DNA from: Lachnospiraceae bacterium
GTDB taxonomy: Bacteria; Bacillota; Clostridia; Lachnospirales; Lachnospiraceae
Assembly: GCA_017553505.1 (NCBI GenBank)
Contig: JAFZLD010000018.1
Location: 186,001 to 250,000, forward strand
Direction of reading: 5' to 3'
DNA: 64,000 nt
A program made the translations under genes and the position numbers. Positions 1-64,000 of this stretch are shown piece after piece (within the stretch, counting starts at the first letter, position 1; each line of letters begins with the position of its first letter). The notes beneath the pieces are model-generated. The model worked only from the letters and a program-made list of their open reading frames with translations, had not been told where the DNA came from and searched no databases.

Positions 1-650
1 ATGAGGAAGCAATCGAGAAGATTCTTGAGGCCATCAAGGCAGCAGGCTTTGAGCACGGTCGCGACTTCATGATTGCCATGGATGCCGCAGCTTCCGAGTG
101 GAAGAGCGAAAAGGGCAAGGGCTTCTATCATCAGCCCAAGTCAGGCAAGGACTTCACCACCGACGAGCTTATCGCTCACTGGGAAGCACTTGTTGACAAG
201 TATCCCATCATCTCCATTGAGGACGGTCTTGACGAAGAAGATTGGGAAGGCTGGAAGAAGATGACCGAGAAGATCGGCCACAAAGTTCAGCTTGTAGGCG
301 ACGACTTATTCGTTACCAACACAGAGCGTCTTGCCAAGGGTATCGAGGGCGGCGCGGCTAACTCAATTCTTATCAAGCTTAACCAGATCGGTTCCGTATC
401 CGAGACCCTCAACGCAATCAAGCTTGCCAACAAGAACGGTTACACCGCAATCTCCTCACACAGATCCGGCGAGACCGCAGACACCACAATCGCAGACCTT
501 GCGGTTGCCCTCAACACCCGTCAGATTAAGACCGGTGCACCTTCAAGATCCGAGCGTGTTGCCAAGTACAATCAGCTCTTACGCATCGAGGAAGAACTCG
601 GAGATGCAGCTGTATATCCCGGTATGAAGGCATTCAACGTAGTTAAGTGA
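1..650 (+). CDS. eno: Enolase, C-terminal part (5' end outside window)
   Basis: Glycolytic enolase (2-phosphoglycerate to phosphoenolpyruvate, cytoplasmic). The reading frame is open from base 3, so the window enters mid-gene; about 216 of roughly 430 residues are visible. Seen: the [12 protein letters not shown] and VGDDLFVTN segments that carry Mg ligands, the catalytic Lys in [10 protein letters not shown], and [10 protein letters not shown] near the C-terminus, all in the family order. It ends at a TGA followed by a hairpin terminator. Identification is secure; the 5' end and promoter lie outside. Confidence 0.97.
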
Positions 651-676
651 TTATCCTTCTAAATATTTAATATGGT

Positions 677-724
677 GCCGCTTCTTTTGCTGCCAAAGCA
701 AGAGAGGCGGCATTTTATTTTTAT
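677..724 (+). terminator. Rho-independent terminator of eno
   Basis: A 14-bp stem with G-U pairs (GCCGCTTCTTTTGC against GCAAGAGAGGCGGC, 677-711) is followed by a T-rich tract, 27 bases past the eno stop. Confidence 0.85.
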
Positions 725-745
725 TCACAGTTTATAAATTATTTA

Positions 746-773
746 TTGATTCCTGCAAAAAAAGGTATATATT
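746..773 (+). promoter_or_regulatory. Sigma-A promoter of clpB
   Basis: TTGATT (746-751) and TATATT (768-773) are separated by 16 bp. The site lies just upstream of the CIRCE operator, so HrcA bound at the operator would cover the start of transcription. Confidence 0.65.
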
Positions 774-787
774 AGTATTTGAAAGAG

Positions 788-814
788 TTAGCACTCGAAG
801 CCTGAGAGTGCTAA
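788..814 (+). promoter_or_regulatory. CIRCE operator (HrcA binding site)
   Basis: TTAGCACTC, a 9-bp spacer, then GAGTGCTAA: a perfect match to the CIRCE inverted repeat recognised by the heat-shock repressor HrcA. It sits between the promoter and the clpB ribosome binding site. It implies that clpB belongs to the HrcA regulon here; hrcA itself is not in the window. Confidence 0.95.
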
Positions 815-846
815 CGGATACAAAGAAGCAAGAGAGGAGGAGCATT

Positions 847-3432
847 ATGAACATTTCAAGATTCACACAAAAGTCCGCGGAAGCGGTTCAGAATACAGAG
901 AAGATTGCAATGGAATACGGCAATCAGGAAATTGAAGAAGAACATCTTTTACTTGCGCTCTTAAAGCTTGACGACAGTCTTATTCTTAAGCTTGTGGAGA
1001 AGATGGAGATTAATACGGAACACTTTATCGACCGTGTTACGCAGGAGATTGAGAAGCGCCCGAAGGTGCAGGGTGCGAGACCTTATATAGGAGAGTACCT
1101 TAACAAGACCCTTAACTTTGCGGAGGATGAGGCTAAGGCGATGGGGGATGACTACGTTTCGGTAGAGCATCTTTTCCTGTCAATGCTTAAGAATCCGAGC
1201 CGTGGCATGAAGACACTTTTCGGCGAGTACGGACTTACCAGAGAGCGTTTCTTAAAGGCACTTTCGACAGTCCGTGGTAATCAGCGCGTTACCAGTGACA
1301 ATCCCGAGGCTACTTACGATACCCTTAACAAGTATGGTCGTGACCTCGTGGAGATGGCGCGTGCCAATAAGATTGACCCCGTAATCGGCCGTGATACTGA
1401 GATTAGAAGCATTATACAGATTCTTTCGCGTAAGACCAAGAACAATCCTGTTCTCATCGGTGAGCCCGGTGTAGGTAAGACTGCGGTTGTGGAGGGTCTT
1501 GCACGTCGTATCGTCGCGGGGGATGTGCCTGCCAATCTTAAGGACAAGAAGATTTTCTCCCTCGATATCGGGTCCCTCGTAGCCGGCGCCAAGTCCCGCG
1601 GTGAGTTCGAGGAAAGACTTAAGGCAGTGCTTGAGGAAGTTAAGAAGTCCGAAGGCGAGATTATTCTTTTTATAGATGAGTTACATACTATTGTCGGCGC
1701 AGGTAAGACCGACGGTGCCCTTGATGCAGGCAACATGCTTAAGCCTATGTTGGCCCGTGGTGAGCTTCACTGTATCGGTGCCACCACACTTGATGAGTAC
1801 AGAGAGTACATCGAGAAGGATGCGGCCCTCGAGCGTCGTTTCCAGCCCGTTCATGTGGACGAGCCTACGGTTGAGGACACGATTTCCATCCTCCGTGGCC
1901 TTAAGGAGCGTTATGAGGTCTTCCACGGCGTTAAGATTACCGACAGCGCTTTGGTAAGTGCCGCAACGCTTTCACACAGATACATTTCCGACAGATTCCT
2001 GCCCGATAAGGCCATTGACCTCGTGGATGAGGCCTGCGCGCTTATTAAGACAGAGATGAATTCCATGCCCGTTGAAATCGATGAATGCAAGCGTCGCGTG
2101 ATGCAGCTTGAAATCGAAGAGACCGCACTTAAGAACGAGACCGACAGACTCAGCCAGGACAGACTTGAGGCTCTCAGGGCAGAGTTAGCCAAAGAAAAAG
2201 AAGAACTCTCGAACCGCATGGCTCAGTGGGAGAACGAGAAGCACTCCGTAGAGAAGCTTTCAGAACTTCGTGAGCAGATTGAAGCGGTGAACGGTGAGAT
2301 TCAGATAGCCACCAGAGACGGTAACTACGAGAAGGCGGCAGAGCTTTCATACGGCAAGCTTCCCGCACTCAAGAAAGAACTTGAGACCGCCGAGGCCGAA
2401 GTAGAGAAGAAAGACTTATCTCTCGTACACGAAGCCGTTACAGACGAAGAGATTACCAAGATTATTTCAAGATGGACCAACATTCCGCTTAGTAAATTAA
2501 CCGAGTCCGAGCGTAACAAGACTCTCCACCTTGACGATGAACTTCATAAGACCGTTGTGGGTCAGGATGAAGCAGTCAGCAAGGTTACTGAGGCAATTAT
2601 TCGTTCGAGAGCGGGTATCAAGGATCCGGGCAAACCTATCGGTTCTTTCTTGTTCCTCGGCCCTACCGGTGTGGGTAAGACAGAGCTTTCCAAGGCTCTT
2701 GCCGGCGCACTTTTCGACGACGAAGCCAACATGGTACGTATCGATATGAGTGAATACATGGAGAAGTTCTCAGTGTCAAGACTCATCGGTGCGCCTCCCG
2801 GATACGTAGGATACGAAGAAGGCGGTCAGCTTACGGAAGCAGTCCGCAGAAAACCTTATTCGGTTGTGCTTTTCGATGAAATTGAGAAGGCTCATCCAGA
2901 CGTGTTCAACGTTTTGTTGCAGGTACTCGATGACGGTCGTATTACCGATTCCCTCGGAAGAACCGTAGACTTTAAGAATACGATTCTTATTATGACTTCC
3001 AACATCGGTGCCCAGTCGCTTCTCGACGGAATTACACCTGACGGCGAGATTTCCGCGTCGGCGGAGGCTGAGGTCGATGCAATGCTGAAGGCTTCTTTCA
3101 GACCTGAGTTTCTTAACCGTCTTGACGAGATCATCATGTTCAGACCTCTTACGGAGGCTAACATGGCTGACATTGCGAAACTTGTAATCGCCGACCTCGG
3201 CAAGCGTCTTGAGGACAGAGAGATTAAGCTTACAGTCACCGACGATGCTCTTAGATACATCGCTCACAACGGCTACGAGCCCCAGTACGGCGCCCGCCCG
3301 CTTAAGAGATATATCCAGAAGAATGTTGAAACGGCTGTTGCGCGCCTTCTTTTGTCAGACACACTTGCAGCGGGTGATACAATAGAGATAGGATTGGAGG
3401 ATGATAAATTATGCTGCCGAAAGACCCTGTAA
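847..3432 (+). CDS. clpB: ATP-dependent disaggregase ClpB
   Basis: Hexameric AAA+ chaperone that rescues aggregated proteins together with DnaK (family knowledge). The product has 861 residues, the usual ClpB length. Seen in order: Clp N-domain (about 1-145), Walker A GEPGVGKT near residue 205 with ILFIDELHT, a long charged coiled-coil middle domain (about 395-510) that separates ClpB from ClpC, a second Walker A GPTGVGKT near 605 with [13 protein letters not shown], and a C-terminal ClpB_D2 region. ATG 847 follows AGGAGG at ideal spacing. The frame is open from a GTG at 808, but that lies inside the CIRCE element and is rejected as the start. Confidence 0.96.
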
Positions 3433-3584
3433 TATTGTTAAGCGTTTTAAACATGAAACTCCGCGACAAGTACTCAAGCCTCATGGAACTGTGCGACGAC
3501 CTCGATGAGGACGAAGCCGAAATCCTTAAGATAATGCGCGATGCGGGATATACGTACGACCGCGAGAATAATCAGTTTAAATGA
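3411..3584 (+). CDS. DUF4250 family small protein
   Basis: A 57-residue protein beginning [19 protein letters not shown] and ending RENNQFK, a good match to the short DUF4250 family common in Clostridia (function unknown). It contains a small acidic helical stretch ([15 protein letters not shown]). Its start overlaps the last 22 bases of clpB in another frame and has its own GGAGG at 3396-3400, which suggests translational coupling to clpB and heat-shock co-expression. A strong terminator follows. Confidence 0.85.
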
Positions 3585-3596
3585 TGTTTGTAATGC

Positions 3597-3632
3597 AAAA
3601 GCCTTTCCCGTACTGCCGGGGAAGGCTTTTTG
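3597..3632 (+). terminator. Terminator of the clpB-DUF4250 transcript
   Basis: The stem AAGCCTTTCCC/GGGGAAGGCTT closes with a short T run (3599-3631), just after the DUF4250 stop. Confidence 0.85.
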
Positions 3633-3740
3633 AGTGGAGGCATACCGGGGGATTGCGCGCGGTATAGATGCGCTTCACAGCGCGTGCTTAATATAGCATC
3701 GGTAATTGCCCGGGGCATATTAAATCGATGGATGGGCTGA

Positions 3741-3934
3741 TTTAGATGCCAAAATCAAGGGCTGAATTCTTTTGCGAGCATCTAAAATGCACTTTCAATT
3801 TGATATTGGATGCTTTTCGCCCTATAAAATAGCAAAAACAACAGCCTACATCACTAAAAAGGCATCTAAAACAATCATCCCGTGATATTTTAGGTGCCGG
3901 GATTGCTGATTGAAGTAAATATTTGGCATCTAAA
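3741..3934. repeat. Array A: inverted-word units, word GGCATCTAAA
   Basis: In the roughly 380-bp gap between two convergent genes, a 10-base word recurs in both orientations. There are two 46-bp units with inward arms 36 bp apart start to start: 3741-3786 (TTTAGATGCC ... AGCATCTAAA) and 3889-3934 (TTTAGGTGCC ... GGCATCTAAA). A lone right arm lies at 3861-3870. The interiors do not resemble each other. An open frame on the minus strand across this region (3742-4017) has no recognisable product and is not called. The rest of the gap (3633-3740) shows only weak, doubtful copies of the word. Confidence 0.6.
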
Positions 3935-3965
3935 TAATTGATATAGTAATAATTTGATGTCCGGA

Positions 3966-4012
3966 GACAAAAACAGCGGCTATACCCTGCCCGAAGACAG
4001 GAGACAGCCGCC
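3966..4012 (-). terminator. Terminator of the YegP-like gene
   Basis: On the minus strand GCGGCT ... CCTG ... CAGG ... AGCCGC forms a long hairpin (3975-4012) followed by a U-rich tract (A run at 3968-3973 on the plus strand), about 25 bases after the stop. Confidence 0.75.
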
Positions 4013-4035
4013 GCCAAACTACATATTAATCATTT

Positions 4036-4407
4036 TTATTTAGCCTCTTCAACATCAGCGGTAGGAGCGTTCTTCTTAATGCTCTCGATACCGTTTAAGC
4101 AGCCGGTCTTAGCCTTGTAGCCTTCGCCGGTAGCGATAATCTGGCCATTGCCTGCCTTAAGGCGGAATCTGAATTCACCCTTCTTGTCGGTGTAAACTTC
4201 GAACTTGGGGCTCTTCTTAGCCTCGAAATCCTTAACGGTCTGATCCTCTACTTCAGCCGCAACTGCGTTCTTCTTAACGCTTTCGATACCGTTCTTGCAA
4301 GCATCTTTGGTGGTGTAAATCTCTGAAGTAGCGATAACTTCGCCGTTACCTGCCTTAAGATTGAACATGAATCCCTTAGAGGACTCTTTAACTACAAACT
4401 TTCCCAT
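4036..4407 (-). CDS. YegP-like DUF1508 protein, two repeats
   Basis: A 123-residue protein made of two copies of the DUF1508 (YegP/UPF0339) fold. Each copy has a beta strand, the motif LKAGNG(E/Q)(V/I)IA(T) and a helix ending NGIES(V/I)KKNA (repeat 1 about 3-50, repeat 2 about 62-112). Family role is unknown; members are small cytoplasmic proteins. AAGGAGG lies 9 bases upstream of the ATG. It is transcribed toward array A and ends in its own hairpin terminator. Confidence 0.9.
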   Translation of the reverse strand: MGKFVVKESSKGFMFNLKAGNGEVIATSEIYTTKDACKNGIESVKKNAVAAEVEDQTVKDFEAKKSPKFEVYTDKKGEFRFRLKAGNGQIIATGEGYKAKTGCLNGIESIKKNAPTADVEEAK

Positions 4408-4512
4408 CAGTGTTACCCTCCTTGTTATTATGGAATATGGATTTCCAAGCAGTATTATAGCATAATCGCAAAAGTAAATACAGACTACTTCTTTATTTTA
4501 TCTTAAATGTGA

Positions 4513-4518
4513 TATAAT
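4513..4518 (+). promoter_or_regulatory. Probable -10 box upstream of rarA
   Basis: TATAAT lies 23 bases before the rarA start. No convincing -35 hexamer is seen 16-18 bp upstream, so only the -10 is called. Confidence 0.45.
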
Positions 4519-4540
4519 TTTTCACGAGGAAGTACAAATT

Positions 4541-5869
4541 ATGGATATATTTCAGTTAATGGAACAAAAGAACAAGGAAAAAGAATCTCCCCTTGCTGCC
4601 CGCCTTCGCCCGAAGACCATCGACGAAGTAGTGGGACAGGAGCACATCCTTGCCAAAGATAAATTACTGTATCGCGCGATTAAGGCGGACAAGCTTAGCT
4701 CCGTCATTTTTTACGGCCCGCCCGGCACCGGCAAGACTACCCTTGCGAAGGTTATTGCCAATACGACAAAGTCCGAGTTTTGCCAGATTAACGCCACCAT
4801 CGCCGGCAAGAAAGACATGGAAGAAGTCGTAGAGAATGCCAAGAAAATTTACGGCGGATATGGCAAAAGAACGATTCTCTTCATAGACGAGATACATCGA
4901 TTTAACAAGAGCCAGCAGGACTACCTCCTTCCTTTTGTGGAGGACGGCACCATCACGCTTATCGGCGCGACCACCGAGAACCCGTATTTCGAGGTTAACG
5001 GCGCTTTGATTTCGCGCTCGCAGATATTTGAGCTTAAGCCGCTTAATGACGACAACATCAAGACTCTTATAAACAGGGCCCTTACCGACCGTGACAACGG
5101 TCTCGGCTCCTTTAACGCCGACATTACTCCCGAAGCCATGGAGTTTCTTGCTGACCAGGCCAATGGTGACGCAAGACGCGCCCTCAACGCTATCGAGCTG
5201 GGCGTTATGACCACGGAACGCGCGGAAGACGGCAAGATTCACATCACTTTGGAAGTTGCCGAGGAATGCATTCAGAAGCGCGCGGTACTCTTTGACAAAG
5301 ACGGTGACAATCACTACGACACGATTTCTGCATTTATTAAGAGCATGCGCGGCTCCGACCCGGACGCTGCGGTATATTACCTTGCCAAGATGTTATACGC
5401 AGGCGAGAGTGTTACTTTTATTGCCCGCAGAATGATGATATGCGCTTCGGAAGACGTAGGCAACGCCGACCCTCAGGCCCTCGTGGTGGCTACCGCGGCG
5501 GCTCAGGCTGTTGAGCGCGTAGGCATGCCCGAGGCTAACTTAATCTTAAGCCAGGCGGCCATCTACATCGCAACCGCACCAAAGTCCAATTCCTGCACCA
5601 TAGCCATAGAGGAGGCGACCAACGCAGTGAAAGAAAAAGGAAACCTTCCGATTCCCACCCATCTTCAGGACGCCCACTACAAAGGCGCCGCGAAGCTCGG
5701 CCACGGAGTCGGCTACAAGTACGCTCACGACTACAAGAACAATTACGTGGACCAGCAATATCTTCCCTACGAGCTTAAGGGCGAGAAGTTCTACAAGCCT
5801 TCTTTTAACGGCTACGAGCAGAAGATTATCGACCACATGAAAAAAATCAAGAAAGAGGCCGAAGAATAA
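4541..5869 (+). CDS. rarA: Replication-associated recombination protein RarA (MgsA)
   Basis: AAA+ ATPase of the clamp-loader clade that acts at stalled replication forks (family knowledge). The 442-residue length is typical. Seen: LAARLRPKTIDEVVGQEH at the N-terminus, Walker A GPPGTGKTT near residue 60, Walker B ILFIDEIHRFNKSQQD near 110, sensor 1 IGATTENP, arginine-rich sensor 2 NGDARRALN, and the C-terminal MgsA tetramerisation region with HLQDAHYKGA and GVGYKYAHDYKNNYV. Its stop overlaps the next start (TAATG), so the two genes form an operon. Confidence 0.95.
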   Translation: MDIFQLMEQKNKEKESPLAARLRPKTIDEVVGQEHILAKDKLLYRAIKADKLSSVIFYGPPGTGKTTLAKVIANTTKSEFCQINATIAGKKDMEEVVENAKKIYGGYGKRTILFIDEIHRFNKSQQDYLLPFVEDGTITLIGATTENPYFEVNGALISRSQIFELKPLNDDNIKTLINRALTDRDNGLGSFNADITPEAMEFLADQANGDARRALNAIELGVMTTERAEDGKIHITLEVAEECIQKRAVLFDKDGDNHYDTISAFIKSMRGSDPDAAVYYLAKMLYAGESVTFIARRMMICASEDVGNADPQALVVATAAAQAVERVGMPEANLILSQAAIYIATAPKSNSCTIAIEEATNAVKEKGNLPIPTHLQDAHYKGAAKLGHGVGYKYAHDYKNNYVDQQYLPYELKGEKFYKPSFNGYEQKIIDHMKKIKKEAEE

Positions 5870-7164
5870 TGTCCGATGCCAAAAGAAGAATTATAATCGT
5901 ATCCCTCGATGCTGTGGGAAAGCGTGACATGGAGTTTATGAAGACGCTTCCGAACTTCGCAGGAATTATCGAGAACGGAGCGTTCTGCGATAACGTGTTA
6001 AGCGTTTACCCTTCGCTGACTTATCCTGCGCACACATCAATCGTGACAGGTAAGCTTCCGAATCGACACAGAATAGTTGCCAACACCAAGTTCCAGCCCG
6101 ACCGTGCCAACCCCGACTGGCTGTACAAAGAAAAATATATAAACGGCAAGACCATCGTCGACGTAGCTCGCGAGATAGGCTTTAAGACGGCGGCCTTTCT
6201 TTGGCCCGTAATGGCGGGAGCCAAGATTGATTACAATATTCCTGAGGTTATGTGTACGAGAAAGTACCATAATCAGGTGGTTATGTGCCTCCTTAACGGA
6301 ACGCCCGGGTATCTTCTTGATGTCAACAAGCGTTTCGGACATATAAGACACGGTATTGAACAGCCTGCACTAGACGACTTTGTAATGGAGTGTGTGCGCT
6401 ACACTATAGACAGGCACGACCCTGATGTGATGCTGATTCACTTAACAGACGTGGATACACAGCGTCACAATTTCGGCGCGGAAGGCCCTGAGATTACTGC
6501 GGCACTTAAGCGTCACGACGAGCGTCTCGGCAACATTAAAAAGTGGCTCGAAGCCAAGCATCCCATGGACAACACCACACTCATCGTCCTCGGCGACCAC
6601 TGTCAGATTGATGCTCACACTATCGTGTATCTTAACAAGCTGTTCCTCGATAAGGGTTATCTTACCGTCAAGGGCGACAAGATTACCTCGTACAAAGCAA
6701 TCGCCAAGACCTGCGACGGTTCGACATACGTATATATCAATCCGGACTGTGTTAATGACGAGGAATTCCTTGATTCTCTCACAGATACGCTCAATGAAAT
6801 AAAGAACGACGAGCGCCTCGGCATCGAAGAGATATACAGCAACGAAGAAGCCCGCGACATGGGTGCCGACGAATGTTGCTTTTGCATGATTGAAGGCAAG
6901 CGCGGCTACTATTTCCTTAATGAATTTGACGTTCTTACGGAGAAAGTTGCCGATACCAAGAACCATAAGATGCTTGCGATTCACGGGTGTCTTAATACGA
7001 AGGAAGAGAATAAGACTTTTTTTGGCGCAGTGGGCAAAGGAATAAAAAAAGGAGTCCGCATAGACTCCATGAGAGTGTGGGATGAGGGACCTACGATTGC
7101 CAAGCTTATGGGCGGTCACCTTCCCGCAGTCGACGGTGAGATACTCACCGATATATTAGAATAA
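5869..7164 (+). CDS. Alkaline phosphatase superfamily protein (type I phosphodiesterase/nucleotide pyrophosphatase)
   Basis: A 431-residue metal-dependent phosphoesterase of the NPP/alkaline phosphatase superfamily. Seen: the first metal Asp in IIVSLDAVGKRDM, the nucleophile Thr region YPSLTYPAHTSIVTG, HLTDVDTQRHNFG (Asp/His metal ligands), GDHCQIDAH, and a late His ligand in LAIHGCL. No signal peptide or membrane segment, so it is probably cytoplasmic. Substrate is unknown. It starts on the overlapping TAATG of rarA and its 3' end overlaps the convergent DUF4364 gene by 9 bases. Confidence 0.85.
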   Translation: MSDAKRRIIIVSLDAVGKRDMEFMKTLPNFAGIIENGAFCDNVLSVYPSLTYPAHTSIVTGKLPNRHRIVANTKFQPDRANPDWLYKEKYINGKTIVDVAREIGFKTAAFLWPVMAGAKIDYNIPEVMCTRKYHNQVVMCLLNGTPGYLLDVNKRFGHIRHGIEQPALDDFVMECVRYTIDRHDPDVMLIHLTDVDTQRHNFGAEGPEITAALKRHDERLGNIKKWLEAKHPMDNTTLIVLGDHCQIDAHTIVYLNKLFLDKGYLTVKGDKITSYKAIAKTCDGSTYVYINPDCVNDEEFLDSLTDTLNEIKNDERLGIEEIYSNEEARDMGADECCFCMIEGKRGYYFLNEFDVLTEKVADTKNHKMLAIHGCLNTKEENKTFFGAVGKGIKKGVRIDSMRVWDEGPTIAKLMGGHLPAVDGEILTDILE

Positions 7165-7671
7165 CTTCTCGATAATCGAGTTATATACATCCTGGCTCGC
7201 ACCTTCCCACTTCTCGCAGATGGACGCCGCAAGCTCCTCTGTGGGAACGGAAAGAGTCAGGTTAATTAAATTTATCTTCTTTTCTTTTATAATGAGGTTA
7301 GCCTCGTATTCGCCGCTTGTGGACTTGTAGTAGTTGGAGATTACGGAGACCTCGTTCTTAAGCTCGAAGCGGTTCTCGCGGAAGTACGCATCGATATCCT
7401 CTTTAATCTGGGTGCTGATGCGGTTCTCAAAGAATCCAAGTGTCTCGCGACCTTCGTCGGTAATCTCAAGGTGAGTACGGTTTCTGATAGACTTGGCGCG
7501 GACCATATCTGCATCGATAAGCTCGGAAATCGCCTGCTGAAGGGGCATAAAGGTGGTGTATTCCTTGCCGAGAATGTAGTCGAATACCTGAGCCTTGGTA
7601 AGCGGAAAATTCACGCGGTCGAGCATGTAGAGCACTATCAATTTATAGAGTGTTAACGGATCCTGTGCCAT
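7156..7671 (-). CDS. DUF4364 family protein (winged-helix-like)
   Basis: A 171-residue protein resembling DUF4364, found in Clostridia next to core genes. The N-terminal 80 residues look like a winged helix (LTKAQVFDYILGKEYTTF, PLQQAISELIDADMVRAKS, HLEITDEGRETLGFF), as in PadR/MarR-type proteins. The C-terminal half is an alpha/beta region of unknown role. A regulatory function is inference. The gene is convergent with and overlaps the phosphatase gene. Upstream, 7672-7843 is AT-rich and may hold divergent promoters for this gene and rho. Confidence 0.8.
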   Translation of the reverse strand: MAQDPLTLYKLIVLYMLDRVNFPLTKAQVFDYILGKEYTTFMPLQQAISELIDADMVRAKSIRNRTHLEITDEGRETLGFFENRISTQIKEDIDAYFRENRFELKNEVSVISNYYKSTSGEYEANLIIKEKKINLINLTLSVPTEELAASICEKWEGASQDVYNSIIEKLF

Positions 7672-7843
7672 ATTACCTCACTGTTTATCTTTACAAATCA
7701 AAAAAAGACACTTATAATCATAAGCAAATAAAAATTGTTTTTCAAGTTTATCCTGAAACTTCTAAGTAATTTATCGACTAATTGATTCTTAATTAATCAC
7801 ACAACAATCCACTTTTTTACACATTAATCGAATGGAGGAAAGA

Positions 7844-9463
7844 ATGAGAGAAAAATATGAAACACTTGCCATCAAAGATTTACGCGCAATAGCCAAAATC
7901 CGTGGTGTAAAAGGTGCTTCCAGTATGAGCAAGGGCCAGGTTATAGAGGTTCTTTTGCTGCTTGATGAAACTGAAGAAAAGGCCAAGCTCGCAGCTGAGG
8001 CCGATGATGCTATAAGAGCGGAAGAAGCCAAGAGAGCGGTTATGAGCCGTTCCAAGAAATCTTCCGATACAGCCGACGCCGGCGACGTTAAGAAGCCCCG
8101 CGGCAGAAAGCCCGCAGCTAAGGCGGAAGAGACTTCCGAGACTAAGCCGGCTACAGATGCTAAGCCCGCTTCTTCCGACGTTAAGCCCGTTGCCGGGACA
8201 TCGGACGAGAGAGCCAAGGCTTTGATAGATGAGGCGTTTGAGCGTCAGGCAAGACTTAACCCCGACAAGACTCCCGAGGAGCTTAAGGCAGCATATTTTG
8301 AAAAGAAAGCCAAGGAAGAAGAGGAGAGAAACGTCGACAGCGGTATTCCCGCTCACGGCATCCTTGAGATTATGCCCGACGGCTTCGGATTTATTCGTTG
8401 CGAGAACTTCCTTCCCGGCGAGAACGACGTATACGTTGCGCCCGGTATTATACGTAAGTACGGACTTCGTACCGGCGATATCATAAAGGGCAGCACCAAG
8501 GTTAAGACCCAGAACGAAAAGTTCTCGGCACTCCTGTCGCTTACTCTTGTCAACGGCTTCGATCCCGAGACCATTTCCAAGCGTGTAAGCTTTGAAAATA
8601 TGACACCCATATTCCCCGACAATCGTATCAGGCTTGAAATGCCCGGTTCCACGGTTGCCATGAGAGTTATGGATTTGTTAAGCCCTGTCGGCAAGGGACA
8701 GAGAGGTATGATTGTATCTCCCCCTAAGGCAGGTAAGACCACACTTCTTAAAGAAGTTGCGAAGTCTGTTAAGCGTAACAACCCCGAGATTCACTTAATC
8801 ATTCTTTTGATAGATGAGCGTCCCGAGGAAGTTACGGATATCAAGGAAGCTATAGAAGGCCCCAACGTAGAGGTCATCTACTCAACCTTCGACGAACTTC
8901 CCGAGCATCACAAGCGTGTATCCGAAATGGTTATCGAGCGCGCAAAGCGTCTGGTGGAGCATCACAAGGACGTTATGATATTGCTTGATTCAATCACGCG
9001 TCTCACAAGAGCGTACAACTTGACGGTTCCGCCGAGCGGACGTACACTTTCGGGTGGTCTCGATCCCGCGGCTCTTCATATGCCTAAGAGATTTTTCGGT
9101 GCCGCACGTAACATGCGTGAAGGCGGTTCTCTTACCATTCTTGCGACTGCGCTCGTTGAGACCGGTTCCAAGATGGATGACGTTGTATACGAGGAATTCA
9201 AGGGTACAGGTAACATGGAAATGGTACTTGACCGTAAGCTTTCCGAGAAGCGTATTTTCCCTGCAATCGACATTGCCAAGTCCGGCACTCGTCGCGACGA
9301 CCTTCTTTTGACAAAGGAGGAAATCGATGCAGTCAACATGCTTCGTAAGGGCATCAACGGCCTTAAGCCCGAGGAAAGTGTGGACCGTATCCTTGACATG
9401 TTCGCCAAGACCCGCGGTAACAACGACTTTATTCATATGGTCAACAAGATTCAATTATTCTAG
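7844..9463 (+). CDS. rho: Transcription termination factor Rho
   Basis: Hexameric RNA helicase that terminates transcription. Seen: Rho N-domain ([17 protein letters not shown], residues 1-45), a low-complexity Ala/Lys/Glu/Pro linker (about 50-150), an RNA-binding cold-shock-like fold ([14 protein letters not shown] near 170), Walker A PPKAGKTT near 292, [10 protein letters not shown], and [14 protein letters not shown] with the Q/R-loop region to the end. ATG 7844 is preferred over the upstream ATG 7832 because GGAGGAA sits just before it. The linker makes it longer than E. coli Rho, which is common in Firmicutes. Confidence 0.96.
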
Positions 9464-9482
9464 ATTCAAGGGGTGAATTGAG

Positions 9483-10124
9483 ATGGATACTAAAAAGAAA
9501 AATTGGTTGGTAACAGCAGTGCTGTTCTGCGTTTTTGTAGCTTACACCGCAGTGGTTAAATTCGTGGATGTGGGCGTAGGCCTTGACGGCACAGCGCTCG
9601 GACTCAGCACAATAAATCACGCTTGCGAGAAAATGTTTCCTTTCAAGTCGTTCTGGTATGACTTGACGGAGTATCTCGGATATGCAGCGCTTGGCGTGTG
9701 CCTTGCTTTTGCCTTGCTCGGACTTGTGCAGCTCATCAAGGGGAGATCGCTTAAGAAAGTTGATAAGGAAATCTGGATACTTGCAGGATTCTATGTAGTG
9801 GTGCTTGCTTTCTACGTATTGTTCGAGAAGCTCATCATCAACTACCGTCCCGTAATTCTTGACGAGGGATTGGAAGCTTCATATCCTTCGAGCCACACAG
9901 TGCTCGCGGCTTGCGTGTATATTTCAGCGTTCTTCATGTTCATGAAGTACGTTAAGAACAAGACTCTTCTTGCATGCCTTCAGGGATTATGCGTGCTGGC
10001 AGCAGTACTTACCATCGTAGGACGCCTTTTCTCAGGTGTTCACTGGGTAAGCGATATCGTGGGAGGATTGCTTCTCTCCGCTGCGTTGATACACGGATTT
10101 TTGGTAGCTATTAAAGCTAAATAA
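9483..10124 (+). CDS. PAP2 family membrane phosphatase
   Basis: A 213-residue integral membrane phosphatase with about five or six hydrophobic segments. The three PAP2 motifs are present: KLIINYRP (motif 1), YPSSHT (motif 2) and GRLFSGVHWVSDIVGG (motif 3 with catalytic His). Likely substrates are undecaprenyl pyrophosphate or phosphatidate-type lipids (family inference). It starts 20 bases after rho with AAGGGGTGA upstream and ends at a strong terminator. Confidence 0.9.
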   Translation: MDTKKKNWLVTAVLFCVFVAYTAVVKFVDVGVGLDGTALGLSTINHACEKMFPFKSFWYDLTEYLGYAALGVCLAFALLGLVQLIKGRSLKKVDKEIWILAGFYVVVLAFYVLFEKLIINYRPVILDEGLEASYPSSHTVLAACVYISAFFMFMKYVKNKTLLACLQGLCVLAAVLTIVGRLFSGVHWVSDIVGGLLLSAALIHGFLVAIKAK

Positions 10125-10135
10125 TGGATTGATTG

Positions 10136-10165
10136 GTCCGGCGGATTCCGCCGGACTTTTTCTTT
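10136..10165 (+). terminator. Terminator after PAP2 gene
   Basis: Perfect 9-bp stem GTCCGGCGG/CCGCCGGAC with an ATT loop followed by TTTTTCTTT. Confidence 0.95.
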
Positions 10166-10187
10166 GGAAATTTTCTCGGAAAAGTGA

Positions 10188-10216
10188 TTGACATTTCTGA
10201 CAATTCTATGTACAAT
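10188..10216 (+). promoter_or_regulatory. Consensus sigma-A promoter at the head of the acetyltransferase island
   Basis: TTGACA (10188-10193) and TACAAT (10211-10216) with a 17-bp spacer. This is the strongest promoter seen before the island and drives the leader ORF that follows. Confidence 0.85.
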
Positions 10217-10273
10217 CTGAGAATATTATTAAAAGCCGATAATTGTTTATCACTTAGGAAAGGAGGTAGTATA

Positions 10274-10384
10274 ATGACTTATATGACTATGATAAAGCCA
10301 ATTAATCTTAATTATTCAGCGATTTCAGGGCATTCAGAAAGTCACTGGTCTTATTTTCATACCTCCCGGAGAAGTGCAGAGTGA
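10274..10384 (+). CDS. Putative 36-codon leader peptide
   Basis: A short ORF with an excellent ribosome binding site (AGGAAAGGAGG), starting MTYMTMIKPINLNYS and ending HTSRRSAE. It lies between a consensus promoter and an intrinsic terminator, upstream of a GNAT gene, which is the layout of a transcription-attenuation leader. GGAGGTA in its Shine-Dalgarno region can pair with TACCTCC inside the ORF near 10360. No homologue is recognised. It could instead be an ordinary small protein. Confidence 0.55.
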   Translation: MTYMTMIKPINLNYSAISGHSESHWSYFHTSRRSAE

Positions 10385-10430
10385 GCGGGCTTAACATAGC
10401 CGCATCATATTGTTATACTTTGATTCTTTT

Positions 10431-10466
10431 GCCCCGATACCGGTACCGTGTCGGGGTATTTTTTTA
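10431..10466 (+). terminator. Intrinsic terminator / possible attenuator between leader ORF and first GNAT gene
   Basis: CCCCGATAC/GTGTCGGGG stem (432-456) with a 7-base loop followed by ATTTTTTTAA. It separates the promoter at 10188 from the island, so the downstream genes need read-through or another promoter. A TTAACA-17-TATACT match at 10391-10419 would fire only a few bases before the hairpin and is doubtful. Confidence 0.85.
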
Positions 10467-10515
10467 ATCAAAACGCGCTTCGGAGTGAGCAATTTCGGAG
10501 AAAGAAGGAGAGACA

Positions 10516-11031
10516 ATGAACGTTACAATCGAGACTGAAAGACTGATACTTAGACCTGTTACCGTGGACGACGCCGAAGCGGTATTTAAGTGGGCGTCAG
10601 ACCCTGTGGTCAATAAATATATGATTTATCCGCTACACAAGGACATTTCGGTGACCCGCGAGTGGCTTGAGAGCATTGACATAGACAATCCTGACGGTTA
10701 CGAGATGGCTTTCGTGCTCAAGGAAACCGGCGAGGTAATCGGAACCGGCGGAATGTACTGTCGCGGTGGCGATGACCGCTGGAATATCGGCTACAACATC
10801 CGCCACGATCAGTGGGGCAAGGGCTTAGTACCCGAAGCCATGCAGGGGCTCATCGATTACGTCCGCAGCACTCGCAAGGTAAGCGCCATCTACGGCGAGT
10901 TCGCCAAAGAAAACAAAAAGAGCGGCCGCGTAATGGAGAAGCTCGGCATGACATACCTGCGGGACGGCGAATACAGTAAGTTCGACGGAAGCGCGACGTT
11001 TCCGTGCAATATATATGAGAGGGTTTTTTAA
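10516..11031 (+). CDS. GNAT N-acetyltransferase, RimJ/RimL type
   Basis: A 171-residue Acetyltransf_3-type protein that would transfer an acetyl group from acetyl-CoA to an amine. Seen: ETERLILRPVTVDDAEAVFKWASD at the N-terminus, beta-4 VIGTGGMY, the acetyl-CoA loop HDQWGKGLVPEAM (variant of Q/RxxGxG/A), and AKENKKSGRVMEKLGM near the C-terminus. GAAGGAGAG precedes the ATG. First enzyme of the island; substrate unknown. Confidence 0.9.
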   Translation: MNVTIETERLILRPVTVDDAEAVFKWASDPVVNKYMIYPLHKDISVTREWLESIDIDNPDGYEMAFVLKETGEVIGTGGMYCRGGDDRWNIGYNIRHDQWGKGLVPEAMQGLIDYVRSTRKVSAIYGEFAKENKKSGRVMEKLGMTYLRDGEYSKFDGSATFPCNIYERVF

Positions 11032-11060
11032 ATTAAAATAGAAAGAGACGGTACGAGAGA

Positions 11061-11582
11061 ATGCTTTATCTTAAAGAAACAAACGTTGAGGACGCGGAAA
11101 AAGAATGGCTGTTTGTAAAGGATATGCCTGAGGACGAGTTCGGTCTTATGAATAAGTGGCCGGGGATATCTTTTGAAGAGTTTAAGAGAGAAGCTTTGCC
11201 GGCGCTTTTGGATCATGCGAAGGGCTTGAATCTGGAAGAGGGCAAGGTGCCGGAGACTTTCTTTTTCCTGTGGGACGATGACACGATTGTGGGGCAGTTT
11301 AGGTTAAGACATTATCTGAACGATACGTTAAGAACCGGCGCGGGCCATATCGGGTACTTCGTGAGGAAGGACTTGCGTGGCAAGCATTACGCGACGGAAG
11401 GATTGAAGATGCTTCTTGAGATTGCAAGAAACATAGTGCCGGAAGATGAGTTCTATTTAAGAGTTTGCAAGATTAACCCCGCTTCGCTTCATGTCATGCT
11501 TAATAACGGCGGCAAGATTGTTGCGGAGAACGAGGAGAGATTCTTTGTACGGATTAAGAATCCGGGGAAAGGGGTGCAGTAA
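11061..11582 (+). CDS. GNAT N-acetyltransferase
   Basis: A 173-residue GNAT protein. Core seen: TIVGQFRLRHYLND (beta-4), GHIGYFVRKDLRGKHYATEGLKM (acetyl-CoA binding loop RGKHYA) and VCKINPASLHVMLNNGG. It belongs to the same subfamily as the protein at 16840-17367 (shared GHIGY and NPAS segments), so the island contains paralogues. Its stop overlaps the Nudix start (TAATGG), implying coupled translation. Confidence 0.88.
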   Translation: MLYLKETNVEDAEKEWLFVKDMPEDEFGLMNKWPGISFEEFKREALPALLDHAKGLNLEEGKVPETFFFLWDDDTIVGQFRLRHYLNDTLRTGAGHIGYFVRKDLRGKHYATEGLKMLLEIARNIVPEDEFYLRVCKINPASLHVMLNNGGKIVAENEERFFVRIKNPGKGVQ

Positions 11583-12031
11583 TGGAGAAAAAAGAACAGG
11601 TTGTGGTGACTAACATCTGCATGGTGAAGGACGGAAGCAGAATCCTCGTGCAGGATAAAATCGGCTGCGGAGCGGACGGAATATTCCTGCCGGGCGGCCA
11701 CGTGGAAGCCGGCGAACCCATCGTGGACTCGGTGATTCGAGAAGTGTGGGAAGAGACGGGACTTACGATTGAAAGCCCGAAACTCTGCGGAATTAAGGAC
11801 TGGATGGATACTGACGGCTCTCGCTATATGGTGTTCATGTTCACGGCGGACAAATTCAGCGGTGAGCTTAAGTCCTCCGACGAGGGCCCGGTTTACTGGA
11901 TGGAGGCTTCGGAAGTGCTTAAGACCAATTGGGTGTGGCACCTTGATAAGATGATGAAAATCATGTGGGACGGCGAGTACGCGGAGCTGTTCCTTGATGA
12001 TAAAAATGGCTGGGCACCGGTGCTTAAATAG
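11582..12031 (+). CDS. Nudix hydrolase
   Basis: A 149-residue Nudix protein cleaving a nucleoside diphosphate linked to another moiety (family reaction). The Nudix box is complete from GGHVEAGE through REVWEETGL, with all Mg-binding glutamates. C-terminal WVWHLDKMMKIMW. Starts on the overlapping stop of the previous GNAT gene. The substrate cannot be told from sequence. Confidence 0.9.
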   Translation: MEKKEQVVVTNICMVKDGSRILVQDKIGCGADGIFLPGGHVEAGEPIVDSVIREVWEETGLTIESPKLCGIKDWMDTDGSRYMVFMFTADKFSGELKSSDEGPVYWMEASEVLKTNWVWHLDKMMKIMWDGEYAELFLDDKNGWAPVLK

Positions 12032-12041
12032 GGGGTAAAGG

Positions 12042-12710
12042 ATGATTAAAGCGGTTGTTTTTGACATGTTCGAAACGTTGGTGACGCACTACAGGAGCGA
12101 CTGGTACTTCGGCGAGCACATTGCCGCGGACCTCGGTCTTTCGGAAGATAAATTCCGCGAAGTCTGGGACGCCACCGAGGACGACAGAACTCTCGGCAAA
12201 AGAACTTTTGAAGAAACAATTAAAGAAATTTTACAGAAAAACAACATGTATTCGGATGACTTGTGTGAGAGAATAGTTACCAAGCGATTCGACAATAAAA
12301 AAGAGATTTTTAAGACTTTCAGAGAAGACATCATTCCTATGCTTGAAGCGCTTCACGAGAGGGGCTTAAAGATTGCTCTTATAAGCAACTGCTTTGACGA
12401 AGAAGTGGCGGCGATTAAGCCGAGCAGACTGTATCCGTATTTCGATGTGCCGATTCTTTCTTACGAGGTGGGACTGCAGAAGCCGGACCTTGCCATATAT
12501 GAGCTGGCGCTTGAAAGATTGGACCTTAAGCCCGTGGAGTGCCTGTATGTGGGCGATGGCGGCAACAGCGAGCTTCAGTCCGCGACTAAGGTAGGCATGA
12601 AGGCGCTGCAGGCCAGATGGTATCTGCCTGAGAATACGCGCAAGACACCTCGGTACATGTATGAATTTGACGGCTTGGATGAGCCTATGGATATTCTTAA
12701 GTTCCTGTAG
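12042..12710 (+). CDS. HAD superfamily hydrolase
   Basis: A 222-residue HAD phosphatase-like protein. Motif I is VVFDMFETLV: the nucleophile Asp is present, but the second position of the usual DxDxT is Phe, as in dehalogenase-like members. Motif II is ALISNC, the motif III Lys is in LQKPD, and motif IV is YVGDGGNSE. Alpha-helical cap at about 15-90. RBS GGGGGTAAAGG. Substrate unknown. Confidence 0.88.
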   Translation: MIKAVVFDMFETLVTHYRSDWYFGEHIAADLGLSEDKFREVWDATEDDRTLGKRTFEETIKEILQKNNMYSDDLCERIVTKRFDNKKEIFKTFREDIIPMLEALHERGLKIALISNCFDEEVAAIKPSRLYPYFDVPILSYEVGLQKPDLAIYELALERLDLKPVECLYVGDGGNSELQSATKVGMKALQARWYLPENTRKTPRYMYEFDGLDEPMDILKFL

Positions 12711-12731
12711 AGGACTTAGAAAAGGTGGGTT

Positions 12732-13142
12732 ATGAGATACTACAGAGTACACACCTCCGACTGCGCGTACTTGACCGGGCAGCCCCGCGGGATATTTACA
12801 ACGGTGGGCAAACTCGTGGATGCGAAGGTGCTTACGGAGGAAGAAGAGCGGGAATATTGGAAGAATCGCGAATACTTCGAGGACAAACTTCCTGTTCCCG
12901 ACTTTTATGCAAAGAACAACCCTGACGGAGCCATCACATGGTTTAAGGACTCGGAGGCCGGTAACGGAATATGGGAAGAGATGACGTTTTACCGGGATAT
13001 GTGCAGGAAATATGGCGTAAAGCTTTATTTGTCCGAGTGTTATGAGATTCCGGGCGAGGTTGTGTATGAGGATGAGTTCCAGATAGCCGTGAAGAATCAG
13101 AGGGCTGATGCGGGAATCGAGACATCGGAACTTAAGCTGTGA
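12732..13142 (+). CDS. Hypothetical protein
   Basis: A 136-residue soluble protein that I do not recognise. It starts MRYYRVHTSDCAYLTGQPRG, has an acidic helical middle (EEEEREYWKNREYFEDK) and a C-terminal beta-rich stretch ending in EDEFQIAVKN. No membrane segment. RBS AAAGGTGGG precedes the start. Being inside the enzyme island suggests a small-molecule or accessory role, but nothing in the sequence fixes it. Confidence 0.65.
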   Translation: MRYYRVHTSDCAYLTGQPRGIFTTVGKLVDAKVLTEEEEREYWKNREYFEDKLPVPDFYAKNNPDGAITWFKDSEAGNGIWEEMTFYRDMCRKYGVKLYLSECYEIPGEVVYEDEFQIAVKNQRADAGIETSELKL

Positions 13143-13155
13143 CAGGGAGAATTTT

Positions 13156-13947
13156 ATGGACAATTTTGTAGACGAGAGAGATTTTAAGCTTCTCGAAGAG
13201 GATAAATACACTTTTTTTGTGCTTCGCAGGATTATGGGCGGAGAGACGAAGATTTTGGAGACGGATCATGAGCGATTGATTATGTGCTTCACAGGGCTTC
13301 CTTATCCTATATGGATATGGACTGCGGATGATGCTACCGAGGCTGAGATGGAGAAGGCTTATCGGCTGGCAGGCGAGAAGGGAGCGCTGGACGGTGAGCA
13401 CAGGTTCAATTTGAAGTATGGGCTTGCGGAGTACTTTATTAAGCGGGCGGCCCAGGATGGTAAAAAGCTGGCGATTCAGACCAATATGTTTGCGTACGAT
13501 AATCTTGCGCCGGTAGAGCCTGCGGACAAGTGCGACGGAGTGTTGCATCAGTGTGTGGAAAGTGACGTGGATGAATTGGTTGAGATGATGGATTTGTTTC
13601 ACCATGCTATCGATGCGGATTACGAGAGTTTGGAAGAGTACCGCAGGAATGCTTTGAATGGCATAGAGAAGGGACTCTATTACTTCTGGCAGAACGAGAG
13701 CGGGCGCAATGTAGCTTGCTGCGTATACCGTCCTACCGGCGATATGGCTTCGATTGGCTACGTGTACACGAGAGAGGATGCGCGACGCAAGCATTACGGT
13801 GAGAATCTTGTGTACCGCGTTACTAAGATTGCTTCGGAAGCAGGCTTCATTCCGATGCTTTATACCGACGCGGATTATGTGGCGTCGAATGCCTGTTATG
13901 AGAAAATCGGTTACGTGCTGAGGGGAAAACTTTGCACGATTGGATAA
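13156..13947 (+). CDS. GNAT N-acetyltransferase, two-domain
   Basis: A 263-residue protein with an N-terminal half of unassigned type (about 1-125) and a C-terminal GNAT-like half: ASIGYVYTREDARRKHYGENLVYRV carries the acetyl-CoA loop (RRKHYG), followed by LYTDADYVASNACYEKIGY. ATG 13156 is chosen for its CAGGGAGA ribosome binding site; the frame is open farther upstream but that would overlap the preceding gene. Substrate unknown. Confidence 0.85.
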   Translation: MDNFVDERDFKLLEEDKYTFFVLRRIMGGETKILETDHERLIMCFTGLPYPIWIWTADDATEAEMEKAYRLAGEKGALDGEHRFNLKYGLAEYFIKRAAQDGKKLAIQTNMFAYDNLAPVEPADKCDGVLHQCVESDVDELVEMMDLFHHAIDADYESLEEYRRNALNGIEKGLYYFWQNESGRNVACCVYRPTGDMASIGYVYTREDARRKHYGENLVYRVTKIASEAGFIPMLYTDADYVASNACYEKIGYVLRGKLCTIG

Positions 13948-13965
13948 TTACATGGGAGAGTTACA

Positions 13966-15018
13966 GTGGCTGATTATGGGGCTATCAGAAATAAATACTT
14001 GGAGGGCGGCAAAGAGAGCACTTTGGCTCACGTAGAAGAGGTTGCCAATACTGCCGAGTGGCTGGGACGAATGCACGGGTTAGATGTCGATAAGCTACGT
14101 CTTGCGGCGATGCTTCATGATGTGAGCGCTGTTATTTCGCCCGATGAAATGTATAGGATTGCGACGGAGCGCGGCATGGTTATCGACCCGGCGGAGGAGA
14201 AGTATCGGTTTCTTTTGCATCAAAGGATTTCTAAGATAATGGCGAGAGAAGAGTTCGGGGTCACCGACGAGGATGTGCTCAGCGCCATTGAGTGCCATAC
14301 GACACTTCGTAAAGGTGCGAGTGTGTATGATAAAGCGGTGTTTCTGGCTGACAAGATATCCTGGGACAGAGGCGGGGTGCCTCCGTACTACGATGAGTTA
14401 AAGACGCGGGCGGAGAAAGCGCTTGATGAGGCGTGCCTATATTTCATTAAGTATCAATTTGACAATGGGTTGCTTTTGATGCCGCATACGTGGCTGACTG
14501 AGGCTTATGAGGAGCTAAAGGGTATGGGTGATACTAAGGTTTCTTTTCGTAAGGCTACTGCAGAGGATTGTCTTGCACTATCAGAGCTTAAGAAGGCGGT
14601 ATGGAACACGACTTATCAGGGGATATATCCGCAGGAGAGGCTTGACGGATATGATGTTAAGAAGAACGAGGAGATTTTCCGCGGAATCGTGGCGAATTCG
14701 GAGATTGAGTTATATGTGGCGGAGGATGCGGGCGAGATTGTGGGCTTCATGACCGTGGGCAAGCCTTATAGGCTATATGAGGAATACGACCAAGAGGAAG
14801 GGCTTCTTTATATACGCAAGGATTACCAGCGAAAGGGCATCGGCAGGCGTTTTATTGATATCGCCAAGGCCGAGGTTGAGGCGAAGGGTTTTGACAGATT
14901 CGTGCTGTCTGTTAATGCACAGAACACCGGCGCGATTGCTTTTTACACCGCAATGGGCGGCGAGATAGTCCTCGATGACGGTGGACAGAAGCGAATAATG
15001 CATAAAATCGCGAAATAG
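13966..15018 (+). CDS. HD hydrolase - GNAT acetyltransferase fusion
   Basis: A 350-residue two-domain protein. Residues 1-185 resemble the YqeK-type HD phosphohydrolase (diadenosine tetraphosphatase family): HVEEVANTAEWLG, AAMLHDVSA (HD pair), LHQRISKIMA, AIECHTTLRKG, VFLADKISWDRG. Residues 187-350 are a complete GNAT domain (YIRKDYQRKGIGRRFID, NAQNTGAIAFYTAMGG). GTG start after GGGAGAG. The last bases of the gene overlap the first unit of array B. Fusion of these two activities is unusual; a joint substrate is speculation. Confidence 0.88.
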   Translation: MADYGAIRNKYLEGGKESTLAHVEEVANTAEWLGRMHGLDVDKLRLAAMLHDVSAVISPDEMYRIATERGMVIDPAEEKYRFLLHQRISKIMAREEFGVTDEDVLSAIECHTTLRKGASVYDKAVFLADKISWDRGGVPPYYDELKTRAEKALDEACLYFIKYQFDNGLLLMPHTWLTEAYEELKGMGDTKVSFRKATAEDCLALSELKKAVWNTTYQGIYPQERLDGYDVKKNEEIFRGIVANSEIELYVAEDAGEIVGFMTVGKPYRLYEEYDQEEGLLYIRKDYQRKGIGRRFIDIAKAEVEAKGFDRFVLSVNAQNTGAIAFYTAMGGEIVLDDGGQKRIMHKIAK

Positions 15019-15246
15019 CGGAATTTATCCATTGTTTTGGAAGGGCAATTTTGGGCACCAATGCATAAGAAATCGCTTTCCGGCTTTTTTATCCATTGCT
15101 TGCATTCATTATGTTGCGAAAACGGTATTGTGAAATAAGAGGCTGCGGTTCGGGCAGACGGATTTAAGAGGTTTGAGTAGTATTATGTAAACCGGCCAAA
15201 GCAAAAACAATGGATAAAATTTCAAAAATCCGTTTTTTATGCATTG
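14996..15246. repeat. Array B: inverted-word units, word TTATSCATTG
   Basis: Three units with arms CAATGSATAA and TTATSCATTG facing each other: 14996-15034 (left arm TAATGCATAA inside the end of the HD-GNAT gene), 15059-15098 and 15208-15246. Arm starts are 29, 30 and 29 bp apart and the 19-20-bp interiors differ. In each unit one arm has the G form (ATGCAT) and the other the C form (ATCCAT or its complement). The rest of the gap to 15354 shows one partial word near 15278 and nothing else clear. Confidence 0.7.
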
Positions 15247-15354
15247 CTCACTCAAAATCAGACCGTCGAATGGAACGCAATGGTATAGATACGGGAAATA
15301 ATTCACAAAAACACACGACATACGCCCCGGCACCGACAAAAAGAGGAACCAAAT

Positions 15355-15843
15355 ATGAATTTAATACAAATAACCGAGCAACAAGCCCCCACCCTCGCAC
15401 CCCTCGTGGCGGATTTCAGGGTTACGTTGCTATCATATTTAAACATAAAAGCTGAGCCGGACGTAAAGGCGGCGGAAGCAGAGATTAAAGAATTCCTGCA
15501 AGACGGCTACCCAATATTTGCGGCGGAAGAAAACGGCACATACGCGGGCTATGTAGTCTGCAAAGTTGTGGAAGATTGCGTGTGGGTAGAGCACATTTAT
15601 GTGCGTGACGAGTTCAGGCGCAGGGGCGTGGCTACGATGTTGTTTGAGAAGGCGGAAGAAGTCGCAAGGTCAAAGGGCGATGATACCGTATTTAACAATG
15701 TTCATCCCAACAATCAGGGAATGATAGATTTCCTGCGCACCAAGGGGTACACTGTTCTTAACATGATAGAAATCAGAAAGCTCTACAAAGGCGAGCAGCC
15801 GGCCACCACCATTCGCGTCGGCGACAACGTTTTCGACTATTAG
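15355..15843 (+). CDS. GNAT N-acetyltransferase
   Basis: A 162-residue GNAT protein. Beta-4 TYAGYVVCKV, beta-5 WVEHIYVRDEFRRRGVATMLFEKAEE with the canonical R-R-G-V-A acetyl-CoA loop, and NVHPNNQGMIDFLRTKGYTVLN. AGAGGAACC precedes the ATG. First gene downstream of array B, so its promoter would lie within or next to that array. Substrate unknown. Confidence 0.9.
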   Translation: MNLIQITEQQAPTLAPLVADFRVTLLSYLNIKAEPDVKAAEAEIKEFLQDGYPIFAAEENGTYAGYVVCKVVEDCVWVEHIYVRDEFRRRGVATMLFEKAEEVARSKGDDTVFNNVHPNNQGMIDFLRTKGYTVLNMIEIRKLYKGEQPATTIRVGDNVFDY

Positions 15844-15861
15844 GCAAAAAGGAGACAACAC

Positions 15862-16353
15862 ATGCACTTTACATACTGCCCCCACTGTGGGACCAGGCTT
15901 ACTGAAAAAGAAATCGGCGATGAAGGCTTCATTCCCTACTGCGAGCACTGCAACGTGCCGCTCTGGGATATGTTCACCACGAGCATCATTACAGCGGTTG
16001 TGAATGAGCAGGGCGAGGTAGCGCTTCTCAGGCAAAACTACGTATCCACCACCAATTACGTGTGCGTGGCGGGCATCATGAAGCTTGGCGAGTCCGCCGA
16101 GGACACAGTCATCCGCGAGGTCAAAGAAGAAATCGGTCAGGACGTGGAAAAGCTTGAATTCATCAAGAGCTACCCCTACCCGAAGAAAGAAATGCTGATG
16201 TTAGGCTACAAGGCAACGGTGCAAAAGAAAGACTTTCATCTCTCCGGCGAAGTGGATTCCGTGGAATGGGTGAAGCTTGAAGACGCGCCCGACAAGCTCA
16301 GAGAAGGCGGCATCGCCTGGCAGCTGGTTAAGACCATAATAGAACGTTCATAA
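15862..16353 (+). CDS. Nudix hydrolase with N-terminal zinc ribbon
   Basis: A 163-residue protein. Residues 1-35 form a zinc ribbon (YCPHCGTRL ... YCEHCNVPL, four Cys), then a Nudix domain whose box runs from GIMKLGESAEDT through REVKEEIG. The layout resembles the C-terminal part of NudC NADH pyrophosphatases, but the protein is much shorter. AAAGGAGA precedes the ATG. Probably hydrolyses a dinucleotide or NDP derivative. Confidence 0.9.
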   Translation: MHFTYCPHCGTRLTEKEIGDEGFIPYCEHCNVPLWDMFTTSIITAVVNEQGEVALLRQNYVSTTNYVCVAGIMKLGESAEDTVIREVKEEIGQDVEKLEFIKSYPYPKKEMLMLGYKATVQKKDFHLSGEVDSVEWVKLEDAPDKLREGGIAWQLVKTIIERS

Positions 16354-16376
16354 TTCCACCGGGGAGGCACACAATC

Positions 16377-16829
16377 ATGGAAATCACCTACAGAAAACTT
16401 ACAGAAGCAGATCTCGATACATTCATAAGCATGCGCATCACGCAGCTTCGCGAAGAAGGTGCGACAGAAGATATCGACCTTGTGCCCGCTCTGCAGGATT
16501 TTTACAAGCGCCACATGGCAGATGGCACATTCGTATCATGGCTTGCGCTTGACGGCGACAAGATTATCGGCACAAGCGGAATGTCATTTGTGGAAAAACC
16601 CCCGTATTTTGGCTGTCCCAGTGGAAAACTGGGGCTTCTCTCCAGCATGTTCACCAATCCCGACTACCGCCGCATGGGCATTGCCAAAGAACTCCTCCAC
16701 CGCGTAGTGGAAGAAGCCAGAGCCTACGGCTGCGGCGCTGTTCACATCACAGCATCAGACATGGGCGTTAAGCTCTACACAGCCTACGGATTCACTCACA
16801 ACGGCAACTTCATGCAGTACAAATTGTAA
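16377..16829 (+). CDS. GNAT N-acetyltransferase
   Basis: A 150-residue compact GNAT protein: KIIGTSGMSFV (beta-4), LGLLSSMFTNPDYRRMGIAKELLHR with acetyl-CoA loop RRMGIA, then VHITASDMGVKLYTAYGFTHN. Resembles the aminoglycoside/YjcK-type GNATs only in general fold. GGGGAGG before the start. It is followed only 10 bases later by another GNAT gene. Confidence 0.9.
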   Translation: MEITYRKLTEADLDTFISMRITQLREEGATEDIDLVPALQDFYKRHMADGTFVSWLALDGDKIIGTSGMSFVEKPPYFGCPSGKLGLLSSMFTNPDYRRMGIAKELLHRVVEEARAYGCGAVHITASDMGVKLYTAYGFTHNGNFMQYKL

Positions 16830-16839
16830 ACCGAGAAAA

Positions 16840-17367
16840 ATGAAATTAGTATTTCCTGAATTAAAATACAAAGAAAAAGCAACAGAATACATCAATGAAC
16901 TCATCGAGTACGGCTCAGAAATAAACGGAACCGGCGGTCTCGACGGATTTCTGGAAGAGTCCACCTATGAAGCGTGGCTTGAAAAAGTACGCCACGACAT
17001 TGACATAGCTAATGTTGAAAAGCCCAGAGTACCCGCGCTTACATATTTCTATGTGCGAGAAGAAGACGACCGAATAGTCGGAATGATTAACATCCGTCTT
17101 GCCCTCAACGATTTTTTAAAGGAAGAAGGCGGACACATCGGCTATTCCGTGCGCCCTACCGAAAGACGCAAACACTACGCGACCAATATGCTCAAGGCAG
17201 CGGTTGAAGTATGCAACAGAGTAGGCATCAACGAAGTTTTCGTATCCTGTGACAAAGAAAACCCCGCCTCCGCCGGTACCATCAGGAACAACGGCGGCAA
17301 GCTCATTAAAGAGTTCTACAGCGAGACTTTTAAAGAAGTCATTCAGATGTATTCAATCACAAGATAA
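16840..17367 (+). CDS. GNAT N-acetyltransferase
   Basis: A 175-residue GNAT: RIVGMINIRLALNDFL (beta-4), GGHIGYSVRPTERRKHYATNMLKAA with loop RRKHYA, and SCDKENPASAGTIRNNGGKLIKE. Same subfamily as the gene at 11061. The ribosome binding site is weak (CCGAGAAA), so its translation may depend on the preceding gene. Confidence 0.9.
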   Translation: MKLVFPELKYKEKATEYINELIEYGSEINGTGGLDGFLEESTYEAWLEKVRHDIDIANVEKPRVPALTYFYVREEDDRIVGMINIRLALNDFLKEEGGHIGYSVRPTERRKHYATNMLKAAVEVCNRVGINEVFVSCDKENPASAGTIRNNGGKLIKEFYSETFKEVIQMYSITR

Positions 17368-17391
17368 ACTTTAAGGAGAACATCCCAATAT

Positions 17392-17886
17392 ATGTATTAC
17401 AGATTGGCCAAAGAAAGCGATATTAACGCTATCTGCGCTCTTATAACCTCCGCAATCGCGGAAATGGAACGAAACAACATCTATCAATGGGATAACATTT
17501 ATCCTACCAAAGAGGACTTCACAAATGATATCATTAAGAAAACTTTATACGTTGGCACAATCGATGACGACATCGCGGTAGTATACGCAATCAACAAAGA
17601 CGCCGACGAACAGTATGCTAACGGCACTTGGGCATATCCCAACAGCGACTACAGCATCATTCACAGACTTTGCGTCAACCCCAATTATCAGAACCGAGGC
17701 GTGGCAAAAGAAACCCTCAATCACATAGAGACCACCCTCCGCGAGGCAGGAGCAGAGTCCGTCAGACTCGACGTCTTCACCGAGAACCCCTTCGCCCTGA
17801 AACTCTACAGGCGCAACGGATATACAGAAGTCGGCACCGCCCACTGGCGCAAGGGCACTTTCTTTTTGATGGAAAAACATCTGTAA
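17392..17886 (+). CDS. GNAT N-acetyltransferase
   Basis: A 164-residue GNAT: IAVVYAINKDADEQY, SIIHRLCVNPNYQNRGVAKETLNHIE with loop QNRGVA, and RLDVFTENPFALKLYRRNGYTEVG. The MYYRLAKESDINAICALI start is typical of the family. TAAGGAGAA precedes the ATG. Substrate unknown. Confidence 0.9.
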   Translation: MYYRLAKESDINAICALITSAIAEMERNNIYQWDNIYPTKEDFTNDIIKKTLYVGTIDDDIAVVYAINKDADEQYANGTWAYPNSDYSIIHRLCVNPNYQNRGVAKETLNHIETTLREAGAESVRLDVFTENPFALKLYRRNGYTEVGTAHWRKGTFFLMEKHL

Positions 17887-17905
17887 ACGCGAGGTATGAA
17901 TCTAT

Positions 17906-18289
17906 ATGAAAATTGAACATATAGCAATGTACGTTAAGGATTTGGAGGGCACCCGCGACTTCTTCGTTAAGTACTTAGGCGGAACATCCAATTCCGGTTA
18001 TCACAATAAGACCACGGGCTTTCGCTCGTACTTTATAAGCTTCGACGACGGCGCAAGGCTTGAAATCATGAATAAGCCCGAACTCACCGATGCCCCTAAG
18101 GCCGCTAACCGCACGGGCTACATCCACGTGGCTTTTTCGGTGGGCAGCAAGGAGAGGGTCGACAAACTGACAGAAATCTTGCAGCAGGCAGGCTACGAAG
18201 TCTTAAGCGGTCCCCGCACCACGGGCGATGGCTACTACGAAAGCTGCATAGTGGGTATTGAGGACAATATTGTAGAAATTACGGAGTAG
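17906..18289 (+). CDS. VOC (glyoxalase/bleomycin-resistance) family protein
   Basis: A 127-residue single VOC domain with two beta-alpha-beta-beta-beta modules: IEHIAMYVKDLEGTRDFF opens the first (metal His), ARLEIMN carries the Glu, YIHVAFSVGSKERVDKL opens the second (His), and NIVEITE ends with the final Glu. All four metal ligand positions are therefore present. Activity (glyoxalase, dioxygenase or antibiotic binding) cannot be resolved. GCGAGGT is upstream. Confidence 0.9.
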   Translation: MKIEHIAMYVKDLEGTRDFFVKYLGGTSNSGYHNKTTGFRSYFISFDDGARLEIMNKPELTDAPKAANRTGYIHVAFSVGSKERVDKLTEILQQAGYEVLSGPRTTGDGYYESCIVGIEDNIVEITE

Positions 18290-18292
18290 AAT

Positions 18293-18847
18293 ATGGACTA
18301 CAGAATTATATTTTTCAGCATGAATCCCGGCTTTTTTGAAAAAGAACGGATGAATTATATGGACGAGCACGACGTTTATGCGGAGCTTGCGATGGATCTT
18401 CGAAAGACCGGCCCCGTCAAAGTGCCCTTCACACCGCAGGAAGACATCACTTTCGGCTTTTTCCGCGGTGATATCGAAACGGTCAAAGAAGCCGTAGCGA
18501 AGGTGGACCCTAACTGGGTGCAGTATTTTAACGAAGGGAGCAACGTGTTCTGCGGTTTTGACGGAGACAAGATTGTTTCTTTTTGCAGCGTAAGCGACTG
18601 GGGCTTGCACGACGGAGTGCGTGTGGGCGGACCGGGTTGCGTGGGAACATTGCCCGAATACCGTAAGCGCGGCATCGGCCTTGAGATGGTGAGACTTGCG
18701 ACGGAGTATCTTAAGGAGCAGGGCGTGGAGCTTTCCTGGATTCACTTTACGGGCGTGGCGCACTGGTACGAAAAGCTGGGCTACGAGATTGTCCTTAAGT
18801 GGAACCGCTACGGAATAATCGAGGAGAAAAAAGATGAAACTTGTTAA
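18293..18847 (+). CDS. GNAT N-acetyltransferase
   Basis: A 184-residue GNAT of the longer, Eis-like or mycothiol synthase-like type: KIVSFCSVSDW, GGPGCVGTLPEYRKRGIGLEMVRLATE with loop RKRGIG, and SWIHFTGVAHWYEKLGYEIVLKWN. Starts 4 bases after the VOC gene and overlaps the next GNAT gene by 14 bases, so these three are translationally linked. Confidence 0.9.
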   Translation: MDYRIIFFSMNPGFFEKERMNYMDEHDVYAELAMDLRKTGPVKVPFTPQEDITFGFFRGDIETVKEAVAKVDPNWVQYFNEGSNVFCGFDGDKIVSFCSVSDWGLHDGVRVGGPGCVGTLPEYRKRGIGLEMVRLATEYLKEQGVELSWIHFTGVAHWYEKLGYEIVLKWNRYGIIEEKKDETC

Positions 18848-19277
18848 ATTGTCCGTTGACGACAAGGACAGTATCAAAGAACTTTTCACATCTGTTTTCA
18901 CTAAGGCCCCCTGGAACGACGACTGGTCCGATGAAGAGCAGCTCGATGCCTATATTATGGACTTAATCGGGTGCTTCAATTCGCTGTCGCTTGGCTTTAA
19001 AGACGAGAACGGTCTGCAGGCCATAGCCCTCGGACGCATCAAGCATTGGTACAAAAAAACCGAGCTCTTCATAGACGAACTCTGCGTAAGAACCGAGTTG
19101 CAGGGACAGGGCATCGGCGGAAAGTTTATCGAGGCGATTGAGGAGTTTCTGAAGGCTGAAGGCGTGGGTGGAATCTTTCTTTTGACGGACAGGGATATGC
19201 CGGCGTATAACTTCTATAAGAAGCATGGTTTCTATGAGGAAACCGGTAACGTCGCTTTCGGGAAGACCTTTGAATAA
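18834..19277 (+). CDS. GNAT N-acetyltransferase
   Basis: A 147-residue GNAT resembling aminoglycoside 6'-acetyltransferase-like proteins in general layout: ELFIDELCVRTELQGQGIGGKFIEAIEE with loop QGQGIG and DRDMPAYNFYKKHGFYEE. GAGGAGAAAAAAG lies inside the end of the preceding gene. Substrate is not determinable. Confidence 0.9.
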   Translation: MKLVKLSVDDKDSIKELFTSVFTKAPWNDDWSDEEQLDAYIMDLIGCFNSLSLGFKDENGLQAIALGRIKHWYKKTELFIDELCVRTELQGQGIGGKFIEAIEEFLKAEGVGGIFLLTDRDMPAYNFYKKHGFYEETGNVAFGKTFE

Positions 19278-19293
19278 AGAATCGGAGAGAGTT

Positions 19294-19782
19294 ATGAACA
19301 GAGATATGTCAGTGCCCTGCGAAGAGGGCATCATCAATCTTCGCGTTGGAGCGATTATCATGAAGGACGGCAAAATCCTGATGGTGGGTAACGATGTGCG
19401 ACCCGAGTATCTGTATTCAGTCGGCGGGCGTATTAAGTTCGGAGAGCTGGCCAAGGAAGCGGTAGTGCGCGAAGTGTACGAGGAGACCGGCGTGAAAATG
19501 GAGGTCGAGAGGCTTGGGTTCGTGCATGAGAATTATTTTTACGGAGATGCAGAGACTAATTTGGGGAAGCTTATATATGAGATATCGTATTTCTTTTACA
19601 TGAAGGTGCCGGAAGGGTTCGACCCGGGAGAAGGAAGCTTCACGGAGGACGGCGCGACGGAGAAACTTCATTGGATAGATATTGGCGACCCCATTAAATA
19701 TTATCCCGAGTTTTTCAGGGAAGAATTAAAGCATCCGTCGCAGGAAGTTAAGTATTTTATGACAGATGAAAGGAAGAAATGA
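19294..19782 (+). CDS. Nudix hydrolase
   Basis: A 162-residue Nudix protein. The box runs from GGRIKFGELAKEAV through REVYEETGV with all conserved Glu residues. N-terminus MNRDMSVPCEEGIINLRVGAI. ATG 19294 is selected because CGGAGAGA precedes it; an upstream in-frame start would overlap the previous gene. It overlaps the next gene by 4 bases (ATGA). Confidence 0.9.
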   Translation: MNRDMSVPCEEGIINLRVGAIIMKDGKILMVGNDVRPEYLYSVGGRIKFGELAKEAVVREVYEETGVKMEVERLGFVHENYFYGDAETNLGKLIYEISYFFYMKVPEGFDPGEGSFTEDGATEKLHWIDIGDPIKYYPEFFREELKHPSQEVKYFMTDERKK

Positions 19783-20219
19783 AAGAACGAGTTATAGATG
19801 ACGAGATCGGGCTCATTCCCTACTACAGAAACGATGAGGTGTCGCTTCAGTGGTATCAGGACCTTGATGTATGCAAGCAGGTGGACAACAGGGATGAGCC
19901 TTATGACTTGGAACTTTTACATGCAATGTACGACTATCTGTGCGCACATGGCGAATGCTATTATATTGAGTACAAGGGCGTGCTTGTGGGAGACGTGTCT
20001 TTACGCGATAACACGGAGCTGGCGATTGTGGTCTGCAAAGAGTATCAGAACAGGCATATCGGCCGCCGCTGTATAGCCGATATGATTAAGCTCGCACATG
20101 AGAAGGGCATGGAAAAGGTTAGAGCCGAGATTTATTCTTTTAACACACAGAGCAGAGCGATGTTTATGGCAGCAGGCTTTAAACAGGTGGACGAAGAGTG
20201 GTATGAATACGTGCTGTAG
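19779..20219 (+). CDS. GNAT N-acetyltransferase
   Basis: A 146-residue GNAT: VLVGDVSLRDNTELAIVVCKEYQNRHIGRRCIADMIKLA with loop QNRHIG, where His replaces the usual Gly, and AEIYSFNTQSRAMFMAAGFKQV. AAAGGAAG precedes the start. ATGA overlap with the Nudix gene indicates coupled expression. Confidence 0.88.
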   Translation: MKERVIDDEIGLIPYYRNDEVSLQWYQDLDVCKQVDNRDEPYDLELLHAMYDYLCAHGECYYIEYKGVLVGDVSLRDNTELAIVVCKEYQNRHIGRRCIADMIKLAHEKGMEKVRAEIYSFNTQSRAMFMAAGFKQVDEEWYEYVL

Positions 20220-20236
20220 CGCGGGGAGGTATAGGT

Positions 20237-20758
20237 ATGGCATTAGCGACAATATTGGAGACTGTGTTGGATGCGGTAGGTAGCGTGTGGATTGACAAGG
20301 TGGCTTACAGGCTTTTCTGGCGGAAGCGCCTGCATATGGTTGTGGAGCAGACATATGACTGCCCCATGCGGATGATATACAACCCCAAGGACAAGAGCTT
20401 CACGGCGAGCGATCAAGCATCACTGATGCATGAGAGAGGCTTCACCAAGCCCTACGGCTGGATTAAGGAGTTCGGTGACCCGCCCAAGCCTCACAGAGAC
20501 TGCATGCTGATGACGGATCAAGAATACTTTCTCGGCGACGTGGTGAAAGTTAAGGTTATCGGAATGTTTAAGCGCAAGGACCACGACCACAAATTCATCG
20601 TGGTGGAATCTTCGCGCGAGATTAACGATTACTCGGAACTGACCGACTCGGAAAAAGAAGAATTATCGCGCTTCTATCCCCGCATCGGCGAGGGCGAAGG
20701 GTGGTTCGGCAGCAAAGAAGCCGAGAAGTGCATGATTTATGGGCCGAAGGCACTGTAG
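20237..20758 (+). CDS. Divergent inorganic pyrophosphatase-like protein
   Basis: A 173-residue protein. Residues 70-170 follow the pattern of soluble family I pyrophosphatases: FLGDVVKVKVIGMFKRKDHDHKFIVVE (compare GDVIEV.VIG ... D.K.IAV), then ELTDSEKEELSRFYPRIGEGEGWFGSKEA (compare the ...F...YK..EGK...GW... end). The catalytic DxxxD-type Asp cluster is not clearly conserved, so it may bind rather than hydrolyse phosphate compounds. GGGGAGG precedes the start. Identity is inference from pattern; array C follows. Confidence 0.5.
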   Translation: MALATILETVLDAVGSVWIDKVAYRLFWRKRLHMVVEQTYDCPMRMIYNPKDKSFTASDQASLMHERGFTKPYGWIKEFGDPPKPHRDCMLMTDQEYFLGDVVKVKVIGMFKRKDHDHKFIVVESSREINDYSELTDSEKEELSRFYPRIGEGEGWFGSKEAEKCMIYGPKAL

Positions 20759-20801
20759 GCAGGCCGGATTTAGGAGCAAACAGGGCTGCTTTTGCAGAAT
20801 G

Positions 20802-21122
20802 AGCATGCGAGTGGCATTAAGAAGCTATTTCGCATGTCTCCGATTTGAACTGATTTTGATTTATGACATGCATAGCAGAAAGCAGGTTTATTTGGCATGT
20901 CGAATAAATGGCTGAGATTTTAGTGAGTACATGCAAAGACGAAGGTGCGCCCAAGACGCATGTCATTGAAAGCATGCGTAGCATAGAGGGGAGACAATAA
21001 GCATGTTGGTTATAATGTTAGCGCACATGCGAAAAGGAGTTAAAGGCTGCTATGCATGTTCGACGTATAATTCGTTTGTTTTTCAGACATGCAAAAATGT
21101 TATAAGCAACTTTACGCATGTC
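20802..21122. repeat. Array C: six phased 37-bp inverted-word units, word RCATGC/GCATGT
   Basis: The 397-bp gap between the pyrophosphatase-like gene and the next GNAT gene is filled by six units, each NRCATGC at the left and GCATGTY at the right: 20802-20838, 20865-20901, 20928-20964, 20971-21007, 21024-21060, 21086-21122. The CATG cores are exactly 29 bp apart in every unit. Unit starts are spaced 63, 63, 43, 53 and 62 bp, close to 6, 6, 4, 5 and 6 turns of B-DNA. Interiors are mostly purine-rich and not related. No ORF explains it. Confidence 0.9.
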
Positions 21123-21155
21123 ATATATCTTGGCAAAGATAATTAGGAGCACAAA

Positions 21156-21557
21156 ATGTTGGACATAAAGGAATATAAGAATTACAAAGACGACGAAATT
21201 CTCAGCCTATATACCGCTGTCGGCTGGACTGCGTATACGGAGAACCCCGCGGCGCTTAAGGCAGGCTATGAGAATTCTCTGCTGATTCTCGCAGCCTACG
21301 AAGGCGACGAGCTTCAAGGCATCATAAGAGTTGTGGGTGACGGACAGACAATAGTGTTTATTCAAGACATTCTGGTCTTCCCCGACAAGCAGCGTAAAGG
21401 CATCGGAACCGCGCTGATTAAGGCGATTCTTGAACGATATAAAAACGTGCGCCAGATTGAACTGGCAACAGATAACACGCCCAAAACTGTGGAGTTCTAT
21501 AAATCTATGGGATTTCATGAGATGTCCGAATACGGGTGTTGCGGGTTTATGAAATGA
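21156..21557 (+). CDS. GNAT N-acetyltransferase
   Basis: A 133-residue minimal GNAT: ELQGIIRVVGD (beta-4), VFIQDILVFPDKQRKGIGTALIKAILE with loop QRKGIG, and ATDNTPKTVEFYKSMGFHEM. TTAGGAGC precedes the ATG. It is the first gene after array C; promoter signals must lie in or beside the array. Overlaps the next gene by 4 bases. Confidence 0.9.
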   Translation: MLDIKEYKNYKDDEILSLYTAVGWTAYTENPAALKAGYENSLLILAAYEGDELQGIIRVVGDGQTIVFIQDILVFPDKQRKGIGTALIKAILERYKNVRQIELATDNTPKTVEFYKSMGFHEMSEYGCCGFMK

Positions 21558-22177
21558 GAGCAGACGACTATTTAGCGAATCCCTGCGAAGCATCTTCACT
21601 TCCGTTTTGGAAGGCGGAGACCGTACAGATTCCTAAGAATATAAAAGTTATCAGAGATGATGAGTTCAACGTTGAACGATGTGCCGGTAACGATGAAAGA
21701 TACTTTAAACTTATACACGATATGAAGATAGTTGAGAAAACACACCTTTCGGAGCAGTTTGAAGTAGTTAAATGCGGCACGGAATCCTACGTCAACCACA
21801 TAAATGGGTGTTATGTCAAAGAAGGTATCTCGACCGAAGAACTCAAGGAATACAAGAACCGCAGAGTATACGACCCAGATTTATGGATAGCGGTTGCTGA
21901 CAAGGCGACCGGTCAAATCGTGGCCACCGGCATCGCTGAGCTTGATACCCGCATAGGCGAGGGCATTCTTGAGTGGATACAGGTATCGCCTCAGTACCGC
22001 CGCAAGGGACTTGGAAAGTTTGTGGTGCGAGAGCTGCTTTGGCGGATGAAGGACAAGGCTTCTTTTGCCGTGGTATCGGGAAAGGTCGATAGCGAGAGCA
22101 AACCGATGGCACTGTATAGAGCGTGCGGGTTCAAGAACCCTGTGATATGGCATGTGATAACGGAGAAAAATTTATGA
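21554..22177 (+). CDS. GNAT N-acetyltransferase
   Basis: A 207-residue protein with an N-terminal extension (about 1-75) and a GNAT domain: GQIVATGIAELDTRIGEGILEWIQVSPQYRRKGLGKFVVREL with loop RRKGLG, then SGKVDSESKPMALYRACGFKNP. Start 21554 gives an ATGA overlap with the preceding stop, and its own stop overlaps the next start in the same way. Confidence 0.88.
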   Translation: MRADDYLANPCEASSLPFWKAETVQIPKNIKVIRDDEFNVERCAGNDERYFKLIHDMKIVEKTHLSEQFEVVKCGTESYVNHINGCYVKEGISTEELKEYKNRRVYDPDLWIAVADKATGQIVATGIAELDTRIGEGILEWIQVSPQYRRKGLGKFVVRELLWRMKDKASFAVVSGKVDSESKPMALYRACGFKNPVIWHVITEKNL

Positions 22178-22599
22178 AAATCATGGTAAGCGCCTGCCTG
22201 CTTGGTACCAATTGCAAGTACAGCGGCGGCAACAATTATAATGAAAAGGTTATAGAGTTTGTAAAGGGTCACGAGGTGATTCCCGTGTGTCCGGAGGTGG
22301 CGGGCGGACTGCCGACTCCGAGAACGCCTTGCGAGATTGTAAACGGCGTAGTAACGAATGCCGACGGCGAAAGCAAGGATAAGGAATTTCGCGTAGGCGC
22401 AGCAAAATGTCTGGAAATGGCCAAAGAAAAAGAAATCGACCTAGCCATACTTCAGTCGCGAAGCCCTTCATGCGGAGTCAACCAAATCTATGACGGAACC
22501 TTTAGCGGAACACGAATCCCCGGCTCGGGGATATTCGCTGGGCTACTTAAAGAAAACGGTTTTAAAGTAATAGATTTGGAGGACATAGACAAATTATGA
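22174..22599 (+). CDS. DUF523 family protein
   Basis: A 141-residue protein with the DUF523 signature: VSACLLGTNCKYSGGNN at the N-terminus, VCPEVAGGLPTPR, and LQSRSPSCGVNQIYDG with GSGIFAGLL. Conserved cysteines in CLLG..C and SPSCG suggest metal or cluster binding (inference); function is unestablished. ATG 22174 overlaps the previous stop; ATGA overlap with the next gene at the 3' end. Confidence 0.9.
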   Translation: MKIMVSACLLGTNCKYSGGNNYNEKVIEFVKGHEVIPVCPEVAGGLPTPRTPCEIVNGVVTNADGESKDKEFRVGAAKCLEMAKEKEIDLAILQSRSPSCGVNQIYDGTFSGTRIPGSGIFAGLLKENGFKVIDLEDIDKL

Positions 22600-23363
22600 T
22601 AACAGATTCTTTTGACAATAAAACACCTGCCAAGATAAACTTGACAAGAAACGAAAACGCGCCGAAAGCTGACGCGGTAATCCTTACTTTTTCCAACAAG
22701 ATTGAGGAGTTCGTTGCTGCCAATTACGTCTGCGAAAAGGTTGGCGAATTGTGGATGGCTACGGGAATGACGCCGGTTTATCTCATCAATTATAACGGCA
22801 AAAAAATCGGCTTCTACAGAACCTACGTCGGCGCGCCCGCGTGCGTTGCGACGGTGGAAGAGGTGTTGCAGATACTGGATACCAATAAAGTAGTTCACTT
22901 CGGCGGCGCAGGATGCCTCAACAAAGAAATCGCGCGAGGCAAGGTCATGGTGCCGACCGATGCATACAGAGACGAAGGCACCTCTTATCACTACGCGCCC
23001 GCTTCGGACTACATCAAGGTTAAGAATTCAGATGTCGTTGAGGCGTTTATGAAGGAGAATAAGCTTCCTTACGTGCTCGGCAAGACTTGGTCGACGGATG
23101 CTTTTTACAGAGAGACTGAGGGAAATTTTGAGAAGCGCAAGACGGACGGCTGCATCTCCGTTGAAATGGAAGGCGCGGCTGTGCAGGCGATGTGCGATTT
23201 CAGAGGCGTAGAGCTTTACATGTTCTTTACGGGCGGAGATTTGCTCGATGCGCCCGAATGGACACAGAGGCGCGAGAAGAATCAGGTCAAAGGTACTCAG
23301 CACGACGTAGGTCATTTCGACATCGCACTTGAACTTGCGGCGTACGTGGCCGACAGAGCTTAA
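22596..23363 (+). CDS. Nucleoside phosphorylase family protein
   Basis: A 255-residue PNP_UDP_1-type enzyme, which splits a nucleoside N-glycosidic bond with phosphate or water. Seen: VVHFGGAGCLNKEIARGKVMVPTDAYRDEGTS (phosphate and base contacts), and ISVEMEGAAVQAMCDFRGVEL, the ribose-binding MEGAA motif near residue 190. The N-terminal IEEFVAANYVCEKVGE is typical of uridine phosphorylase-like members. Exact substrate is unknown. Translationally coupled to DUF523. Confidence 0.88.
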   Translation: MITDSFDNKTPAKINLTRNENAPKADAVILTFSNKIEEFVAANYVCEKVGELWMATGMTPVYLINYNGKKIGFYRTYVGAPACVATVEEVLQILDTNKVVHFGGAGCLNKEIARGKVMVPTDAYRDEGTSYHYAPASDYIKVKNSDVVEAFMKENKLPYVLGKTWSTDAFYRETEGNFEKRKTDGCISVEMEGAAVQAMCDFRGVELYMFFTGGDLLDAPEWTQRREKNQVKGTQHDVGHFDIALELAAYVADRA

Positions 23364-23390
23364 GAAATTTAGCAGTATTAGGAGGTTACA

Positions 23391-23963
23391 ATGTATTATC
23401 ACGCATCATCCGTGGCAGGCATCAAGGTGCTGGAGCCGAGGGTTTCCAATCACAATGTACCGTTGATTTATCTGTCCGAAAAACGCGAGAATGTGTTAGT
23501 ATATTTAAGCAACGCTGTTGAGAAATATTGCAAGGATACGGGCTTTGAATACGCCGGTGTCTGGAAGAAGTGGGGGCCGTACGGATTTAACAAAGACGGT
23601 CGTCTGCGACTGGAGGAATATTATCCTAACGCGCTTGAGATGACATACAAGGGTGTGTCGGGTTACATTTACAGCGCAGAGAACGTTGTCGACTCGGGCT
23701 TCGAACTTCAGATTCCCGACGCTGTTACAAGCAGTGAATCGGTAGAGGTTGTCGGAGTTGAATTCGTGCCGGATGCTTATGAAGCTATACTGGCGGCCGA
23801 GCGCGAAGGACTCATCACCATAATGTGCTACGAAGAAATGCCCGAGCGCATGCGGGAGTGGAATGTGAGAACCATTCGCGAAGAGTACGAAGAGGCGACA
23901 GATCACCCCGAATACAGGCATTTTCTCAAAGGCAATTTTACAGAAATATTAAAGGATTTATAG
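23391..23963 (+). CDS. Hypothetical protein, conserved-looking
   Basis: A 190-residue soluble protein starting MYYHASSVAGIKVLEPRVSN, followed by VPLIYLSEKRENVLVYLSN. The YYHAS...LEP...YLS arrangement is reminiscent of ADP-ribosyltransferase/2'-phosphotransferase-like folds, but I cannot assign it. The C-terminus carries EEATDHPEYRHFLKG. Strong RBS TAGGAGGTT. Starts 28 bases after the phosphorylase gene. Confidence 0.65.
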   Translation: MYYHASSVAGIKVLEPRVSNHNVPLIYLSEKRENVLVYLSNAVEKYCKDTGFEYAGVWKKWGPYGFNKDGRLRLEEYYPNALEMTYKGVSGYIYSAENVVDSGFELQIPDAVTSSESVEVVGVEFVPDAYEAILAAEREGLITIMCYEEMPERMREWNVRTIREEYEEATDHPEYRHFLKGNFTEILKDL

Positions 23964-23966
23964 AGA

Positions 23967-24479
23967 ATGGCAGAAATAAAAATTGAACCTTTCGACATAA
24001 AATACTTGTCGGATTATTATAACGAGTTTGATGCAGAGATTACCAAATACCAGTGGCCCGACCCCTTTGAAAGCATCGATGATGCTAAGGAACTCTTGCA
24101 GGAATTCATCGACGAGATGGGTCGCGACGAGACGATCTTTCTTTCGGTGCTATCTGAGACAGGGGAATTCATGGGAAGCGTTGAAGTTCACGGCCTCGAC
24201 GAAGACTGTCCCGAGCTCGGTGTATGGATTAAGAAGTCCGAATGGGGCAAAGGCTACGCCTATCAGGCACTGAAAGCCGCACTCGATATTGCAATGAGTA
24301 AGTACGGCAAGACCGAGTTCTTTTACGAAGCGGACACGCGAAACGTGGGCAGCAGGAAACTGCTTGATAAGTTCAAGGATGAATACGACATCGAAGCGCA
24401 AGCAGCCGAAGCACTCACAACCGATTCGGGCAAGGAACTGGAACTGCAAGGATTCATACTTACTTTGAAAGAAGGCTAA
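23967..24479 (+). CDS. GNAT N-acetyltransferase, RimJ/RimL-like
   Basis: A 170-residue GNAT: FMGSVEVHGLDEDCPELGVWIKKSEWGKGYAYQALKAA with loop WGKGYA, and EADTRNVGSRKLLDKF. The C-terminal 30 residues differ from the family norm. Only 4 bases separate it from the preceding gene. Substrate unknown. Confidence 0.85.
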   Translation: MAEIKIEPFDIKYLSDYYNEFDAEITKYQWPDPFESIDDAKELLQEFIDEMGRDETIFLSVLSETGEFMGSVEVHGLDEDCPELGVWIKKSEWGKGYAYQALKAALDIAMSKYGKTEFFYEADTRNVGSRKLLDKFKDEYDIEAQAAEALTTDSGKELELQGFILTLKEG

Positions 24480-24487
24480 ACAGATAC

Positions 24488-24799
24488 ATGAAGACAGTCA
24501 CAATATGCGGCAGCATGCGCTTTGAGCGGGAAATGCAGAGCATCGCTTTCAGGCTTGAGACCATGGATAATTATAATGTGCTTCAGTGCGTGTATAATAT
24601 AGACAAGCTTGATATATCGCAAGAGGAAGCGGCTTCTTTGGCCAAGGGGCATTTTAGGAAAATAGAGATGTCCGACGCTATTTACGTTGTAGACATAGAC
24701 GGCTACATCGGCAATCAGGTGACCAAGGAAATCGAGTATGCCAAAAGCCTCGGCAAAGAAGTGATATATCATTCCAAATATGCAAGCACGGAGGCGTAA
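24488..24799 (+). CDS. Nucleoside 2-deoxyribosyltransferase-like (DUF4406-type) small protein
   Basis: A 103-residue Rossmann-like protein: VTICGSMRFEREMQ at the N-terminus and HFRKIEMSDAIYVVDIDGYIGNQVTKEIEYAKSLGKEVIYH at the C-terminus, the pattern of deoxyribosyltransferase-related proteins that handle nucleotides or nucleosides. Shorter than true deoxyribosyltransferases, so catalytic activity is uncertain. Confidence 0.7.
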   Translation: MKTVTICGSMRFEREMQSIAFRLETMDNYNVLQCVYNIDKLDISQEEAASLAKGHFRKIEMSDAIYVVDIDGYIGNQVTKEIEYAKSLGKEVIYHSKYASTEA

Positions 24800-24800
24800 C

Positions 24801-25082
24801 ATGAAACATTACATCATTGCCAAATTCAAAGACAGAAACGATACCGAGAAATTCCTGCCGGACATTACGGCGCTTTTTAATAAGACACTCAAACTTGACG
24901 GCGTGGAAGACGTGGTCATTCACAAGACCAACAGCACCCGCGAGAATCGCTACAGCATCATGATTGAGATGACAGTTACTCCCGAGGGACTTGAGAATTA
25001 TGACAAGTCCGAGGCGCACAAGTACTGGAAGAGCACCTACGGCGACAGGCTGGAGAGCAAGGCAATTTTTGATTGCGAATAG
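24801..25082 (+). CDS. Dabb-like dimeric alpha/beta barrel protein
   Basis: A 93-residue protein: MKHYIIAKFKDRNDTEKFLPDI, DGVEDVVIHKTNSTRENRYSIMIEM and SEAHKYWKSTYGDRLESKAIFD follow the stress-responsive A/B barrel (Dabb) pattern. ATG 24801 is preceded by GGAGG. Last gene of the island; array D follows directly. Function unknown. Confidence 0.75.
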   Translation: MKHYIIAKFKDRNDTEKFLPDITALFNKTLKLDGVEDVVIHKTNSTRENRYSIMIEMTVTPEGLENYDKSEAHKYWKSTYGDRLESKAIFDCE

Positions 25083-25121
25083 GGCCTTGGACGCGCTTGG
25101 TATCCATATATTTGCTATAAT

Positions 25122-25218
25122 TTATCCCAATACGGAAATATTTCCAAATTGGGATAATTTTTTGCCCTTTTTTGGCTGTTTCTTATCCCAATTTTACATT
25201 TTTTTACTATTGGGATAA
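25122..25218. repeat. Array D: two 36-bp inverted-word units, word TTATCCCAAT
   Basis: TTATCCCAAT and ATTGGGATAA face each other with arm starts 26 bp apart in two units, 25122-25157 and 25183-25218 (61 bp unit to unit). The arms are perfect 10-bp inverted repeats; the 16-bp interiors differ. A TGCTATAAT extended -10 sequence (25113-25121) abuts the first arm. The remainder of the gap, 25219-25354, contains only the nitroreductase promoter. Confidence 0.8.
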
Positions 25219-25286
25219 GTTGCCGGTAAAAGAAAGATAAAAAGAAAATAAAATCTCGCCGCAACCCCTAACAACTCGTGAAAATC

Positions 25287-25295
25287 TGCTATAAT
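25287..25295 (+). promoter_or_regulatory. Extended -10 promoter of the nitroreductase gene
   Basis: TGCTATAAT (25287-25295) is an extended -10 element; no good -35 is visible. It lies 59 bases before the start codon. Confidence 0.5.
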
Positions 25296-25354
25296 ATCAT
25301 TTGTAACCGCTTGACGTTGGGAACAATTCGAAAGAATTGGGAAAGGGTGTAATT

Positions 25355-26008
25355 ATGACAGACAAACAGGCAATTTTGGTAAGACATTCGGTTCGTAAGT
25401 ACAGAAGCGTCAGAATCGCTGACAATCTGGTGGCGCAGCTTAAGGATAAGATTGATGAGCTTAACGCTGCGGGCAATCTTCATCTTCAGTTTGTGGAGGA
25501 TGCGGGCAAGGCTTACGGCAATCTTATATACAGAGCAGTGGGATTAATCAGCGCGCCGAGCATTATTGTGTGCGTCGGCGAGGATACGGCGGACCTTGAT
25601 GAGAGAGTGGGATATTACGGCGAGAAGCTCGTTCTTTTTGCACAGACCCTCGGACTTAATACATGCTGGACAGGTACTTTCAATAAAAAGGCAGTCTCAT
25701 TTGATGTGAAGCCCGGCGAGAGAGTGGTACTTGCTATCGCTATCGGCTACGGCGTAGACCAGGGCAAGGACAGAAAGTCCAAGACTTACGAGCAGGTAAC
25801 GGAGGTTGCCGGCACTGCTCCCGACTGGTTCAAAGAAGGCGTTAAGGCAGCTCTTCTGGCACCTACCGCGCTCAATGAACAGAAGTTTATGATTAAGTAT
25901 AACGCTGACGACACCGTTTCTCTTGAGACCAAGGGCGGCGGACTTACGAAGATAGATTTGGGCATCGTAAAGTGTCATTTCGAAATCGGCGCAGGTAGAG
26001 AGTTTTAA
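25355..26008 (+). CDS. Nitroreductase family protein (putative FMN oxidoreductase)
   Basis: A 217-residue flavin-dependent protein of the nitroreductase fold. VRHSVRKYRSVRI at the N-terminus is the FMN phosphate-binding arginine region; GYYGEKLVLFAQTLGLNTCWTGTF and VLAIAIGYGVDQG are the central core, and the C-terminal LLAPTALNEQKFMI resembles the second S/T-N-x-Q type FMN site found in putative TM-nitroreductases. ATG 25355 follows GGGAAAGGGTG. Substrate unknown. Confidence 0.9.
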   Translation: MTDKQAILVRHSVRKYRSVRIADNLVAQLKDKIDELNAAGNLHLQFVEDAGKAYGNLIYRAVGLISAPSIIVCVGEDTADLDERVGYYGEKLVLFAQTLGLNTCWTGTFNKKAVSFDVKPGERVVLAIAIGYGVDQGKDRKSKTYEQVTEVAGTAPDWFKEGVKAALLAPTALNEQKFMIKYNADDTVSLETKGGGLTKIDLGIVKCHFEIGAGREF

Positions 26009-26067
26009 TAAAAAGAAACCGATAAATACAATAAATTTAGGAGAATTCCCAAATATCAAATAAGTAC

Positions 26068-26096
26068 TTGCCTTTGAAAAAACTCTGTGCTACAAT
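26068..26096 (+). promoter_or_regulatory. Sigma-A promoter of rpmE
   Basis: TTGCCT (26068-26073) and TACAAT (26091-26096) are separated by 17 bp, 80 bases before the rpmE start. Confidence 0.7.
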
Positions 26097-26176
26097 GTAA
26101 AAGCTGTTTATAGAATAGCAGCAGTGGATGAGAACAAAACGTTACAATTAACATACAGTTTAGAAGAGGTGAAAAC

Positions 26177-26377
26177 ATGAAAGAAGGAATTCATCCTGAG
26201 TACTATCAGGCAACCGTAACCTGCAACTGCGGTAACACTTTCGTAGTAGGCTCTACCAAGAAGGATATCCACGTGGAAGTTTGCTCCAAGTGCCATTCAT
26301 TCTACACAGGCCAGACTAAGACCGCAAGAACCGACGGACAGATTGAGAAGTTCAATAAGAAGTACGGTGTTAAGTAA
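26177..26377 (+). CDS. rpmE: 50S ribosomal protein L31, zinc-binding type
   Basis: A 66-residue ribosomal protein beginning MKEGIHPEYYQATVTCNCGNTF. The cysteines in CNCG and CSKC give the zinc-containing (C+) form, with HSFYTGQTK as expected. GAAGAGGTGAAA is upstream. A strong terminator ends the transcript 13 bases past the stop. Confidence 0.97.
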   Translation: MKEGIHPEYYQATVTCNCGNTFVVGSTKKDIHVEVCSKCHSFYTGQTKTARTDGQIEKFNKKYGVK

Positions 26378-26389
26378 AGATCGTTGCTT

Positions 26390-26423
26390 AAAAGGTTGAG
26401 ATTTCGGTCTCAACCTTTTTTTC
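26390..26423 (+). terminator. Terminator of rpmE
   Basis: Stem AAGGTTGAGA/TCTCAACCTT, loop TTTCGG, then seven T residues. Confidence 0.95.
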
Positions 26424-26456
26424 TCTAAGAATGAGTTTATTCGGAGGAAATTGGGT

Positions 26457-27449
26457 ATGGCTAAGAAGCTTAAAAAAGCCCGTTACTCAGGAATAGGCGG
26501 ACAGGCCGTTCTTGAGGGCATTATGATGAAGAATAAAGACAAGTACTCCGTGGCCGTTCGTAAGGCTAACGGCGAGATAGAGGTAGACATCGACGAGTAT
26601 ACCGGTGTTACCAAGGGAGCTTTCATTAAGAATGTTCCTTTCCTTCGCGGAGTATTCAATTTCATAGATTCGTTGTCACTTGGTATCAAGTGCCTTAACT
26701 ATTCGGCAAGCTTTTATGAGGAAGAGGCCGAGCAGGAGACAAGATTCGACAAGGCCATGAACAAGCTCTTTAAGGGTCATGCGGACAAGGTTTTGTCAGG
26801 ATTTATCACTCTCCTGTCGATTTGCTTTGCAATCGGTATTTTTATCGTGCTTCCCTTCTTTTTGACGGGACTTTTCAAGGACGATATTCGTAACGAGAGT
26901 TTGAAGGCTTTGCTTGAAGGTCTTATCAGAATAGTGATTTTTGTGGCGTATGTGGCGCTCATTTCACTCAGCAAGGACATTAAGCGAGTGTACAGATATC
27001 ACGGCGCGGAGCATAAGTGCATTAACTGCGTTGAGCACGGCAAGCCCTTAACCGTTGAGAACGTTATGCATTCTTCGAGACTTCACAGAAGATGCGGTAC
27101 GAGTTTCATGCTTTTGGTAATGCTTATCAGCGTAATCTGCTTTTTCTTTATAAGAGTTGATTCGCTTTTGCTTAAAGTAGTGATAAGACTTCTTCTTATA
27201 CCGGTTATCGCAGGTATTTCTTACGAAGTTCTGAGATTCGCCGGAAGACACAATAACTTATTCGTACGTATTATTTCGGCTCCCGGAATGCTTCTTCAAA
27301 GACTTACCACCAAGGAACCCGATGAGTCCATGGTTGAGGTTGCAATCGCGGCTGTTGAGGCTGTGTTTGACTGGAAGGATTTCCTTAAGGAGAAGTTCGG
27401 CGTTGATGTGGATGCGCCCGCGGAGACCGCAGAATCGGTTGAAGGATGA
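26457..27449 (+). CDS. DUF1385 membrane protein (YqhQ-like)
   Basis: A 330-residue membrane protein with the DUF1385 signature: GIGGQAVLEGIMMKNKDKYSVAVRK at the N-terminus, several hydrophobic segments (about 115-145, 165-190, 215-255), and the conserved YRYHGAEHKCINCVEHG with HSRLHRRCGTSFM. Often found upstream of prmC-prfA in Clostridia, as here. Function unknown. ATG 26457 is preferred (TCGGAGGAAA); overlaps prmC by 4 bases. Confidence 0.92.
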   Translation: MAKKLKKARYSGIGGQAVLEGIMMKNKDKYSVAVRKANGEIEVDIDEYTGVTKGAFIKNVPFLRGVFNFIDSLSLGIKCLNYSASFYEEEAEQETRFDKAMNKLFKGHADKVLSGFITLLSICFAIGIFIVLPFFLTGLFKDDIRNESLKALLEGLIRIVIFVAYVALISLSKDIKRVYRYHGAEHKCINCVEHGKPLTVENVMHSSRLHRRCGTSFMLLVMLISVICFFFIRVDSLLLKVVIRLLLIPVIAGISYEVLRFAGRHNNLFVRIISAPGMLLQRLTTKEPDESMVEVAIAAVEAVFDWKDFLKEKFGVDVDAPAETAESVEG

Positions 27450-28276
27450 AATACAAGGAAGCTTATGAACTCGGCTGTCTTAGATTGAAGGCAGCCGATA
27501 TTTCGGATTATAAGACAGATGCAAGACTGCTTCTTGAATATGTCTGCGGCACGACTTACGGCGACCTTTTTACAAAGGGCGAGTCGGAGGTTTCAGCCGA
27601 GTGCGAAGAGCGGTTTAACGACCTTCTCGTTAAGAGGAGCAATCACATTCCGCTTCAGCACCTTACAGGCAGGCAGGAGTTTATGGGTCTTGAATTTCTG
27701 GTAAATGAAAACGTACTGGTGCCCCGCGCCGATACGGAGACCCTTGTGGAAGAGGTGCTTAAGGATTTACACGACGGTATGCGTGTGCTTGATATGTGTA
27801 CCGGAAGCGGATGCATTATTTTAAGCCTTCTTAAGTTCTCCAATGACTGCGAGGGCGTAGGAGTTGATATCAGTGAGAAAGCGCTTGAGGTGGCTAAGAG
27901 CAATGCCGAGGCGCTTAATATAAATGCAACATTCATTCAAAGTGATTTGTTTGAAAATGTCGAGGGCAAGTTTGACATACTTGTGTCCAATCCCCCATAT
28001 ATTCGCACTTGCGAGATAGAGGAGCTTATGCCTGAAGTCAGGGACCACGATCCTTTTATCGCGCTTAACGGACATGAGACGGGCGTTTTCTTTTACGAAA
28101 AGATTGTTGCACAGGCGCCGAAGTTCCTTAACAGGGGCGGGCTGCTTGCCTTTGAAATAGGCTGCGACCAGGGTAAAGAGGTTAGCGATATTATGAGTCG
28201 CGGCGGATTTAAGAATGTGGAAGTTATTAATGATTTGTGCGGGAATCCCCGCGTGGTTAAGGGCTTTTGTTACTAG
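27446..28276 (+). CDS. prmC: Peptide chain release factor N5-glutamine methyltransferase PrmC
   Basis: SAM-dependent enzyme that methylates the Gln of the GGQ motif in release factors. 276 residues, normal length. Seen: helical N-domain, [29 protein letters not shown] motif [11 protein letters not shown], acidic VGVDIS, and the catalytic NPPY in [10 protein letters not shown]. Directly followed by its substrate gene prfA, as in many bacteria. Confidence 0.96.
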
Positions 28277-28290
28277 CCCGGAGGTGTGAT

Positions 28291-29364
28291 ATGTTTGATA
28301 AACTTGAAGATTTGTTAATGCGCTTTGAGGATATTATGGTGGAGCTTTCTTCCCCCGGTGTTACCGACGATCCCAAGCGTTTCAGAGACCTCATGAAGGA
28401 GCAGAGCGATTTGACTCCCATCGTAGAGGCTTACAAGAAATATAAGAAAGCCAAGCAGGACATTGAAGACAGTCTGTCCATGCTTGAAAGCGAGTCCGAT
28501 GAGGACATGCGCGAAATGCTCAAAGAAGAGCTTGCTACCGCCAAGGACGACGTAGAGAAGCTTGAAGAAGAGTTAAAGATTTTGCTTCTTCCCAAGGATC
28601 CTAACGATGATAAGAACGTTATCGTGGAGATTCGTGCGGGTGCCGGCGGAGACGAGGCTGCACTTTTTGCGGCTGAAATCTATCGTATGTATGTACACTA
28701 CGCCGAGAAGCAGCACTGGAAAGTTGAGCTTATGAACGTTGATGAAATCGGTATCGGCGGTATGAAAGACGTTAACTTCATGATTACCGGTAACGGTGCT
28801 TACTCCAAGCTTAAGTACGAAAGCGGCGTTCATCGTGTACAGAGGGTTCCCGAGACAGAGTCCGGCGGACGTATCCATACTTCAACCGTAACCGTAGCGG
28901 TTATGCCTGAAGTTGAGGATGTTGACGTAGTAATTGATGAAAAGGATATAAGAATCGACGTAATGCGTGCTTCCGGTAACGGCGGTCAGTGTGTCAACAC
29001 TACCGACTCCGCTGTACGTCTTACTCACTATCCTACAGGTATTGTGGTATATTCTCAGACCGAGAAGAGCCAGCTTCAGAACCGTGATAAAGCATTTGCT
29101 CTCTTAAGAGCCAAGTTATATGACTTAGAGCTTCAGAAGCAGCATGACGAGGAAGCAGAGCTTCGTCGTTCACAGATCGGAACCGGTGACCGTTCCGAGA
29201 AGATTAGAACTTACAACTTCCCTCAGAGCCGTGTAACCGACCATCGTATCGGTCTTACCACTCACAACCTTGAGGGCGTTTTGGACGGTGATATCGAAGA
29301 GATTCTTGACAGCTTAATCGCAGCCGACCAGGCAGCCAAGCTCGTTAAGATGGAGAACCGTTGA
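28291..29364 (+). CDS. prfA: Peptide chain release factor 1
   Basis: RF1 terminates translation at UAA and UAG. 357 residues. Seen: helical domain 1, [19 protein letters not shown], codon-recognition region with [18 protein letters not shown], and the catalytic GGQ in [22 protein letters not shown] 28291 has GGAGGTG upstream; an in-frame TTG at 28267 inside the prmC end is rejected. Confidence 0.97.
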
Positions 29365-29383
29365 GCATTATCGGAGTTAACTG

Positions 29384-30226
29384 ATGTTAGACATATTATT
29401 GGATGCGTTGATAGACACGGCGAAGCTACTGCCGTTTCTCTTCGCAACTTATCTTGCAATGGAATATCTCGAGCATAAGACCTCTGTGAAGGTCTTAATT
29501 GCTGTGCAGAAAGCAGGCAATTTCGGCCCTCTAATCGGCGGTGCTTTGGGCGCTGTTCCTCAGTGCGGATTCTCCGCGGCGGCTTCAAGCCTCTATGCGG
29601 GCAAGATTATTTCCATCGGAACCCTTATTGCAATTTATCTTTCAACCTCCGATGAGATGCTTCCCATGCTCATTTCGGAGAAAGCTCCGGCGGGATTTAT
29701 ACTAAGCGTCATCGGCGTTAAGCTGCTCATCGGTATATTCTGGGGCTTCCTGTGTGATCTGGTATTTTTCAGAAACGAGAACGCTCACGAGCACATCAAT
29801 ATCCACACCATGTGTGAAGAAGAGCACTGCCACTGCGACAAGGGCATCTGGGGCTCGGCTTTAAAGCACGCCCTTAAGATTGCATTGTTCATCTTCGTGA
29901 TTTCTCTTGCGCTTGGATTTATCATCGACACTGTCGGTGCCGAGACCATTTCCGGTACCGTATTCAATCACAAGATATTCGGGCCCTTGATTGCAAGCCT
30001 TGTGGGACTTATCCCCAACTGTGCATCCTCGGTTATCTTAACTCAGATGTACCTTGAAGGCGTCATCAGCGCAGGCCCTATGCTCGCAGGCCTCCTTACC
30101 GGCGCAGGCGTAGGCTGGATGGTACTCTTAAGAGCCTCCAAGAACGTTAAGAAGACACTTAAGGTAGTAAGCCTTGTGTATGTGTTTGGCGCATTGAGCG
30201 GAATGATTATAGGATTATTTTTCTAG
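29384..30226 (+). CDS. Putative heavy-metal/manganese exporter, ArsP_2-like
   Basis: A 280-residue protein with about eight to ten membrane segments, resembling the ArsP_2 family (putative heavy-metal exporter). Conserved-looking signatures: GALGAVPQCGFSAAASSLYAGK in the first half mirrored by GLIPNCASSVILTQMYLEG in the second, suggesting an internal inverted duplication. A His/Cys-rich loop between them (HEHINIHTMCEEEHCHC) may bind metal. Substrate metal is inference. Followed by a terminator. Confidence 0.85.
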   Translation: MLDILLDALIDTAKLLPFLFATYLAMEYLEHKTSVKVLIAVQKAGNFGPLIGGALGAVPQCGFSAAASSLYAGKIISIGTLIAIYLSTSDEMLPMLISEKAPAGFILSVIGVKLLIGIFWGFLCDLVFFRNENAHEHINIHTMCEEEHCHCDKGIWGSALKHALKIALFIFVISLALGFIIDTVGAETISGTVFNHKIFGPLIASLVGLIPNCASSVILTQMYLEGVISAGPMLAGLLTGAGVGWMVLLRASKNVKKTLKVVSLVYVFGALSGMIIGLFF

Positions 30227-30234
30227 ACTGTTTT

Positions 30235-30267
30235 AAAAAGCGGGTCGCACCAGCGGCCCGCTTTTTT
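30235..30267 (+). terminator. Terminator after the metal exporter gene
   Basis: Stem AGCGGG.CGC/GCG.CCCGCT followed by TTTTTT. Confidence 0.9.
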
Positions 30268-30336
30268 GCTTTCATAAGGCTTATACAGCGATGCGATGTC
30301 ACGTCAACTTCAGAAGCGAAACGTCGGATTAAGTAA

Positions 30337-30365
30337 TTCACTTAGATGGTTGTCTGCGATACAAT
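30337..30365 (+). promoter_or_regulatory. Possible promoter of the fucosidase gene
   Basis: TTCACT (30337-30342) and TACAAT (30360-30365) at 17-bp spacing; the -35 is a partial match only. Confidence 0.4.
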
Positions 30366-30431
30366 ACTTACATATCTTGATATTTCAATTGTAGATTTTT
30401 GTAAACATAATGTATTGGAGGATTACAGGTT

Positions 30432-31877
30432 ATGTTTGAACCTTCTTTTGAATCATTGAGAAAATACGAGTGCCCCGAATGGTTCAGAAATGCTAAGTTC
30501 GGTATCTGGAGCCATTGGGGACCGCAGTCGGTGCCGATGTGCGGCGACTGGTATGCGCGTAACATGTACATTCAGGGAACGGAGCAGTACGAGTATCATT
30601 TGCGTACTTACGGTCACCCTTCGAAGTTTGGTTACAAGGACATCTGTGCGCTCTGGAAGGCTGAGAATTTCGACCCGGAAGGGCTCATGGAGCGTTACTA
30701 TAAGGCCGGTGCGAGATTCTTCGTGGCGCAGGCGTGCCATCACGACCATTTCTTTAACTTTAAATCGCAGCTCAACCGTTTTAACTCTGTGGATATGGGA
30801 CCGCACAAGGACATCTGCGGACTCTGGCAGAAGGCGGCGCAGAAGTACAATCTTCCGTTTGGTATGACTGAGCATCTGGGAGCTTCTTTTGCCTGGTGGA
30901 GATCCAACAAGGGTCACGACACCTACGGCCCCTACAAGGGTGTGCCCTATGACGGCAACGACCCGGCTTACAGGGATTTCTACCACGATAATTATGAGCA
31001 CGTGGCGGGAGATGGCGAGGAGGATAAGTGGACCTGGCTTACCCCCAACCCGAAGTTCAGGGAATACTGGCTCAAGGTTATGAAGGAAATCGTGGACAAT
31101 TATCATCCCGACCTTCTCTATTCCGACAGCTTCCTGCCTTTCAGCGAGACCGGCGATATTACTACGCCCGATGATTATAAGCTCGGACTTGAGGCGGTGG
31201 CATATCTTTATAACGACAACATTCGTCGCAACGGCTTCAACAACGCTGTCTACACGCAGAAGAGCCGCGACAAGGACATTTATACCGTCGGTGTGCTTGA
31301 TATCGAAAGAAGCCAGCTTGACAAGCCTTCACCCGTGCCGTGGCAGTCGGAGACCTGTATCGGCGGATGGTTCTACGATAAGAAGGCGCATTACAAGACT
31401 CCCGGCCACATCATCGATATTCTGGTGGATACGGTGTCCAAGAACGGAACGATGCTTCTTAACATTCTGCAGCGTCCCGACGGCACCATTGATGAACAGG
31501 CTTCGTGGATACTTGATGAGCTTGAGAAATGGTTCAATCTGTGCGGCGAGGCTATTTATGACACCCGTCCGTGGAAGGTGGCTTGCGAGGGACATTCTTT
31601 TGTCAAAATCGAAGGCTTCACGGAAGAGAAGGTGGACTGGGACGACGACGACTTCAGATTCACGCAGAAGGGCGATTATCTGTATGCTTTCGCCATGAAG
31701 GCACGCGACAGAAAGAACACGGTGCTTAAGAGCCTCGGCGACGTGAAAGTGGAGTCGGTTGAACTGCTCGGAAGAGGGCCTGTGGGCTTTACGCAGTACG
31801 ACGGCGTGCTCGTGTGTGATGTGAAGGGAGATTTGCCTTCGGAGTACGTGAACGTACTCAAAATTCGAATCAAGTGA
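30432..31877 (+). CDS. GH29 alpha-L-fucosidase
   Basis: A 481-residue glycoside hydrolase family 29 retaining enzyme that releases L-fucose. Seen: WFRNAKFGIWSHWGPQSVP near the N-terminus, ARFFVAQACHHDHFFNF (fucose-contacting His pair), FGMTEHLGASFAWW, and the nucleophile Asp in PDLLYSDSF. No signal peptide, so it acts on imported oligosaccharides. TTGGAGG precedes the ATG. Neighbours are an esterase and a PTS-type permease, each with its own promoter region. Confidence 0.93.
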   Translation: MFEPSFESLRKYECPEWFRNAKFGIWSHWGPQSVPMCGDWYARNMYIQGTEQYEYHLRTYGHPSKFGYKDICALWKAENFDPEGLMERYYKAGARFFVAQACHHDHFFNFKSQLNRFNSVDMGPHKDICGLWQKAAQKYNLPFGMTEHLGASFAWWRSNKGHDTYGPYKGVPYDGNDPAYRDFYHDNYEHVAGDGEEDKWTWLTPNPKFREYWLKVMKEIVDNYHPDLLYSDSFLPFSETGDITTPDDYKLGLEAVAYLYNDNIRRNGFNNAVYTQKSRDKDIYTVGVLDIERSQLDKPSPVPWQSETCIGGWFYDKKAHYKTPGHIIDILVDTVSKNGTMLLNILQRPDGTIDEQASWILDELEKWFNLCGEAIYDTRPWKVACEGHSFVKIEGFTEEKVDWDDDDFRFTQKGDYLYAFAMKARDRKNTVLKSLGDVKVESVELLGRGPVGFTQYDGVLVCDVKGDLPSEYVNVLKIRIK

Positions 31878-31972
31878 GAAAATTGAAAATATTTGAGTAG
31901 TAATTCGCAAGACATGGCAATCACTTTTTTGGCATAATCGTTAGAGTAATGATTATACAAAGGAGGTTTGCT

Positions 31973-32779
31973 ATGTCTTTTTTTAACGGAACTTTTTATT
32001 CAACTTCACTTTCACGCCCGGTGCATTTCACCGCGGTTTTGTCCAACGACATTCCGTGGCCCATGGGCGACAACCCTAATTTTAAGCGTCCTACCAAGAA
32101 TGTATACCTTCTTCACGGTTACAGCGGATGCGACACAGACTGGTTCACCAACGCTCCCCTCGGCGAGCTTGCGAACCGTTTTAACGTAAATTTCTTTATG
32201 CCTAACGGCGACAACAGCTTCTACCTTAATCAGCCCCAGACAGGCTTTAAGTATCAGGACTATGTGGGCAAGGAGTTTGTGGAGTACACCCGCAAGACTT
32301 TCGGCCTTTCGGATAAGAGAGAAGATACCATTATCGGCGGCCTTTCCATGGGCGGTTTCGGTACTCTTCATACCGCGCTTGCTTATCCCGAGACGTTCTC
32401 AAAGGCCTTGGCTCTTTCTTCCGCGCTCATCGTACACGGCATGAAGAACATTGCCAAAGAAGACACAAACGTTATGGCCAATTATGAATATTACGCTCAC
32501 ACCTTCGGCGATTTTGAAAAGCTTGAAGAGAGCGACAACAACCCCGAGGTGCTTGCTAAGCGTCTCGTGGATACAGGTGCGGAGAAGCCCGAGATTTACA
32601 TGGCTTGCGGTACCGAGGATTTCCTCATCGAGCCCAACAGAGCCATGAAGGCATACTTTGATTCAATCGGCTATCCCGCTACTTTCTTTACGGGCCCCGG
32701 CATCCACGACTTCGTGTTCTGGCGCGCTCAGCTTGAGAGAGGTCTTGAGTGGGCTCTCGAAGGTAAACATCGTGATTAA
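31973..32779 (+). CDS. Alpha/beta-hydrolase esterase (S-formylglutathione hydrolase/tributyrin esterase type)
   Basis: A 268-residue esterase of the esterase D/EstA group. Nucleophile Ser in GGLSMGGFGT, acid Asp in CGTEDFLIEPN and catalytic His in GPGIHDFVFW. N-terminal YLLHGYSGCDTDW forms the oxyanion-hole region. No signal peptide. ATG 31973 is chosen for AAAGGAGGT just upstream. Likely removes acyl groups from small esters or sugars; exact substrate unknown. Confidence 0.9.
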   Translation: MSFFNGTFYSTSLSRPVHFTAVLSNDIPWPMGDNPNFKRPTKNVYLLHGYSGCDTDWFTNAPLGELANRFNVNFFMPNGDNSFYLNQPQTGFKYQDYVGKEFVEYTRKTFGLSDKREDTIIGGLSMGGFGTLHTALAYPETFSKALALSSALIVHGMKNIAKEDTNVMANYEYYAHTFGDFEKLEESDNNPEVLAKRLVDTGAEKPEIYMACGTEDFLIEPNRAMKAYFDSIGYPATFFTGPGIHDFVFWRAQLERGLEWALEGKHRD

Positions 32780-32794
32780 TATGTGCATTTCCTG

Positions 32795-32823
32795 TTGACA
32801 GGGGCACTTTAATGCTTTATAGT
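32795..32823 (+). promoter_or_regulatory. Sigma-A promoter of the PTS IIC-like gene
   Basis: TTGACA (32795-32800) and TATAGT (32818-32823), spacer 17 bp, 32 bases before the start codon. Confidence 0.85.
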
Positions 32824-32854
32824 GGTGAAAAATATTTAGGAGATTTATTGAGAT

Positions 32855-33946
32855 ATGGCTGACAGTACTACACAGAAGACTCCCGGAAAGTTTAAGCCCT
32901 TCCTCATCAGAAAGAACATTATCGTATCCGGAAAGCGTTATTTTATCGATGCTATGGGGGCTATGGCCAACGGCCTTTTTGCATCACTTCTCGTCGGCAC
33001 CATAATTGCCACACTCGGTCAGAGACTCGGTGTGCAGGTGCTTGTCGATATCGGTAACTTCGCCAAGGGCGTTGCCGGTCCTGCGATGGCAGTATCCATT
33101 GCCTATGCACTTCAGGCGCCTCCGCTTGTTCTTTTTTCAATGCTTGCGGTGGGAAGCGCTGCCAATTCACTCGGCGGAGCGGGCGGACCTCTTGCGGTGT
33201 TCGTAGTGGCAATCATCGCTACCGAGCTTGGCAAGATCGTGTCCAAAGAAACCAGGATCGACATCCTGGTAACACCTATCGTATCCATTTGCTCGGGCGT
33301 GCTTCTTTCCATGGGCATCGCGCCTTCAATCGGTAAAGCGGCCAGCTCGGTCGGAACCGTTATTATGTGGGCTACTGAGCAACAGCCTTTCATCATGGGC
33401 ATCGTCGTATCGGTGGTAGTGGGTATGGTACTTACACTTCCCATCAGCTCGGCAGCAATCTGTGCGGCACTCGGACTTACGGGTCTTGCAGGCGGCGCGG
33501 CTGTTGCGGGATGTTCTGCTCAGATGATCGGATTCGCTGTTATGAGCTATCGTGAAAATAAAGTGGGCGGCCTCGTATCACAGGGCCTTGGCACCAGCAT
33601 GCTTCAGATGGGTAACATCGTACGCAACCCCAAGATTTGGATACCTCCGACACTTGCGGCTGCCATCACCGGTCCCATTGCTACATGCATCTTCAAGCTT
33701 AAGATGAACGGTGAGGCTATTTCCTCCGGTATGGGTACCTGCGGTCTCGTAGGTCAGATAGGCGTATACACCGGCTGGCTCAAAGATATCGGCGAGGGAG
33801 CCAAGGACGCAATTACCGTAATGGACTGGGTAGGCCTCGGCCTCGTATCTTTCGTGCTTCCGGCTATCCTTTCGGTTGTGTTCTGCGTTCTTTTGCGTAA
33901 AATCGGCTGGATCAAAGAAAACGACTTGAAGCTTGACAACATGTAA
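32855..33946 (+). CDS. PTS transporter subunit IIC-like membrane protein (PTS_EIIC_2)
   Basis: A 363-residue polytopic membrane protein, about ten hydrophobic segments, resembling the PTS_EIIC_2 family found without partner IIA/IIB domains. Seen: RYFIDAMGAMANGLFASLLVGTI, GSAANSLGGAGGPLAVF, LTLPISSAAICAALGLTGLAGGAAVAG and a Gly-rich C-terminal GMGTCGLVGQIGVY. No phosphorylation sites or other EII genes nearby, so it may be a sensor-like or PTS-independent transporter. Monocistronic with a consensus promoter. Confidence 0.88.
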   Translation: MADSTTQKTPGKFKPFLIRKNIIVSGKRYFIDAMGAMANGLFASLLVGTIIATLGQRLGVQVLVDIGNFAKGVAGPAMAVSIAYALQAPPLVLFSMLAVGSAANSLGGAGGPLAVFVVAIIATELGKIVSKETRIDILVTPIVSICSGVLLSMGIAPSIGKAASSVGTVIMWATEQQPFIMGIVVSVVVGMVLTLPISSAAICAALGLTGLAGGAAVAGCSAQMIGFAVMSYRENKVGGLVSQGLGTSMLQMGNIVRNPKIWIPPTLAAAITGPIATCIFKLKMNGEAISSGMGTCGLVGQIGVYTGWLKDIGEGAKDAITVMDWVGLGLVSFVLPAILSVVFCVLLRKIGWIKENDLKLDNM

Positions 33947-33952
33947 GTTTGG

Positions 33953-33981
33953 TTGACAAATTGCACACAATCTAATATACT
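33953..33981 (+). promoter_or_regulatory. Sigma-A promoter of the HMA-domain gene
   Basis: TTGACA (33953-33958), 17 bp, TATACT (33976-33981), 32 bases before the start codon. Confidence 0.85.
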
Positions 33982-34013
33982 TACAGTGAGTTCATGATAA
34001 GGAGGCGTTTTTC

Positions 34014-34268
34014 ATGGAGAAAATCACATTAAAGATTGACGGCATGATGTGCGGAATGTGTGAGAATCACGTTAACGACGCCATCAGAAATGCTTTTAAA
34101 GTAAGTAAAGTAACATCGTCCCATTCAAAGGGCACCACAGTCTTCGAGACCGACACACCCGTCTCCGACGAAGACATTAAAGCCGTAATCGACAAGACCG
34201 GCTACACCTTAAACGGTATCGAACGTTCCGAAGCCGGCAAAAAAGGCCTTTTCGGACTGTTCAAATAA
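34014..34268 (+). CDS. Heavy-metal-associated (CopZ-like) protein
   Basis: An 84-residue protein with one HMA fold: KIDGMMCGMCENHVNDAI carries the MxCxxC metal-binding motif (Cys 13 and 16), then DIKAVIDKTGYTL. Binds Cu(I) or a similar soft metal (family knowledge). A short basic, Phe-rich tail (KKGLFGLFK) is unusual and might contact a membrane. GGAGG precedes the ATG. No copper ATPase is adjacent. Confidence 0.9.
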   Translation: MEKITLKIDGMMCGMCENHVNDAIRNAFKVSKVTSSHSKGTTVFETDTPVSDEDIKAVIDKTGYTLNGIERSEAGKKGLFGLFK

Positions 34269-34282
34269 CACCACCAATCACA

Positions 34283-34315
34283 AACCCCGAGGCGCTTGCC
34301 CCGGGGTTATTTTAG
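34283..34315 (+). terminator. Terminator of the HMA-domain gene
   Basis: Stem AACCCC...GGC/GCC...GGGGTT followed by ATTTTAG; located between this gene and the convergent hypothetical gene. Confidence 0.8.
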
Positions 34316-34321
34316 TATCAC

Positions 34322-34654
34322 CTATTGAACTCTGATTTTAAAAGCGGGAAGAATCCATATGAAACGATAAGCCAGGCGACGATACCACTTGTCGCCGCAA
34401 TCTTCAAGGTCTACACCGTCTGATACGCTGTGATAGAAAGATTTGAATGCTTTCATGTTCTGCATGAAACGGGGTAATAAGTGAAAATTGTAATATACAT
34501 ATGCGTGAGCGAAAATCTCGCAAGAAAGCTGTCCAAGGGTCATGCCTGTGATAATGTTGCCATCGGTAAGCTCATGAGCAAGCTGCTTGCAATATTCTCT
34601 GCTATATAAATTCTCATTCATAGGAATGTTTTTTACTTTCTTAATGTCTTCCAT
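34322..34654 (-). CDS. Hypothetical protein
   Basis: A 110-residue protein I do not recognise. It begins MEDIKKVKNIPMNENLYSRE, is helical in the middle (YCKQLAHELTDG, LGQLSCEIFAHAYVYYNFH), and ends with an aromatic basic segment (WYRRLAYRFIWILPAFKIRVQ). The start at 34654 is chosen because TAAGGAGGA lies 8 bases upstream; the frame is open farther upstream. Standing alone between two terminated genes, it gives no operon clue. Confidence 0.6.
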   Translation of the reverse strand: MEDIKKVKNIPMNENLYSREYCKQLAHELTDGNIITGMTLGQLSCEIFAHAYVYYNFHLLPRFMQNMKAFKSFYHSVSDGVDLEDCGDKWYRRLAYRFIWILPAFKIRVQ

Positions 34655-34828
34655 CTTGATATCCTCCTTACAGGTGTTCCCTGTCTGTGATATTAAGATA
34701 ACACCGTCCCCCACAGCGCTCCATCGATTCTGCTTACAGTTTACTTACGTTTTTGTAAGAAATCAATTTCTACCATATTTTCTTCAGCTTCCCACCACCC
34801 CGGCGGATATGCGGCCAGCCAAGGAGCG

Positions 34829-35056
34829 GGGTGGGCAAAAGCTTCCCCAAAAACTCTATCGCAGTGTCGGCGCTTAGCGGCTGTATTTTAGCCGCTTATG
34901 CACGAAAACACATTTGTTTGAGTTGCAAAAAAGGGCTGTGCTGCCCCTCAAGCACCACTTTTTGCGTAGGGCAGACCGAAGTCTATACGGAGCGTCTGGC
35001 CGGCCGCTACACGAGATCGAAGCGGGAGAGGGTTTTTGGGGAAGCTTTTGCCCACA
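34829..35056. repeat. Inverted-repeat element (about 228 bp) with internal hairpins
   Basis: GTGGGCAAAAGCTTCC at 34829 onward recurs inverted at the other end (GTTTTTGGGG...GCCCAC, 35033-35056), giving perfect 24-bp terminal inverted repeats. Between them are a hairpin AGCGGCT/AGCCGCT near 34876-34896 and GC-rich sequence without a credible gene. It looks like a MITE or a decayed mobile insertion. No target-site duplication was confirmed. The remaining gap, 34655-34828, shows only an imperfect palindrome near 34755-34773. Confidence 0.6.
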
Positions 35057-35105
35057 CTGTGGTTTCGAGGAAGACGAATATGACAATATAGCCATATTTT
35101 GCAGT

Positions 35106-35133
35106 TTGATAATTTAGGAACACGTGATATACT
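35106..35133 (+). promoter_or_regulatory. Sigma-A promoter of the hybrid kinase gene
   Basis: TTGATA (35106-35111) and TATACT (35128-35133) with 16-bp spacing, about 70 bases before the start and just outside the inverted-repeat element. Confidence 0.7.
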
Positions 35134-35200
35134 GAATTTGTATGTAGATTGGACCGGTTATACGGGGTGGGGGGTACTTTGTTAATTCGGGAGATTTCCA

Positions 35201-38200
35201 ATGAGTCAGTTTAAGGTGCAGAGTGAGAACGATCCGATTATCAGACGGATAAATATGCGAAGGGTGTTAGTGTGCATTCTTTTGATAATATTTACCATGG
35301 TGGAGACAGTCGGAATATTTGCATATATAAATAAGACAGTCAATGATATGTGTTGGGAGACACTTGATGAGGCTGCCATTTCTTTGGATTCCGAGCTTAA
35401 GTGGATGGTTGTCGGAGGAGAGTCGGCACTTGATAATTTTGCCGACCAGATTGAAAGAAGAGGAATCAAGAGCCCGGAGGCGATGAAGGAGCTCTTCGAA
35501 GAGGCGGGACTGGGCATTACCAAGGCCGAGGCAAGACTGTATTATCCCGACGGCTCGGCGATGACCGAGAAGGGCTTTATTGAAGATGTTAGCGAGAACG
35601 TATCCTACATGGATATCGTTTCCGATGATAATTATATTTCTACGGCCCACAGAGACATGTTCAATCCGAACGTGACGATTGTGGAGCATTTCATCCCGAT
35701 TAAGAAGGATGGCCAGGTGGTGGCCATGCTCGCTTCGATTGTGGATATCAGTAAATTATCCAATTACCTGTACAGTTCTCATTATGGCGGAAAGTGCGAC
35801 GTTGCGCTGGTGGACAGAAGAAATAACTACGTGATTCTGGATACCAATGCGGCGAGGGACGATTCGTATGCCAACTTTGCAAGCACGGGCGACCGCTCGG
35901 AGTGGAACCGTTCTATTAATGCGGGTAGAGAAGCTCAGGCAAATTTCACAGGCGAGGATGGTCAGAAGCGTTATTTTTACACCAGAACATCTTCCGTAAG
36001 CACTTACGCGATTGTTATTTCGGCTACCGAGAACATTGTTTTTGCACGTACTATGGCCATCAAGAGGCTCTGCGCACTTGCTCTTTCGGCGCAGGTTGCG
36101 GCTATGGCACTGTACCTTCTTTGGGTTATGTTTGATACGAGGAAGCAGCTTCGTATCCACTCATTCATGGCCGAGGAAGCCGCCAACGCCAAGGCGGAAA
36201 AAGAAAAACAGTACCAGATTAAACAAAACTTCGACATTATCAAGATCCTTTCCGAGGATTACGAAGGTCTCTACTACTTTAACCTGCAGACCGGTCGCGA
36301 GCTGGTTCTTTCCGGCCACGAGGTAATCAGAGCCAATATCGGCGTCGAAGACGACCTTCACGCTGACCTGCACGTAGCATACGACAAGATGGTGGAATGC
36401 CTCGTGCACCCCGAGGATAAGCCTTTCATGAAGGGGCTCCTTGATTATGACAGCATTAAAAAGAACCTGACAGGCAAGAGACGATTCACGGTTGTATTCC
36501 GCCGCAACTACAACGGCGAGTACAAGTACGCCCAAATGACCGTCGCTAAGGCCGAGGAAGCCGATGCAGATCCTATCAACATTGCAATAGGCTTTGTTGA
36601 AGTCGACGCCCGCCACAGGGCCGAGATGGAGAAGCAGGACGCCCTCCTTATGGCTCAGGCTGCCAACCGCGCCAAGACCACGTTCCTTAACAACATGTCT
36701 CACGACATAAGAACGCCCATGAACGCAATCCTGGGCTTTACGAACCTTGCCCAGAAGCACATAGACAGCAGAGAGAAGGTTGCCGATTACCTTGAGAAAA
36801 TCGAGCAGTCTTCCGAGTACCTCTTAAGCCTTATCAACGACGTTCTCGACATGAGCCGTATCGAATCCGGCAACATGACCATCAGGGAAAAGAAAGAGAG
36901 CATCTCCGACGTCGTTCACGTAGTAAGAGACATAGTTCTTGCCGATATCGAACGTAAGAACCTTCGCTTCTACCTTGAAGCGGTTGACGTGTATGACGAG
37001 GACGTATTCCTTGACAAGCTTCGCTTAAGACAGGCGCTTGTTAACGTGCTTTCCAATGCCATCAAGTACACGGCGGAAGGCGGCAAGATTCTTTTCAGGG
37101 TAGAAGAGACCAGACGTACCGAAGAGACAGGTACTTTTGTCTTTACTATAAGCGATAACGGAATGGGCATGAGTAAAGAGCTTCAGAAGGTTGTATTCGA
37201 GCCCTTCACACGAGGCAAGTCAACTACCGTTTCCGGTATTCAGGGCACCGGCCTCGGCATGACCATTACCAAGAACATAGTTGACCTTATGGGCGGCGAC
37301 ATCAAGATAGACAGTAAGCGCGGCGAGGGTACCACAGTTACCTTCACCTTTGAATTCAAGCTTTCCAAGTCGGAGAAAGAATTTAGCAGAATGCTTTCGA
37401 TGTACAAGGGTCTCAGAGCGCTCATTGTTGACGGCGACGAAGAAACCTGCAAGAATATTTCGAGCATGATTGCCAAGATTGGTATAGAGTCAGACTGCAG
37501 CACTACAGGCGAACAGGCTGTTAAGCTTGTGGAGACCGCGGAAGCTTCAGGCAAGGGCTACAGCATGTTCTTTGTAGGCTGGCACCTTGCGGACGGCGAC
37601 GGCCTCGACACTGCAAAGATTATCAGAGAGAAGGCAGGTTACATTTCGCCTATCTTTATCATGACCGCATACGACTGGTCAGAGATAGAGGCCAAGGCCA
37701 ATAAGATCGGTATCAACGGCATCCTTGCGAAGCCCGTATTCGTATCCGACTTAAAAGATCTGCTCACGGTGGGCACCTCCGCGGTGAACAATATCGAGCG
37801 CAAGCAGCAGGAGTTAAAAGCAGACTTCTCCGGTCACCACGTACTCCTCGTGGAAGACAACGAGCTTAACTGCGAGATTGCAAGCGGCATTCTTAAAGAA
37901 CTCGGATTCACGGTTACGGAAGCTTACGACGGCTCCAAGGCTGTTGAAATCATGCAGAACAGCCGTCCCGGCGAGTTCGACGTAGTTCTTATGGACATTC
38001 AGATGCCCATCATGGACGGTTATGCCGCCACCCGCGAGATTCGTAAGATCAGGGACAAAGAAATCGCAGCTATCCCGATAGTTGCCATGACAGCCAATGC
38101 TTTCGACGAAGACAAGCAGGCTGCTTTTGACGCGGGCATGAACGGACATATTTCCAAGCCCGTCAATATTAAGAAACTTATAAAACTCTTACAGGAATTG

Positions 38201-38215
38201 TTATATGAAAAATAA
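35201..38215 (+). CDS. Hybrid sensor histidine kinase with two receiver domains
   Basis: A 1004-residue membrane kinase. TM1 about 22-44, extracellular sensor about 45-278 (Cache-like), TM2 about 288-308, then a cytoplasmic PAS-like segment to about 480. Kinase core: H-box [15 protein letters not shown] near 500, N-box [11 protein letters not shown]-boxes DNGMGMS and GTGLGMT. First receiver (about 735-860) retains VDGDEE, but the phospho-acceptor Asp is replaced by Gly in [12 protein letters not shown], so it should not be phosphorylated. The second receiver (about 870-1000) is intact ([16 protein letters not shown]). Its stop overlaps the MFS gene. Signal unknown. Confidence 0.92.
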
Positions 38216-39413
38216 GAATTGGACATTAAGATATTCATTAATCAACGTATTTTACTTTGTGGCATTCGCAACGATTCACGGCTTCGCGGCCGTGTTTCTT
38301 TTAAACAGAGGCTTTTCCAATACCGAAGTCGGAATAGCCTTAGCCCTTGCGAATATTCTTTCAGTAATAGGGCAGCCGATTGTCGCAGGAATCGTTGATC
38401 GCTCGAGACTGGTGACCAACAGAAGAGTACTGATGGCAGCGGCTGCCATTATGCTGTTTGGCTCACTGGCGCTGAGTTTTTTAACCGGCCCCAAGGCTCT
38501 CATTTTTGTTTTATTCGTGCTGATTTATACGGTTCAGTTTATAGCAATGTCATTTCTCATTGCCATCAGCTTTGAATACCGTTCTGCAGGATGCAAGCAT
38601 CATTTCGGATTGGCAAGAGGACTGGGCTCGGCGAGCTTTGCTGTTACCGCGGCCATAATGGGTCCCATAATCGAAGAAAAAGGACCCGGGGTCAATATGT
38701 GTCTGACCGTGGTGGTGATGGTGCTGATGTTTGCGGTGGTGTTCTTTTTCCGACTTCCGGATGATGCCGGAGTGCCTGCTTCTAAGAAAGCCGAGGCTGA
38801 GGACGATGCACCCACCAATAATTTCATAGAGTTTGTCAAGAAATACCCTATGTTCATGCTTTTCATGCTGGGCGTATCGTGCGTTTTCTTTTCCCACAAC
38901 ATGCTTAACGATTATCTGATTCAGATTATCAGGCATCTGGGCGGAGGAGAGACGGAGCTTGGATATGCACAATTCCTGCAGGCGATACTCGAACTTCCCG
39001 TGATGGCGCTTATGGTGTTTGTACTTAGGAAGATTAACGCTAAGGCTGTTTTGATGTTCTCGATGACGGCTTTTTTAGTAAAGGTAGTTATCATGTACCT
39101 TGCGACGGGGCTTCCCGGAATGTATGCGAGCCAGTCGATTCAGTTTTTTGCGTATTCCGTGTTCATTCCCACATCGGCGCATTATGCGGATAAGCTTATG
39201 AAGGGTGGCGACAAGGTTAAAGGACAGGCTTATATCAACAGCGCTATTACACTCGGCGGCGTGTTCAGCAATATAGTATGCGGACCTGTGCTTGATAGGC
39301 ACGGAGTTCCGGCAATGCTCATGGTGGGCATCGCGACGTGTCTTGTCGGTACGGCAATCTCGGTGGTTGCACTTGCCGGTAAGAAGAGAGGAGTAAAGAA
39401 TGAGACATTTTAA
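38205..39413 (+). CDS. MFS transporter
   Basis: A 402-residue, about 12-TM transporter of the MFS_1-like/nucleoside-symporter-like group: [27 protein letters not shown] at TM1-2, [19 protein letters not shown], and a central charged loop [13 protein letters not shown]. Starts inside the end of the sensor kinase gene and overlaps the lipoprotein gene by 14 bases, so kinase, transporter, lipoprotein and the exported protein form one operon. Substrate unknown; the sensor may respond to it. Confidence 0.88.
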
Positions 39414-41619
39414 CAAAAGAATCAGTGCCGCAGTTACGAGCATTGTTCTTATAGCATGTATGGTTGCGGGATGTGCCAAGCCCGTAACGATTTCGGAGGG
39501 AAGCTCAGCTTCGGGTTCCACAGAAGTAAGCGCTTCTCAGAGCACAACAGCCAAGGAAACTATGGGAACTTCCCTTGCTGCCGTAGCAAGACCCAAGCTG
39601 GTATCGGGTGAGCTTGAAACCGGTAACACTGCAGGTCTTGTGGCCAACGTAGAGGATTACGCCGTTGCGGATGATTTCTCCAACGTAATGACATACAACG
39701 TGCTTGAGTACGCAAGCGATGAGATGAAGACCAAGCTTAAGAACAATCTCTTCGTCGTAGCGGGCGACGCAGGTATGGAGTTCTTCCATATCTACGAATT
39801 CAACAGATATGTGCAGCTTCCCAGCTTTATCACCGTTGATTCACTCATGCACACATATCACTTATACTTCATGAAGCTTCTTAAGAACACGGAAAAAGAA
39901 TACCTCTTTGACCGCGTGAAGACCATGACGGACAAGCTTTATGAGAGAACTTTAAAGGATTACGAGACTTACAAGGGTACAGAGTGGGAGAGCGCTGCCC
40001 TTAAGAATATTGAGTTTGCCGCGGTTGCCAAGGCTCTTACAGGCAACACACCCGATGTGCCTGCCGCAGCTTCAGAGGCAGTTAATTACGAGCTTGAGCA
40101 CATTAAGAGCGCTTCCGCCATCGATCAGTCCATGATTATCAATAAGATGGAAGATTACAGCCAGTACAAGGTAAGAGGCTACTACGAAGGCGACGAGACT
40201 CTTGAGAAATATTTCAAGACCATGATGTGGTACGGACGCATGACCTTCCCTACCGACAGTGAAGAGCTTCAGAGAAGTGCCCTTCTTTTGACACTCGCTA
40301 TTACTGATACAGGTCTTGAAGAGTGGAGAACCGTATACGGTGTAACCGCTTTCTTTGCCGGAAACAGCGACGATAACGGTGTTGCAGAGTACATTCCCTG
40401 CATACTTGAGGCATATGGCGACAAAGTGTCCGCTGATGTGTTAAAGAGCGACAAGATGGCTTTCTCCAAGTTCATGGAAGAAGTTAATAAGCTTCCCGCC
40501 CCTTCGATTAATTCCGTTCCCGTTGAGAAGACTGATGATAACGTGGTTAAGGGCTTCAGGGTTATGGGCCAGAGATTTACGATAGATGCTTTTGTAATGC
40601 AGAATCTTGTATACAGAGCAGTTGAAGCTTTGGACGACGGCACCGCAAGAATGCTTCCCAACGTGCTTGACGTTCCCGCAGCATTCGGTTCCGATACGGC
40701 ACTTAACATTGCCAAGGCCGAGGGCGCTTCCAAGTTCCCCGACTACAGCACCAACATGGACATTTTGAGAAAGTCCGTAAGCAATATCCCCGAGGCTAAA
40801 TGGAGCGAGAACATTTACTCAGGCTGGTTCAATTCTTTGTTACCCTTGCTTGAGGTCAAAAAAGACGGATACCCTGCTTTCATGAAGTCGGAAGAGTGGG
40901 TTAAGAAAGACCTTGAATGCTTCGCCGGAAGCTTCACAGAGCTTAAACACGATACAGTATTGTACTCTAAGTCCGTTATGGCTGAGATGGGCGGCGGCTG
41001 GGAAGAAGAAGTAGACTTCCGTGGCTATGTCGAGCCGGAACCCGTGGTATACGGACGTGTATATGCTCTTACCAATGCTATGCGCGACGGACTTAAGAAT
41101 CTCGGAATTATCAAGGACGAGGATGTTGAACTTCTTGATTCGCTTGCAACCGTATGCAACAATTTAAGATCGATTTCGGAGAAAGAATTAAAGGGCGAAG
41201 CCTTAAGCGACGAGGACTTTGAATTCATCGAAACTTACGGCGGAACCATCGAGCACTTATGGTACAAGTCCTATGATGACGGCACCGGTGCTACTATTGA
41301 TTCCTCCGACCATCCCGCATCACTGGTAGTAGATATTGCTACAGATCCCAACGGTGAGGTACTTGAGCTTGCCAACGGTGCGCCTTCGGTTATATACGTT
41401 GTTGTTCCCGTTGACGGAACCCTCAGAATTGCAAGAGGCGTGGTATACAACTTCTATCAGTTTACCGTTCCGATTGCCAACCGTATGACCGACACCGACT
41501 GGGGCGTTATGATAGGTACCGTTCCCGTTGAAGGTACAGACGGCTATCCCGAATATCACAAGGCAGATAATATTCCCGACAAGCCCACATGGGCCACAAG
41601 CTACAGAGCGGAGAGATAA
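39400..41619 (+). CDS. DUF3160 lipoprotein
   Basis: A 739-residue secreted lipoprotein. Signal peptide with lipobox VAGC (Cys 25), then a low-complexity Ser/Thr stretch (SSASGSTEVSASQSTT) and a long DUF3160 domain: LPSFITVDSLMHTYHLYFMKLLKNTEKEYLFD near 145 and many helices to about 600, ending with a beta-rich GVVYNFYQFTVP region. Function of DUF3160 is unestablished. Stop overlaps the next start (TAATG). Confidence 0.9.
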   Translation: MRHFNKRISAAVTSIVLIACMVAGCAKPVTISEGSSASGSTEVSASQSTTAKETMGTSLAAVARPKLVSGELETGNTAGLVANVEDYAVADDFSNVMTYNVLEYASDEMKTKLKNNLFVVAGDAGMEFFHIYEFNRYVQLPSFITVDSLMHTYHLYFMKLLKNTEKEYLFDRVKTMTDKLYERTLKDYETYKGTEWESAALKNIEFAAVAKALTGNTPDVPAAASEAVNYELEHIKSASAIDQSMIINKMEDYSQYKVRGYYEGDETLEKYFKTMMWYGRMTFPTDSEELQRSALLLTLAITDTGLEEWRTVYGVTAFFAGNSDDNGVAEYIPCILEAYGDKVSADVLKSDKMAFSKFMEEVNKLPAPSINSVPVEKTDDNVVKGFRVMGQRFTIDAFVMQNLVYRAVEALDDGTARMLPNVLDVPAAFGSDTALNIAKAEGASKFPDYSTNMDILRKSVSNIPEAKWSENIYSGWFNSLLPLLEVKKDGYPAFMKSEEWVKKDLECFAGSFTELKHDTVLYSKSVMAEMGGGWEEEVDFRGYVEPEPVVYGRVYALTNAMRDGLKNLGIIKDEDVELLDSLATVCNNLRSISEKELKGEALSDEDFEFIETYGGTIEHLWYKSYDDGTGATIDSSDHPASLVVDIATDPNGEVLELANGAPSVIYVVVPVDGTLRIARGVVYNFYQFTVPIANRMTDTDWGVMIGTVPVEGTDGYPEYHKADNIPDKPTWATSYRAER

Positions 41620-42158
41620 TGAATCGAAGCAAAAGAAATCGGCTTATATGTATCATCTTAGCGGCTGCGCTTGCGTGCGGAGGCTTAATATACCTCTTGT
41701 GGGCAGGCGGTGCGTTCCTTCCCGGTTGGGCTGAGTTTACCGACAGGGAGTTCGAAGCCTGCGAGATGAAGATTACGCTTAAAGGCCGCAGCGTGCAGGT
41801 AACCGCAGACGAAGCTGTTGTCTGGGAGAGTGCCCGCGAGATAAAGGTGCAGGATTGTTTTACCGCCGATGTCGACAGAGACGGGCGCGAAGAATTGATA
41901 ATCCTTTGCTGGAAGCGTGGACGATACGGAAGAAGTAAGCCTTTCTTTGTCGAGAAGGACCCGAAGGTATGGAGCCAGCATGTGTATATATACACCTTGG
42001 ATAAGGGCTCTGTGAAGCCCATGTGGATGGCTTCTGATACCGGTGTGGATATTTCCCGCATGGAAGCCGATGAGAAGGGGCGTATCACGACCTACGGGCC
42101 TCACGGCGAGGTTTCGGTGTGGCAGTGGATATCCTGGGGACTTGTAAAGATTAAATAA
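41619..42158 (+). CDS. Exported hypothetical protein with FG-GAP-like segment
   Basis: A 179-residue protein with an N-terminal signal anchor (CIILAAALACGGLIYLLWAGG, split here for description: residues 10-30 hydrophobic). After this comes a beta-rich domain with FTADVDRDGREELIILCWKRGRYG, resembling one FG-GAP/VCBS Ca-binding blade. Last gene of the kinase-transporter-lipoprotein operon, so probably works at the cell surface with the DUF3160 protein. ATG 41619 overlaps the lipoprotein stop. Confidence 0.7.
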   Translation: MNRSKRNRLICIILAAALACGGLIYLLWAGGAFLPGWAEFTDREFEACEMKITLKGRSVQVTADEAVVWESAREIKVQDCFTADVDRDGREELIILCWKRGRYGRSKPFFVEKDPKVWSQHVYIYTLDKGSVKPMWMASDTGVDISRMEADEKGRITTYGPHGEVSVWQWISWGLVKIK

Positions 42159-42244
42159 ATAGTTTTCCATTTTATGGGTTTTCATTTTTATATTTATGTG
42201 TAATATTGTGGATAAGATGTTTTGGGGCTTTGAAGCATTAAATG

Positions 42245-42286
42245 ATTCTTTGAGTTACCAAGAAGGAACAATTGGTATCGAAGAAT
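42245..42286. repeat. Imperfect inverted repeat upstream of the small secreted-peptide gene
   Basis: ATTCTTTGAGTTACCAA pairs with TTGGTATCGAAGAAT across a 10-base loop, with two unpaired bases. No T run follows, so it is more likely an operator or RNA structure than a terminator. It lies 33 bases before the peptide start codon. Confidence 0.45.
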
Positions 42287-42318
42287 AGGATAATGGTATT
42301 GCACAGGAGGTTGTTTGG

Positions 42319-42480
42319 GTGAAAATGGAAAGAACTATTAGGGGAACTATGTCTAGATTTGCCGTTTTGATGATGGCGCTGATTGTTGTATTACTATCGC
42401 CAATGAAAAAAGACGGAAGTGGCGATGAAAACGATGGGACATTCATTAATTCGATGCATGAAATTCAATTAAACGAATAA
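42319..42480 (+). CDS. Small secreted peptide, candidate signalling pheromone
   Basis: A 53-residue ORF with an ideal ribosome binding site (CAGGAGG, 8 bases before GTG). It has a basic N-terminus (KMERTIRGTMSR), a hydrophobic core FAVLMMALIVVLLSPM, then a polar tail ending TFINSMHEIQLNE. This is the plan of a short secreted pheromone precursor. It is convergent with the two-HTH regulator and shares a terminator with it, as peptide genes of Rgg/PlcR-like systems often neighbour their receptor. Role is inference. Confidence 0.55.
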   Translation: MKMERTIRGTMSRFAVLMMALIVVLLSPMKKDGSGDENDGTFINSMHEIQLNE

Positions 42481-42488
42481 TTGTTTGA

Positions 42489-42517
42489 GGCGAGGCATGT
42501 GTGCCTCGCCTTTTTAT
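42489..42517. terminator. Bidirectional terminator between peptide gene and regulator
   Basis: Perfect 9-bp stem GGCGAGGCA/TGCCTCGCC, loop TGTG, followed by TTTTTAT on the plus strand; it overlaps the regulator's stop region, so it may serve both convergent genes. Confidence 0.85.
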
Positions 42518-44403
42518 AACTCTGTATTAAAATCCTTTTTGATTTCGGAGGCAAGGTATTTGCCTCTTTCATCATTCCCTGTAAGATTGAAGAAACCAAT
42601 AGAAATATAGGCATACTTTATCATATTCTTGTAATCTTTTATTTCTCCGTAGGCTTGTGATAGATAGAACAAATAGTCACCGACTTCAGCAAGGTTTTTT
42701 CTGACGAATTCTTCTTCCAATTCTGAATAGTCATTTATGATACCTTTGTAATCTGCCACATTATATAAGTATCTAAAATGGATTTTTATTGAAGTTAATA
42801 AAGCATTATTCAAAAAAGAAGGTGTAATAAAGGGTTCTTTTGAGTAGGCACACAGTGCGTCGTTTATTCTTCTTGCAGTATTGAAATCCTGTCTTTTAAT
42901 ACAATTTATAGTAATGCTGTTAAGTATGGTTATTTCAACCCATGAAAATCGGTAATTAGACATTTTTTCAAATGAGAAGTTTGGCATGGATATTTTCAGA
43001 GCATCAAAAAGAGCCTTACATTGACTTTCTGATGAAATATTTTTTATGTTGTCGAATAATATGCCAAGTTGTTTTACGGAGGGGACATTTGAACTTATAG
43101 CTGTTTTAATTAATGAGTCCATATCCTGTGAAGATTTCTTGCCGCGAATGTGCTCTGCTATCAGAAAACTTTTTATATCACTGTACAATGACTCATGGGA
43201 ATTTCCAAAAAAAACAAAATCTCTTTCAGAATATCCTAATCGGTTAAGTAAGGAGCCTGCAAGATAAATTCCGGGCTCTTGCATAAGATTTTCTATTTTT
43301 GATAATTTGGAAATACTGCAGATGCCGTCACTCAGGCGACTTAGAGTAATCCTTTGGTCCTCGCGGATGTTTTTAATTAATGAACCTATTGTTAATGCAT
43401 CGGTGGAATATATGACTTTGTCAATAGGAGTAGTGTCATCTTCCGCAGGAAAAGCAAGCTTTGGAAAAGTATATCGTCTAGGAATATCAATACCTGTAAA
43501 AGTGTCCGAAAGACCGCGTTCTCGTAACATGATAAGCAAATCTGATATATAGCCACATTCCATAAATGAAGCATAAGACAAAAGATAAAATAGTTTTTTG
43601 TCATGACAATCTATACCCGTAAAAGAATCGTTAATAATCTTTAATAGTTTAGTTTCTATTTTTAGTGTGGCAAAACTATATTCATTTACAAGTGATAATG
43701 CATAATCGGAATATTCTTTAGCTTCTGAGTAATTCTTTTGTATAAAGAATAATTTGGACTGAGTGTATGTTTCAAGAAGTTTAAGATAGGCAATGTATTT
43801 ATCGAGATGATTATACCGATCCGTTGATGCACGCATGTAATCAATAAGTTTCTGTGCTTCTTTGATGGCGCCGATATTGATATAAATATTGGCGGTTAAA
43901 AAAACTATTTCATAATCAACTGAAGTTGGGTGGAAATCAAAGAAATCCCATGATGAGAAAGAAGGATGGAGGACGTGTATGGCATCCATCAAGGTTTTAA
44001 GTAAGTAATCGTAATCGCAATTATAAGTAAGGTATAGGGTTAGACAATATAGATAAATGGCTTCCTGATAATGAAATCGACTGTTTCCAAAATTTAGCGC
44101 TTTAAGTTGCTTAATTTCGCTATACGCAGAAGCAAGACATTTGTTATTGAGGTATAACCGCACATTTTTAAGCATAGTGAATGCGTCGAAGTCTTTGCGG
44201 CTGTTGAATATGGGATATACTTCAAACTCAGCTCCCATCTTTTGCATGAGCATTCTGAACATGGCGGAACTGATTCCTAGCTTTCCGGTTTCAATGTAAC
44301 TCAGAGTTTTGGGAGAGCAGATTCCGTCAGCCAATTGTTCCTGAGTCAAATTGGCCTTCATACGAGCAGCTTTAATTATGGCTCCGGCATATCGAATGCT
44401 CAT
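42514..44403 (-). CDS. Transcriptional regulator with two HTH domains and TPR-like repeats
   Basis: A 629-residue protein. Residues 1-60 are an XRE-type HTH (AARMKANLTQEQLADGICSP, KTLSYIETGKLGIS). A second HTH appears at about 340-400 (NIREDQRITLSRLSDGICSI, SKLSKIENLMQEPG). Each HTH is followed by 200 or more residues of helical, Tyr/Leu-rich TPR-like sequence, so the protein looks like two Rgg/RRNPP-type regulators joined head to tail. Such TPR domains bind small peptides. GGAGGG precedes the ATG. Divergent from the RiPP operon, which it probably controls. Confidence 0.8.
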   Translation of the reverse strand: MSIRYAGAIIKAARMKANLTQEQLADGICSPKTLSYIETGKLGISSAMFRMLMQKMGAEFEVYPIFNSRKDFDAFTMLKNVRLYLNNKCLASAYSEIKQLKALNFGNSRFHYQEAIYLYCLTLYLTYNCDYDYLLKTLMDAIHVLHPSFSSWDFFDFHPTSVDYEIVFLTANIYINIGAIKEAQKLIDYMRASTDRYNHLDKYIAYLKLLETYTQSKLFFIQKNYSEAKEYSDYALSLVNEYSFATLKIETKLLKIINDSFTGIDCHDKKLFYLLSYASFMECGYISDLLIMLRERGLSDTFTGIDIPRRYTFPKLAFPAEDDTTPIDKVIYSTDALTIGSLIKNIREDQRITLSRLSDGICSISKLSKIENLMQEPGIYLAGSLLNRLGYSERDFVFFGNSHESLYSDIKSFLIAEHIRGKKSSQDMDSLIKTAISSNVPSVKQLGILFDNIKNISSESQCKALFDALKISMPNFSFEKMSNYRFSWVEITILNSITINCIKRQDFNTARRINDALCAYSKEPFITPSFLNNALLTSIKIHFRYLYNVADYKGIINDYSELEEEFVRKNLAEVGDYLFYLSQAYGEIKDYKNMIKYAYISIGFFNLTGNDERGKYLASEIKKDFNTEL

Positions 44404-44500
44404 ACAATCCCTCCAAAAGATCTTTTTAGTTATAATAGCATGATTTTTGTGGAAAAAAAAGGATGTTTTGCATCAAAAGAGCAGGATTCTCAAATAATTT

Positions 44501-44523
44501 GGAAATAATAGTTTCCATATAAT
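44501..44523 (+). promoter_or_regulatory. Palindrome and -10 box in front of the RiPP operon
   Basis: GGAAATAATAGTTTCC (44501-44516) is an imperfect inverted repeat immediately followed by TATAAT (44518-44523). No -35 is visible at normal spacing, which fits an activator-dependent promoter with the palindrome as binding site. It lies in the 157-bp divergent region next to the regulator gene. Confidence 0.5.
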
Positions 44524-44560
44524 GGATTCACAATGGGTTTTTGGCATGCTAAGGTTTTAA

Positions 44561-45556
44561 ATGTTAGACGAAACTGATAAGGTAAGGGAATACACTGCTA
44601 TGATTGTGCGAGCATTTACAGATTTTTGGCTTGATTGTTACAGTACAATGCTCTTTTCACTCCTCGTTTCTACCATAGAGATTGATAAGGCTTGCTTGTA
44701 CTTAAATAATTACACATATAGATTGGCAGATATAGCAGATTCTGCAGTGAATGGTGTTAGATATGGAGTGCAGTCGTACATGGACGCATCTGGAATTGAG
44801 CGAAATCTTTTGCATGAAGGCGAAACCATTTATTTAAATACTGTAGATGACCCAGTAGCCGAAATCAAAAAAAGAATCGATAGCGGAAAGATTGTAATGG
44901 CCGGAGTAGATTTGTTCTATTGGGTGAATGAGACTTTTCACTATGGTAAGAACCATGTTCTTCATTATTCGCTGGTCTTTTCGTATGACGAAACTGCTAA
45001 GGAATTGATTGTTTTGGAAACAGGGGAGTCAGGAAATAGGGAGTATAGAGTTACATATGAACAAGCCGCGGTAGCGATGAAAGCATACGATGATTATTCT
45101 AAAGCATACAGGGTGTCTGCCGAATCGCAGAGTTTTAGAGCCGACAAGGAAGTCATTATGACCAATGCAAAAAAAATAATTGAGTCCATAGACCTGGTAT
45201 TGGAACAAGATGAGAAAATATTGAACACAGAAGAACTTAACGTAGGTGGAATTCTGTACGTAAATGATATGGTTCAGACACATATGTTCAATATGTACAA
45301 TCGGGCTAAAGTAAATGGCTTGCTTTTTAAATATTTGCATTTAGACGAGGTACATGATGAATACGATTTTTGCGGTAGATTTAAGCAATTAGAAGAACAA
45401 TTTGACTTGTTAAAGAATCAATGTATTTTTAATGGGTGCAAGGGCAGGGTCGAGGGCTGGCTACCTATAGTTAAGGCTAAATTGATAGAAAACCTAAAGA
45501 TTGAAAGAGGCATATGGCAAAATTATTTGCTTTTAGAAAAGGCAAGCCGTAATTAA
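44561..45556 (+). CDS. BtrH-like papain-fold protein (putative acyltransferase/peptidase)
   Basis: A 331-residue protein. The arrangement Cys 26 in LDCYSTMLFSLL, then IDSGKIVMAGVDLFYWVNE and KNHVLHYSLVFSYDE (His 132/135), resembles the BtrH N-terminal family, whose founding member moves an acyl group from a carrier protein to an amine. A long helical C-terminal part (about 190-331) follows. First gene of the RiPP operon. Given the carrier protein at 55366, a transferase role is attractive, but the similarity is only at pattern level. Confidence 0.5.
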   Translation: MLDETDKVREYTAMIVRAFTDFWLDCYSTMLFSLLVSTIEIDKACLYLNNYTYRLADIADSAVNGVRYGVQSYMDASGIERNLLHEGETIYLNTVDDPVAEIKKRIDSGKIVMAGVDLFYWVNETFHYGKNHVLHYSLVFSYDETAKELIVLETGESGNREYRVTYEQAAVAMKAYDDYSKAYRVSAESQSFRADKEVIMTNAKKIIESIDLVLEQDEKILNTEELNVGGILYVNDMVQTHMFNMYNRAKVNGLLFKYLHLDEVHDEYDFCGRFKQLEEQFDLLKNQCIFNGCKGRVEGWLPIVKAKLIENLKIERGIWQNYLLLEKASRN

Positions 45557-45576
45557 TAACAGATAGGAGAGTAAAA

Positions 45577-46962
45577 ATGGAAGATTTGAGATCAGTTCAT
45601 TGGGATATTACAAGGAAATGTAATCTAAGATGCAAGCACTGTTACAACGCCGAAAAGTACTTTAATCCGAATTCGGATTCATATATCGAAGAAGAAATGA
45701 GCCTTGAGCAGTGCAAGCATACTGTAGACAATTTTGCAAATGCAGGATTTGAGCACATTCACTTTTTGGGTGGAGAACCTTTGGCATCGCCGTATTTGTT
45801 TGATGTTATTGAGTATGCTAAGGAAAAATACAATATGTGTATAACAATCAATTCGAATGCATGCCTTCTTACAGAAAGCATTTGCAGAAAACTGATTGAG
45901 TTAAAGGTTGAGCAGTATGCAGCAAGCTTGGATGGGTGCAGTGCTTTGGTTAACGATTCAATACGTGGAAGCGGTACATTTGAAAAAGTGCTGGAAAATA
46001 TGAAGATGCTTAATAGTATAAAAACGGAATATCCGCAGAAAATGGAGACAGTCTTTGTATTTACACTTACTAAAAAGAATATAGGAGATCTTAAGCTTCT
46101 TCCTAAAGTTGCCGAGGAAGCCGGTGTGGATTTAATGGTACTTACAACCTTTATCGAAAGCGGAAACGGTAGAGAGCATAAAGAAGAGTTTGCTATGGGG
46201 TATATAGAACTTTGCGATGCGATAGAAACGATGGTTTCAAAGGAATTGCTTCAGCATTCTGTTCCGTTACAAATAGACATGCGCCCCAGATTCTGTGATT
46301 ACTTGGCAAGCAGATATATGGCGCCGATTATATATAATTCAAAAAATAGTTTATGTTGTGCCGGAGAAAAAATCTGGTATCTTGAAGCAAATGGTGATGC
46401 ACACCCTTGTCTTGTGTTTCAACTTGAGGCAGGAAAGAAAGCACTTAAGGAAAATGCATACATCAAAGAGAAGATGTCTGTATTGGATAAGACAATCAGC
46501 GAAATAGAAAATTCCCAATATTGGAAAACATTTCTTTCGAAAAAACATGCATTTAATGCGTCCAAGATATCTACTTGCACAGGCTGTATTTACCTCGATG
46601 ATTGCGAACCTTGCTTTTTGGAATACGGAGATTATAACCGACCTGTAATCGAATGTGAATGGACTAAACAAAGAGAAAAAAGTTTGTATGATGACATTAA
46701 GGAAAAAACTTATACTCTCTCTTCCAATGTCGATTACAAAGAAGAGACGGGGAAAATCGCTATAGACAACAATTTGGTTATGGAACTTGATAATGAAGTC
46801 AGTTCGGATTTTTTGGACAAAATATGTGAATTCGGCAAAGTAGAGAGCGCACTAAAAGAGCTTGAAAAAGAATATGCGGTTGATAGTGAACGCTTGAAGT
46901 ATGATTTGGCGGTATTGGTTATGAACCTGATAAACAATGACATTTTGAAAGAGGTGGTGTGA
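45577..46962 (+). CDS. Radical SAM-SPASM peptide-modifying enzyme with C-terminal RRE-like domain
   Basis: A 461-residue maturase. Cys 15/19/22 in TRKCNLRCKHCYN hold the SAM-binding [4Fe-4S] cluster; HFLGGEPL is the GGEP motif. The SPASM region has CCAGEKIWYLEANGDAHPC, then CTGCIYLDDCEPC and VIEC for auxiliary clusters. Residues about 385-461 look like a PqqD/RRE winged helix (LDKICEFGKVESALKELEKEY, VMNLINNDILKEVV). It would recognise and modify the precursor at 48380. Product chemistry (thioether or C-C link) unknown. Confidence 0.9.
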   Translation: MEDLRSVHWDITRKCNLRCKHCYNAEKYFNPNSDSYIEEEMSLEQCKHTVDNFANAGFEHIHFLGGEPLASPYLFDVIEYAKEKYNMCITINSNACLLTESICRKLIELKVEQYAASLDGCSALVNDSIRGSGTFEKVLENMKMLNSIKTEYPQKMETVFVFTLTKKNIGDLKLLPKVAEEAGVDLMVLTTFIESGNGREHKEEFAMGYIELCDAIETMVSKELLQHSVPLQIDMRPRFCDYLASRYMAPIIYNSKNSLCCAGEKIWYLEANGDAHPCLVFQLEAGKKALKENAYIKEKMSVLDKTISEIENSQYWKTFLSKKHAFNASKISTCTGCIYLDDCEPCFLEYGDYNRPVIECEWTKQREKSLYDDIKEKTYTLSSNVDYKEETGKIAIDNNLVMELDNEVSSDFLDKICEFGKVESALKELEKEYAVDSERLKYDLAVLVMNLINNDILKEVV

Positions 46963-46963
46963 T

Positions 46964-47227
46964 ATGAGTATATACAAAGTGAGAGAGAATCTTGTGGTAG
47001 AGGAGATTGAGGATTCTGTAATAATATTTGATACCGATAATGAAAGGTTTTTTGAATTGGAGGGTATAGGCTCCTTTATTTGGAAGAATCTTGACAATAA
47101 GAATTTTGACGAAGTGGTGGGAACGATTAGAAATGAATTTGATGTAGACGAGGAAACTGCCGGAGCGGATACTACAGATTTCATCAAGAGCCTTTTAGAT
47201 AATAAACTAATTGTAGAGTTTAAATAA
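46964..47227 (+). CDS. PqqD family RiPP recognition protein
   Basis: An 87-residue PqqD-type protein that delivers precursor leaders to maturases. Seen: ENLVVEEIEDSVIIFDTDNERFFELEGIGSFIWKNLD (beta strands and first helix) and FVDEET...FIKSLLDNKLIVEF-like C-terminal helix and strand pattern. Starts 1 base after the first maturase, which carries its own RRE-like end, so the operon has two recognition domains. Confidence 0.9.
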   Translation: MSIYKVRENLVVEEIEDSVIIFDTDNERFFELEGIGSFIWKNLDNKNFDEVVGTIRNEFDVDEETAGADTTDFIKSLLDNKLIVEFK

Positions 47228-47283
47228 TGGATTTAAGAATGGAAACCATAACCGAATATACCGAAGTGAGAAAAAATGAATAA
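47227..47283 (+). CDS. Possible 18-codon coupling ORF
   Basis: A tiny ORF (MDLRMETITEYTEVRKNE) starts on the PqqD stop (TAATG) and ends 8 bases inside the next radical SAM gene. It may pass ribosomes to that gene, which has a weak ribosome binding site (GAAGTGAGAAAAA), or be a chance frame. No cysteine and no leader-like motif, so a precursor role is unlikely. Confidence 0.25.
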   Translation: MDLRMETITEYTEVRKNE

Positions 47284-48358
47284 GGATAACCATACGATTA
47301 CGAAAAGCATTCTTTGGGACGTTACGTGGAAATGCAATTTAAGGTGCGCTCATTGCTATAATGCAGATTATTTGGCTAATCAAAAAAGTGTAAACATAGA
47401 AGACAATTATAACCGGATTGTTGACAGGTTGAAAGATTTGCAATTCAATCACATACACCTTTTGGGCGGTGAGCCTTTATGTGAGGAAAGTATATTTGAT
47501 TTAATAGAATACGCAGTGTCAAAAGACATAATCATAACGATTAATACAAACGGTACGCTACTTACAGAACAAACAACCAAGAGATTGATAGATTTAGGCG
47601 TTAAACAAATAACGGTAAGCCTTGATGGAGCCGTAGCTGAAGATAATGATGTAATTCGTGGCAAAGGTGTATTTGAGCGCGTTGTTAATAATCTTTCGAC
47701 GGCTTCGTTGCTTATAGAAAAACAAAAGTCTCAAATGATTCTTCAGGTAGCAACGGTTATAACAGGGCAAAATGTTGCCAATATTCATAGGATGCCTAAA
47801 ATTCTTGCAGATATAAAAATAAAATACCTGGATGTATTGAAACTATATGAATGCGGAAATGCTATTACCAATGGGGCGAATCTTATTTTGACTCCGGAAG
47901 AGTACATCGAGGCAATTGGGAAAATACTTATTGAGGCGTACAGAAAAGGTGTGTATTTGCAGATAGACTGTAAACCGAAGGTGCTTGAATACGTAAACGC
48001 CAGATATGGATTTAATGTCAGCTTAAACTCTGTTTTTAACAAGTGCGAGGCGGGACAGAAAATGTTTTATATGGATCAGCTATGTAACATCTTTCCGTGT
48101 GGCCCTATAGCTAACCGCATAAAGCGTAATGAATTCGAAGAAGAAATGAGGGTTTCTCTTTTTGATTCAGATGCAGAGGAAAAAATGAGGCTCTTTGGTG
48201 TATGGACATGTAGTAAATCATGCAGTGTAAATGCTTTTTGCAAAAAATGCAAATATGTTTCGGGTTGCAGCGGATGCGCTTTGTGTCAAGGCGGAGAGGA
48301 TTTGCTGTGCAGGAAAGCCGCTGAAATTTTTGGTGTTAGAGCAGATGCTTTGGCATAA
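47276..48358 (+). CDS. Radical SAM-SPASM peptide-modifying enzyme
   Basis: A 360-residue maturase paralogous to the one at 45577. SAM cluster Cys 20/24/27 in TWKCNLRCAHCYN; HLLGGEPL. SPASM region: CEAGQKMFYMDQLCNIFPCG followed by an unusually Cys-dense end (CSKSC, FCKKC, CSGCALC), enough for two auxiliary clusters. Immediately upstream of the candidate precursor gene. No C-terminal RRE; it probably relies on the PqqD protein. Confidence 0.9.
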   Translation: MNKDNHTITKSILWDVTWKCNLRCAHCYNADYLANQKSVNIEDNYNRIVDRLKDLQFNHIHLLGGEPLCEESIFDLIEYAVSKDIIITINTNGTLLTEQTTKRLIDLGVKQITVSLDGAVAEDNDVIRGKGVFERVVNNLSTASLLIEKQKSQMILQVATVITGQNVANIHRMPKILADIKIKYLDVLKLYECGNAITNGANLILTPEEYIEAIGKILIEAYRKGVYLQIDCKPKVLEYVNARYGFNVSLNSVFNKCEAGQKMFYMDQLCNIFPCGPIANRIKRNEFEEEMRVSLFDSDAEEKMRLFGVWTCSKSCSVNAFCKKCKYVSGCSGCALCQGGEDLLCRKAAEIFGVRADALA

Positions 48359-48379
48359 AAAACAGGAAAGGAGAAAGAT

Positions 48380-48496
48380 ATGCAGAAGAAGACATATGCA
48401 AAACCTTCAGTAAAGCTTGTAAAGGTTGAAAAGGCTGTTATGGTAGCAGCAAGCAGAAGCGGCATGGGAAATTGTAAGATTACATTTATCTCATAG
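48380..48496 (+). CDS. Candidate RiPP precursor peptide
   Basis: A 38-residue peptide with strong RBS AAAGGAG. The N-terminal MQKKTYAKPSVKLVKVEKAV is a leader of the KxYxKPxVxxVKVE type seen before radical-SAM-modified peptides in Firmicutes and Bacteroidetes. The C-terminal part, after MVAASR, is SGMGNCKITFIS with a single Cys, the likely core. Placed directly between a radical SAM gene and the HprK-like gene, and followed by a hairpin. Precursor assignment is inference from size, position and leader pattern. Confidence 0.75.
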   Translation: MQKKTYAKPSVKLVKVEKAVMVAASRSGMGNCKITFIS

Positions 48497-48512
48497 TTGA
48501 CGAATTCATGGG

Positions 48513-48542
48513 ATAGGAGGCGATAAAAATATCACCTCCTAT
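48513..48542 (+). promoter_or_regulatory. Stable hairpin after the precursor gene
   Basis: ATAGGAGGCGATA pairs with TATCACCTCCTAT around an AAAA loop, 12 of 13 positions matched. No U tract follows, so it is a processing or mRNA-stabilising structure or a weak terminator. It could raise precursor mRNA over the downstream genes; it also buries a GGAGG sequence. Confidence 0.7.
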
Positions 48543-48583
48543 CTGCATGGAGCAAATTAGAGAGGATATTGAGAATAAGTAGG

Positions 48584-49546
48584 ATGAATGTGTATAAATA
48601 CATACTTAGGGATGTTGTTTTTGCGATAGAAGCAGATGATACTGTCGCCAAGTGCTTAAAATGCAGAGTTTCAAGTATAACAGAAGGCATGGCAGATACG
48701 TATGATGTAGTAATAACTGTAAAACGTAATGATGATGAGCGGATTACCGTCTCAGATGATAAGTATATCAATCAGCAAGAACCTGATATTGATGACAGGT
48801 ATTATTACAGAGAAATCATGGATTTAGGCATTTTCAGATATGACAGAGCGAAAAAGAAAATGGATGTTCATTATATTGATTCCACCTATTATCCCTTCGA
48901 TTCTTATGAAGTAGTTGTAGATACCATTTTGCAGTTTATATATCTGATAATGCTTGAATTTTCCGTTGTTCCTCTCCATACTGCGGTACTTGCAAGTGGC
49001 GATAAAGGGATAATGCTGTTTGGAAATTCTGGTGCTGGCAAGAGTACTCTGGAGTCTGCACTGCTGTGTTCCGGATTGAAATATTTTGCCGACGATGTAG
49101 CCTTCATGAGTGAAAATGGACGAGTTTTTTGCAGTAGTGAAAGAATACTTGGATGTACTCCAAAGACAAAGCGCCTGATAAAAGACTTGTTTGACACAGA
49201 ATTTGAGTTACGGAATGCGTATAGTTCTGTTAATAAAGAAATTTTTGCAATTGATGAGGAGCTGATTGCTAAATATGATAGTTTATTTCCTCGGATAATA
49301 GTTTTTCCGAAAAAGAATTCGGGAAGTAGTGGACTTGTAGAAGTCTCACCCAAGGACACTCTTATTCGATTGATAAAAATGTCGGTGTCTGAGTTTTTTT
49401 CATCCAAGCAAAAACAATTATATTTTAGTAGGTTATGGCTTCTTTCACAGAAAGCAAAAGCCTACGAGTATCGTTGGAATGAAGATTCAAATAATCTTAT
49501 AGAAGTATGCAATCGTATTATATCCGAATGCGAAAAGGAGTTATGA
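48584..49546 (+). CDS. HprK-like P-loop ATPase/kinase of RiPP clusters
   Basis: A 320-residue protein resembling HPr kinase-related proteins that occur in RiPP operons. LEFSVVPLHTAVLA leads to Walker A GNSGAGKST (Gly 147), then LKYFADDVAFM (Walker B-like DD). Lacks the N-terminal HPrK domain. Substrate may be the precursor peptide or a partner protein (inference). Start is uncertain: ATG 48584 or TTG 48569; AGAGAGGA upstream is too far from one and too near the other. Confidence 0.8.
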   Translation: MNVYKYILRDVVFAIEADDTVAKCLKCRVSSITEGMADTYDVVITVKRNDDERITVSDDKYINQQEPDIDDRYYYREIMDLGIFRYDRAKKKMDVHYIDSTYYPFDSYEVVVDTILQFIYLIMLEFSVVPLHTAVLASGDKGIMLFGNSGAGKSTLESALLCSGLKYFADDVAFMSENGRVFCSSERILGCTPKTKRLIKDLFDTEFELRNAYSSVNKEIFAIDEELIAKYDSLFPRIIVFPKKNSGSSGLVEVSPKDTLIRLIKMSVSEFFSSKQKQLYFSRLWLLSQKAKAYEYRWNEDSNNLIEVCNRIISECEKEL

Positions 49547-49547
49547 G

Positions 49548-50366
49548 GTGATAAACAGCGTTTGTTTGTGTTTGACATTTAAATGTGATTTGAAGTGCAG
49601 ACATTGTTTCGTTGCAGCCGGTCCCGAGAGGAAAGAGGAAATGACTTTGGGGCAGATTGCGCTGGCAATTGATAACAGTGCGCCGGATTGTGATCGTATG
49701 TGGTTTTCCGGTGGGGAGCCGACGGTAGTTCTTGATAAGCTTCTCTATGGACTCAAGTATGCAAAAACATTGAAAGATAAAACTGGATTTCCGCGGAATA
49801 TATGTGTTCAAACCAATGGCAATTTTGCGAAAACCAAAGAAGACGCGATAAGGTATTTGATACAGTTTTTCAAATGCGGAGCCAATGAGATAGATATTAC
49901 GTCAAATGATGTATTCCATTTTGAACAAATGGACAAAAGCATTCCTTCACAACTCGCAAATCTAGCAAATGGAATGAATCTTTTTGATAGAGTTTTAATC
50001 GGTGGTTCTGACTATAAAGTGGTTAAGCGTTTCGGAAGAGCCAAGACTATTCCGGAAAAGGAACTTGAGGGATTTGACATGAGTTATGCCCACAAGTGTG
50101 TATTGACTGAATCTGATTTGGTAATTCATCCGAACGGAAATGTGTTGCCCTGCATATATGGTTTTGACAACGTTATGGGGAATATCTATGATGACAATAT
50201 AAGAAATATATTAGATAAGTATTCCAAGACGGAAGCATACAAAGTATTGAGAGAAAAAGACTTATGTGAATTCATTGGCAAGTGGCAGGAAAACAATGCG
50301 GGAGTTGCGGCTACAGATATCTGCGAAGCGTGTAATGTGTTTTTTAAGAACTTGGGAAGGCGGTAA
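49548..50366 (+). CDS. Radical SAM enzyme, short form
   Basis: A 272-residue radical SAM protein. Cys 13/17/20 in TFKCDLKCRHCFV; MWFSGGEPTV is the GGEP motif. C-terminal Cys residues (AHKCVLTESD, VLPCIYGFDNV, DICEACNVF) suggest one auxiliary cluster rather than a full SPASM pair. GTG start with AAAAGGAG, 1 base after the HprK-like gene. Third radical SAM in the operon, different in type from the other two, so probably a different modification step. Confidence 0.88.
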   Translation: MINSVCLCLTFKCDLKCRHCFVAAGPERKEEMTLGQIALAIDNSAPDCDRMWFSGGEPTVVLDKLLYGLKYAKTLKDKTGFPRNICVQTNGNFAKTKEDAIRYLIQFFKCGANEIDITSNDVFHFEQMDKSIPSQLANLANGMNLFDRVLIGGSDYKVVKRFGRAKTIPEKELEGFDMSYAHKCVLTESDLVIHPNGNVLPCIYGFDNVMGNIYDDNIRNILDKYSKTEAYKVLREKDLCEFIGKWQENNAGVAATDICEACNVFFKNLGRR

Positions 50367-50371
50367 CTGAA

Positions 50372-52132
50372 TTGATTAAGTATATGTTCAAGTCCATTAA
50401 AATCATTTTGTGTAATGCGTTTTTGGGTGGATTTTTAAAGATTCTCCAATGTGTGTTGGTAGCAATTATGACTCCGTTGAGTATTGTTATTACACAAAGG
50501 CTTGTGGACAGTATTGAGCGATACCACGGTGGGTATATAGACTATAAAGGAGTTATCTTATATGCAGCTCTTCTTTTTGTAGCATTGCTGGTAATTACCG
50601 GAAACGGCCTTTTGGACAATGTACTATCTGTTATTCTAAAAAGGGCGGTAAATAATAAACTCACATTCGCCATTGTCCAAAAGTTCTTGAAAATAGAATA
50701 TGAGTGTTTCGAGGACAGCGATGTGGCTGATACTATTAAAAGAATGGGTGAGGCACCGCAGGAAAAGATTCTAGATATATTTCTAGTTTCTTTGAATATA
50801 ATTGCCCAGCTCATTTCTATAATCGGTACAGCACTTGTATTTACGCAGGTTTCTATATGGTTCTCTGTAGCATTCCTTGGAATTTTAGTGCCCATGTTAT
50901 GGATAGATTACAGGGCCATGACAATTATGAACACTATATTTGATGAGCAATCGGAAGAAGAAAGACGCTTATCTTATTGTGCGGGACTCCTTGAAGATAA
51001 GAATTCGCTTCTTGAACTTAAGATTTCAAATGCAGTTAAGTACATTTTGAATAAGGCCAAAGCAATAAACAACAAAGTACTAGGCGAGAGGGTCAAGACT
51101 ACAATTCGCTCGCAGAAATATTTTGCCGTAAGTACTCTTTTTGTTATAGCGTGGGCTGCATTTGTTGTGATGTCTCTTGGCTCTGCTGCATCCAAAGAAA
51201 TGATAAGCATAGGCATTTTTGTGGCGTTAATAGGATCGGCGGGAACACTTTTGGAGTTGAGTCAGAATTTGTCTCGTAACTTTGCAAATCTTTCCAGGCA
51301 ATGCCTAAATATCAGACATTACTATAACTTCTTGAAGTTGCCTGAAGCCAAGGAAGTTATATCAATAAATGATATTTGTTTTCCTCGAATTGAGTTTGAA
51401 CATGTAAGTTTTAAATACCCTAAAACAGATGTAATGGTTTTGAAAGATGTGTCCTTCTCAATTGAACAGGGGCAGAAGGTTGCGCTTGTTGGAGAAAACG
51501 GGGCCGGCAAATCAACAATTATTAAGCTTCTATGCAAACTTTATAAGCCTGATAGCGGTTATATCAAAGTAAATGGAACGGATTTGCAAGATATCCCAAT
51601 GGCAGATTTGAAAAAGATATTTGGTGTTGCTTTTCAAGATTATGTCTGCTATGCACTTTCACTTAGAGAAAACGTGGCACTTGGTGACGTAGAGAAGATT
51701 AACGACGATGAAAGCATAAAGCGGGCGCTTAAAGATGGGTTGGCTGATGGGCTTCTAGAGGAACTCACTAACGGCTTGGATTCAAACCTTGGGAAAATAG
51801 AGGATGACGGTGTGGATTTATCGGGAGGCCAGTGGCAGAGGGTTGCCATTTCAAGAGCATGTCTTTCGGATGGTTCTATTGTTGTACTGGATGAACCTAC
51901 CGCATCACTTGATCCTATTGCAGAAAGCGATATGTATAATGCGTTTTCTTCGGCTCTTAAGGATAAAGGCTGTTTGATAATATCGCATCGTTTGGCCAGT
52001 GCGAGACTTGCCGACAAGATAATTTTGCTTGATTCAGGTGTTATTGCAGAAAGCGGAAGCCATGAAGAACTGATGGCGAAGCGCGGTCTTTACTGTAAAA
52101 TGTTTGAAAATCAGAGTTCTTGGTATGCATAA
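50372..52132 (+). CDS. ABC transporter, permease-ATPase fusion
   Basis: A 586-residue half-transporter: six-TM exporter domain (about 1-320), then an ATPase with Walker A GENGAGKST, signature LSGGQWQRVAISRA and Walker B IVVLDEPTASLDP. No N-terminal C39 peptidase domain, so leader removal must be done by another protein. Starts at TTG 50372 behind GGGAAGGCGG; ATG 50384 is an alternative. Probably forms a heterodimer with the next gene and exports the mature peptide. Confidence 0.9.
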   Translation: MIKYMFKSIKIILCNAFLGGFLKILQCVLVAIMTPLSIVITQRLVDSIERYHGGYIDYKGVILYAALLFVALLVITGNGLLDNVLSVILKRAVNNKLTFAIVQKFLKIEYECFEDSDVADTIKRMGEAPQEKILDIFLVSLNIIAQLISIIGTALVFTQVSIWFSVAFLGILVPMLWIDYRAMTIMNTIFDEQSEEERRLSYCAGLLEDKNSLLELKISNAVKYILNKAKAINNKVLGERVKTTIRSQKYFAVSTLFVIAWAAFVVMSLGSAASKEMISIGIFVALIGSAGTLLELSQNLSRNFANLSRQCLNIRHYYNFLKLPEAKEVISINDICFPRIEFEHVSFKYPKTDVMVLKDVSFSIEQGQKVALVGENGAGKSTIIKLLCKLYKPDSGYIKVNGTDLQDIPMADLKKIFGVAFQDYVCYALSLRENVALGDVEKINDDESIKRALKDGLADGLLEELTNGLDSNLGKIEDDGVDLSGGQWQRVAISRACLSDGSIVVLDEPTASLDPIAESDMYNAFSSALKDKGCLIISHRLASARLADKIILLDSGVIAESGSHEELMAKRGLYCKMFENQSSWYA

Positions 52133-52154
52133 AATACAGACGGGAAAGATACAG

Positions 52155-53918
52155 ATGAAGAAAAAATACAGTGGTATAAAAATAATCGGGAAGGTTTATA
52201 AGCAAACCTTGGGAATAGTTCCTTTTTCGGGAATAGTGGGCATTTTGAATTATTTGGCACAGGGCTTGTTTCCGGCGGTTACAACAATAATATTATCAAA
52301 ACTGTTTAACAGCGTATATGATAAGCACTATGGAGATATGAGAATTTATGGGCTACTGTTTGTCTTATCATATGCTGTTATATACATACTCCAATTTGTG
52401 TCCAGTATTACGATTAATGCCGGGATATATGAGAAATGCACGAGTATGTACAGAATATCTATATCAGCAAAAACCGCAAAAATGGGGTTGATTCAGTTTG
52501 AAGACAGTGAAGTATTGAATATACAAAAACGCGCAAAGAACTGTGTGGATCAGGAATATTTAAGCCAGATATATATGTCTTTGACGGTTTTTATTACGTG
52601 TGGAATCAGTGTTGTAGCCACAATTGCTGTGTTGGGGACTTATCATATCGGATTTGTCCTATTTTCACTATTCAGTGTTATTCCGTTTTATATTGCCAGA
52701 GTAGTTAGGGGGAAAGAGTTTTATCTGTTAAAGCAAAAGCAAGCTTCTCAAAACAGGAAACTGAATTACTATTGGAGTCTTTTTAACCAAAAGCAATCTG
52801 CCAAAGAAATGCGGGTAATGGGTTCCGGCAGTTATTTATTTAAAAAGTGGATTATGCAAAGAGACGAGGTTAACGAAGAAATATGGCAATACAATATAAA
52901 GGATGCCACATCGCTATTACTGTGCGACATTTTGAAGATTGTCGGCTACATGATAAGCGTAGCATTGGCTTTACTATTGGTTACAAGGCATAGTATTTCT
53001 ATTGGTGTGTTCGGAGCCTGTATGGTTGCATTTAAATCTACTCAAGAAGCAACGAAGAACTTTTTAATCGAACTGGGATATATGCCACAGAAGTTTTCTT
53101 TTGCCGGAGATTACTATGAGTTTATGGATCTCCCCGAAGAGAGTAAAGGGGATAAAGATGTTAAGGAATTTAATAAGTCTATCGAGATTAAGGGAGTCTA
53201 TTTTAAGTATCCTCATTGTGAAGATTATGCTCTTAAAAATGTGAATCTTGCGGTAAATAAGGGTGAGAAGGTTGTAATTCTTGGAATAAACGGTAGCGGA
53301 AAGACGACTCTTTCAAAAATGATTTTGGGGCTATATACTCCGTCTGCCGGGGAAGTACTAATAGACGGTTGTTCAATTGGTGATATGAATAAGGAACAAC
53401 TGTATCGTTATTTTTCGGTCATTCCGCAGAACTTTACAAAATTCCTTTTATCTTTACGGGAAAATGTTACAATTTCTGATTTAACGAAGGCATTTGATGA
53501 TTTAGCGGTGGCTGATACTATCAAACAGGTTGGTGGTGAAGATATTTTGACTGTCAACGGAGGACTTGACTGTCAACTCGGGCGGGAATTTAACGGTGTG
53601 GAGTTCTCAGGCGGTCAGTGGCAGAAGTTGGCACTTGCAAGAGGAATATTTAAAGATGGTCAGATAATGGTGTTAGACGAGCCGACAAGTTCGCTTGATC
53701 CCAATATGGAAACCGAAATACTTAGGTTGTTTCTGAAACTATGTGAGAAAAAAACTGCAGTTATTATTTCTCATAGGGTTGGGTTATGCAAATTTGCTGA
53801 CAAGATAGTGGTAATGAAAGATGGAATGATTTGCGAGGTCGGTAATCACGCGACTTTAATGTCAAACAACGGAGAATATAGAAAACTTTATGAGGCACAG
53901 GAGTGTTGGTACAAGTAA
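52155..53918 (+). CDS. ABC transporter, permease-ATPase fusion
   Basis: A 587-residue half-transporter paralogous to the preceding one: six TM segments, Walker A GINGSGKTT, signature FSGGQWQKLALARG, Walker B IMVLDEPTSSLDP. Start 52155 (MKKKYSG) with GGGAAAG upstream gives a length matching its partner; an earlier in-frame ATG would overlap the preceding gene. Likely the other half of a heterodimeric exporter. Confidence 0.9.
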   Translation: MKKKYSGIKIIGKVYKQTLGIVPFSGIVGILNYLAQGLFPAVTTIILSKLFNSVYDKHYGDMRIYGLLFVLSYAVIYILQFVSSITINAGIYEKCTSMYRISISAKTAKMGLIQFEDSEVLNIQKRAKNCVDQEYLSQIYMSLTVFITCGISVVATIAVLGTYHIGFVLFSLFSVIPFYIARVVRGKEFYLLKQKQASQNRKLNYYWSLFNQKQSAKEMRVMGSGSYLFKKWIMQRDEVNEEIWQYNIKDATSLLLCDILKIVGYMISVALALLLVTRHSISIGVFGACMVAFKSTQEATKNFLIELGYMPQKFSFAGDYYEFMDLPEESKGDKDVKEFNKSIEIKGVYFKYPHCEDYALKNVNLAVNKGEKVVILGINGSGKTTLSKMILGLYTPSAGEVLIDGCSIGDMNKEQLYRYFSVIPQNFTKFLLSLRENVTISDLTKAFDDLAVADTIKQVGGEDILTVNGGLDCQLGREFNGVEFSGGQWQKLALARGIFKDGQIMVLDEPTSSLDPNMETEILRLFLKLCEKKTAVIISHRVGLCKFADKIVVMKDGMICEVGNHATLMSNNGEYRKLYEAQECWYK

Positions 53919-53953
53919 TTTGACTAAAGACGGCTATTTATTGGGAGAAAACG

Positions 53954-55345
53954 ATGGGCGATTTTTCGAAAGTGGTTGTAAGCGGAAACAGTATGTATCC
54001 GCTTTTTCATAACGGTGAGATAGTTACTGTCGGTCGTGTTGAACCGGAAGATATTAAAATTGGAGACATTATAGTCTATAAAAAATTTGATGACCATATG
54101 ACTATTCATCGTATCGTAGAAGTGCATAGACTGGGTGACAAAAGAATATGCTTTGAAACAAAAGGCGATAATAACCCCTCAAAAGATGAATATGTAGTAC
54201 ATCCTCATCAAGTAATAGGAAGGGTAGAAATCAACGAAGCTGAGAAATACACTCGTGAGAGAAAACTAATTATATTACTTGCCAGAGTTTCATTTGATGA
54301 AAAGACCAAAAGAATGGTAAAGCAAATTGTCAAAGAAGCAAAGATTGACTGGGATTATGTCATGGCGGCTTCGTCGTCAAACAAAGTTTGCGCACTTGTG
54401 TTTGGTAATCTGTTAAAGATAGTTCCGGATGTTGATTTACCACAGGACATTTTGCTGAATTACAGATGCATGCGGGTTAAACTGCAAACCCATAACAAAT
54501 ACATTTTTGAAGAATTTGATAGGGTGCGAAGTGAGCTTAAACGCGCGGGAATCAAAGCTTTCCCTCTTAAAGGATCATGGTTGATAGAAAACATATATAA
54601 AGATATGGGAGTAAGGAGCATTAACGATATAGACTGTTTATTTCCGCGGGAACAGGAAAATGACCTAATCAAAGCTATGGGTAATGTTGGGTATATACAG
54701 GGCCAATATGATGCCCACAACCAAAGGATTGAAGGGTTCAGCAGGGAGAAACAAATTGCGTGGAAACGCAAAATGAATAATTTAATGCCTTTCCAAAAAA
54801 CAACAACAATAAAAAGTCTTCCGACAGTTATTTTTGATTTTAGCTTTGCACTTGACCTTTCAAAAGACGAAAATGCGGTTAAAGAAATGATAAATAATGC
54901 AGAGGGTGAATGCCTCCGGAAAGCACATTTTTTCGTGCATCTGTGCGCTCATTTATACAAAGAAGCAACCAACGCGATTTGGATACTTGAAACAACTGAT
55001 TTAAACCTTATTAAGTTTTGTGACATTCGCGAATACCTTACAGAAATGAATAAAAATGATATCATAGAGGCCATTTCTTTTGCAAAAGAATATGGTTTTG
55101 ACAAGGCGGTTTATTTTGCATGTTATTATCTTCAGGAAATATACAACGAGGACTATTCGGAAATACTTACACAATTTGAGTTTGAGGATTATGATTTCTT
55201 GAATCAATTTGGGGAGGCTGATTTCGGAGAAAACAGTTCTTGGAAAAAGAACTTTTTAGACAGGCTTTTTGCTGCAAATAATATGGATGAATTGGAGAAC
55301 CATCAGGATTTTGTTAATAACTATAAGTCCTTTTTAAAAATGTAG
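53954..55345 (+). CDS. S26-type protease fused to nucleotidyltransferase-like domain
   Basis: A 463-residue fusion. Residues 1-100 match the signal peptidase I/S26 catalytic fold: SGNSMYP (Ser 13), HMTIHRIVEV with His 52 in the place of the bacterial Lys, and TKGDNN, so it is the Ser-His (SipW/archaeal) subtype. There is no membrane anchor. Residues 150-463 resemble the NTP_transf_5 family seen in RiPP clusters (FPLKGSWLIENIYKDMGVRS, NDIDCLF). It could remove the leader peptide; the second domain's role is unknown. The join is unusual. Confidence 0.8.
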   Translation: MGDFSKVVVSGNSMYPLFHNGEIVTVGRVEPEDIKIGDIIVYKKFDDHMTIHRIVEVHRLGDKRICFETKGDNNPSKDEYVVHPHQVIGRVEINEAEKYTRERKLIILLARVSFDEKTKRMVKQIVKEAKIDWDYVMAASSSNKVCALVFGNLLKIVPDVDLPQDILLNYRCMRVKLQTHNKYIFEEFDRVRSELKRAGIKAFPLKGSWLIENIYKDMGVRSINDIDCLFPREQENDLIKAMGNVGYIQGQYDAHNQRIEGFSREKQIAWKRKMNNLMPFQKTTTIKSLPTVIFDFSFALDLSKDENAVKEMINNAEGECLRKAHFFVHLCAHLYKEATNAIWILETTDLNLIKFCDIREYLTEMNKNDIIEAISFAKEYGFDKAVYFACYYLQEIYNEDYSEILTQFEFEDYDFLNQFGEADFGENSSWKKNFLDRLFAANNMDELENHQDFVNNYKSFLKM

Positions 55346-55365
55346 GAAGTGGAGACTGCATAAAA

Positions 55366-57054
55366 ATGATTATTTTTGAGGGTACTGAATATAGAAGAGA
55401 AGATTGTAGAGCTGTTGTGGATGGTGTTGTAGCCAGACTTATTAACGAGAAAGCGGATATTGTAGCTGTTTTGTGCAAGAGAACTCCGAATTTGATATAT
55501 TTGCTGGAGCGCCTTTATGAAGTAGGAATTACATTTGTACCCATAGATCCCGACTGCCCGATTAGTAGACGTGACTATATTTTAAAGACCGCGGGAGTAA
55601 ATTGGGTTATTACGCAAAAAGACGTTGCTGACAATTTAGGAGGTAGGCATGCCGTATTTATCGATGAGGCTTTGACTGACAAGTGTACGGCAATCAATTT
55701 TTCCATAGAAGGTAAACGGGCTGCGTATATACTTTTTACTTCGGGCTCGACAGGCAATCCGAAGGGCGTGGAAATATCAAGGAAGGCGCTTGAGAGTTTC
55801 TTTGATTCAATTGGCCATGCTGTTGACTTTTCCGGTAGTAAAAGAATTATTTGCTTGACAACGGTTATGTTTGACATATTCATTTTGGAAAGTATTTATG
55901 CTTTGAAAGCAGGGCTTTCGATTGTGTTAGGAGATGAAAAGGACCAGTCAAACCCCAGGGCGATTGTCAATTTGATTAAGGAAAATCAAGTTGATACGGT
56001 GCAAATGACTCCTTCCAGATTGCAGATGATTCTTAATTATGACGAAACGCTTGGGTGTATGAAGAATGTAAGGGTAATTATGGTAGGCGGCGAGGCATTG
56101 CCTGAAAGCATGCTTAAAAAGTTACAAGCGTATACAGCTGCAACAATATATAACATGTATGGCCCTACGGAAGCAACAATATGGTGTGGAGTAAGCAACC
56201 TCACAGGTAAAAAGGCGGTAGATATAGGAAGAGCGATAAATAACGCGGAAATGATGATTCTCCGAGAAGACCTATCGCCTGTCACGGACGGAGAAATTGG
56301 AGAGATATGCATTGCGGGCAATGTACTTGCAACCCGTTATATTGGGGAAGAAGAATTGACCGGAAAAGCCTTTGTTTATTTGCGGGATGAGCAGGAGAAA
56401 CGCATATATAAGACCGGCGATATGGGTTATTATCTTCTCGATGGCTGTATTAAGTATGTCGGAAGAAAGGACAACCAGATTAAAGTACATGGATATCGCG
56501 TCGAGCTGGAAGAAATTGAGGCTTGCGCCAATGGATATGATGGAACAGAGAGAACTCTTGCTTGCTACAATCCGGATGTGGCTGAGGGAATTATACTATA
56601 TTACACCAGTGAAGTTATGTTTGATGCCAATGATCTTTCCTTATACCTTAAGTCAAGACTTCCGCAATACATGATTCCTATATTTTATTATAGAGTCGAG
56701 AAGTTTATGTATACTCCGAATGGCAAGATAGACAGGAAAAGGGTTAAAGAATGCAAGATATTGGCAGAATACATATTTAGTGATTATACAGAGGATACTT
56801 TGACTGCGGATGTGATTCATAAAGACGTTAAAGAAACTGTTTCAGAGTATTTAAAAGAAAAAATTGATGTTGCAGTGGAATATGAAACGAGACTTGAACG
56901 GTTGGGAATCGATTCGCTGACATTTATAAGACTGATTGTTTTTTTGGAAGAAAAATATGGATTCATGTTTGACGATGATAAACTTGTAATTAGCGCCTTT
57001 CCTTCGATTTATGATTTAGGAGACTATATAAAGATTAAGATGGAGTCTGTATGA
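55366..57054 (+). CDS. Adenylation-peptidyl carrier didomain (NRPS-like)
   Basis: A 562-residue protein. Adenylation domain: FTSGSTGNPKG (A3, about 125-135), MYGPTEAT (A5, about 265), YKTGDMGYY (A7), QIKVHGYRVELEEIE (A8), NGKIDRKRV (A10, about 456). Carrier domain after about 480 with the phosphopantetheine Ser 517 in LGIDSL. No condensation or thioesterase domain, and no phosphopantetheinyl transferase in the window. It would load an amino acid as a thioester; transfer to the peptide by the BtrH-like protein is speculation. Last gene of the AT-rich operon. Confidence 0.9.
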   Translation: MIIFEGTEYRREDCRAVVDGVVARLINEKADIVAVLCKRTPNLIYLLERLYEVGITFVPIDPDCPISRRDYILKTAGVNWVITQKDVADNLGGRHAVFIDEALTDKCTAINFSIEGKRAAYILFTSGSTGNPKGVEISRKALESFFDSIGHAVDFSGSKRIICLTTVMFDIFILESIYALKAGLSIVLGDEKDQSNPRAIVNLIKENQVDTVQMTPSRLQMILNYDETLGCMKNVRVIMVGGEALPESMLKKLQAYTAATIYNMYGPTEATIWCGVSNLTGKKAVDIGRAINNAEMMILREDLSPVTDGEIGEICIAGNVLATRYIGEEELTGKAFVYLRDEQEKRIYKTGDMGYYLLDGCIKYVGRKDNQIKVHGYRVELEEIEACANGYDGTERTLACYNPDVAEGIILYYTSEVMFDANDLSLYLKSRLPQYMIPIFYYRVEKFMYTPNGKIDRKRVKECKILAEYIFSDYTEDTLTADVIHKDVKETVSEYLKEKIDVAVEYETRLERLGIDSLTFIRLIVFLEEKYGFMFDDDKLVISAFPSIYDLGDYIKIKMESV

Positions 57055-57085
57055 TTATAGGTATTGAGAATATCCAAACAAATTA

Positions 57086-57117
57086 AAGAGCGCCATGCCT
57101 TCGGGCATGACGCTCTT
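57086..57117. terminator. Hairpin after the RiPP operon
   Basis: AAGAGCG.CATGCC / GGCATG.CGCTCTT with a UUCG tetraloop and one mismatch. No U run follows on the plus strand (TAATT on the minus side), so termination is probable but not certain. The rest of the gap, 57118-57312, holds a possible -10 TATAAT at 57259-57264 and no gene. Confidence 0.65.
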
Positions 57118-57312
57118 CTACAAAGAAAGGAGAGTTACTGTTACGCATTATCATGTATGCGGAAGAGCGGTTAAGCTCCAACAGTACAAATTAATACTCT
57201 GTCATTATCGCATCAAGGTGTTAACGAAGTGGCAACACTCTTTGTTAATGGTATATGCTATAATTAATGTTAAGGTAATACAGCAAATAATATAAGGGAA
57301 AGGACATATGAT

Positions 57313-58344
57313 ATGATAAAAGTAGCTTTTTTTGATGCCAAAGAATACGATACGAATTCTTTTACACCCAAGATTACTTCAGAGTTTAAGGTTAAGTTCT
57401 ACGAGACGAAGCTTAGTGCCGATACGGTGCAACTTGCCAAGGGCTGTGACGTTGTATGTATATTTGTTAACGATATCTGTGACAAGGACGTAATCGACGG
57501 CCTTGTGGCTAACGGAGTCAAGCTTATCGCGCTTCGCTGCGCGGGCTATAACAACGTGGACATTGAGTATGCTTTCGGCAAGATTCATATCGTGAGAGTT
57601 CCCGCTTACTCGCCTTATGCGGTTGCGGAGCATGCCATGGCGCTTTTGCTTACGTCAATCAGAAGAATTCATAAGGCGTTTATCCGTACGAGAGACTTTA
57701 ACTTTAGTCTAAGCGGTCTTACGGGCTTTGATCTTCACGGCAAGACCGTGGGCGTTGTAGGTACCGGTAAGATTGGTCGAATCTTTATGGATATTTGTAA
57801 GGGATTTGGCATGAATGTGTTAGGTTACGATAAGTTCCCGATTAAGGACAGCGATATCAATTATGTGTCTCTTGATGAGATTTGGGAGAAGAGCGATATT
57901 ATTTCGCTGCATTGTCCTCTTACCGACGAGACCACTCATATGGTTAATGCAGAGTCTATTGCAAAGATGAAGAAGGGGGTAGTGCTTGTAAACACTTCAC
58001 GTGGCGCGCTGGTAGATTCAGAGGCGCTTCTTGAAGGCATTAAGGCTCGTCAGATCGGCGCTGCTTGCCTAGACGTTTACGAAGAAGAAGCTAACGTATT
58101 CTTCCACGATTTCTCCGGTCATATCGTAGAGGATGACGTTCTTGCAAGATTAATTTCAATGCCCAACGTTATCGTGACATCTCACCAGGCATTTTTGACT
58201 TCGGATGCCCTTGAGAACATCGCAACCACAACGCTTGCGAACATTAAGGAGTTCATGGAGCAGGGTCGCAGCGCCAATGAAGTCTGCTACAAGTGCGACA
58301 AGGTAGGCTCATGCCCGCAGAAACATGAGGGCAAGTGTTTCTAG
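57313..58344 (+). CDS. D-2-hydroxyacid dehydrogenase (probable D-lactate dehydrogenase)
   Basis: A 343-residue NAD-dependent enzyme. Seen: LIALRCAGYNNVDI (Arg near residue 75), VGVVGTGKIGRIF (NAD-binding GxGxxG), LHCPLTDETTHMVN, LVNTSRGALVDSEAL, acidic VYEEE, and the catalytic His in VIVTSHQAFLT. The extended C-terminal Cys-containing tail (CYKCDKVGSCPQKHEGKC) is unusual. Codon and base composition return to the chromosomal average here. Confidence 0.92.
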   Translation: MIKVAFFDAKEYDTNSFTPKITSEFKVKFYETKLSADTVQLAKGCDVVCIFVNDICDKDVIDGLVANGVKLIALRCAGYNNVDIEYAFGKIHIVRVPAYSPYAVAEHAMALLLTSIRRIHKAFIRTRDFNFSLSGLTGFDLHGKTVGVVGTGKIGRIFMDICKGFGMNVLGYDKFPIKDSDINYVSLDEIWEKSDIISLHCPLTDETTHMVNAESIAKMKKGVVLVNTSRGALVDSEALLEGIKARQIGAACLDVYEEEANVFFHDFSGHIVEDDVLARLISMPNVIVTSHQAFLTSDALENIATTTLANIKEFMEQGRSANEVCYKCDKVGSCPQKHEGKCF

Positions 58345-58424
58345 AGCTTGTCGATTTTTAAAAAGCACGTGCACAATTCATCACTTTAGTGTAGAATAGT
58401 ACCTTGAAGGACAAAGGTACTTTT

Positions 58425-59768
58425 ATGGAGAAAAATCTTACAAGCGGAAGCGTGGTAAAGACTCTTGTTCTTTTCTCGCTTCCCTTTTTATTGTCATGTT
58501 TTCTGCAGACTCTGTATGGGCTTGCCGATATGTTCATAATCGGGCAGTTCTGCCCTACGTCGGCTACAACAGCTGTAGCGGTGGGCGGACAGGTAATGCA
58601 TATGCTTACAATTGTGATTGTGGGCTTGTCCATGGGTTCTACGGTGCTTATAGGCAGAGCGGTCGGCAGCAGAGATGAGAATCTTAAGAATAGGGCTGTG
58701 GGCAATACTACAGTGATATTTGTGGCGCTGTCTGTAGTGCTTACTATAGTATTGACTATTTTAGTCAGCGAAATTGTAAGGCTTGTGTTGACGCCGGCGG
58801 ATGCTGTTGCGGGGACGACGGAATACTTGTTTATATGTTTTCTGGGTATTCCTTTTGTTACTGCTTACAATATCATTAGCTCAGTGTTCAGGGGGATGGG
58901 TGATTCCAAGAGTCCCATGTACTTTGTGGCAGTGGCTTGTGTGGTTAACATAGTGCTTGACCTTATATTCATCGGGGCACTCGGTATGGGGCCTAGGGGT
59001 GCGGCTTTGGGCACTACGATTGCACAGGGTGTGAGCGTGATCATATCATTGACTTACGTGGTCAAGAAACGGATTTTACCCGGATTTTCGCGCAGATTCC
59101 TTGCTTTTGACTCGCGCGTGGCTTCCGACATCTTTAAGGTTGGTATTCCCATTGCGGCTCAGGATGGTTTCATACAGGTTTCTTTTATCGTAATTACAAT
59201 ATTTGCCAATATGCGAGGCCTTAACGACTCTGCGGCGGTGGGAATTGTGGAGAAGCTTACGGGAATATTGTTTCTGGTGCCTTCGGCGCTTTTGGCTTCG
59301 GTGTCGGCTATCTGCTCGCAGAATGTGGGAGCGGGTGAGCATGATAGAGCGCGCAAAACTATCTTCTATGCCATAGAGATTGCGTGCGGGATAGGGCTTC
59401 TTTTTGCGATAGCGTTCCAGTTCTGCTCGGGATATGCAGTAGGGTTGTTTTCAAGCGACGCAGAGGTTATACGGCTTGGTGACCAGTATATGAGGTCGTA
59501 TGTGTGGGACTGCATATTCGCGGCAATACATTTTTGTTTCAGCGGATACTTCTGCGCGTATTCAAAAGCAGGCTTGTCGTTCTTGCATAATGTTATCTCG
59601 GCATTTTGCGTGAGAATTCCGCTTGCGTATTACTTCTCTAAGGCGTTCACGGAAACACTTTACCCCATGGGGTGCGCGGCGCCGGCGGGATCGCTTGTTT
59701 CGATTGTTATCTGCGTAATTGCGTATTTATATATCAGGAGAAAGGTAATTGGGAAAAGTAATGATTAA
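58425..59768 (+). CDS. MATE family efflux transporter
   Basis: A 447-residue, 12-TM cation-coupled multidrug exporter. Seen: FSLPFLLSCFLQTLYGLADMFIIGQF at TM1-2, FRGMGDSKSPM between TM4 and TM5, ICSQNVGAGEHDRAR in the second half. ATG 58425 follows AAGGACAAAGG. Substrate unknown. Its last bases overlap the next gene. Confidence 0.92.
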   Translation: MEKNLTSGSVVKTLVLFSLPFLLSCFLQTLYGLADMFIIGQFCPTSATTAVAVGGQVMHMLTIVIVGLSMGSTVLIGRAVGSRDENLKNRAVGNTTVIFVALSVVLTIVLTILVSEIVRLVLTPADAVAGTTEYLFICFLGIPFVTAYNIISSVFRGMGDSKSPMYFVAVACVVNIVLDLIFIGALGMGPRGAALGTTIAQGVSVIISLTYVVKKRILPGFSRRFLAFDSRVASDIFKVGIPIAAQDGFIQVSFIVITIFANMRGLNDSAAVGIVEKLTGILFLVPSALLASVSAICSQNVGAGEHDRARKTIFYAIEIACGIGLLFAIAFQFCSGYAVGLFSSDAEVIRLGDQYMRSYVWDCIFAAIHFCFSGYFCAYSKAGLSFLHNVISAFCVRIPLAYYFSKAFTETLYPMGCAAPAGSLVSIVICVIAYLYIRRKVIGKSND

Positions 59769-60465
59769 GACAGTTTTATTTGATTTGGACGGAACGCTGC
59801 TTCCGATGGATCAGGATACATTCACGGGTGCATATTTTAAGGAGCTTGCGAAGCTTATGGTTCCGCACGGATACGACCCGGATGCACTTGTTAAGGGTAT
59901 CTGGAAGGGCACCGGCGCCATGGTTAAGAACGACGGCACAAAGACCAACGAAGAGGCTTTCTGGGAGGTGTTCTGCCGGATTTTCGGGGAAGAAGCCAAG
60001 AACGATATAGAGATATTCAATTCTTTTTATGAAAACGAATTCAACAAGGCCAAGGACGTCTGCGGTTACAACGAAGCTTCCGCCGAGATAGTGGCGGCAC
60101 TCAAGGACAAGGGCATCGACGTGGTGCTTGCTTCCAACCCGCTGTTTCCCATGGTGGCTCAGAAGAATCGTATGCGCTGGGCGGGCCTTAACATCGATGA
60201 TTTCTCTTACATCACTTCCTATGAGAATTCGCACTACTGCAAGCCCTCCAAGGAATACTACACTGAGATTGCTAAGCTTCTTAAGCTGAACCCGGAAGAG
60301 TGCCTCATGGTCGGCAACAATGCCACCGAGGACATGGTTGCGTGCGAGGCAGGTATGAACGTATTCCTCTTAAAGGACTGCCTCATTAACGACGACAACG
60401 TGGACTTAACCCCCTTCAATCAGGGCGGGTTCCCGGAACTCAAAGCGCTTATCGAAACTTTATAA
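59761..60465 (+). CDS. HAD family hydrolase
   Basis: A 234-residue HAD phosphatase: TVLFDLDGTLLP (motif I, complete DxDGT), VVLASNPLFP (motif II), the Lys in HYCKPSKEYY (motif III) and MVGNNATEDMVA (motif IV). Helical cap about 18-90. ATG 59761 overlaps the MATE stop; a TTG at 59749 has the better-placed AGGAG, so the true start may be there. Substrate unknown. Confidence 0.9.
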   Translation: MIKTVLFDLDGTLLPMDQDTFTGAYFKELAKLMVPHGYDPDALVKGIWKGTGAMVKNDGTKTNEEAFWEVFCRIFGEEAKNDIEIFNSFYENEFNKAKDVCGYNEASAEIVAALKDKGIDVVLASNPLFPMVAQKNRMRWAGLNIDDFSYITSYENSHYCKPSKEYYTEIAKLLKLNPEECLMVGNNATEDMVACEAGMNVFLLKDCLINDDNVDLTPFNQGGFPELKALIETL

Positions 60466-60473
60466 AGCATGAT

Positions 60474-60512
60474 AAAAGACGGAAGAAGCAACTCGCCTCC
60501 TCCGTCTTTCTT
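60474..60512. terminator. Bidirectional terminator between HAD and CmpB-like genes
   Basis: AAAGACGGA pairs with TCCGTCTTT around a 17-base loop; T-rich on the plus side and A-rich upstream for the minus transcript. Confidence 0.75.
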
Positions 60513-61123
60513 TATGCTATCTTGGTACGAACTTCATCGGCAGCTTCGCCTTCGTGGCGGTGCCATACGTCAATCTTCCAAAGTTCCAATAATCCGTGCT
60601 TACGGTGCATCTTGGCAAAAGAAATCGCACAATCCACTGCAAGTGCTATCAGCGCCACCACTTCCAGATTATGAATAGAATCAAAGTCGAAAACCTCGGC
60701 CACACCCATTATCAAAGGGAAAGCGTGTCTCATGAATACGATAATCGCGGTAGCGAATCCGAGACTGGTGAAAACGCTCGTATAACGCGTTACGTGAAGC
60801 GGAAGCCTCGTGTAGTCCCAGTAATAGAACCCGCACACAAGCTCCACAAACTTGCCGAGCACAATCTCGCCGCAGGACACAAACAGGAACAATCCCACAA
60901 AATACATAAGGTCCGGCGAATCGTCGGGAAGCCCCATCACCGCATAGCAGGCCACAACTGCGAGCCCGTATCCGAACAGGAAGGGAAGATGCATATTACG
61001 ATTGTCGATATAGCCTTTGGTAACCGCAAGCCACGAGTTCTCAATGCAGAAACCGATAAAAGAACACACGACAATCATCGCGCACCAGTCATAAAAACTG
61101 TAGTCTCTCAATAACTCCAACAT
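60512..61123 (-). CDS. Putative ABC transporter permease, CmpB-like (DUF1113) membrane protein
   Basis: A 203-residue protein with about five TM segments. FIGFCIENSWLAVTKGYIDNRN then LPFLFGYGLA match the ABC_trans_CmpB pattern (E..W....K....NR), and GKFVELVCGFYYWDYT follows. No cognate ATPase is adjacent, so transport is unproven. Starts immediately next to pgsA-like gene, probably cotranscribed. Confidence 0.75.
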   Translation of the reverse strand: MLELLRDYSFYDWCAMIVVCSFIGFCIENSWLAVTKGYIDNRNMHLPFLFGYGLAVVACYAVMGLPDDSPDLMYFVGLFLFVSCGEIVLGKFVELVCGFYYWDYTRLPLHVTRYTSVFTSLGFATAIIVFMRHAFPLIMGVAEVFDFDSIHNLEVVALIALAVDCAISFAKMHRKHGLLELWKIDVWHRHEGEAADEVRTKIA

Positions 61124-61711
61124 TTATACCACCTCATTAACTCCGGTCTTCGCAGCCTTGATAAGCGCAAGGTTACGGGTTCCGTACAAAATAAACGAAA
61201 TAATCATCATCGAAAGTGTTGCAAGTATCATCACTTCTGACAGCGCCTGCGGAATGGTGGTCCAAAGCACATGCGTAAGAAGCAGCACATAAAGAAGAAC
61301 CGTGGTAGCCTTCCCGTGCCATAAAGCGCTGTATACCTTGCCGCTTTGCTTGATTATCACAAGTCCCGTGATGCCGCTGAAGAGTTCCTTGACCACAAGA
61401 AGCCCGAGCGGAAGCAACATAAGCGGAAATCTGAACACCAGACATATGAGCATTGCACACTGTGTAAGCTTATCCGCTACAGGATCCAAAGCCTTGCCAA
61501 GCGCACTCACCATGTTAAAGCGTCTTGCAATAAATCCGTCAATTACGTCCGTCGCACCCGACAAAACGATGAGCCCGGCCGTAAGCACGTACTCGCCCTT
61601 GGCAATGTAGAGCCAGATAATCACCGGAATCAGCGCCAGCCTGAAGAAAGACAGGACATTCGGAACCGTCAGTATCTTGTTGTAATATTTCCCCTGTTGT
61701 ACGTCATTCAT
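61124..61711 (-). CDS. CDP-alcohol phosphatidyltransferase (PgsA-like)
   Basis: A 195-residue membrane enzyme that would make phosphatidylglycerophosphate from CDP-diacylglycerol and glycerol 3-phosphate. The CDP-alcohol motif is complete: DG..AR then eight residues, G...D...D in DVIDGFIARRFN and GKALDPVADK. Starts VPNVLSFFRLALIPVI. Start 61711 (GAGG 8 bases upstream) is preferred to 61729. No neighbours define the exact alcohol. Confidence 0.85.
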   Translation of the reverse strand: MNDVQQGKYYNKILTVPNVLSFFRLALIPVIIWLYIAKGEYVLTAGLIVLSGATDVIDGFIARRFNMVSALGKALDPVADKLTQCAMLICLVFRFPLMLLPLGLLVVKELFSGITGLVIIKQSGKVYSALWHGKATTVLLYVLLLTHVLWTTIPQALSEVMILATLSMMIISFILYGTRNLALIKAAKTGVNEVV

Positions 61712-61821
61712 AATCAATACCTCATCCATACTCTTTTCATGTTACTGCCATGATAAACCCCGAATATCAACTTATCTTCAACCAAACATCAACAATTGTT
61801 GATATTTCCCATAAACTCCGG

Positions 61822-61856
61822 CCAAAGAAAAAGCGAAGGCACCCGCCTACGCTTTG
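61822..61856 (-). terminator. Terminator of the two-component operon
   Basis: On the minus strand AAAGCG.AGGC, loop GGGT, GCCT.CGCTTT followed by TTCTTT, 16 bases past the kinase stop. Confidence 0.85.
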
Positions 61857-61871
61857 CATTAATCAACATTA

Positions 61872-62891
61872 TTACAACTTAACCGTGAACCTCGCACCGC
61901 CCTCGGGAAGATTCTCAGCCGCCACGCTTCCGTTATGAAGTTCCAGTATCCTCTGAACCAGCGACAGTCCCAAACCGCTACCCTCATGCATACGGGAAGG
62001 GTCGGCCTGATAGAACTTATCAAAAATATGAGACAGCGACTCCGTGGGAATGCCGGGACCCGAATCCTCAATCGTAACAGTAATACTGCCGTTAAGCGAG
62101 CAGGCCCGAATTTTTACAAGCCCACCCACAGGATCAAACTTAATGGCATTGCCGATAAGGTTGTTCCACACATGACTCATCAGCTCTTCGTTGCCGACAT
62201 AGTTGATTTCCTCGAGGTCTACGTCAAACTCTATATTCCTGGCCTCCCATAAAGGCTCCGACGCAATAATGCACTGACGAATCTGTTCATCGAGCGAGAA
62301 GCGTTCTTTGGCCGTGGGAAGGGTCTGATTATCAACCTTAGACAGCAAAAGAACATTTCCGATAAGCCCCGACAATCGCTTGGTATTGTAAAGAATCTTA
62401 TCGATGCAGTCTTGCTGCTCCGGCGTAATCGAGTCTGTGTCCTGAAGCAACATCGCGTAGCCCTCGATAGCGCCGATAGGAGTCTTAAACTCATGCGACA
62501 CGCTAGACACAAAATCGGTCTTAAGAAGCTCAGTGTTGCGAAGCTCCTGTGTCATCATGTTAAAGTTTTCATAAATATCCTTGACCATCGGGTGCGTGGA
62601 CGAAGCATCAAGGGTTACGTTAAAATCCCCCCCGGCAACCTTCTTAAGCGACTTACCGAGCTCCGTCGTGGGATCGAGAAAGCGCGTGCCGATGTAGTTG
62701 GAGAGCGAACCGCCGGTGGTAAGGCCGATTACCAGCACCCACAGAATGGGTGAAATCACCAGCGAATAATCGAAAAACTTGTTAAGCAGCCACAGCAGCG
62801 CATACGTACCGCCGATTGACACCGCCATGGTGATGATAATGATTATTGTAAATTGAACTCTCAGATTGAATCTGTCTTTTAACTTTTTCAT
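61872..62891 (-). CDS. Sensor histidine kinase
   Basis: A 339-residue membrane kinase. Two TM segments with almost no loop between (about 12-35 and 40-60), HAMP-like linker, H-box SSVSHEFKTPIGAIEGYAML near residue 130, N-box HVWNNLIGNAIKF, and G-boxes IEDSGPGIP and GSGLGLSLVQRI. Small extracellular part suggests intramembrane sensing, for example of envelope stress or antimicrobial peptides. Overlaps the regulator gene by 4 bases. Confidence 0.93.
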   Translation of the reverse strand: MKKLKDRFNLRVQFTIIIIITMAVSIGGTYALLWLLNKFFDYSLVISPILWVLVIGLTTGGSLSNYIGTRFLDPTTELGKSLKKVAGGDFNVTLDASSTHPMVKDIYENFNMMTQELRNTELLKTDFVSSVSHEFKTPIGAIEGYAMLLQDTDSITPEQQDCIDKILYNTKRLSGLIGNVLLLSKVDNQTLPTAKERFSLDEQIRQCIIASEPLWEARNIEFDVDLEEINYVGNEELMSHVWNNLIGNAIKFDPVGGLVKIRACSLNGSITVTIEDSGPGIPTESLSHIFDKFYQADPSRMHEGSGLGLSLVQRILELHNGSVAAENLPEGGARFTVKL

Positions 62892-63559
62892 AGTTTCACT
62901 ACCTTGTAACCCACGCCACGCATTGTCACGATGCTTAAATCCTTATTGTCACGGAAACGTTCGCGAAGCCTGTTAATATGCACATCCACCGTATGGGTGT
63001 CGGAGTCCGAATCGTAGCCCCAGATATCGTCCATCAGCTGGCGTCTTGTAAATATCTTGCCGGGATAGGAAGCCATCTTATAAAGCAACATGAATTCTTT
63101 CTGCGGGAGAACCTGACTCTCGCCTGCCTGAGTAACGGTAAAAGAATCACAATCAAGCACCGTTTCGCCGAAGGATAACTTTCGGTCGTTAATCATCTGC
63201 GCACGCCTGAGGAGCGCGCCCACGCGAAGAATCATCTCGTTGGTATTGATAGGCTTCACCATATAGTCGTCGGTGCCGGATAGGAATCCAAGCCTCATAT
63301 CGTCAAAAGCATCCTTGGCCGTAATCATCATGACAGGGATGGAATTGCCCGACTCACGAAGCGCGCGGACCAGTTCGTAACCGTCCATTACAGGCATCAT
63401 GATGTCCGAAATTATCATATCGAAATATTCACTGTCCAAAAGCTCGAGCGCTTCCTGCCCATTGCCGGCACCCACCGCATCGTAGCCGTTTTTAATCAAA
63501 ACGTGCTTAAACAGCGAAAGAAGTTCTTTGTCATCTTCAACTACCAGAATCTTAAACAT
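62888..63559 (-). CDS. OmpR-family response regulator
   Basis: A 223-residue regulator: receiver with VVEDDKEL, phospho-acceptor Asp in IISDIMMPVMDGYEL and the conserved Lys in YMVKPI, then a winged-helix DNA-binding domain (LPQKEFMLLYKMASYPGK, DTHTVDVHINRLRERF, GVGYKVVKL). Partner of the kinase just downstream. Confidence 0.95.
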   Translation of the reverse strand: MFKILVVEDDKELLSLFKHVLIKNGYDAVGAGNGQEALELLDSEYFDMIISDIMMPVMDGYELVRALRESGNSIPVMMITAKDAFDDMRLGFLSGTDDYMVKPINTNEMILRVGALLRRAQMINDRKLSFGETVLDCDSFTVTQAGESQVLPQKEFMLLYKMASYPGKIFTRRQLMDDIWGYDSDSDTHTVDVHINRLRERFRDNKDLSIVTMRGVGYKVVKL

Positions 63560-63689
63560 TTAGTTCCTCTCAAACACAAAATCGGTTAACAAAACCTTTT
63601 ATAATATACAGTATACACCCAATATATTTCATCAGAAATAAAAGCAGGTTCTTTTTAAAAATTTAATAATCCAAACCCGCCTCACAGTA

Positions 63690-63718
63690 TTGATAAAAAA
63701 TTAACAATCATGTATAAT
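63690..63718 (+). promoter_or_regulatory. Sigma-A promoter of the SDR gene
   Basis: TTGATA (63690-63695), 17 bp, TATAAT (63713-63718), about 60 bases before the start codon. Confidence 0.8.
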
Positions 63719-63779
63719 ACAAAATAGTCAGACAATTTCTGAACTGATTTAAAATTTTACATACAAGGAGGTAAGGGTT

Positions 63780-64000
63780 ATGGATTTAAAATTAAAAGAT
63801 AAGGTGGTAATGATCACCGGCTCCACGGGAGGCGTGGGAGAAGCGCTTGTTAAGGCATTTGCTGAAGAAGGCTGTAAACTTGCGATTTCTTCCACCAAGC
63901 AGGAGAAGCTTGACAATCTGTTAAAAGAAGTCAAGATCGATCCCGCCAAGCTTCTTACTTTTGTAGTGGACGTTACTAAGGAAGATCAGGTTAAGAACAT
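63780..64000 (+). CDS. SDR family oxidoreductase, N-terminal part (3' end outside window)
   Basis: The first 73 residues of a short-chain dehydrogenase: LKDKVVMITGSTGGVGEALVKAF has the TGxxxGxG nucleotide-binding motif, and FVVDVTKEDQV carries the conserved Asp. AAGGAGGT precedes the ATG. The gene continues beyond the window, so the catalytic Tyr-Lys pair is not visible and the substrate is unknown. Confidence 0.9.
   Translation, partial: MDLKLKDKVVMITGSTGGVGEALVKAFAEEGCKLAISSTKQEKLDNLLKEVKIDPAKLLTFVVDVTKEDQVKN

Follow-up and report, generated by a model that had tools for sequence, protein, structure and literature searches.

The stretch of DNA analyzed here, referred to as the window, consists of 64,000 nucleotides from a contig of a Lachnospiraceae bacterium genome. 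Positions 13966-24479 hold a run of small genes in one direction, a large share of which resemble GNAT acetyltransferases, with Nudix- and glyoxalase-like genes interspersed, as judged by eye with three checked with Pfam. An array of inverted words lies within this run. A search of the window places six units of the form RCATGC-N23-GCATGT at 20803-21121, in the gap between an inorganic-pyrophosphatase-like gene and a GNAT acetyltransferase gene. The features of the locus are as follows, with distances between units given from CATG to CATG.

20237..20758, plus strand: upstream gene, inorganic-pyrophosphatase-like
20770..20778: left copy of the 9-bp direct repeat TTAGGAGCA
20803..20837, no strand: unit 1, GCATGC-N23-GCATGT
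20866..20900: unit 2, ACATGC-N23-GCATGT, 34 bp after unit 1
20929..20963: unit 3, ACATGC-N23-GCATGT, 34 bp after unit 2
20972..21006: unit 4, GCATGC-N23-GCATGT, 14 bp after unit 3
21025..21059: unit 5, ACATGC-N23-GCATGT, 24 bp after unit 4
21087..21121: unit 6, ACATGC-N23-GCATGT, 33 bp after unit 5
21143-21151: second copy of TTAGGAGCA
21156..21557, plus strand: downstream gene, GNAT acetyltransferase, with its start codon 34 bp past the last arm

Past the stop codon of the upstream gene, all 12 CATG cores of the gap fall into six pairs, each exactly 29 bp apart, with the left arm RCATGC and the right arm GCATGT in 6/6 units and steps of 63, 63, 43, 53, and 62 bp between unit starts. The original prediction had described this pairing, these arms, and these steps, and the search confirms all of them. 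The pattern RCATG-N25-CATGY occurs six times in the window, against a mean of 0.22 and a maximum of two in shuffled sequence, and none of 100 shuffled windows reached six. Dinucleotide shuffles of the 397-bp gap gave at most two equal spacings in 2000 runs against the six observed, and 12 CATG words placed at random produced six or more equal neighboring gaps in 0 of 20000 runs. These results, together with the recurrence of the pattern at three further loci, reject a chance origin of the window array. The interiors of its units are mutually unrelated. A 13-bp perfect inverted match (20866-20878 with 21047-21059), seen in an RNA fold, joins the left side of unit 2 to the right side of unit 5 and exceeds the arm length. 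The direct repeat TTAGGAGCA flanking the array is matched in length by a fraction of 0.006 of shuffles, and is possibly a target-site duplication or a chance match resembling a ribosome-binding site.

The window array is one of four in the 3.13-Mb genome (28 contigs). The pattern RCATGCN23GCATGY gives 17 exact matches, all within four clusters, and the reversed pattern used as a control gives none in the same genome. Divergent gaps are those between the facing arms of adjacent units.

Window array, contig 22 at 206.8 kb: 6 exact units; divergent gaps 34, 34, 14, 24, 33; upstream gene pyrophosphatase-like
C13 array (L011), contig 13 near 100.1 kb: 3 exact units; divergent gaps 34, 34, 14, 34, 34; upstream gene 2'-5' RNA ligase; downstream gene a tautomerase of the PptA family, assumed to start at the ATG 37 bp past the array
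C19 array (L012), contig 19 near 62.8-63.1 kb: 5 exact units; divergent gaps 34, 44, 14, 34, 34; upstream gene ABC transporter; downstream gene a 270-residue protein without a Pfam or NCBIfam match, starting at a TTG after 23 bp or an ATG after 56 bp
C22b array (L013), contig 22 near 307.3 kb: 3 exact units; divergent gaps 34, 34, 14; upstream gene GNAT; downstream gene GNAT, its likely start 17 bp past the last arm, with an earlier ATG within the arm

The convergent spacing of 29 bp is exact in these 17 units, and five more units with altered arms stand in the same register, bringing the total to 22 in arrays of six, six, six, and, at C22b, four. A common layout of 34-34-14-34-34 fits the four arrays with three deviations (-10, +10, and -1), two of which are about one helical turn, and with two units lost or absent in C22b. 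Each array contains a single 14-bp gap, always after the third unit (4/4 arrays), which forms a central GCATGT-N8-RCATGC whose 8-bp spacer varies in sequence among the arrays. The other gaps between units are N18, N27, N28, or N38. Comparison of each array with its own reverse revealed no clear sign of a whole-array palindrome, and this reading was set aside.

All four arrays are non-coding, lie between co-directional genes, and end ∼17-56 bp ahead of the likely next start codon, a position that makes control of the downstream gene their likeliest job. No regulator is present among the genes flanking the four arrays, the nearest regulator-like gene seen being an XRE/GyrI-like protein ∼2 kb beyond the C19 array, and the flanking genes inspected include no recombinase or ParB. 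Promoter-like sites within the arrays are close to shuffle expectation, with three sigma-70-like sites against 1.2 expected in the window array and two against 2.7, one against 2.0, and none against 1.2 in the other three. Terminator-like sites number one against 0.6 in the window array, one against 0.5 in C19, none against 0.4 in C22b, and four against 0.5 in C13, where two of the four are formed by arms. The reading of the arrays as promoters or terminators was set aside on these counts, promoter-like sites being near expectation and terminator-like sites ranging from zero to four.

When the 44 arms are placed in the same orientation, the core reads C in 44, A in 44, T in 41, G in 43, and C in 41, and the inner side R in 38, W in 42, and A in 33. 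Since the inner bases R, W, and A are conserved on one side of the core, the half-site, ACATGCRWA, is asymmetric and points inward. With up to two mismatches the 9-bp half-site pattern matches the genome (G000) 18 times, 17 of them inside the arrays. With up to three mismatches there are 31 matches, 21 in arrays and 10 elsewhere against 14 in the control, and the same search of a related genome described below (G013) gives 20, with 11 in arrays and nine elsewhere against 13. Isolated near-consensus sites outside the arrays thus show no excess over the control in either genome. This confinement of good units to arrays is unlike an ordinary regulon, and a transcription-factor regulon with isolated operators was rejected on the same off-array counts.

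Complementary arms raise the question of a hairpin. Across the unit, 82.8% of cells at arm positions 7-9 are paired against a shuffled mean of 85.6%, and the covariation score, itself below the shuffled mean, was matched or exceeded in 488 of 500 shuffles. In-register pairing of 82.8% against at most 64.9% with slid partners is expected of any inverted arms. The window array folds only mildly better than its shuffles (z of -2.05 as RNA and -2.47 as DNA) and has no match in Rfam at gathering scores. Because the inner positions pair across the unit no better than in shuffles, the fold is mild, and Rfam is negative, double-stranded DNA read by a protein is favored. A structured RNA was rejected on the absence of base-pair covariation, and the multi-hairpin RNA that the original prediction listed among its candidates is disfavored. 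A CRISPR array, which consists of identical repeats of ∼24-48 bp and spacers, was also rejected, as the conserved words here are only 6-9 bp long and occur in inverted pairs.

The arrays look like docking platforms for a DNA-binding protein, and less like an RNA or a product of chance. The explanation we prefer, with confidence a little above even, is that each is a discrete non-coding platform, ∼320 bp long in the window, for cooperative protein binding on double-stranded DNA, which would probably control the downstream gene. Each unit would be one operator, consisting of ACATGCRWA and its mirror image with CATG cores 29 bp apart, and would be bound by one symmetric long-span complex, either a dimer whose heads are far apart or a dimer of dimers. 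Adjacent complexes would lie about whole helical turns apart, allowing as many as six to align on one face of the DNA and bind cooperatively. Placed just ahead of a gene, such a platform may act on its expression, probably by repression or silencing. The support consists of the exactness of the 29-bp spacing, the register kept by the five altered-arm units, the single layout that fits the divergent gaps with three deviations, the half-site matrix, the lack of excess pairing at arm positions 7-9, and the placement of all four arrays between co-directional genes. Arms that outlast their surroundings between C13 and C22b, and the few arm changes and unchanged spacing against the relative YSD2013, both described below, add to it. 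The one-face binding array put forward in the original prediction gains from this fixed spacing, from gaps whose changes mostly amount to one helical turn, and from an asymmetric half-site kept independently on both sides. Against the platform, no binding protein was found and the flanking genes hold no regulator, the isolated sites expected of a normal regulator do not stand out, and sigma-70-like sites are near shuffle level. If one protein reads words 29 bp apart, its stacking in register over six units would be a bacterial nucleoprotein platform of unusually strict geometry, and that geometry could be recognized from the sequence itself. With four loci, a clean half-site consensus, and a relative in which two of the arrays are missing, the proposal is directly testable. 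Among the open-licence literature matches listed, no description of such a lattice was found.

In their presumed working, the arrays appear nearest to long-span two-headed operators, such as those of NikR, and to centromere arrays such as sopC, without a claim of family membership. In the sections of PMC7055735 that treat it, the NikR-type operator GTATGA-N16-TCATAC pairs two inverted words of 6 bp at a long, fixed distance, and both are recognized by a single tetramer through its two separate ribbon-helix-helix heads. NikR words are other words and lie 22 bp apart, whereas the arrays here have 29 bp and four to six units, and their protein is a putative one.

Related genomes provide a further view of the arrays. 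The genus sample comprises 18 genomes, many of them incomplete. More than one exact unit is present only in the genome studied here and in G013, whose matches are identical to those of Lachnospiraceae bacterium YSD2013 (G065); the remaining 16 of the 18, many incomplete, have no second exact unit, and five of them have a single one. These five, like the single units of G019 and G030, have no neighboring unit in the stretch examined, and such lone N23 units in other genomes (L014-L017 and L028-L030) are taken as chance. Among 397 family genomes, a list that does not include G013, a two-unit pattern with three mismatches matched only the genome studied here.

Besides their own genome, the genes flanking the window array are found only in YSD2013 among the 18. 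There the flanks are 92-93% identical and the genes only 16-18 bp apart, with both the array and TTAGGAGCA absent. Either one lineage acquired the array or the other lost it. That YSD2013 keeps the flanking genes without the array counts against the platform. The C13 and C19 arrays are common to both genomes with unchanged spacing, and their arms differ at 3/144 positions against 28/526 for the rest of the arrays, a small difference that also weighs against the platform and is too small alone to prove selection on the arms. At the C22b locus YSD2013 lacks ∼1.9 kb. The comparison of this gap with related strains, proposed as a check in the original prediction, thus came out mixed: the window array is absent from YSD2013, and at two other loci, C13 and C19, arrays and spacing are kept.

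Copies within the genome have also diverged. When C13 units 3-6 are aligned with C22b reversed, 87/156 non-arm positions are identical against a mean of 0.33 over all array comparisons, and 44/48 arm positions, counted by eye, are identical. The 28-bp gaps agree at 20 and 17 of 28 positions (mean 9.1) and the interior cores at seven, eight, three, and 11 of 17 (mean 4.8). Judged from this alignment, the two are diverged relatives in which the arms outlast their surroundings; the copies diverged while arms and spacing stayed. Interiors 1 and 4 of C22b are identical at 12/17 positions against the same mean of 4.8, which makes a duplication inside the array likely. The view in the original prediction that interiors are unrelated holds within the window array but not for some interiors of other arrays, as these two cases demonstrate, and its interpretation as a whole is partly supported.

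Several of these observations bear on an unlikely alternative, in which the arrays are non-autonomous mobile elements, MITE-like or remnants of transposon ends, inserted between genes and carrying internal repeats as transposase-binding sites. Dispersal at four places with two arrays missing in YSD2013, the relationship between C13 and C22b, the direct repeat flanking the window array, and the confinement of good units to arrays are consistent with it. However, the longest inverted match between the 60-bp flanks is 5-6 bp in 4/4 arrays, so terminal inverted repeats were not found, and direct repeats around the other three arrays do not exceed chance, leaving the 9-bp repeat in 1/4. The YSD2013 site without TTAGGAGCA, a C22b junction in that genome that resembles by eye a deletion rather than an empty site, and the arms that stay conserved after the copies diverged also argue against insertion. 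Y1_Tnp matches among the 18 genomes number one in the genome studied here, eight in G013 (some partial), one in G017, and one in G005. The 160-residue IS200-type transposase gene has one copy in the genome studied here (L062) and several matches in YSD2013 (L063, L066, and L067); its presence notwithstanding, no 29-bp CATG pair occurs around the four loci read, and a REPIN or IS200 link appears unlikely from these loci. REPINs, as set out in portions of PMC3116915, are inverted REP doublets tied to RAYT transposases and resemble the arrays in being extragenic and in pairing inverted words at characteristic distances. Their conserved ends of 16 bp, their compensatory changes, and their doublets in the hundreds set them apart from the arrays here, with arms of 6-9 bp, no covariation, and four loci. 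A hairpin doublet of the REPIN/RAYT type fails on the covariation score below the shuffled mean, and a long conserved end word in high copy fails on the 17 exact units at four places.

A centromere-like or chromosome-organizing site, on which a large nucleoprotein complex would assemble in the way that ParB does on sopC of plasmid F, is improbable. In the relevant part of PMC6238139, sopC/parS-F, the plasmid F centromere, consists of 16-bp inverted repeats within tandem repeats. The array-only distribution with few copies per genome, the dyad-symmetric layout, and the helical phasing fit such a site. In contrast to it, the arrays have split half-sites 29 bp apart, where ParB sites are 16-bp palindromes, and mostly unrelated interiors. 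They are present as four copies at scattered loci, each close ahead of a gene, and the absence of a second exact unit from most of the genus sample, incomplete as many of its genomes are, also stands against a centromere.

Many tyrosine recombinase cores consist of half-sites separated by an 8-bp spacer. The single N8 gap after the third unit of every array could accordingly be the core of a site-specific recombination platform, with the outer units serving as accessory sites, a reading also listed in the original prediction as a recombination site family, which we regard as quite improbable given that the 8-bp spacer differs among arrays and that no recombinase flanks them. The PadR operator is ATGT-N8-ACAT, and its N8 spacing is contained in the same central element; N8 occurs in one gap per array only, however, and the fixed distance here is 29 bp. 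A multi-hairpin RNA leader with variable loops is very improbable, as the complementary arms, the mild folding, and the in-register pairing that inverted arms must give are outweighed by the pairing and covariation at shuffle level and the negative Rfam result, and fixed 23-nt loops with 10-bp steps would have no obvious reason in RNA.

Beyond the genus, a species-collection scan for two exact tandem units returned nine stretches. Five Arthrobacter genomes account for six of them and YSD2013 for one, and the remaining two, L020 and L025, are look-alikes made of tandem repeats of another build. The Arthrobacter arrays contain GGACATGCYC/GRGCATGTCC-like pairs 29 bp apart (L027 5886-6866, L021 3549-3703, and L024 44-382), and in L021 and L024, from two species, the array lies by eye upstream of an aspartate kinase-like gene. 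The five genomes were chosen by the scan for this very pattern. With the spacer between ACATGC and GCATGT left free from 8 to 38 bp, 22/44 of their pairs fall at N23, as counted from coordinates, and 10/32 once the 12 units of the selecting arrays are removed, against about one expected if all 31 spacings were equal. In the Lachnospiraceae genome the same count gives 13/16. The divergent gaps in Arthrobacter are mostly 22-23 and 31-34, with some at 39-46. Since copies of dispersed repeats are not independent, the peak is suggestive only, and it may reflect a similar binding geometry or a coincidence of a large scan. If no coincidence, it would suggest that such elements form a wider class.

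The reversed-pattern control in the 397 family genomes gave nine matches in one genome, G343, and none in all others. These belong to dispersed intergenic 63-bp tandem repeats (L045-L053) with TGTACG-N23-CGTACA in the same 29/34 lattice, the copies being similar in tandem and forming by eye a long hairpin across the 28-bp gap. Coincidence is a possible explanation of this GTAC-word lattice. Taken with the Arthrobacter peak at the same spacing, it raises the doubtful prospect that an unrecognized class of long-span DNA-binding proteins, forming phased arrays in unrelated bacteria with the word free to change, leaves the 29-bp inverted lattice as its footprint. A phage or plasmid origin was rejected, as plasmids gave no match, phages two matches at E=4, and viral contigs no exact tandem units. 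The look-alike L025 (2399-2606), on a Bacteroides contig, consists of the palindrome GACATGCGCATGTC repeated at 23- or 46-bp steps, with the same arms and the interior absent.

Elsewhere in the window, positions 42514-57054 carry an Rgg-like helix-turn-helix regulator followed by several radical-SAM-like proteins, two ABC transporters, a signal-peptidase-like protein, and an AMP-binding-like protein. By eye, from the starts of its open reading frames, this region looks like a peptide natural-product cluster.
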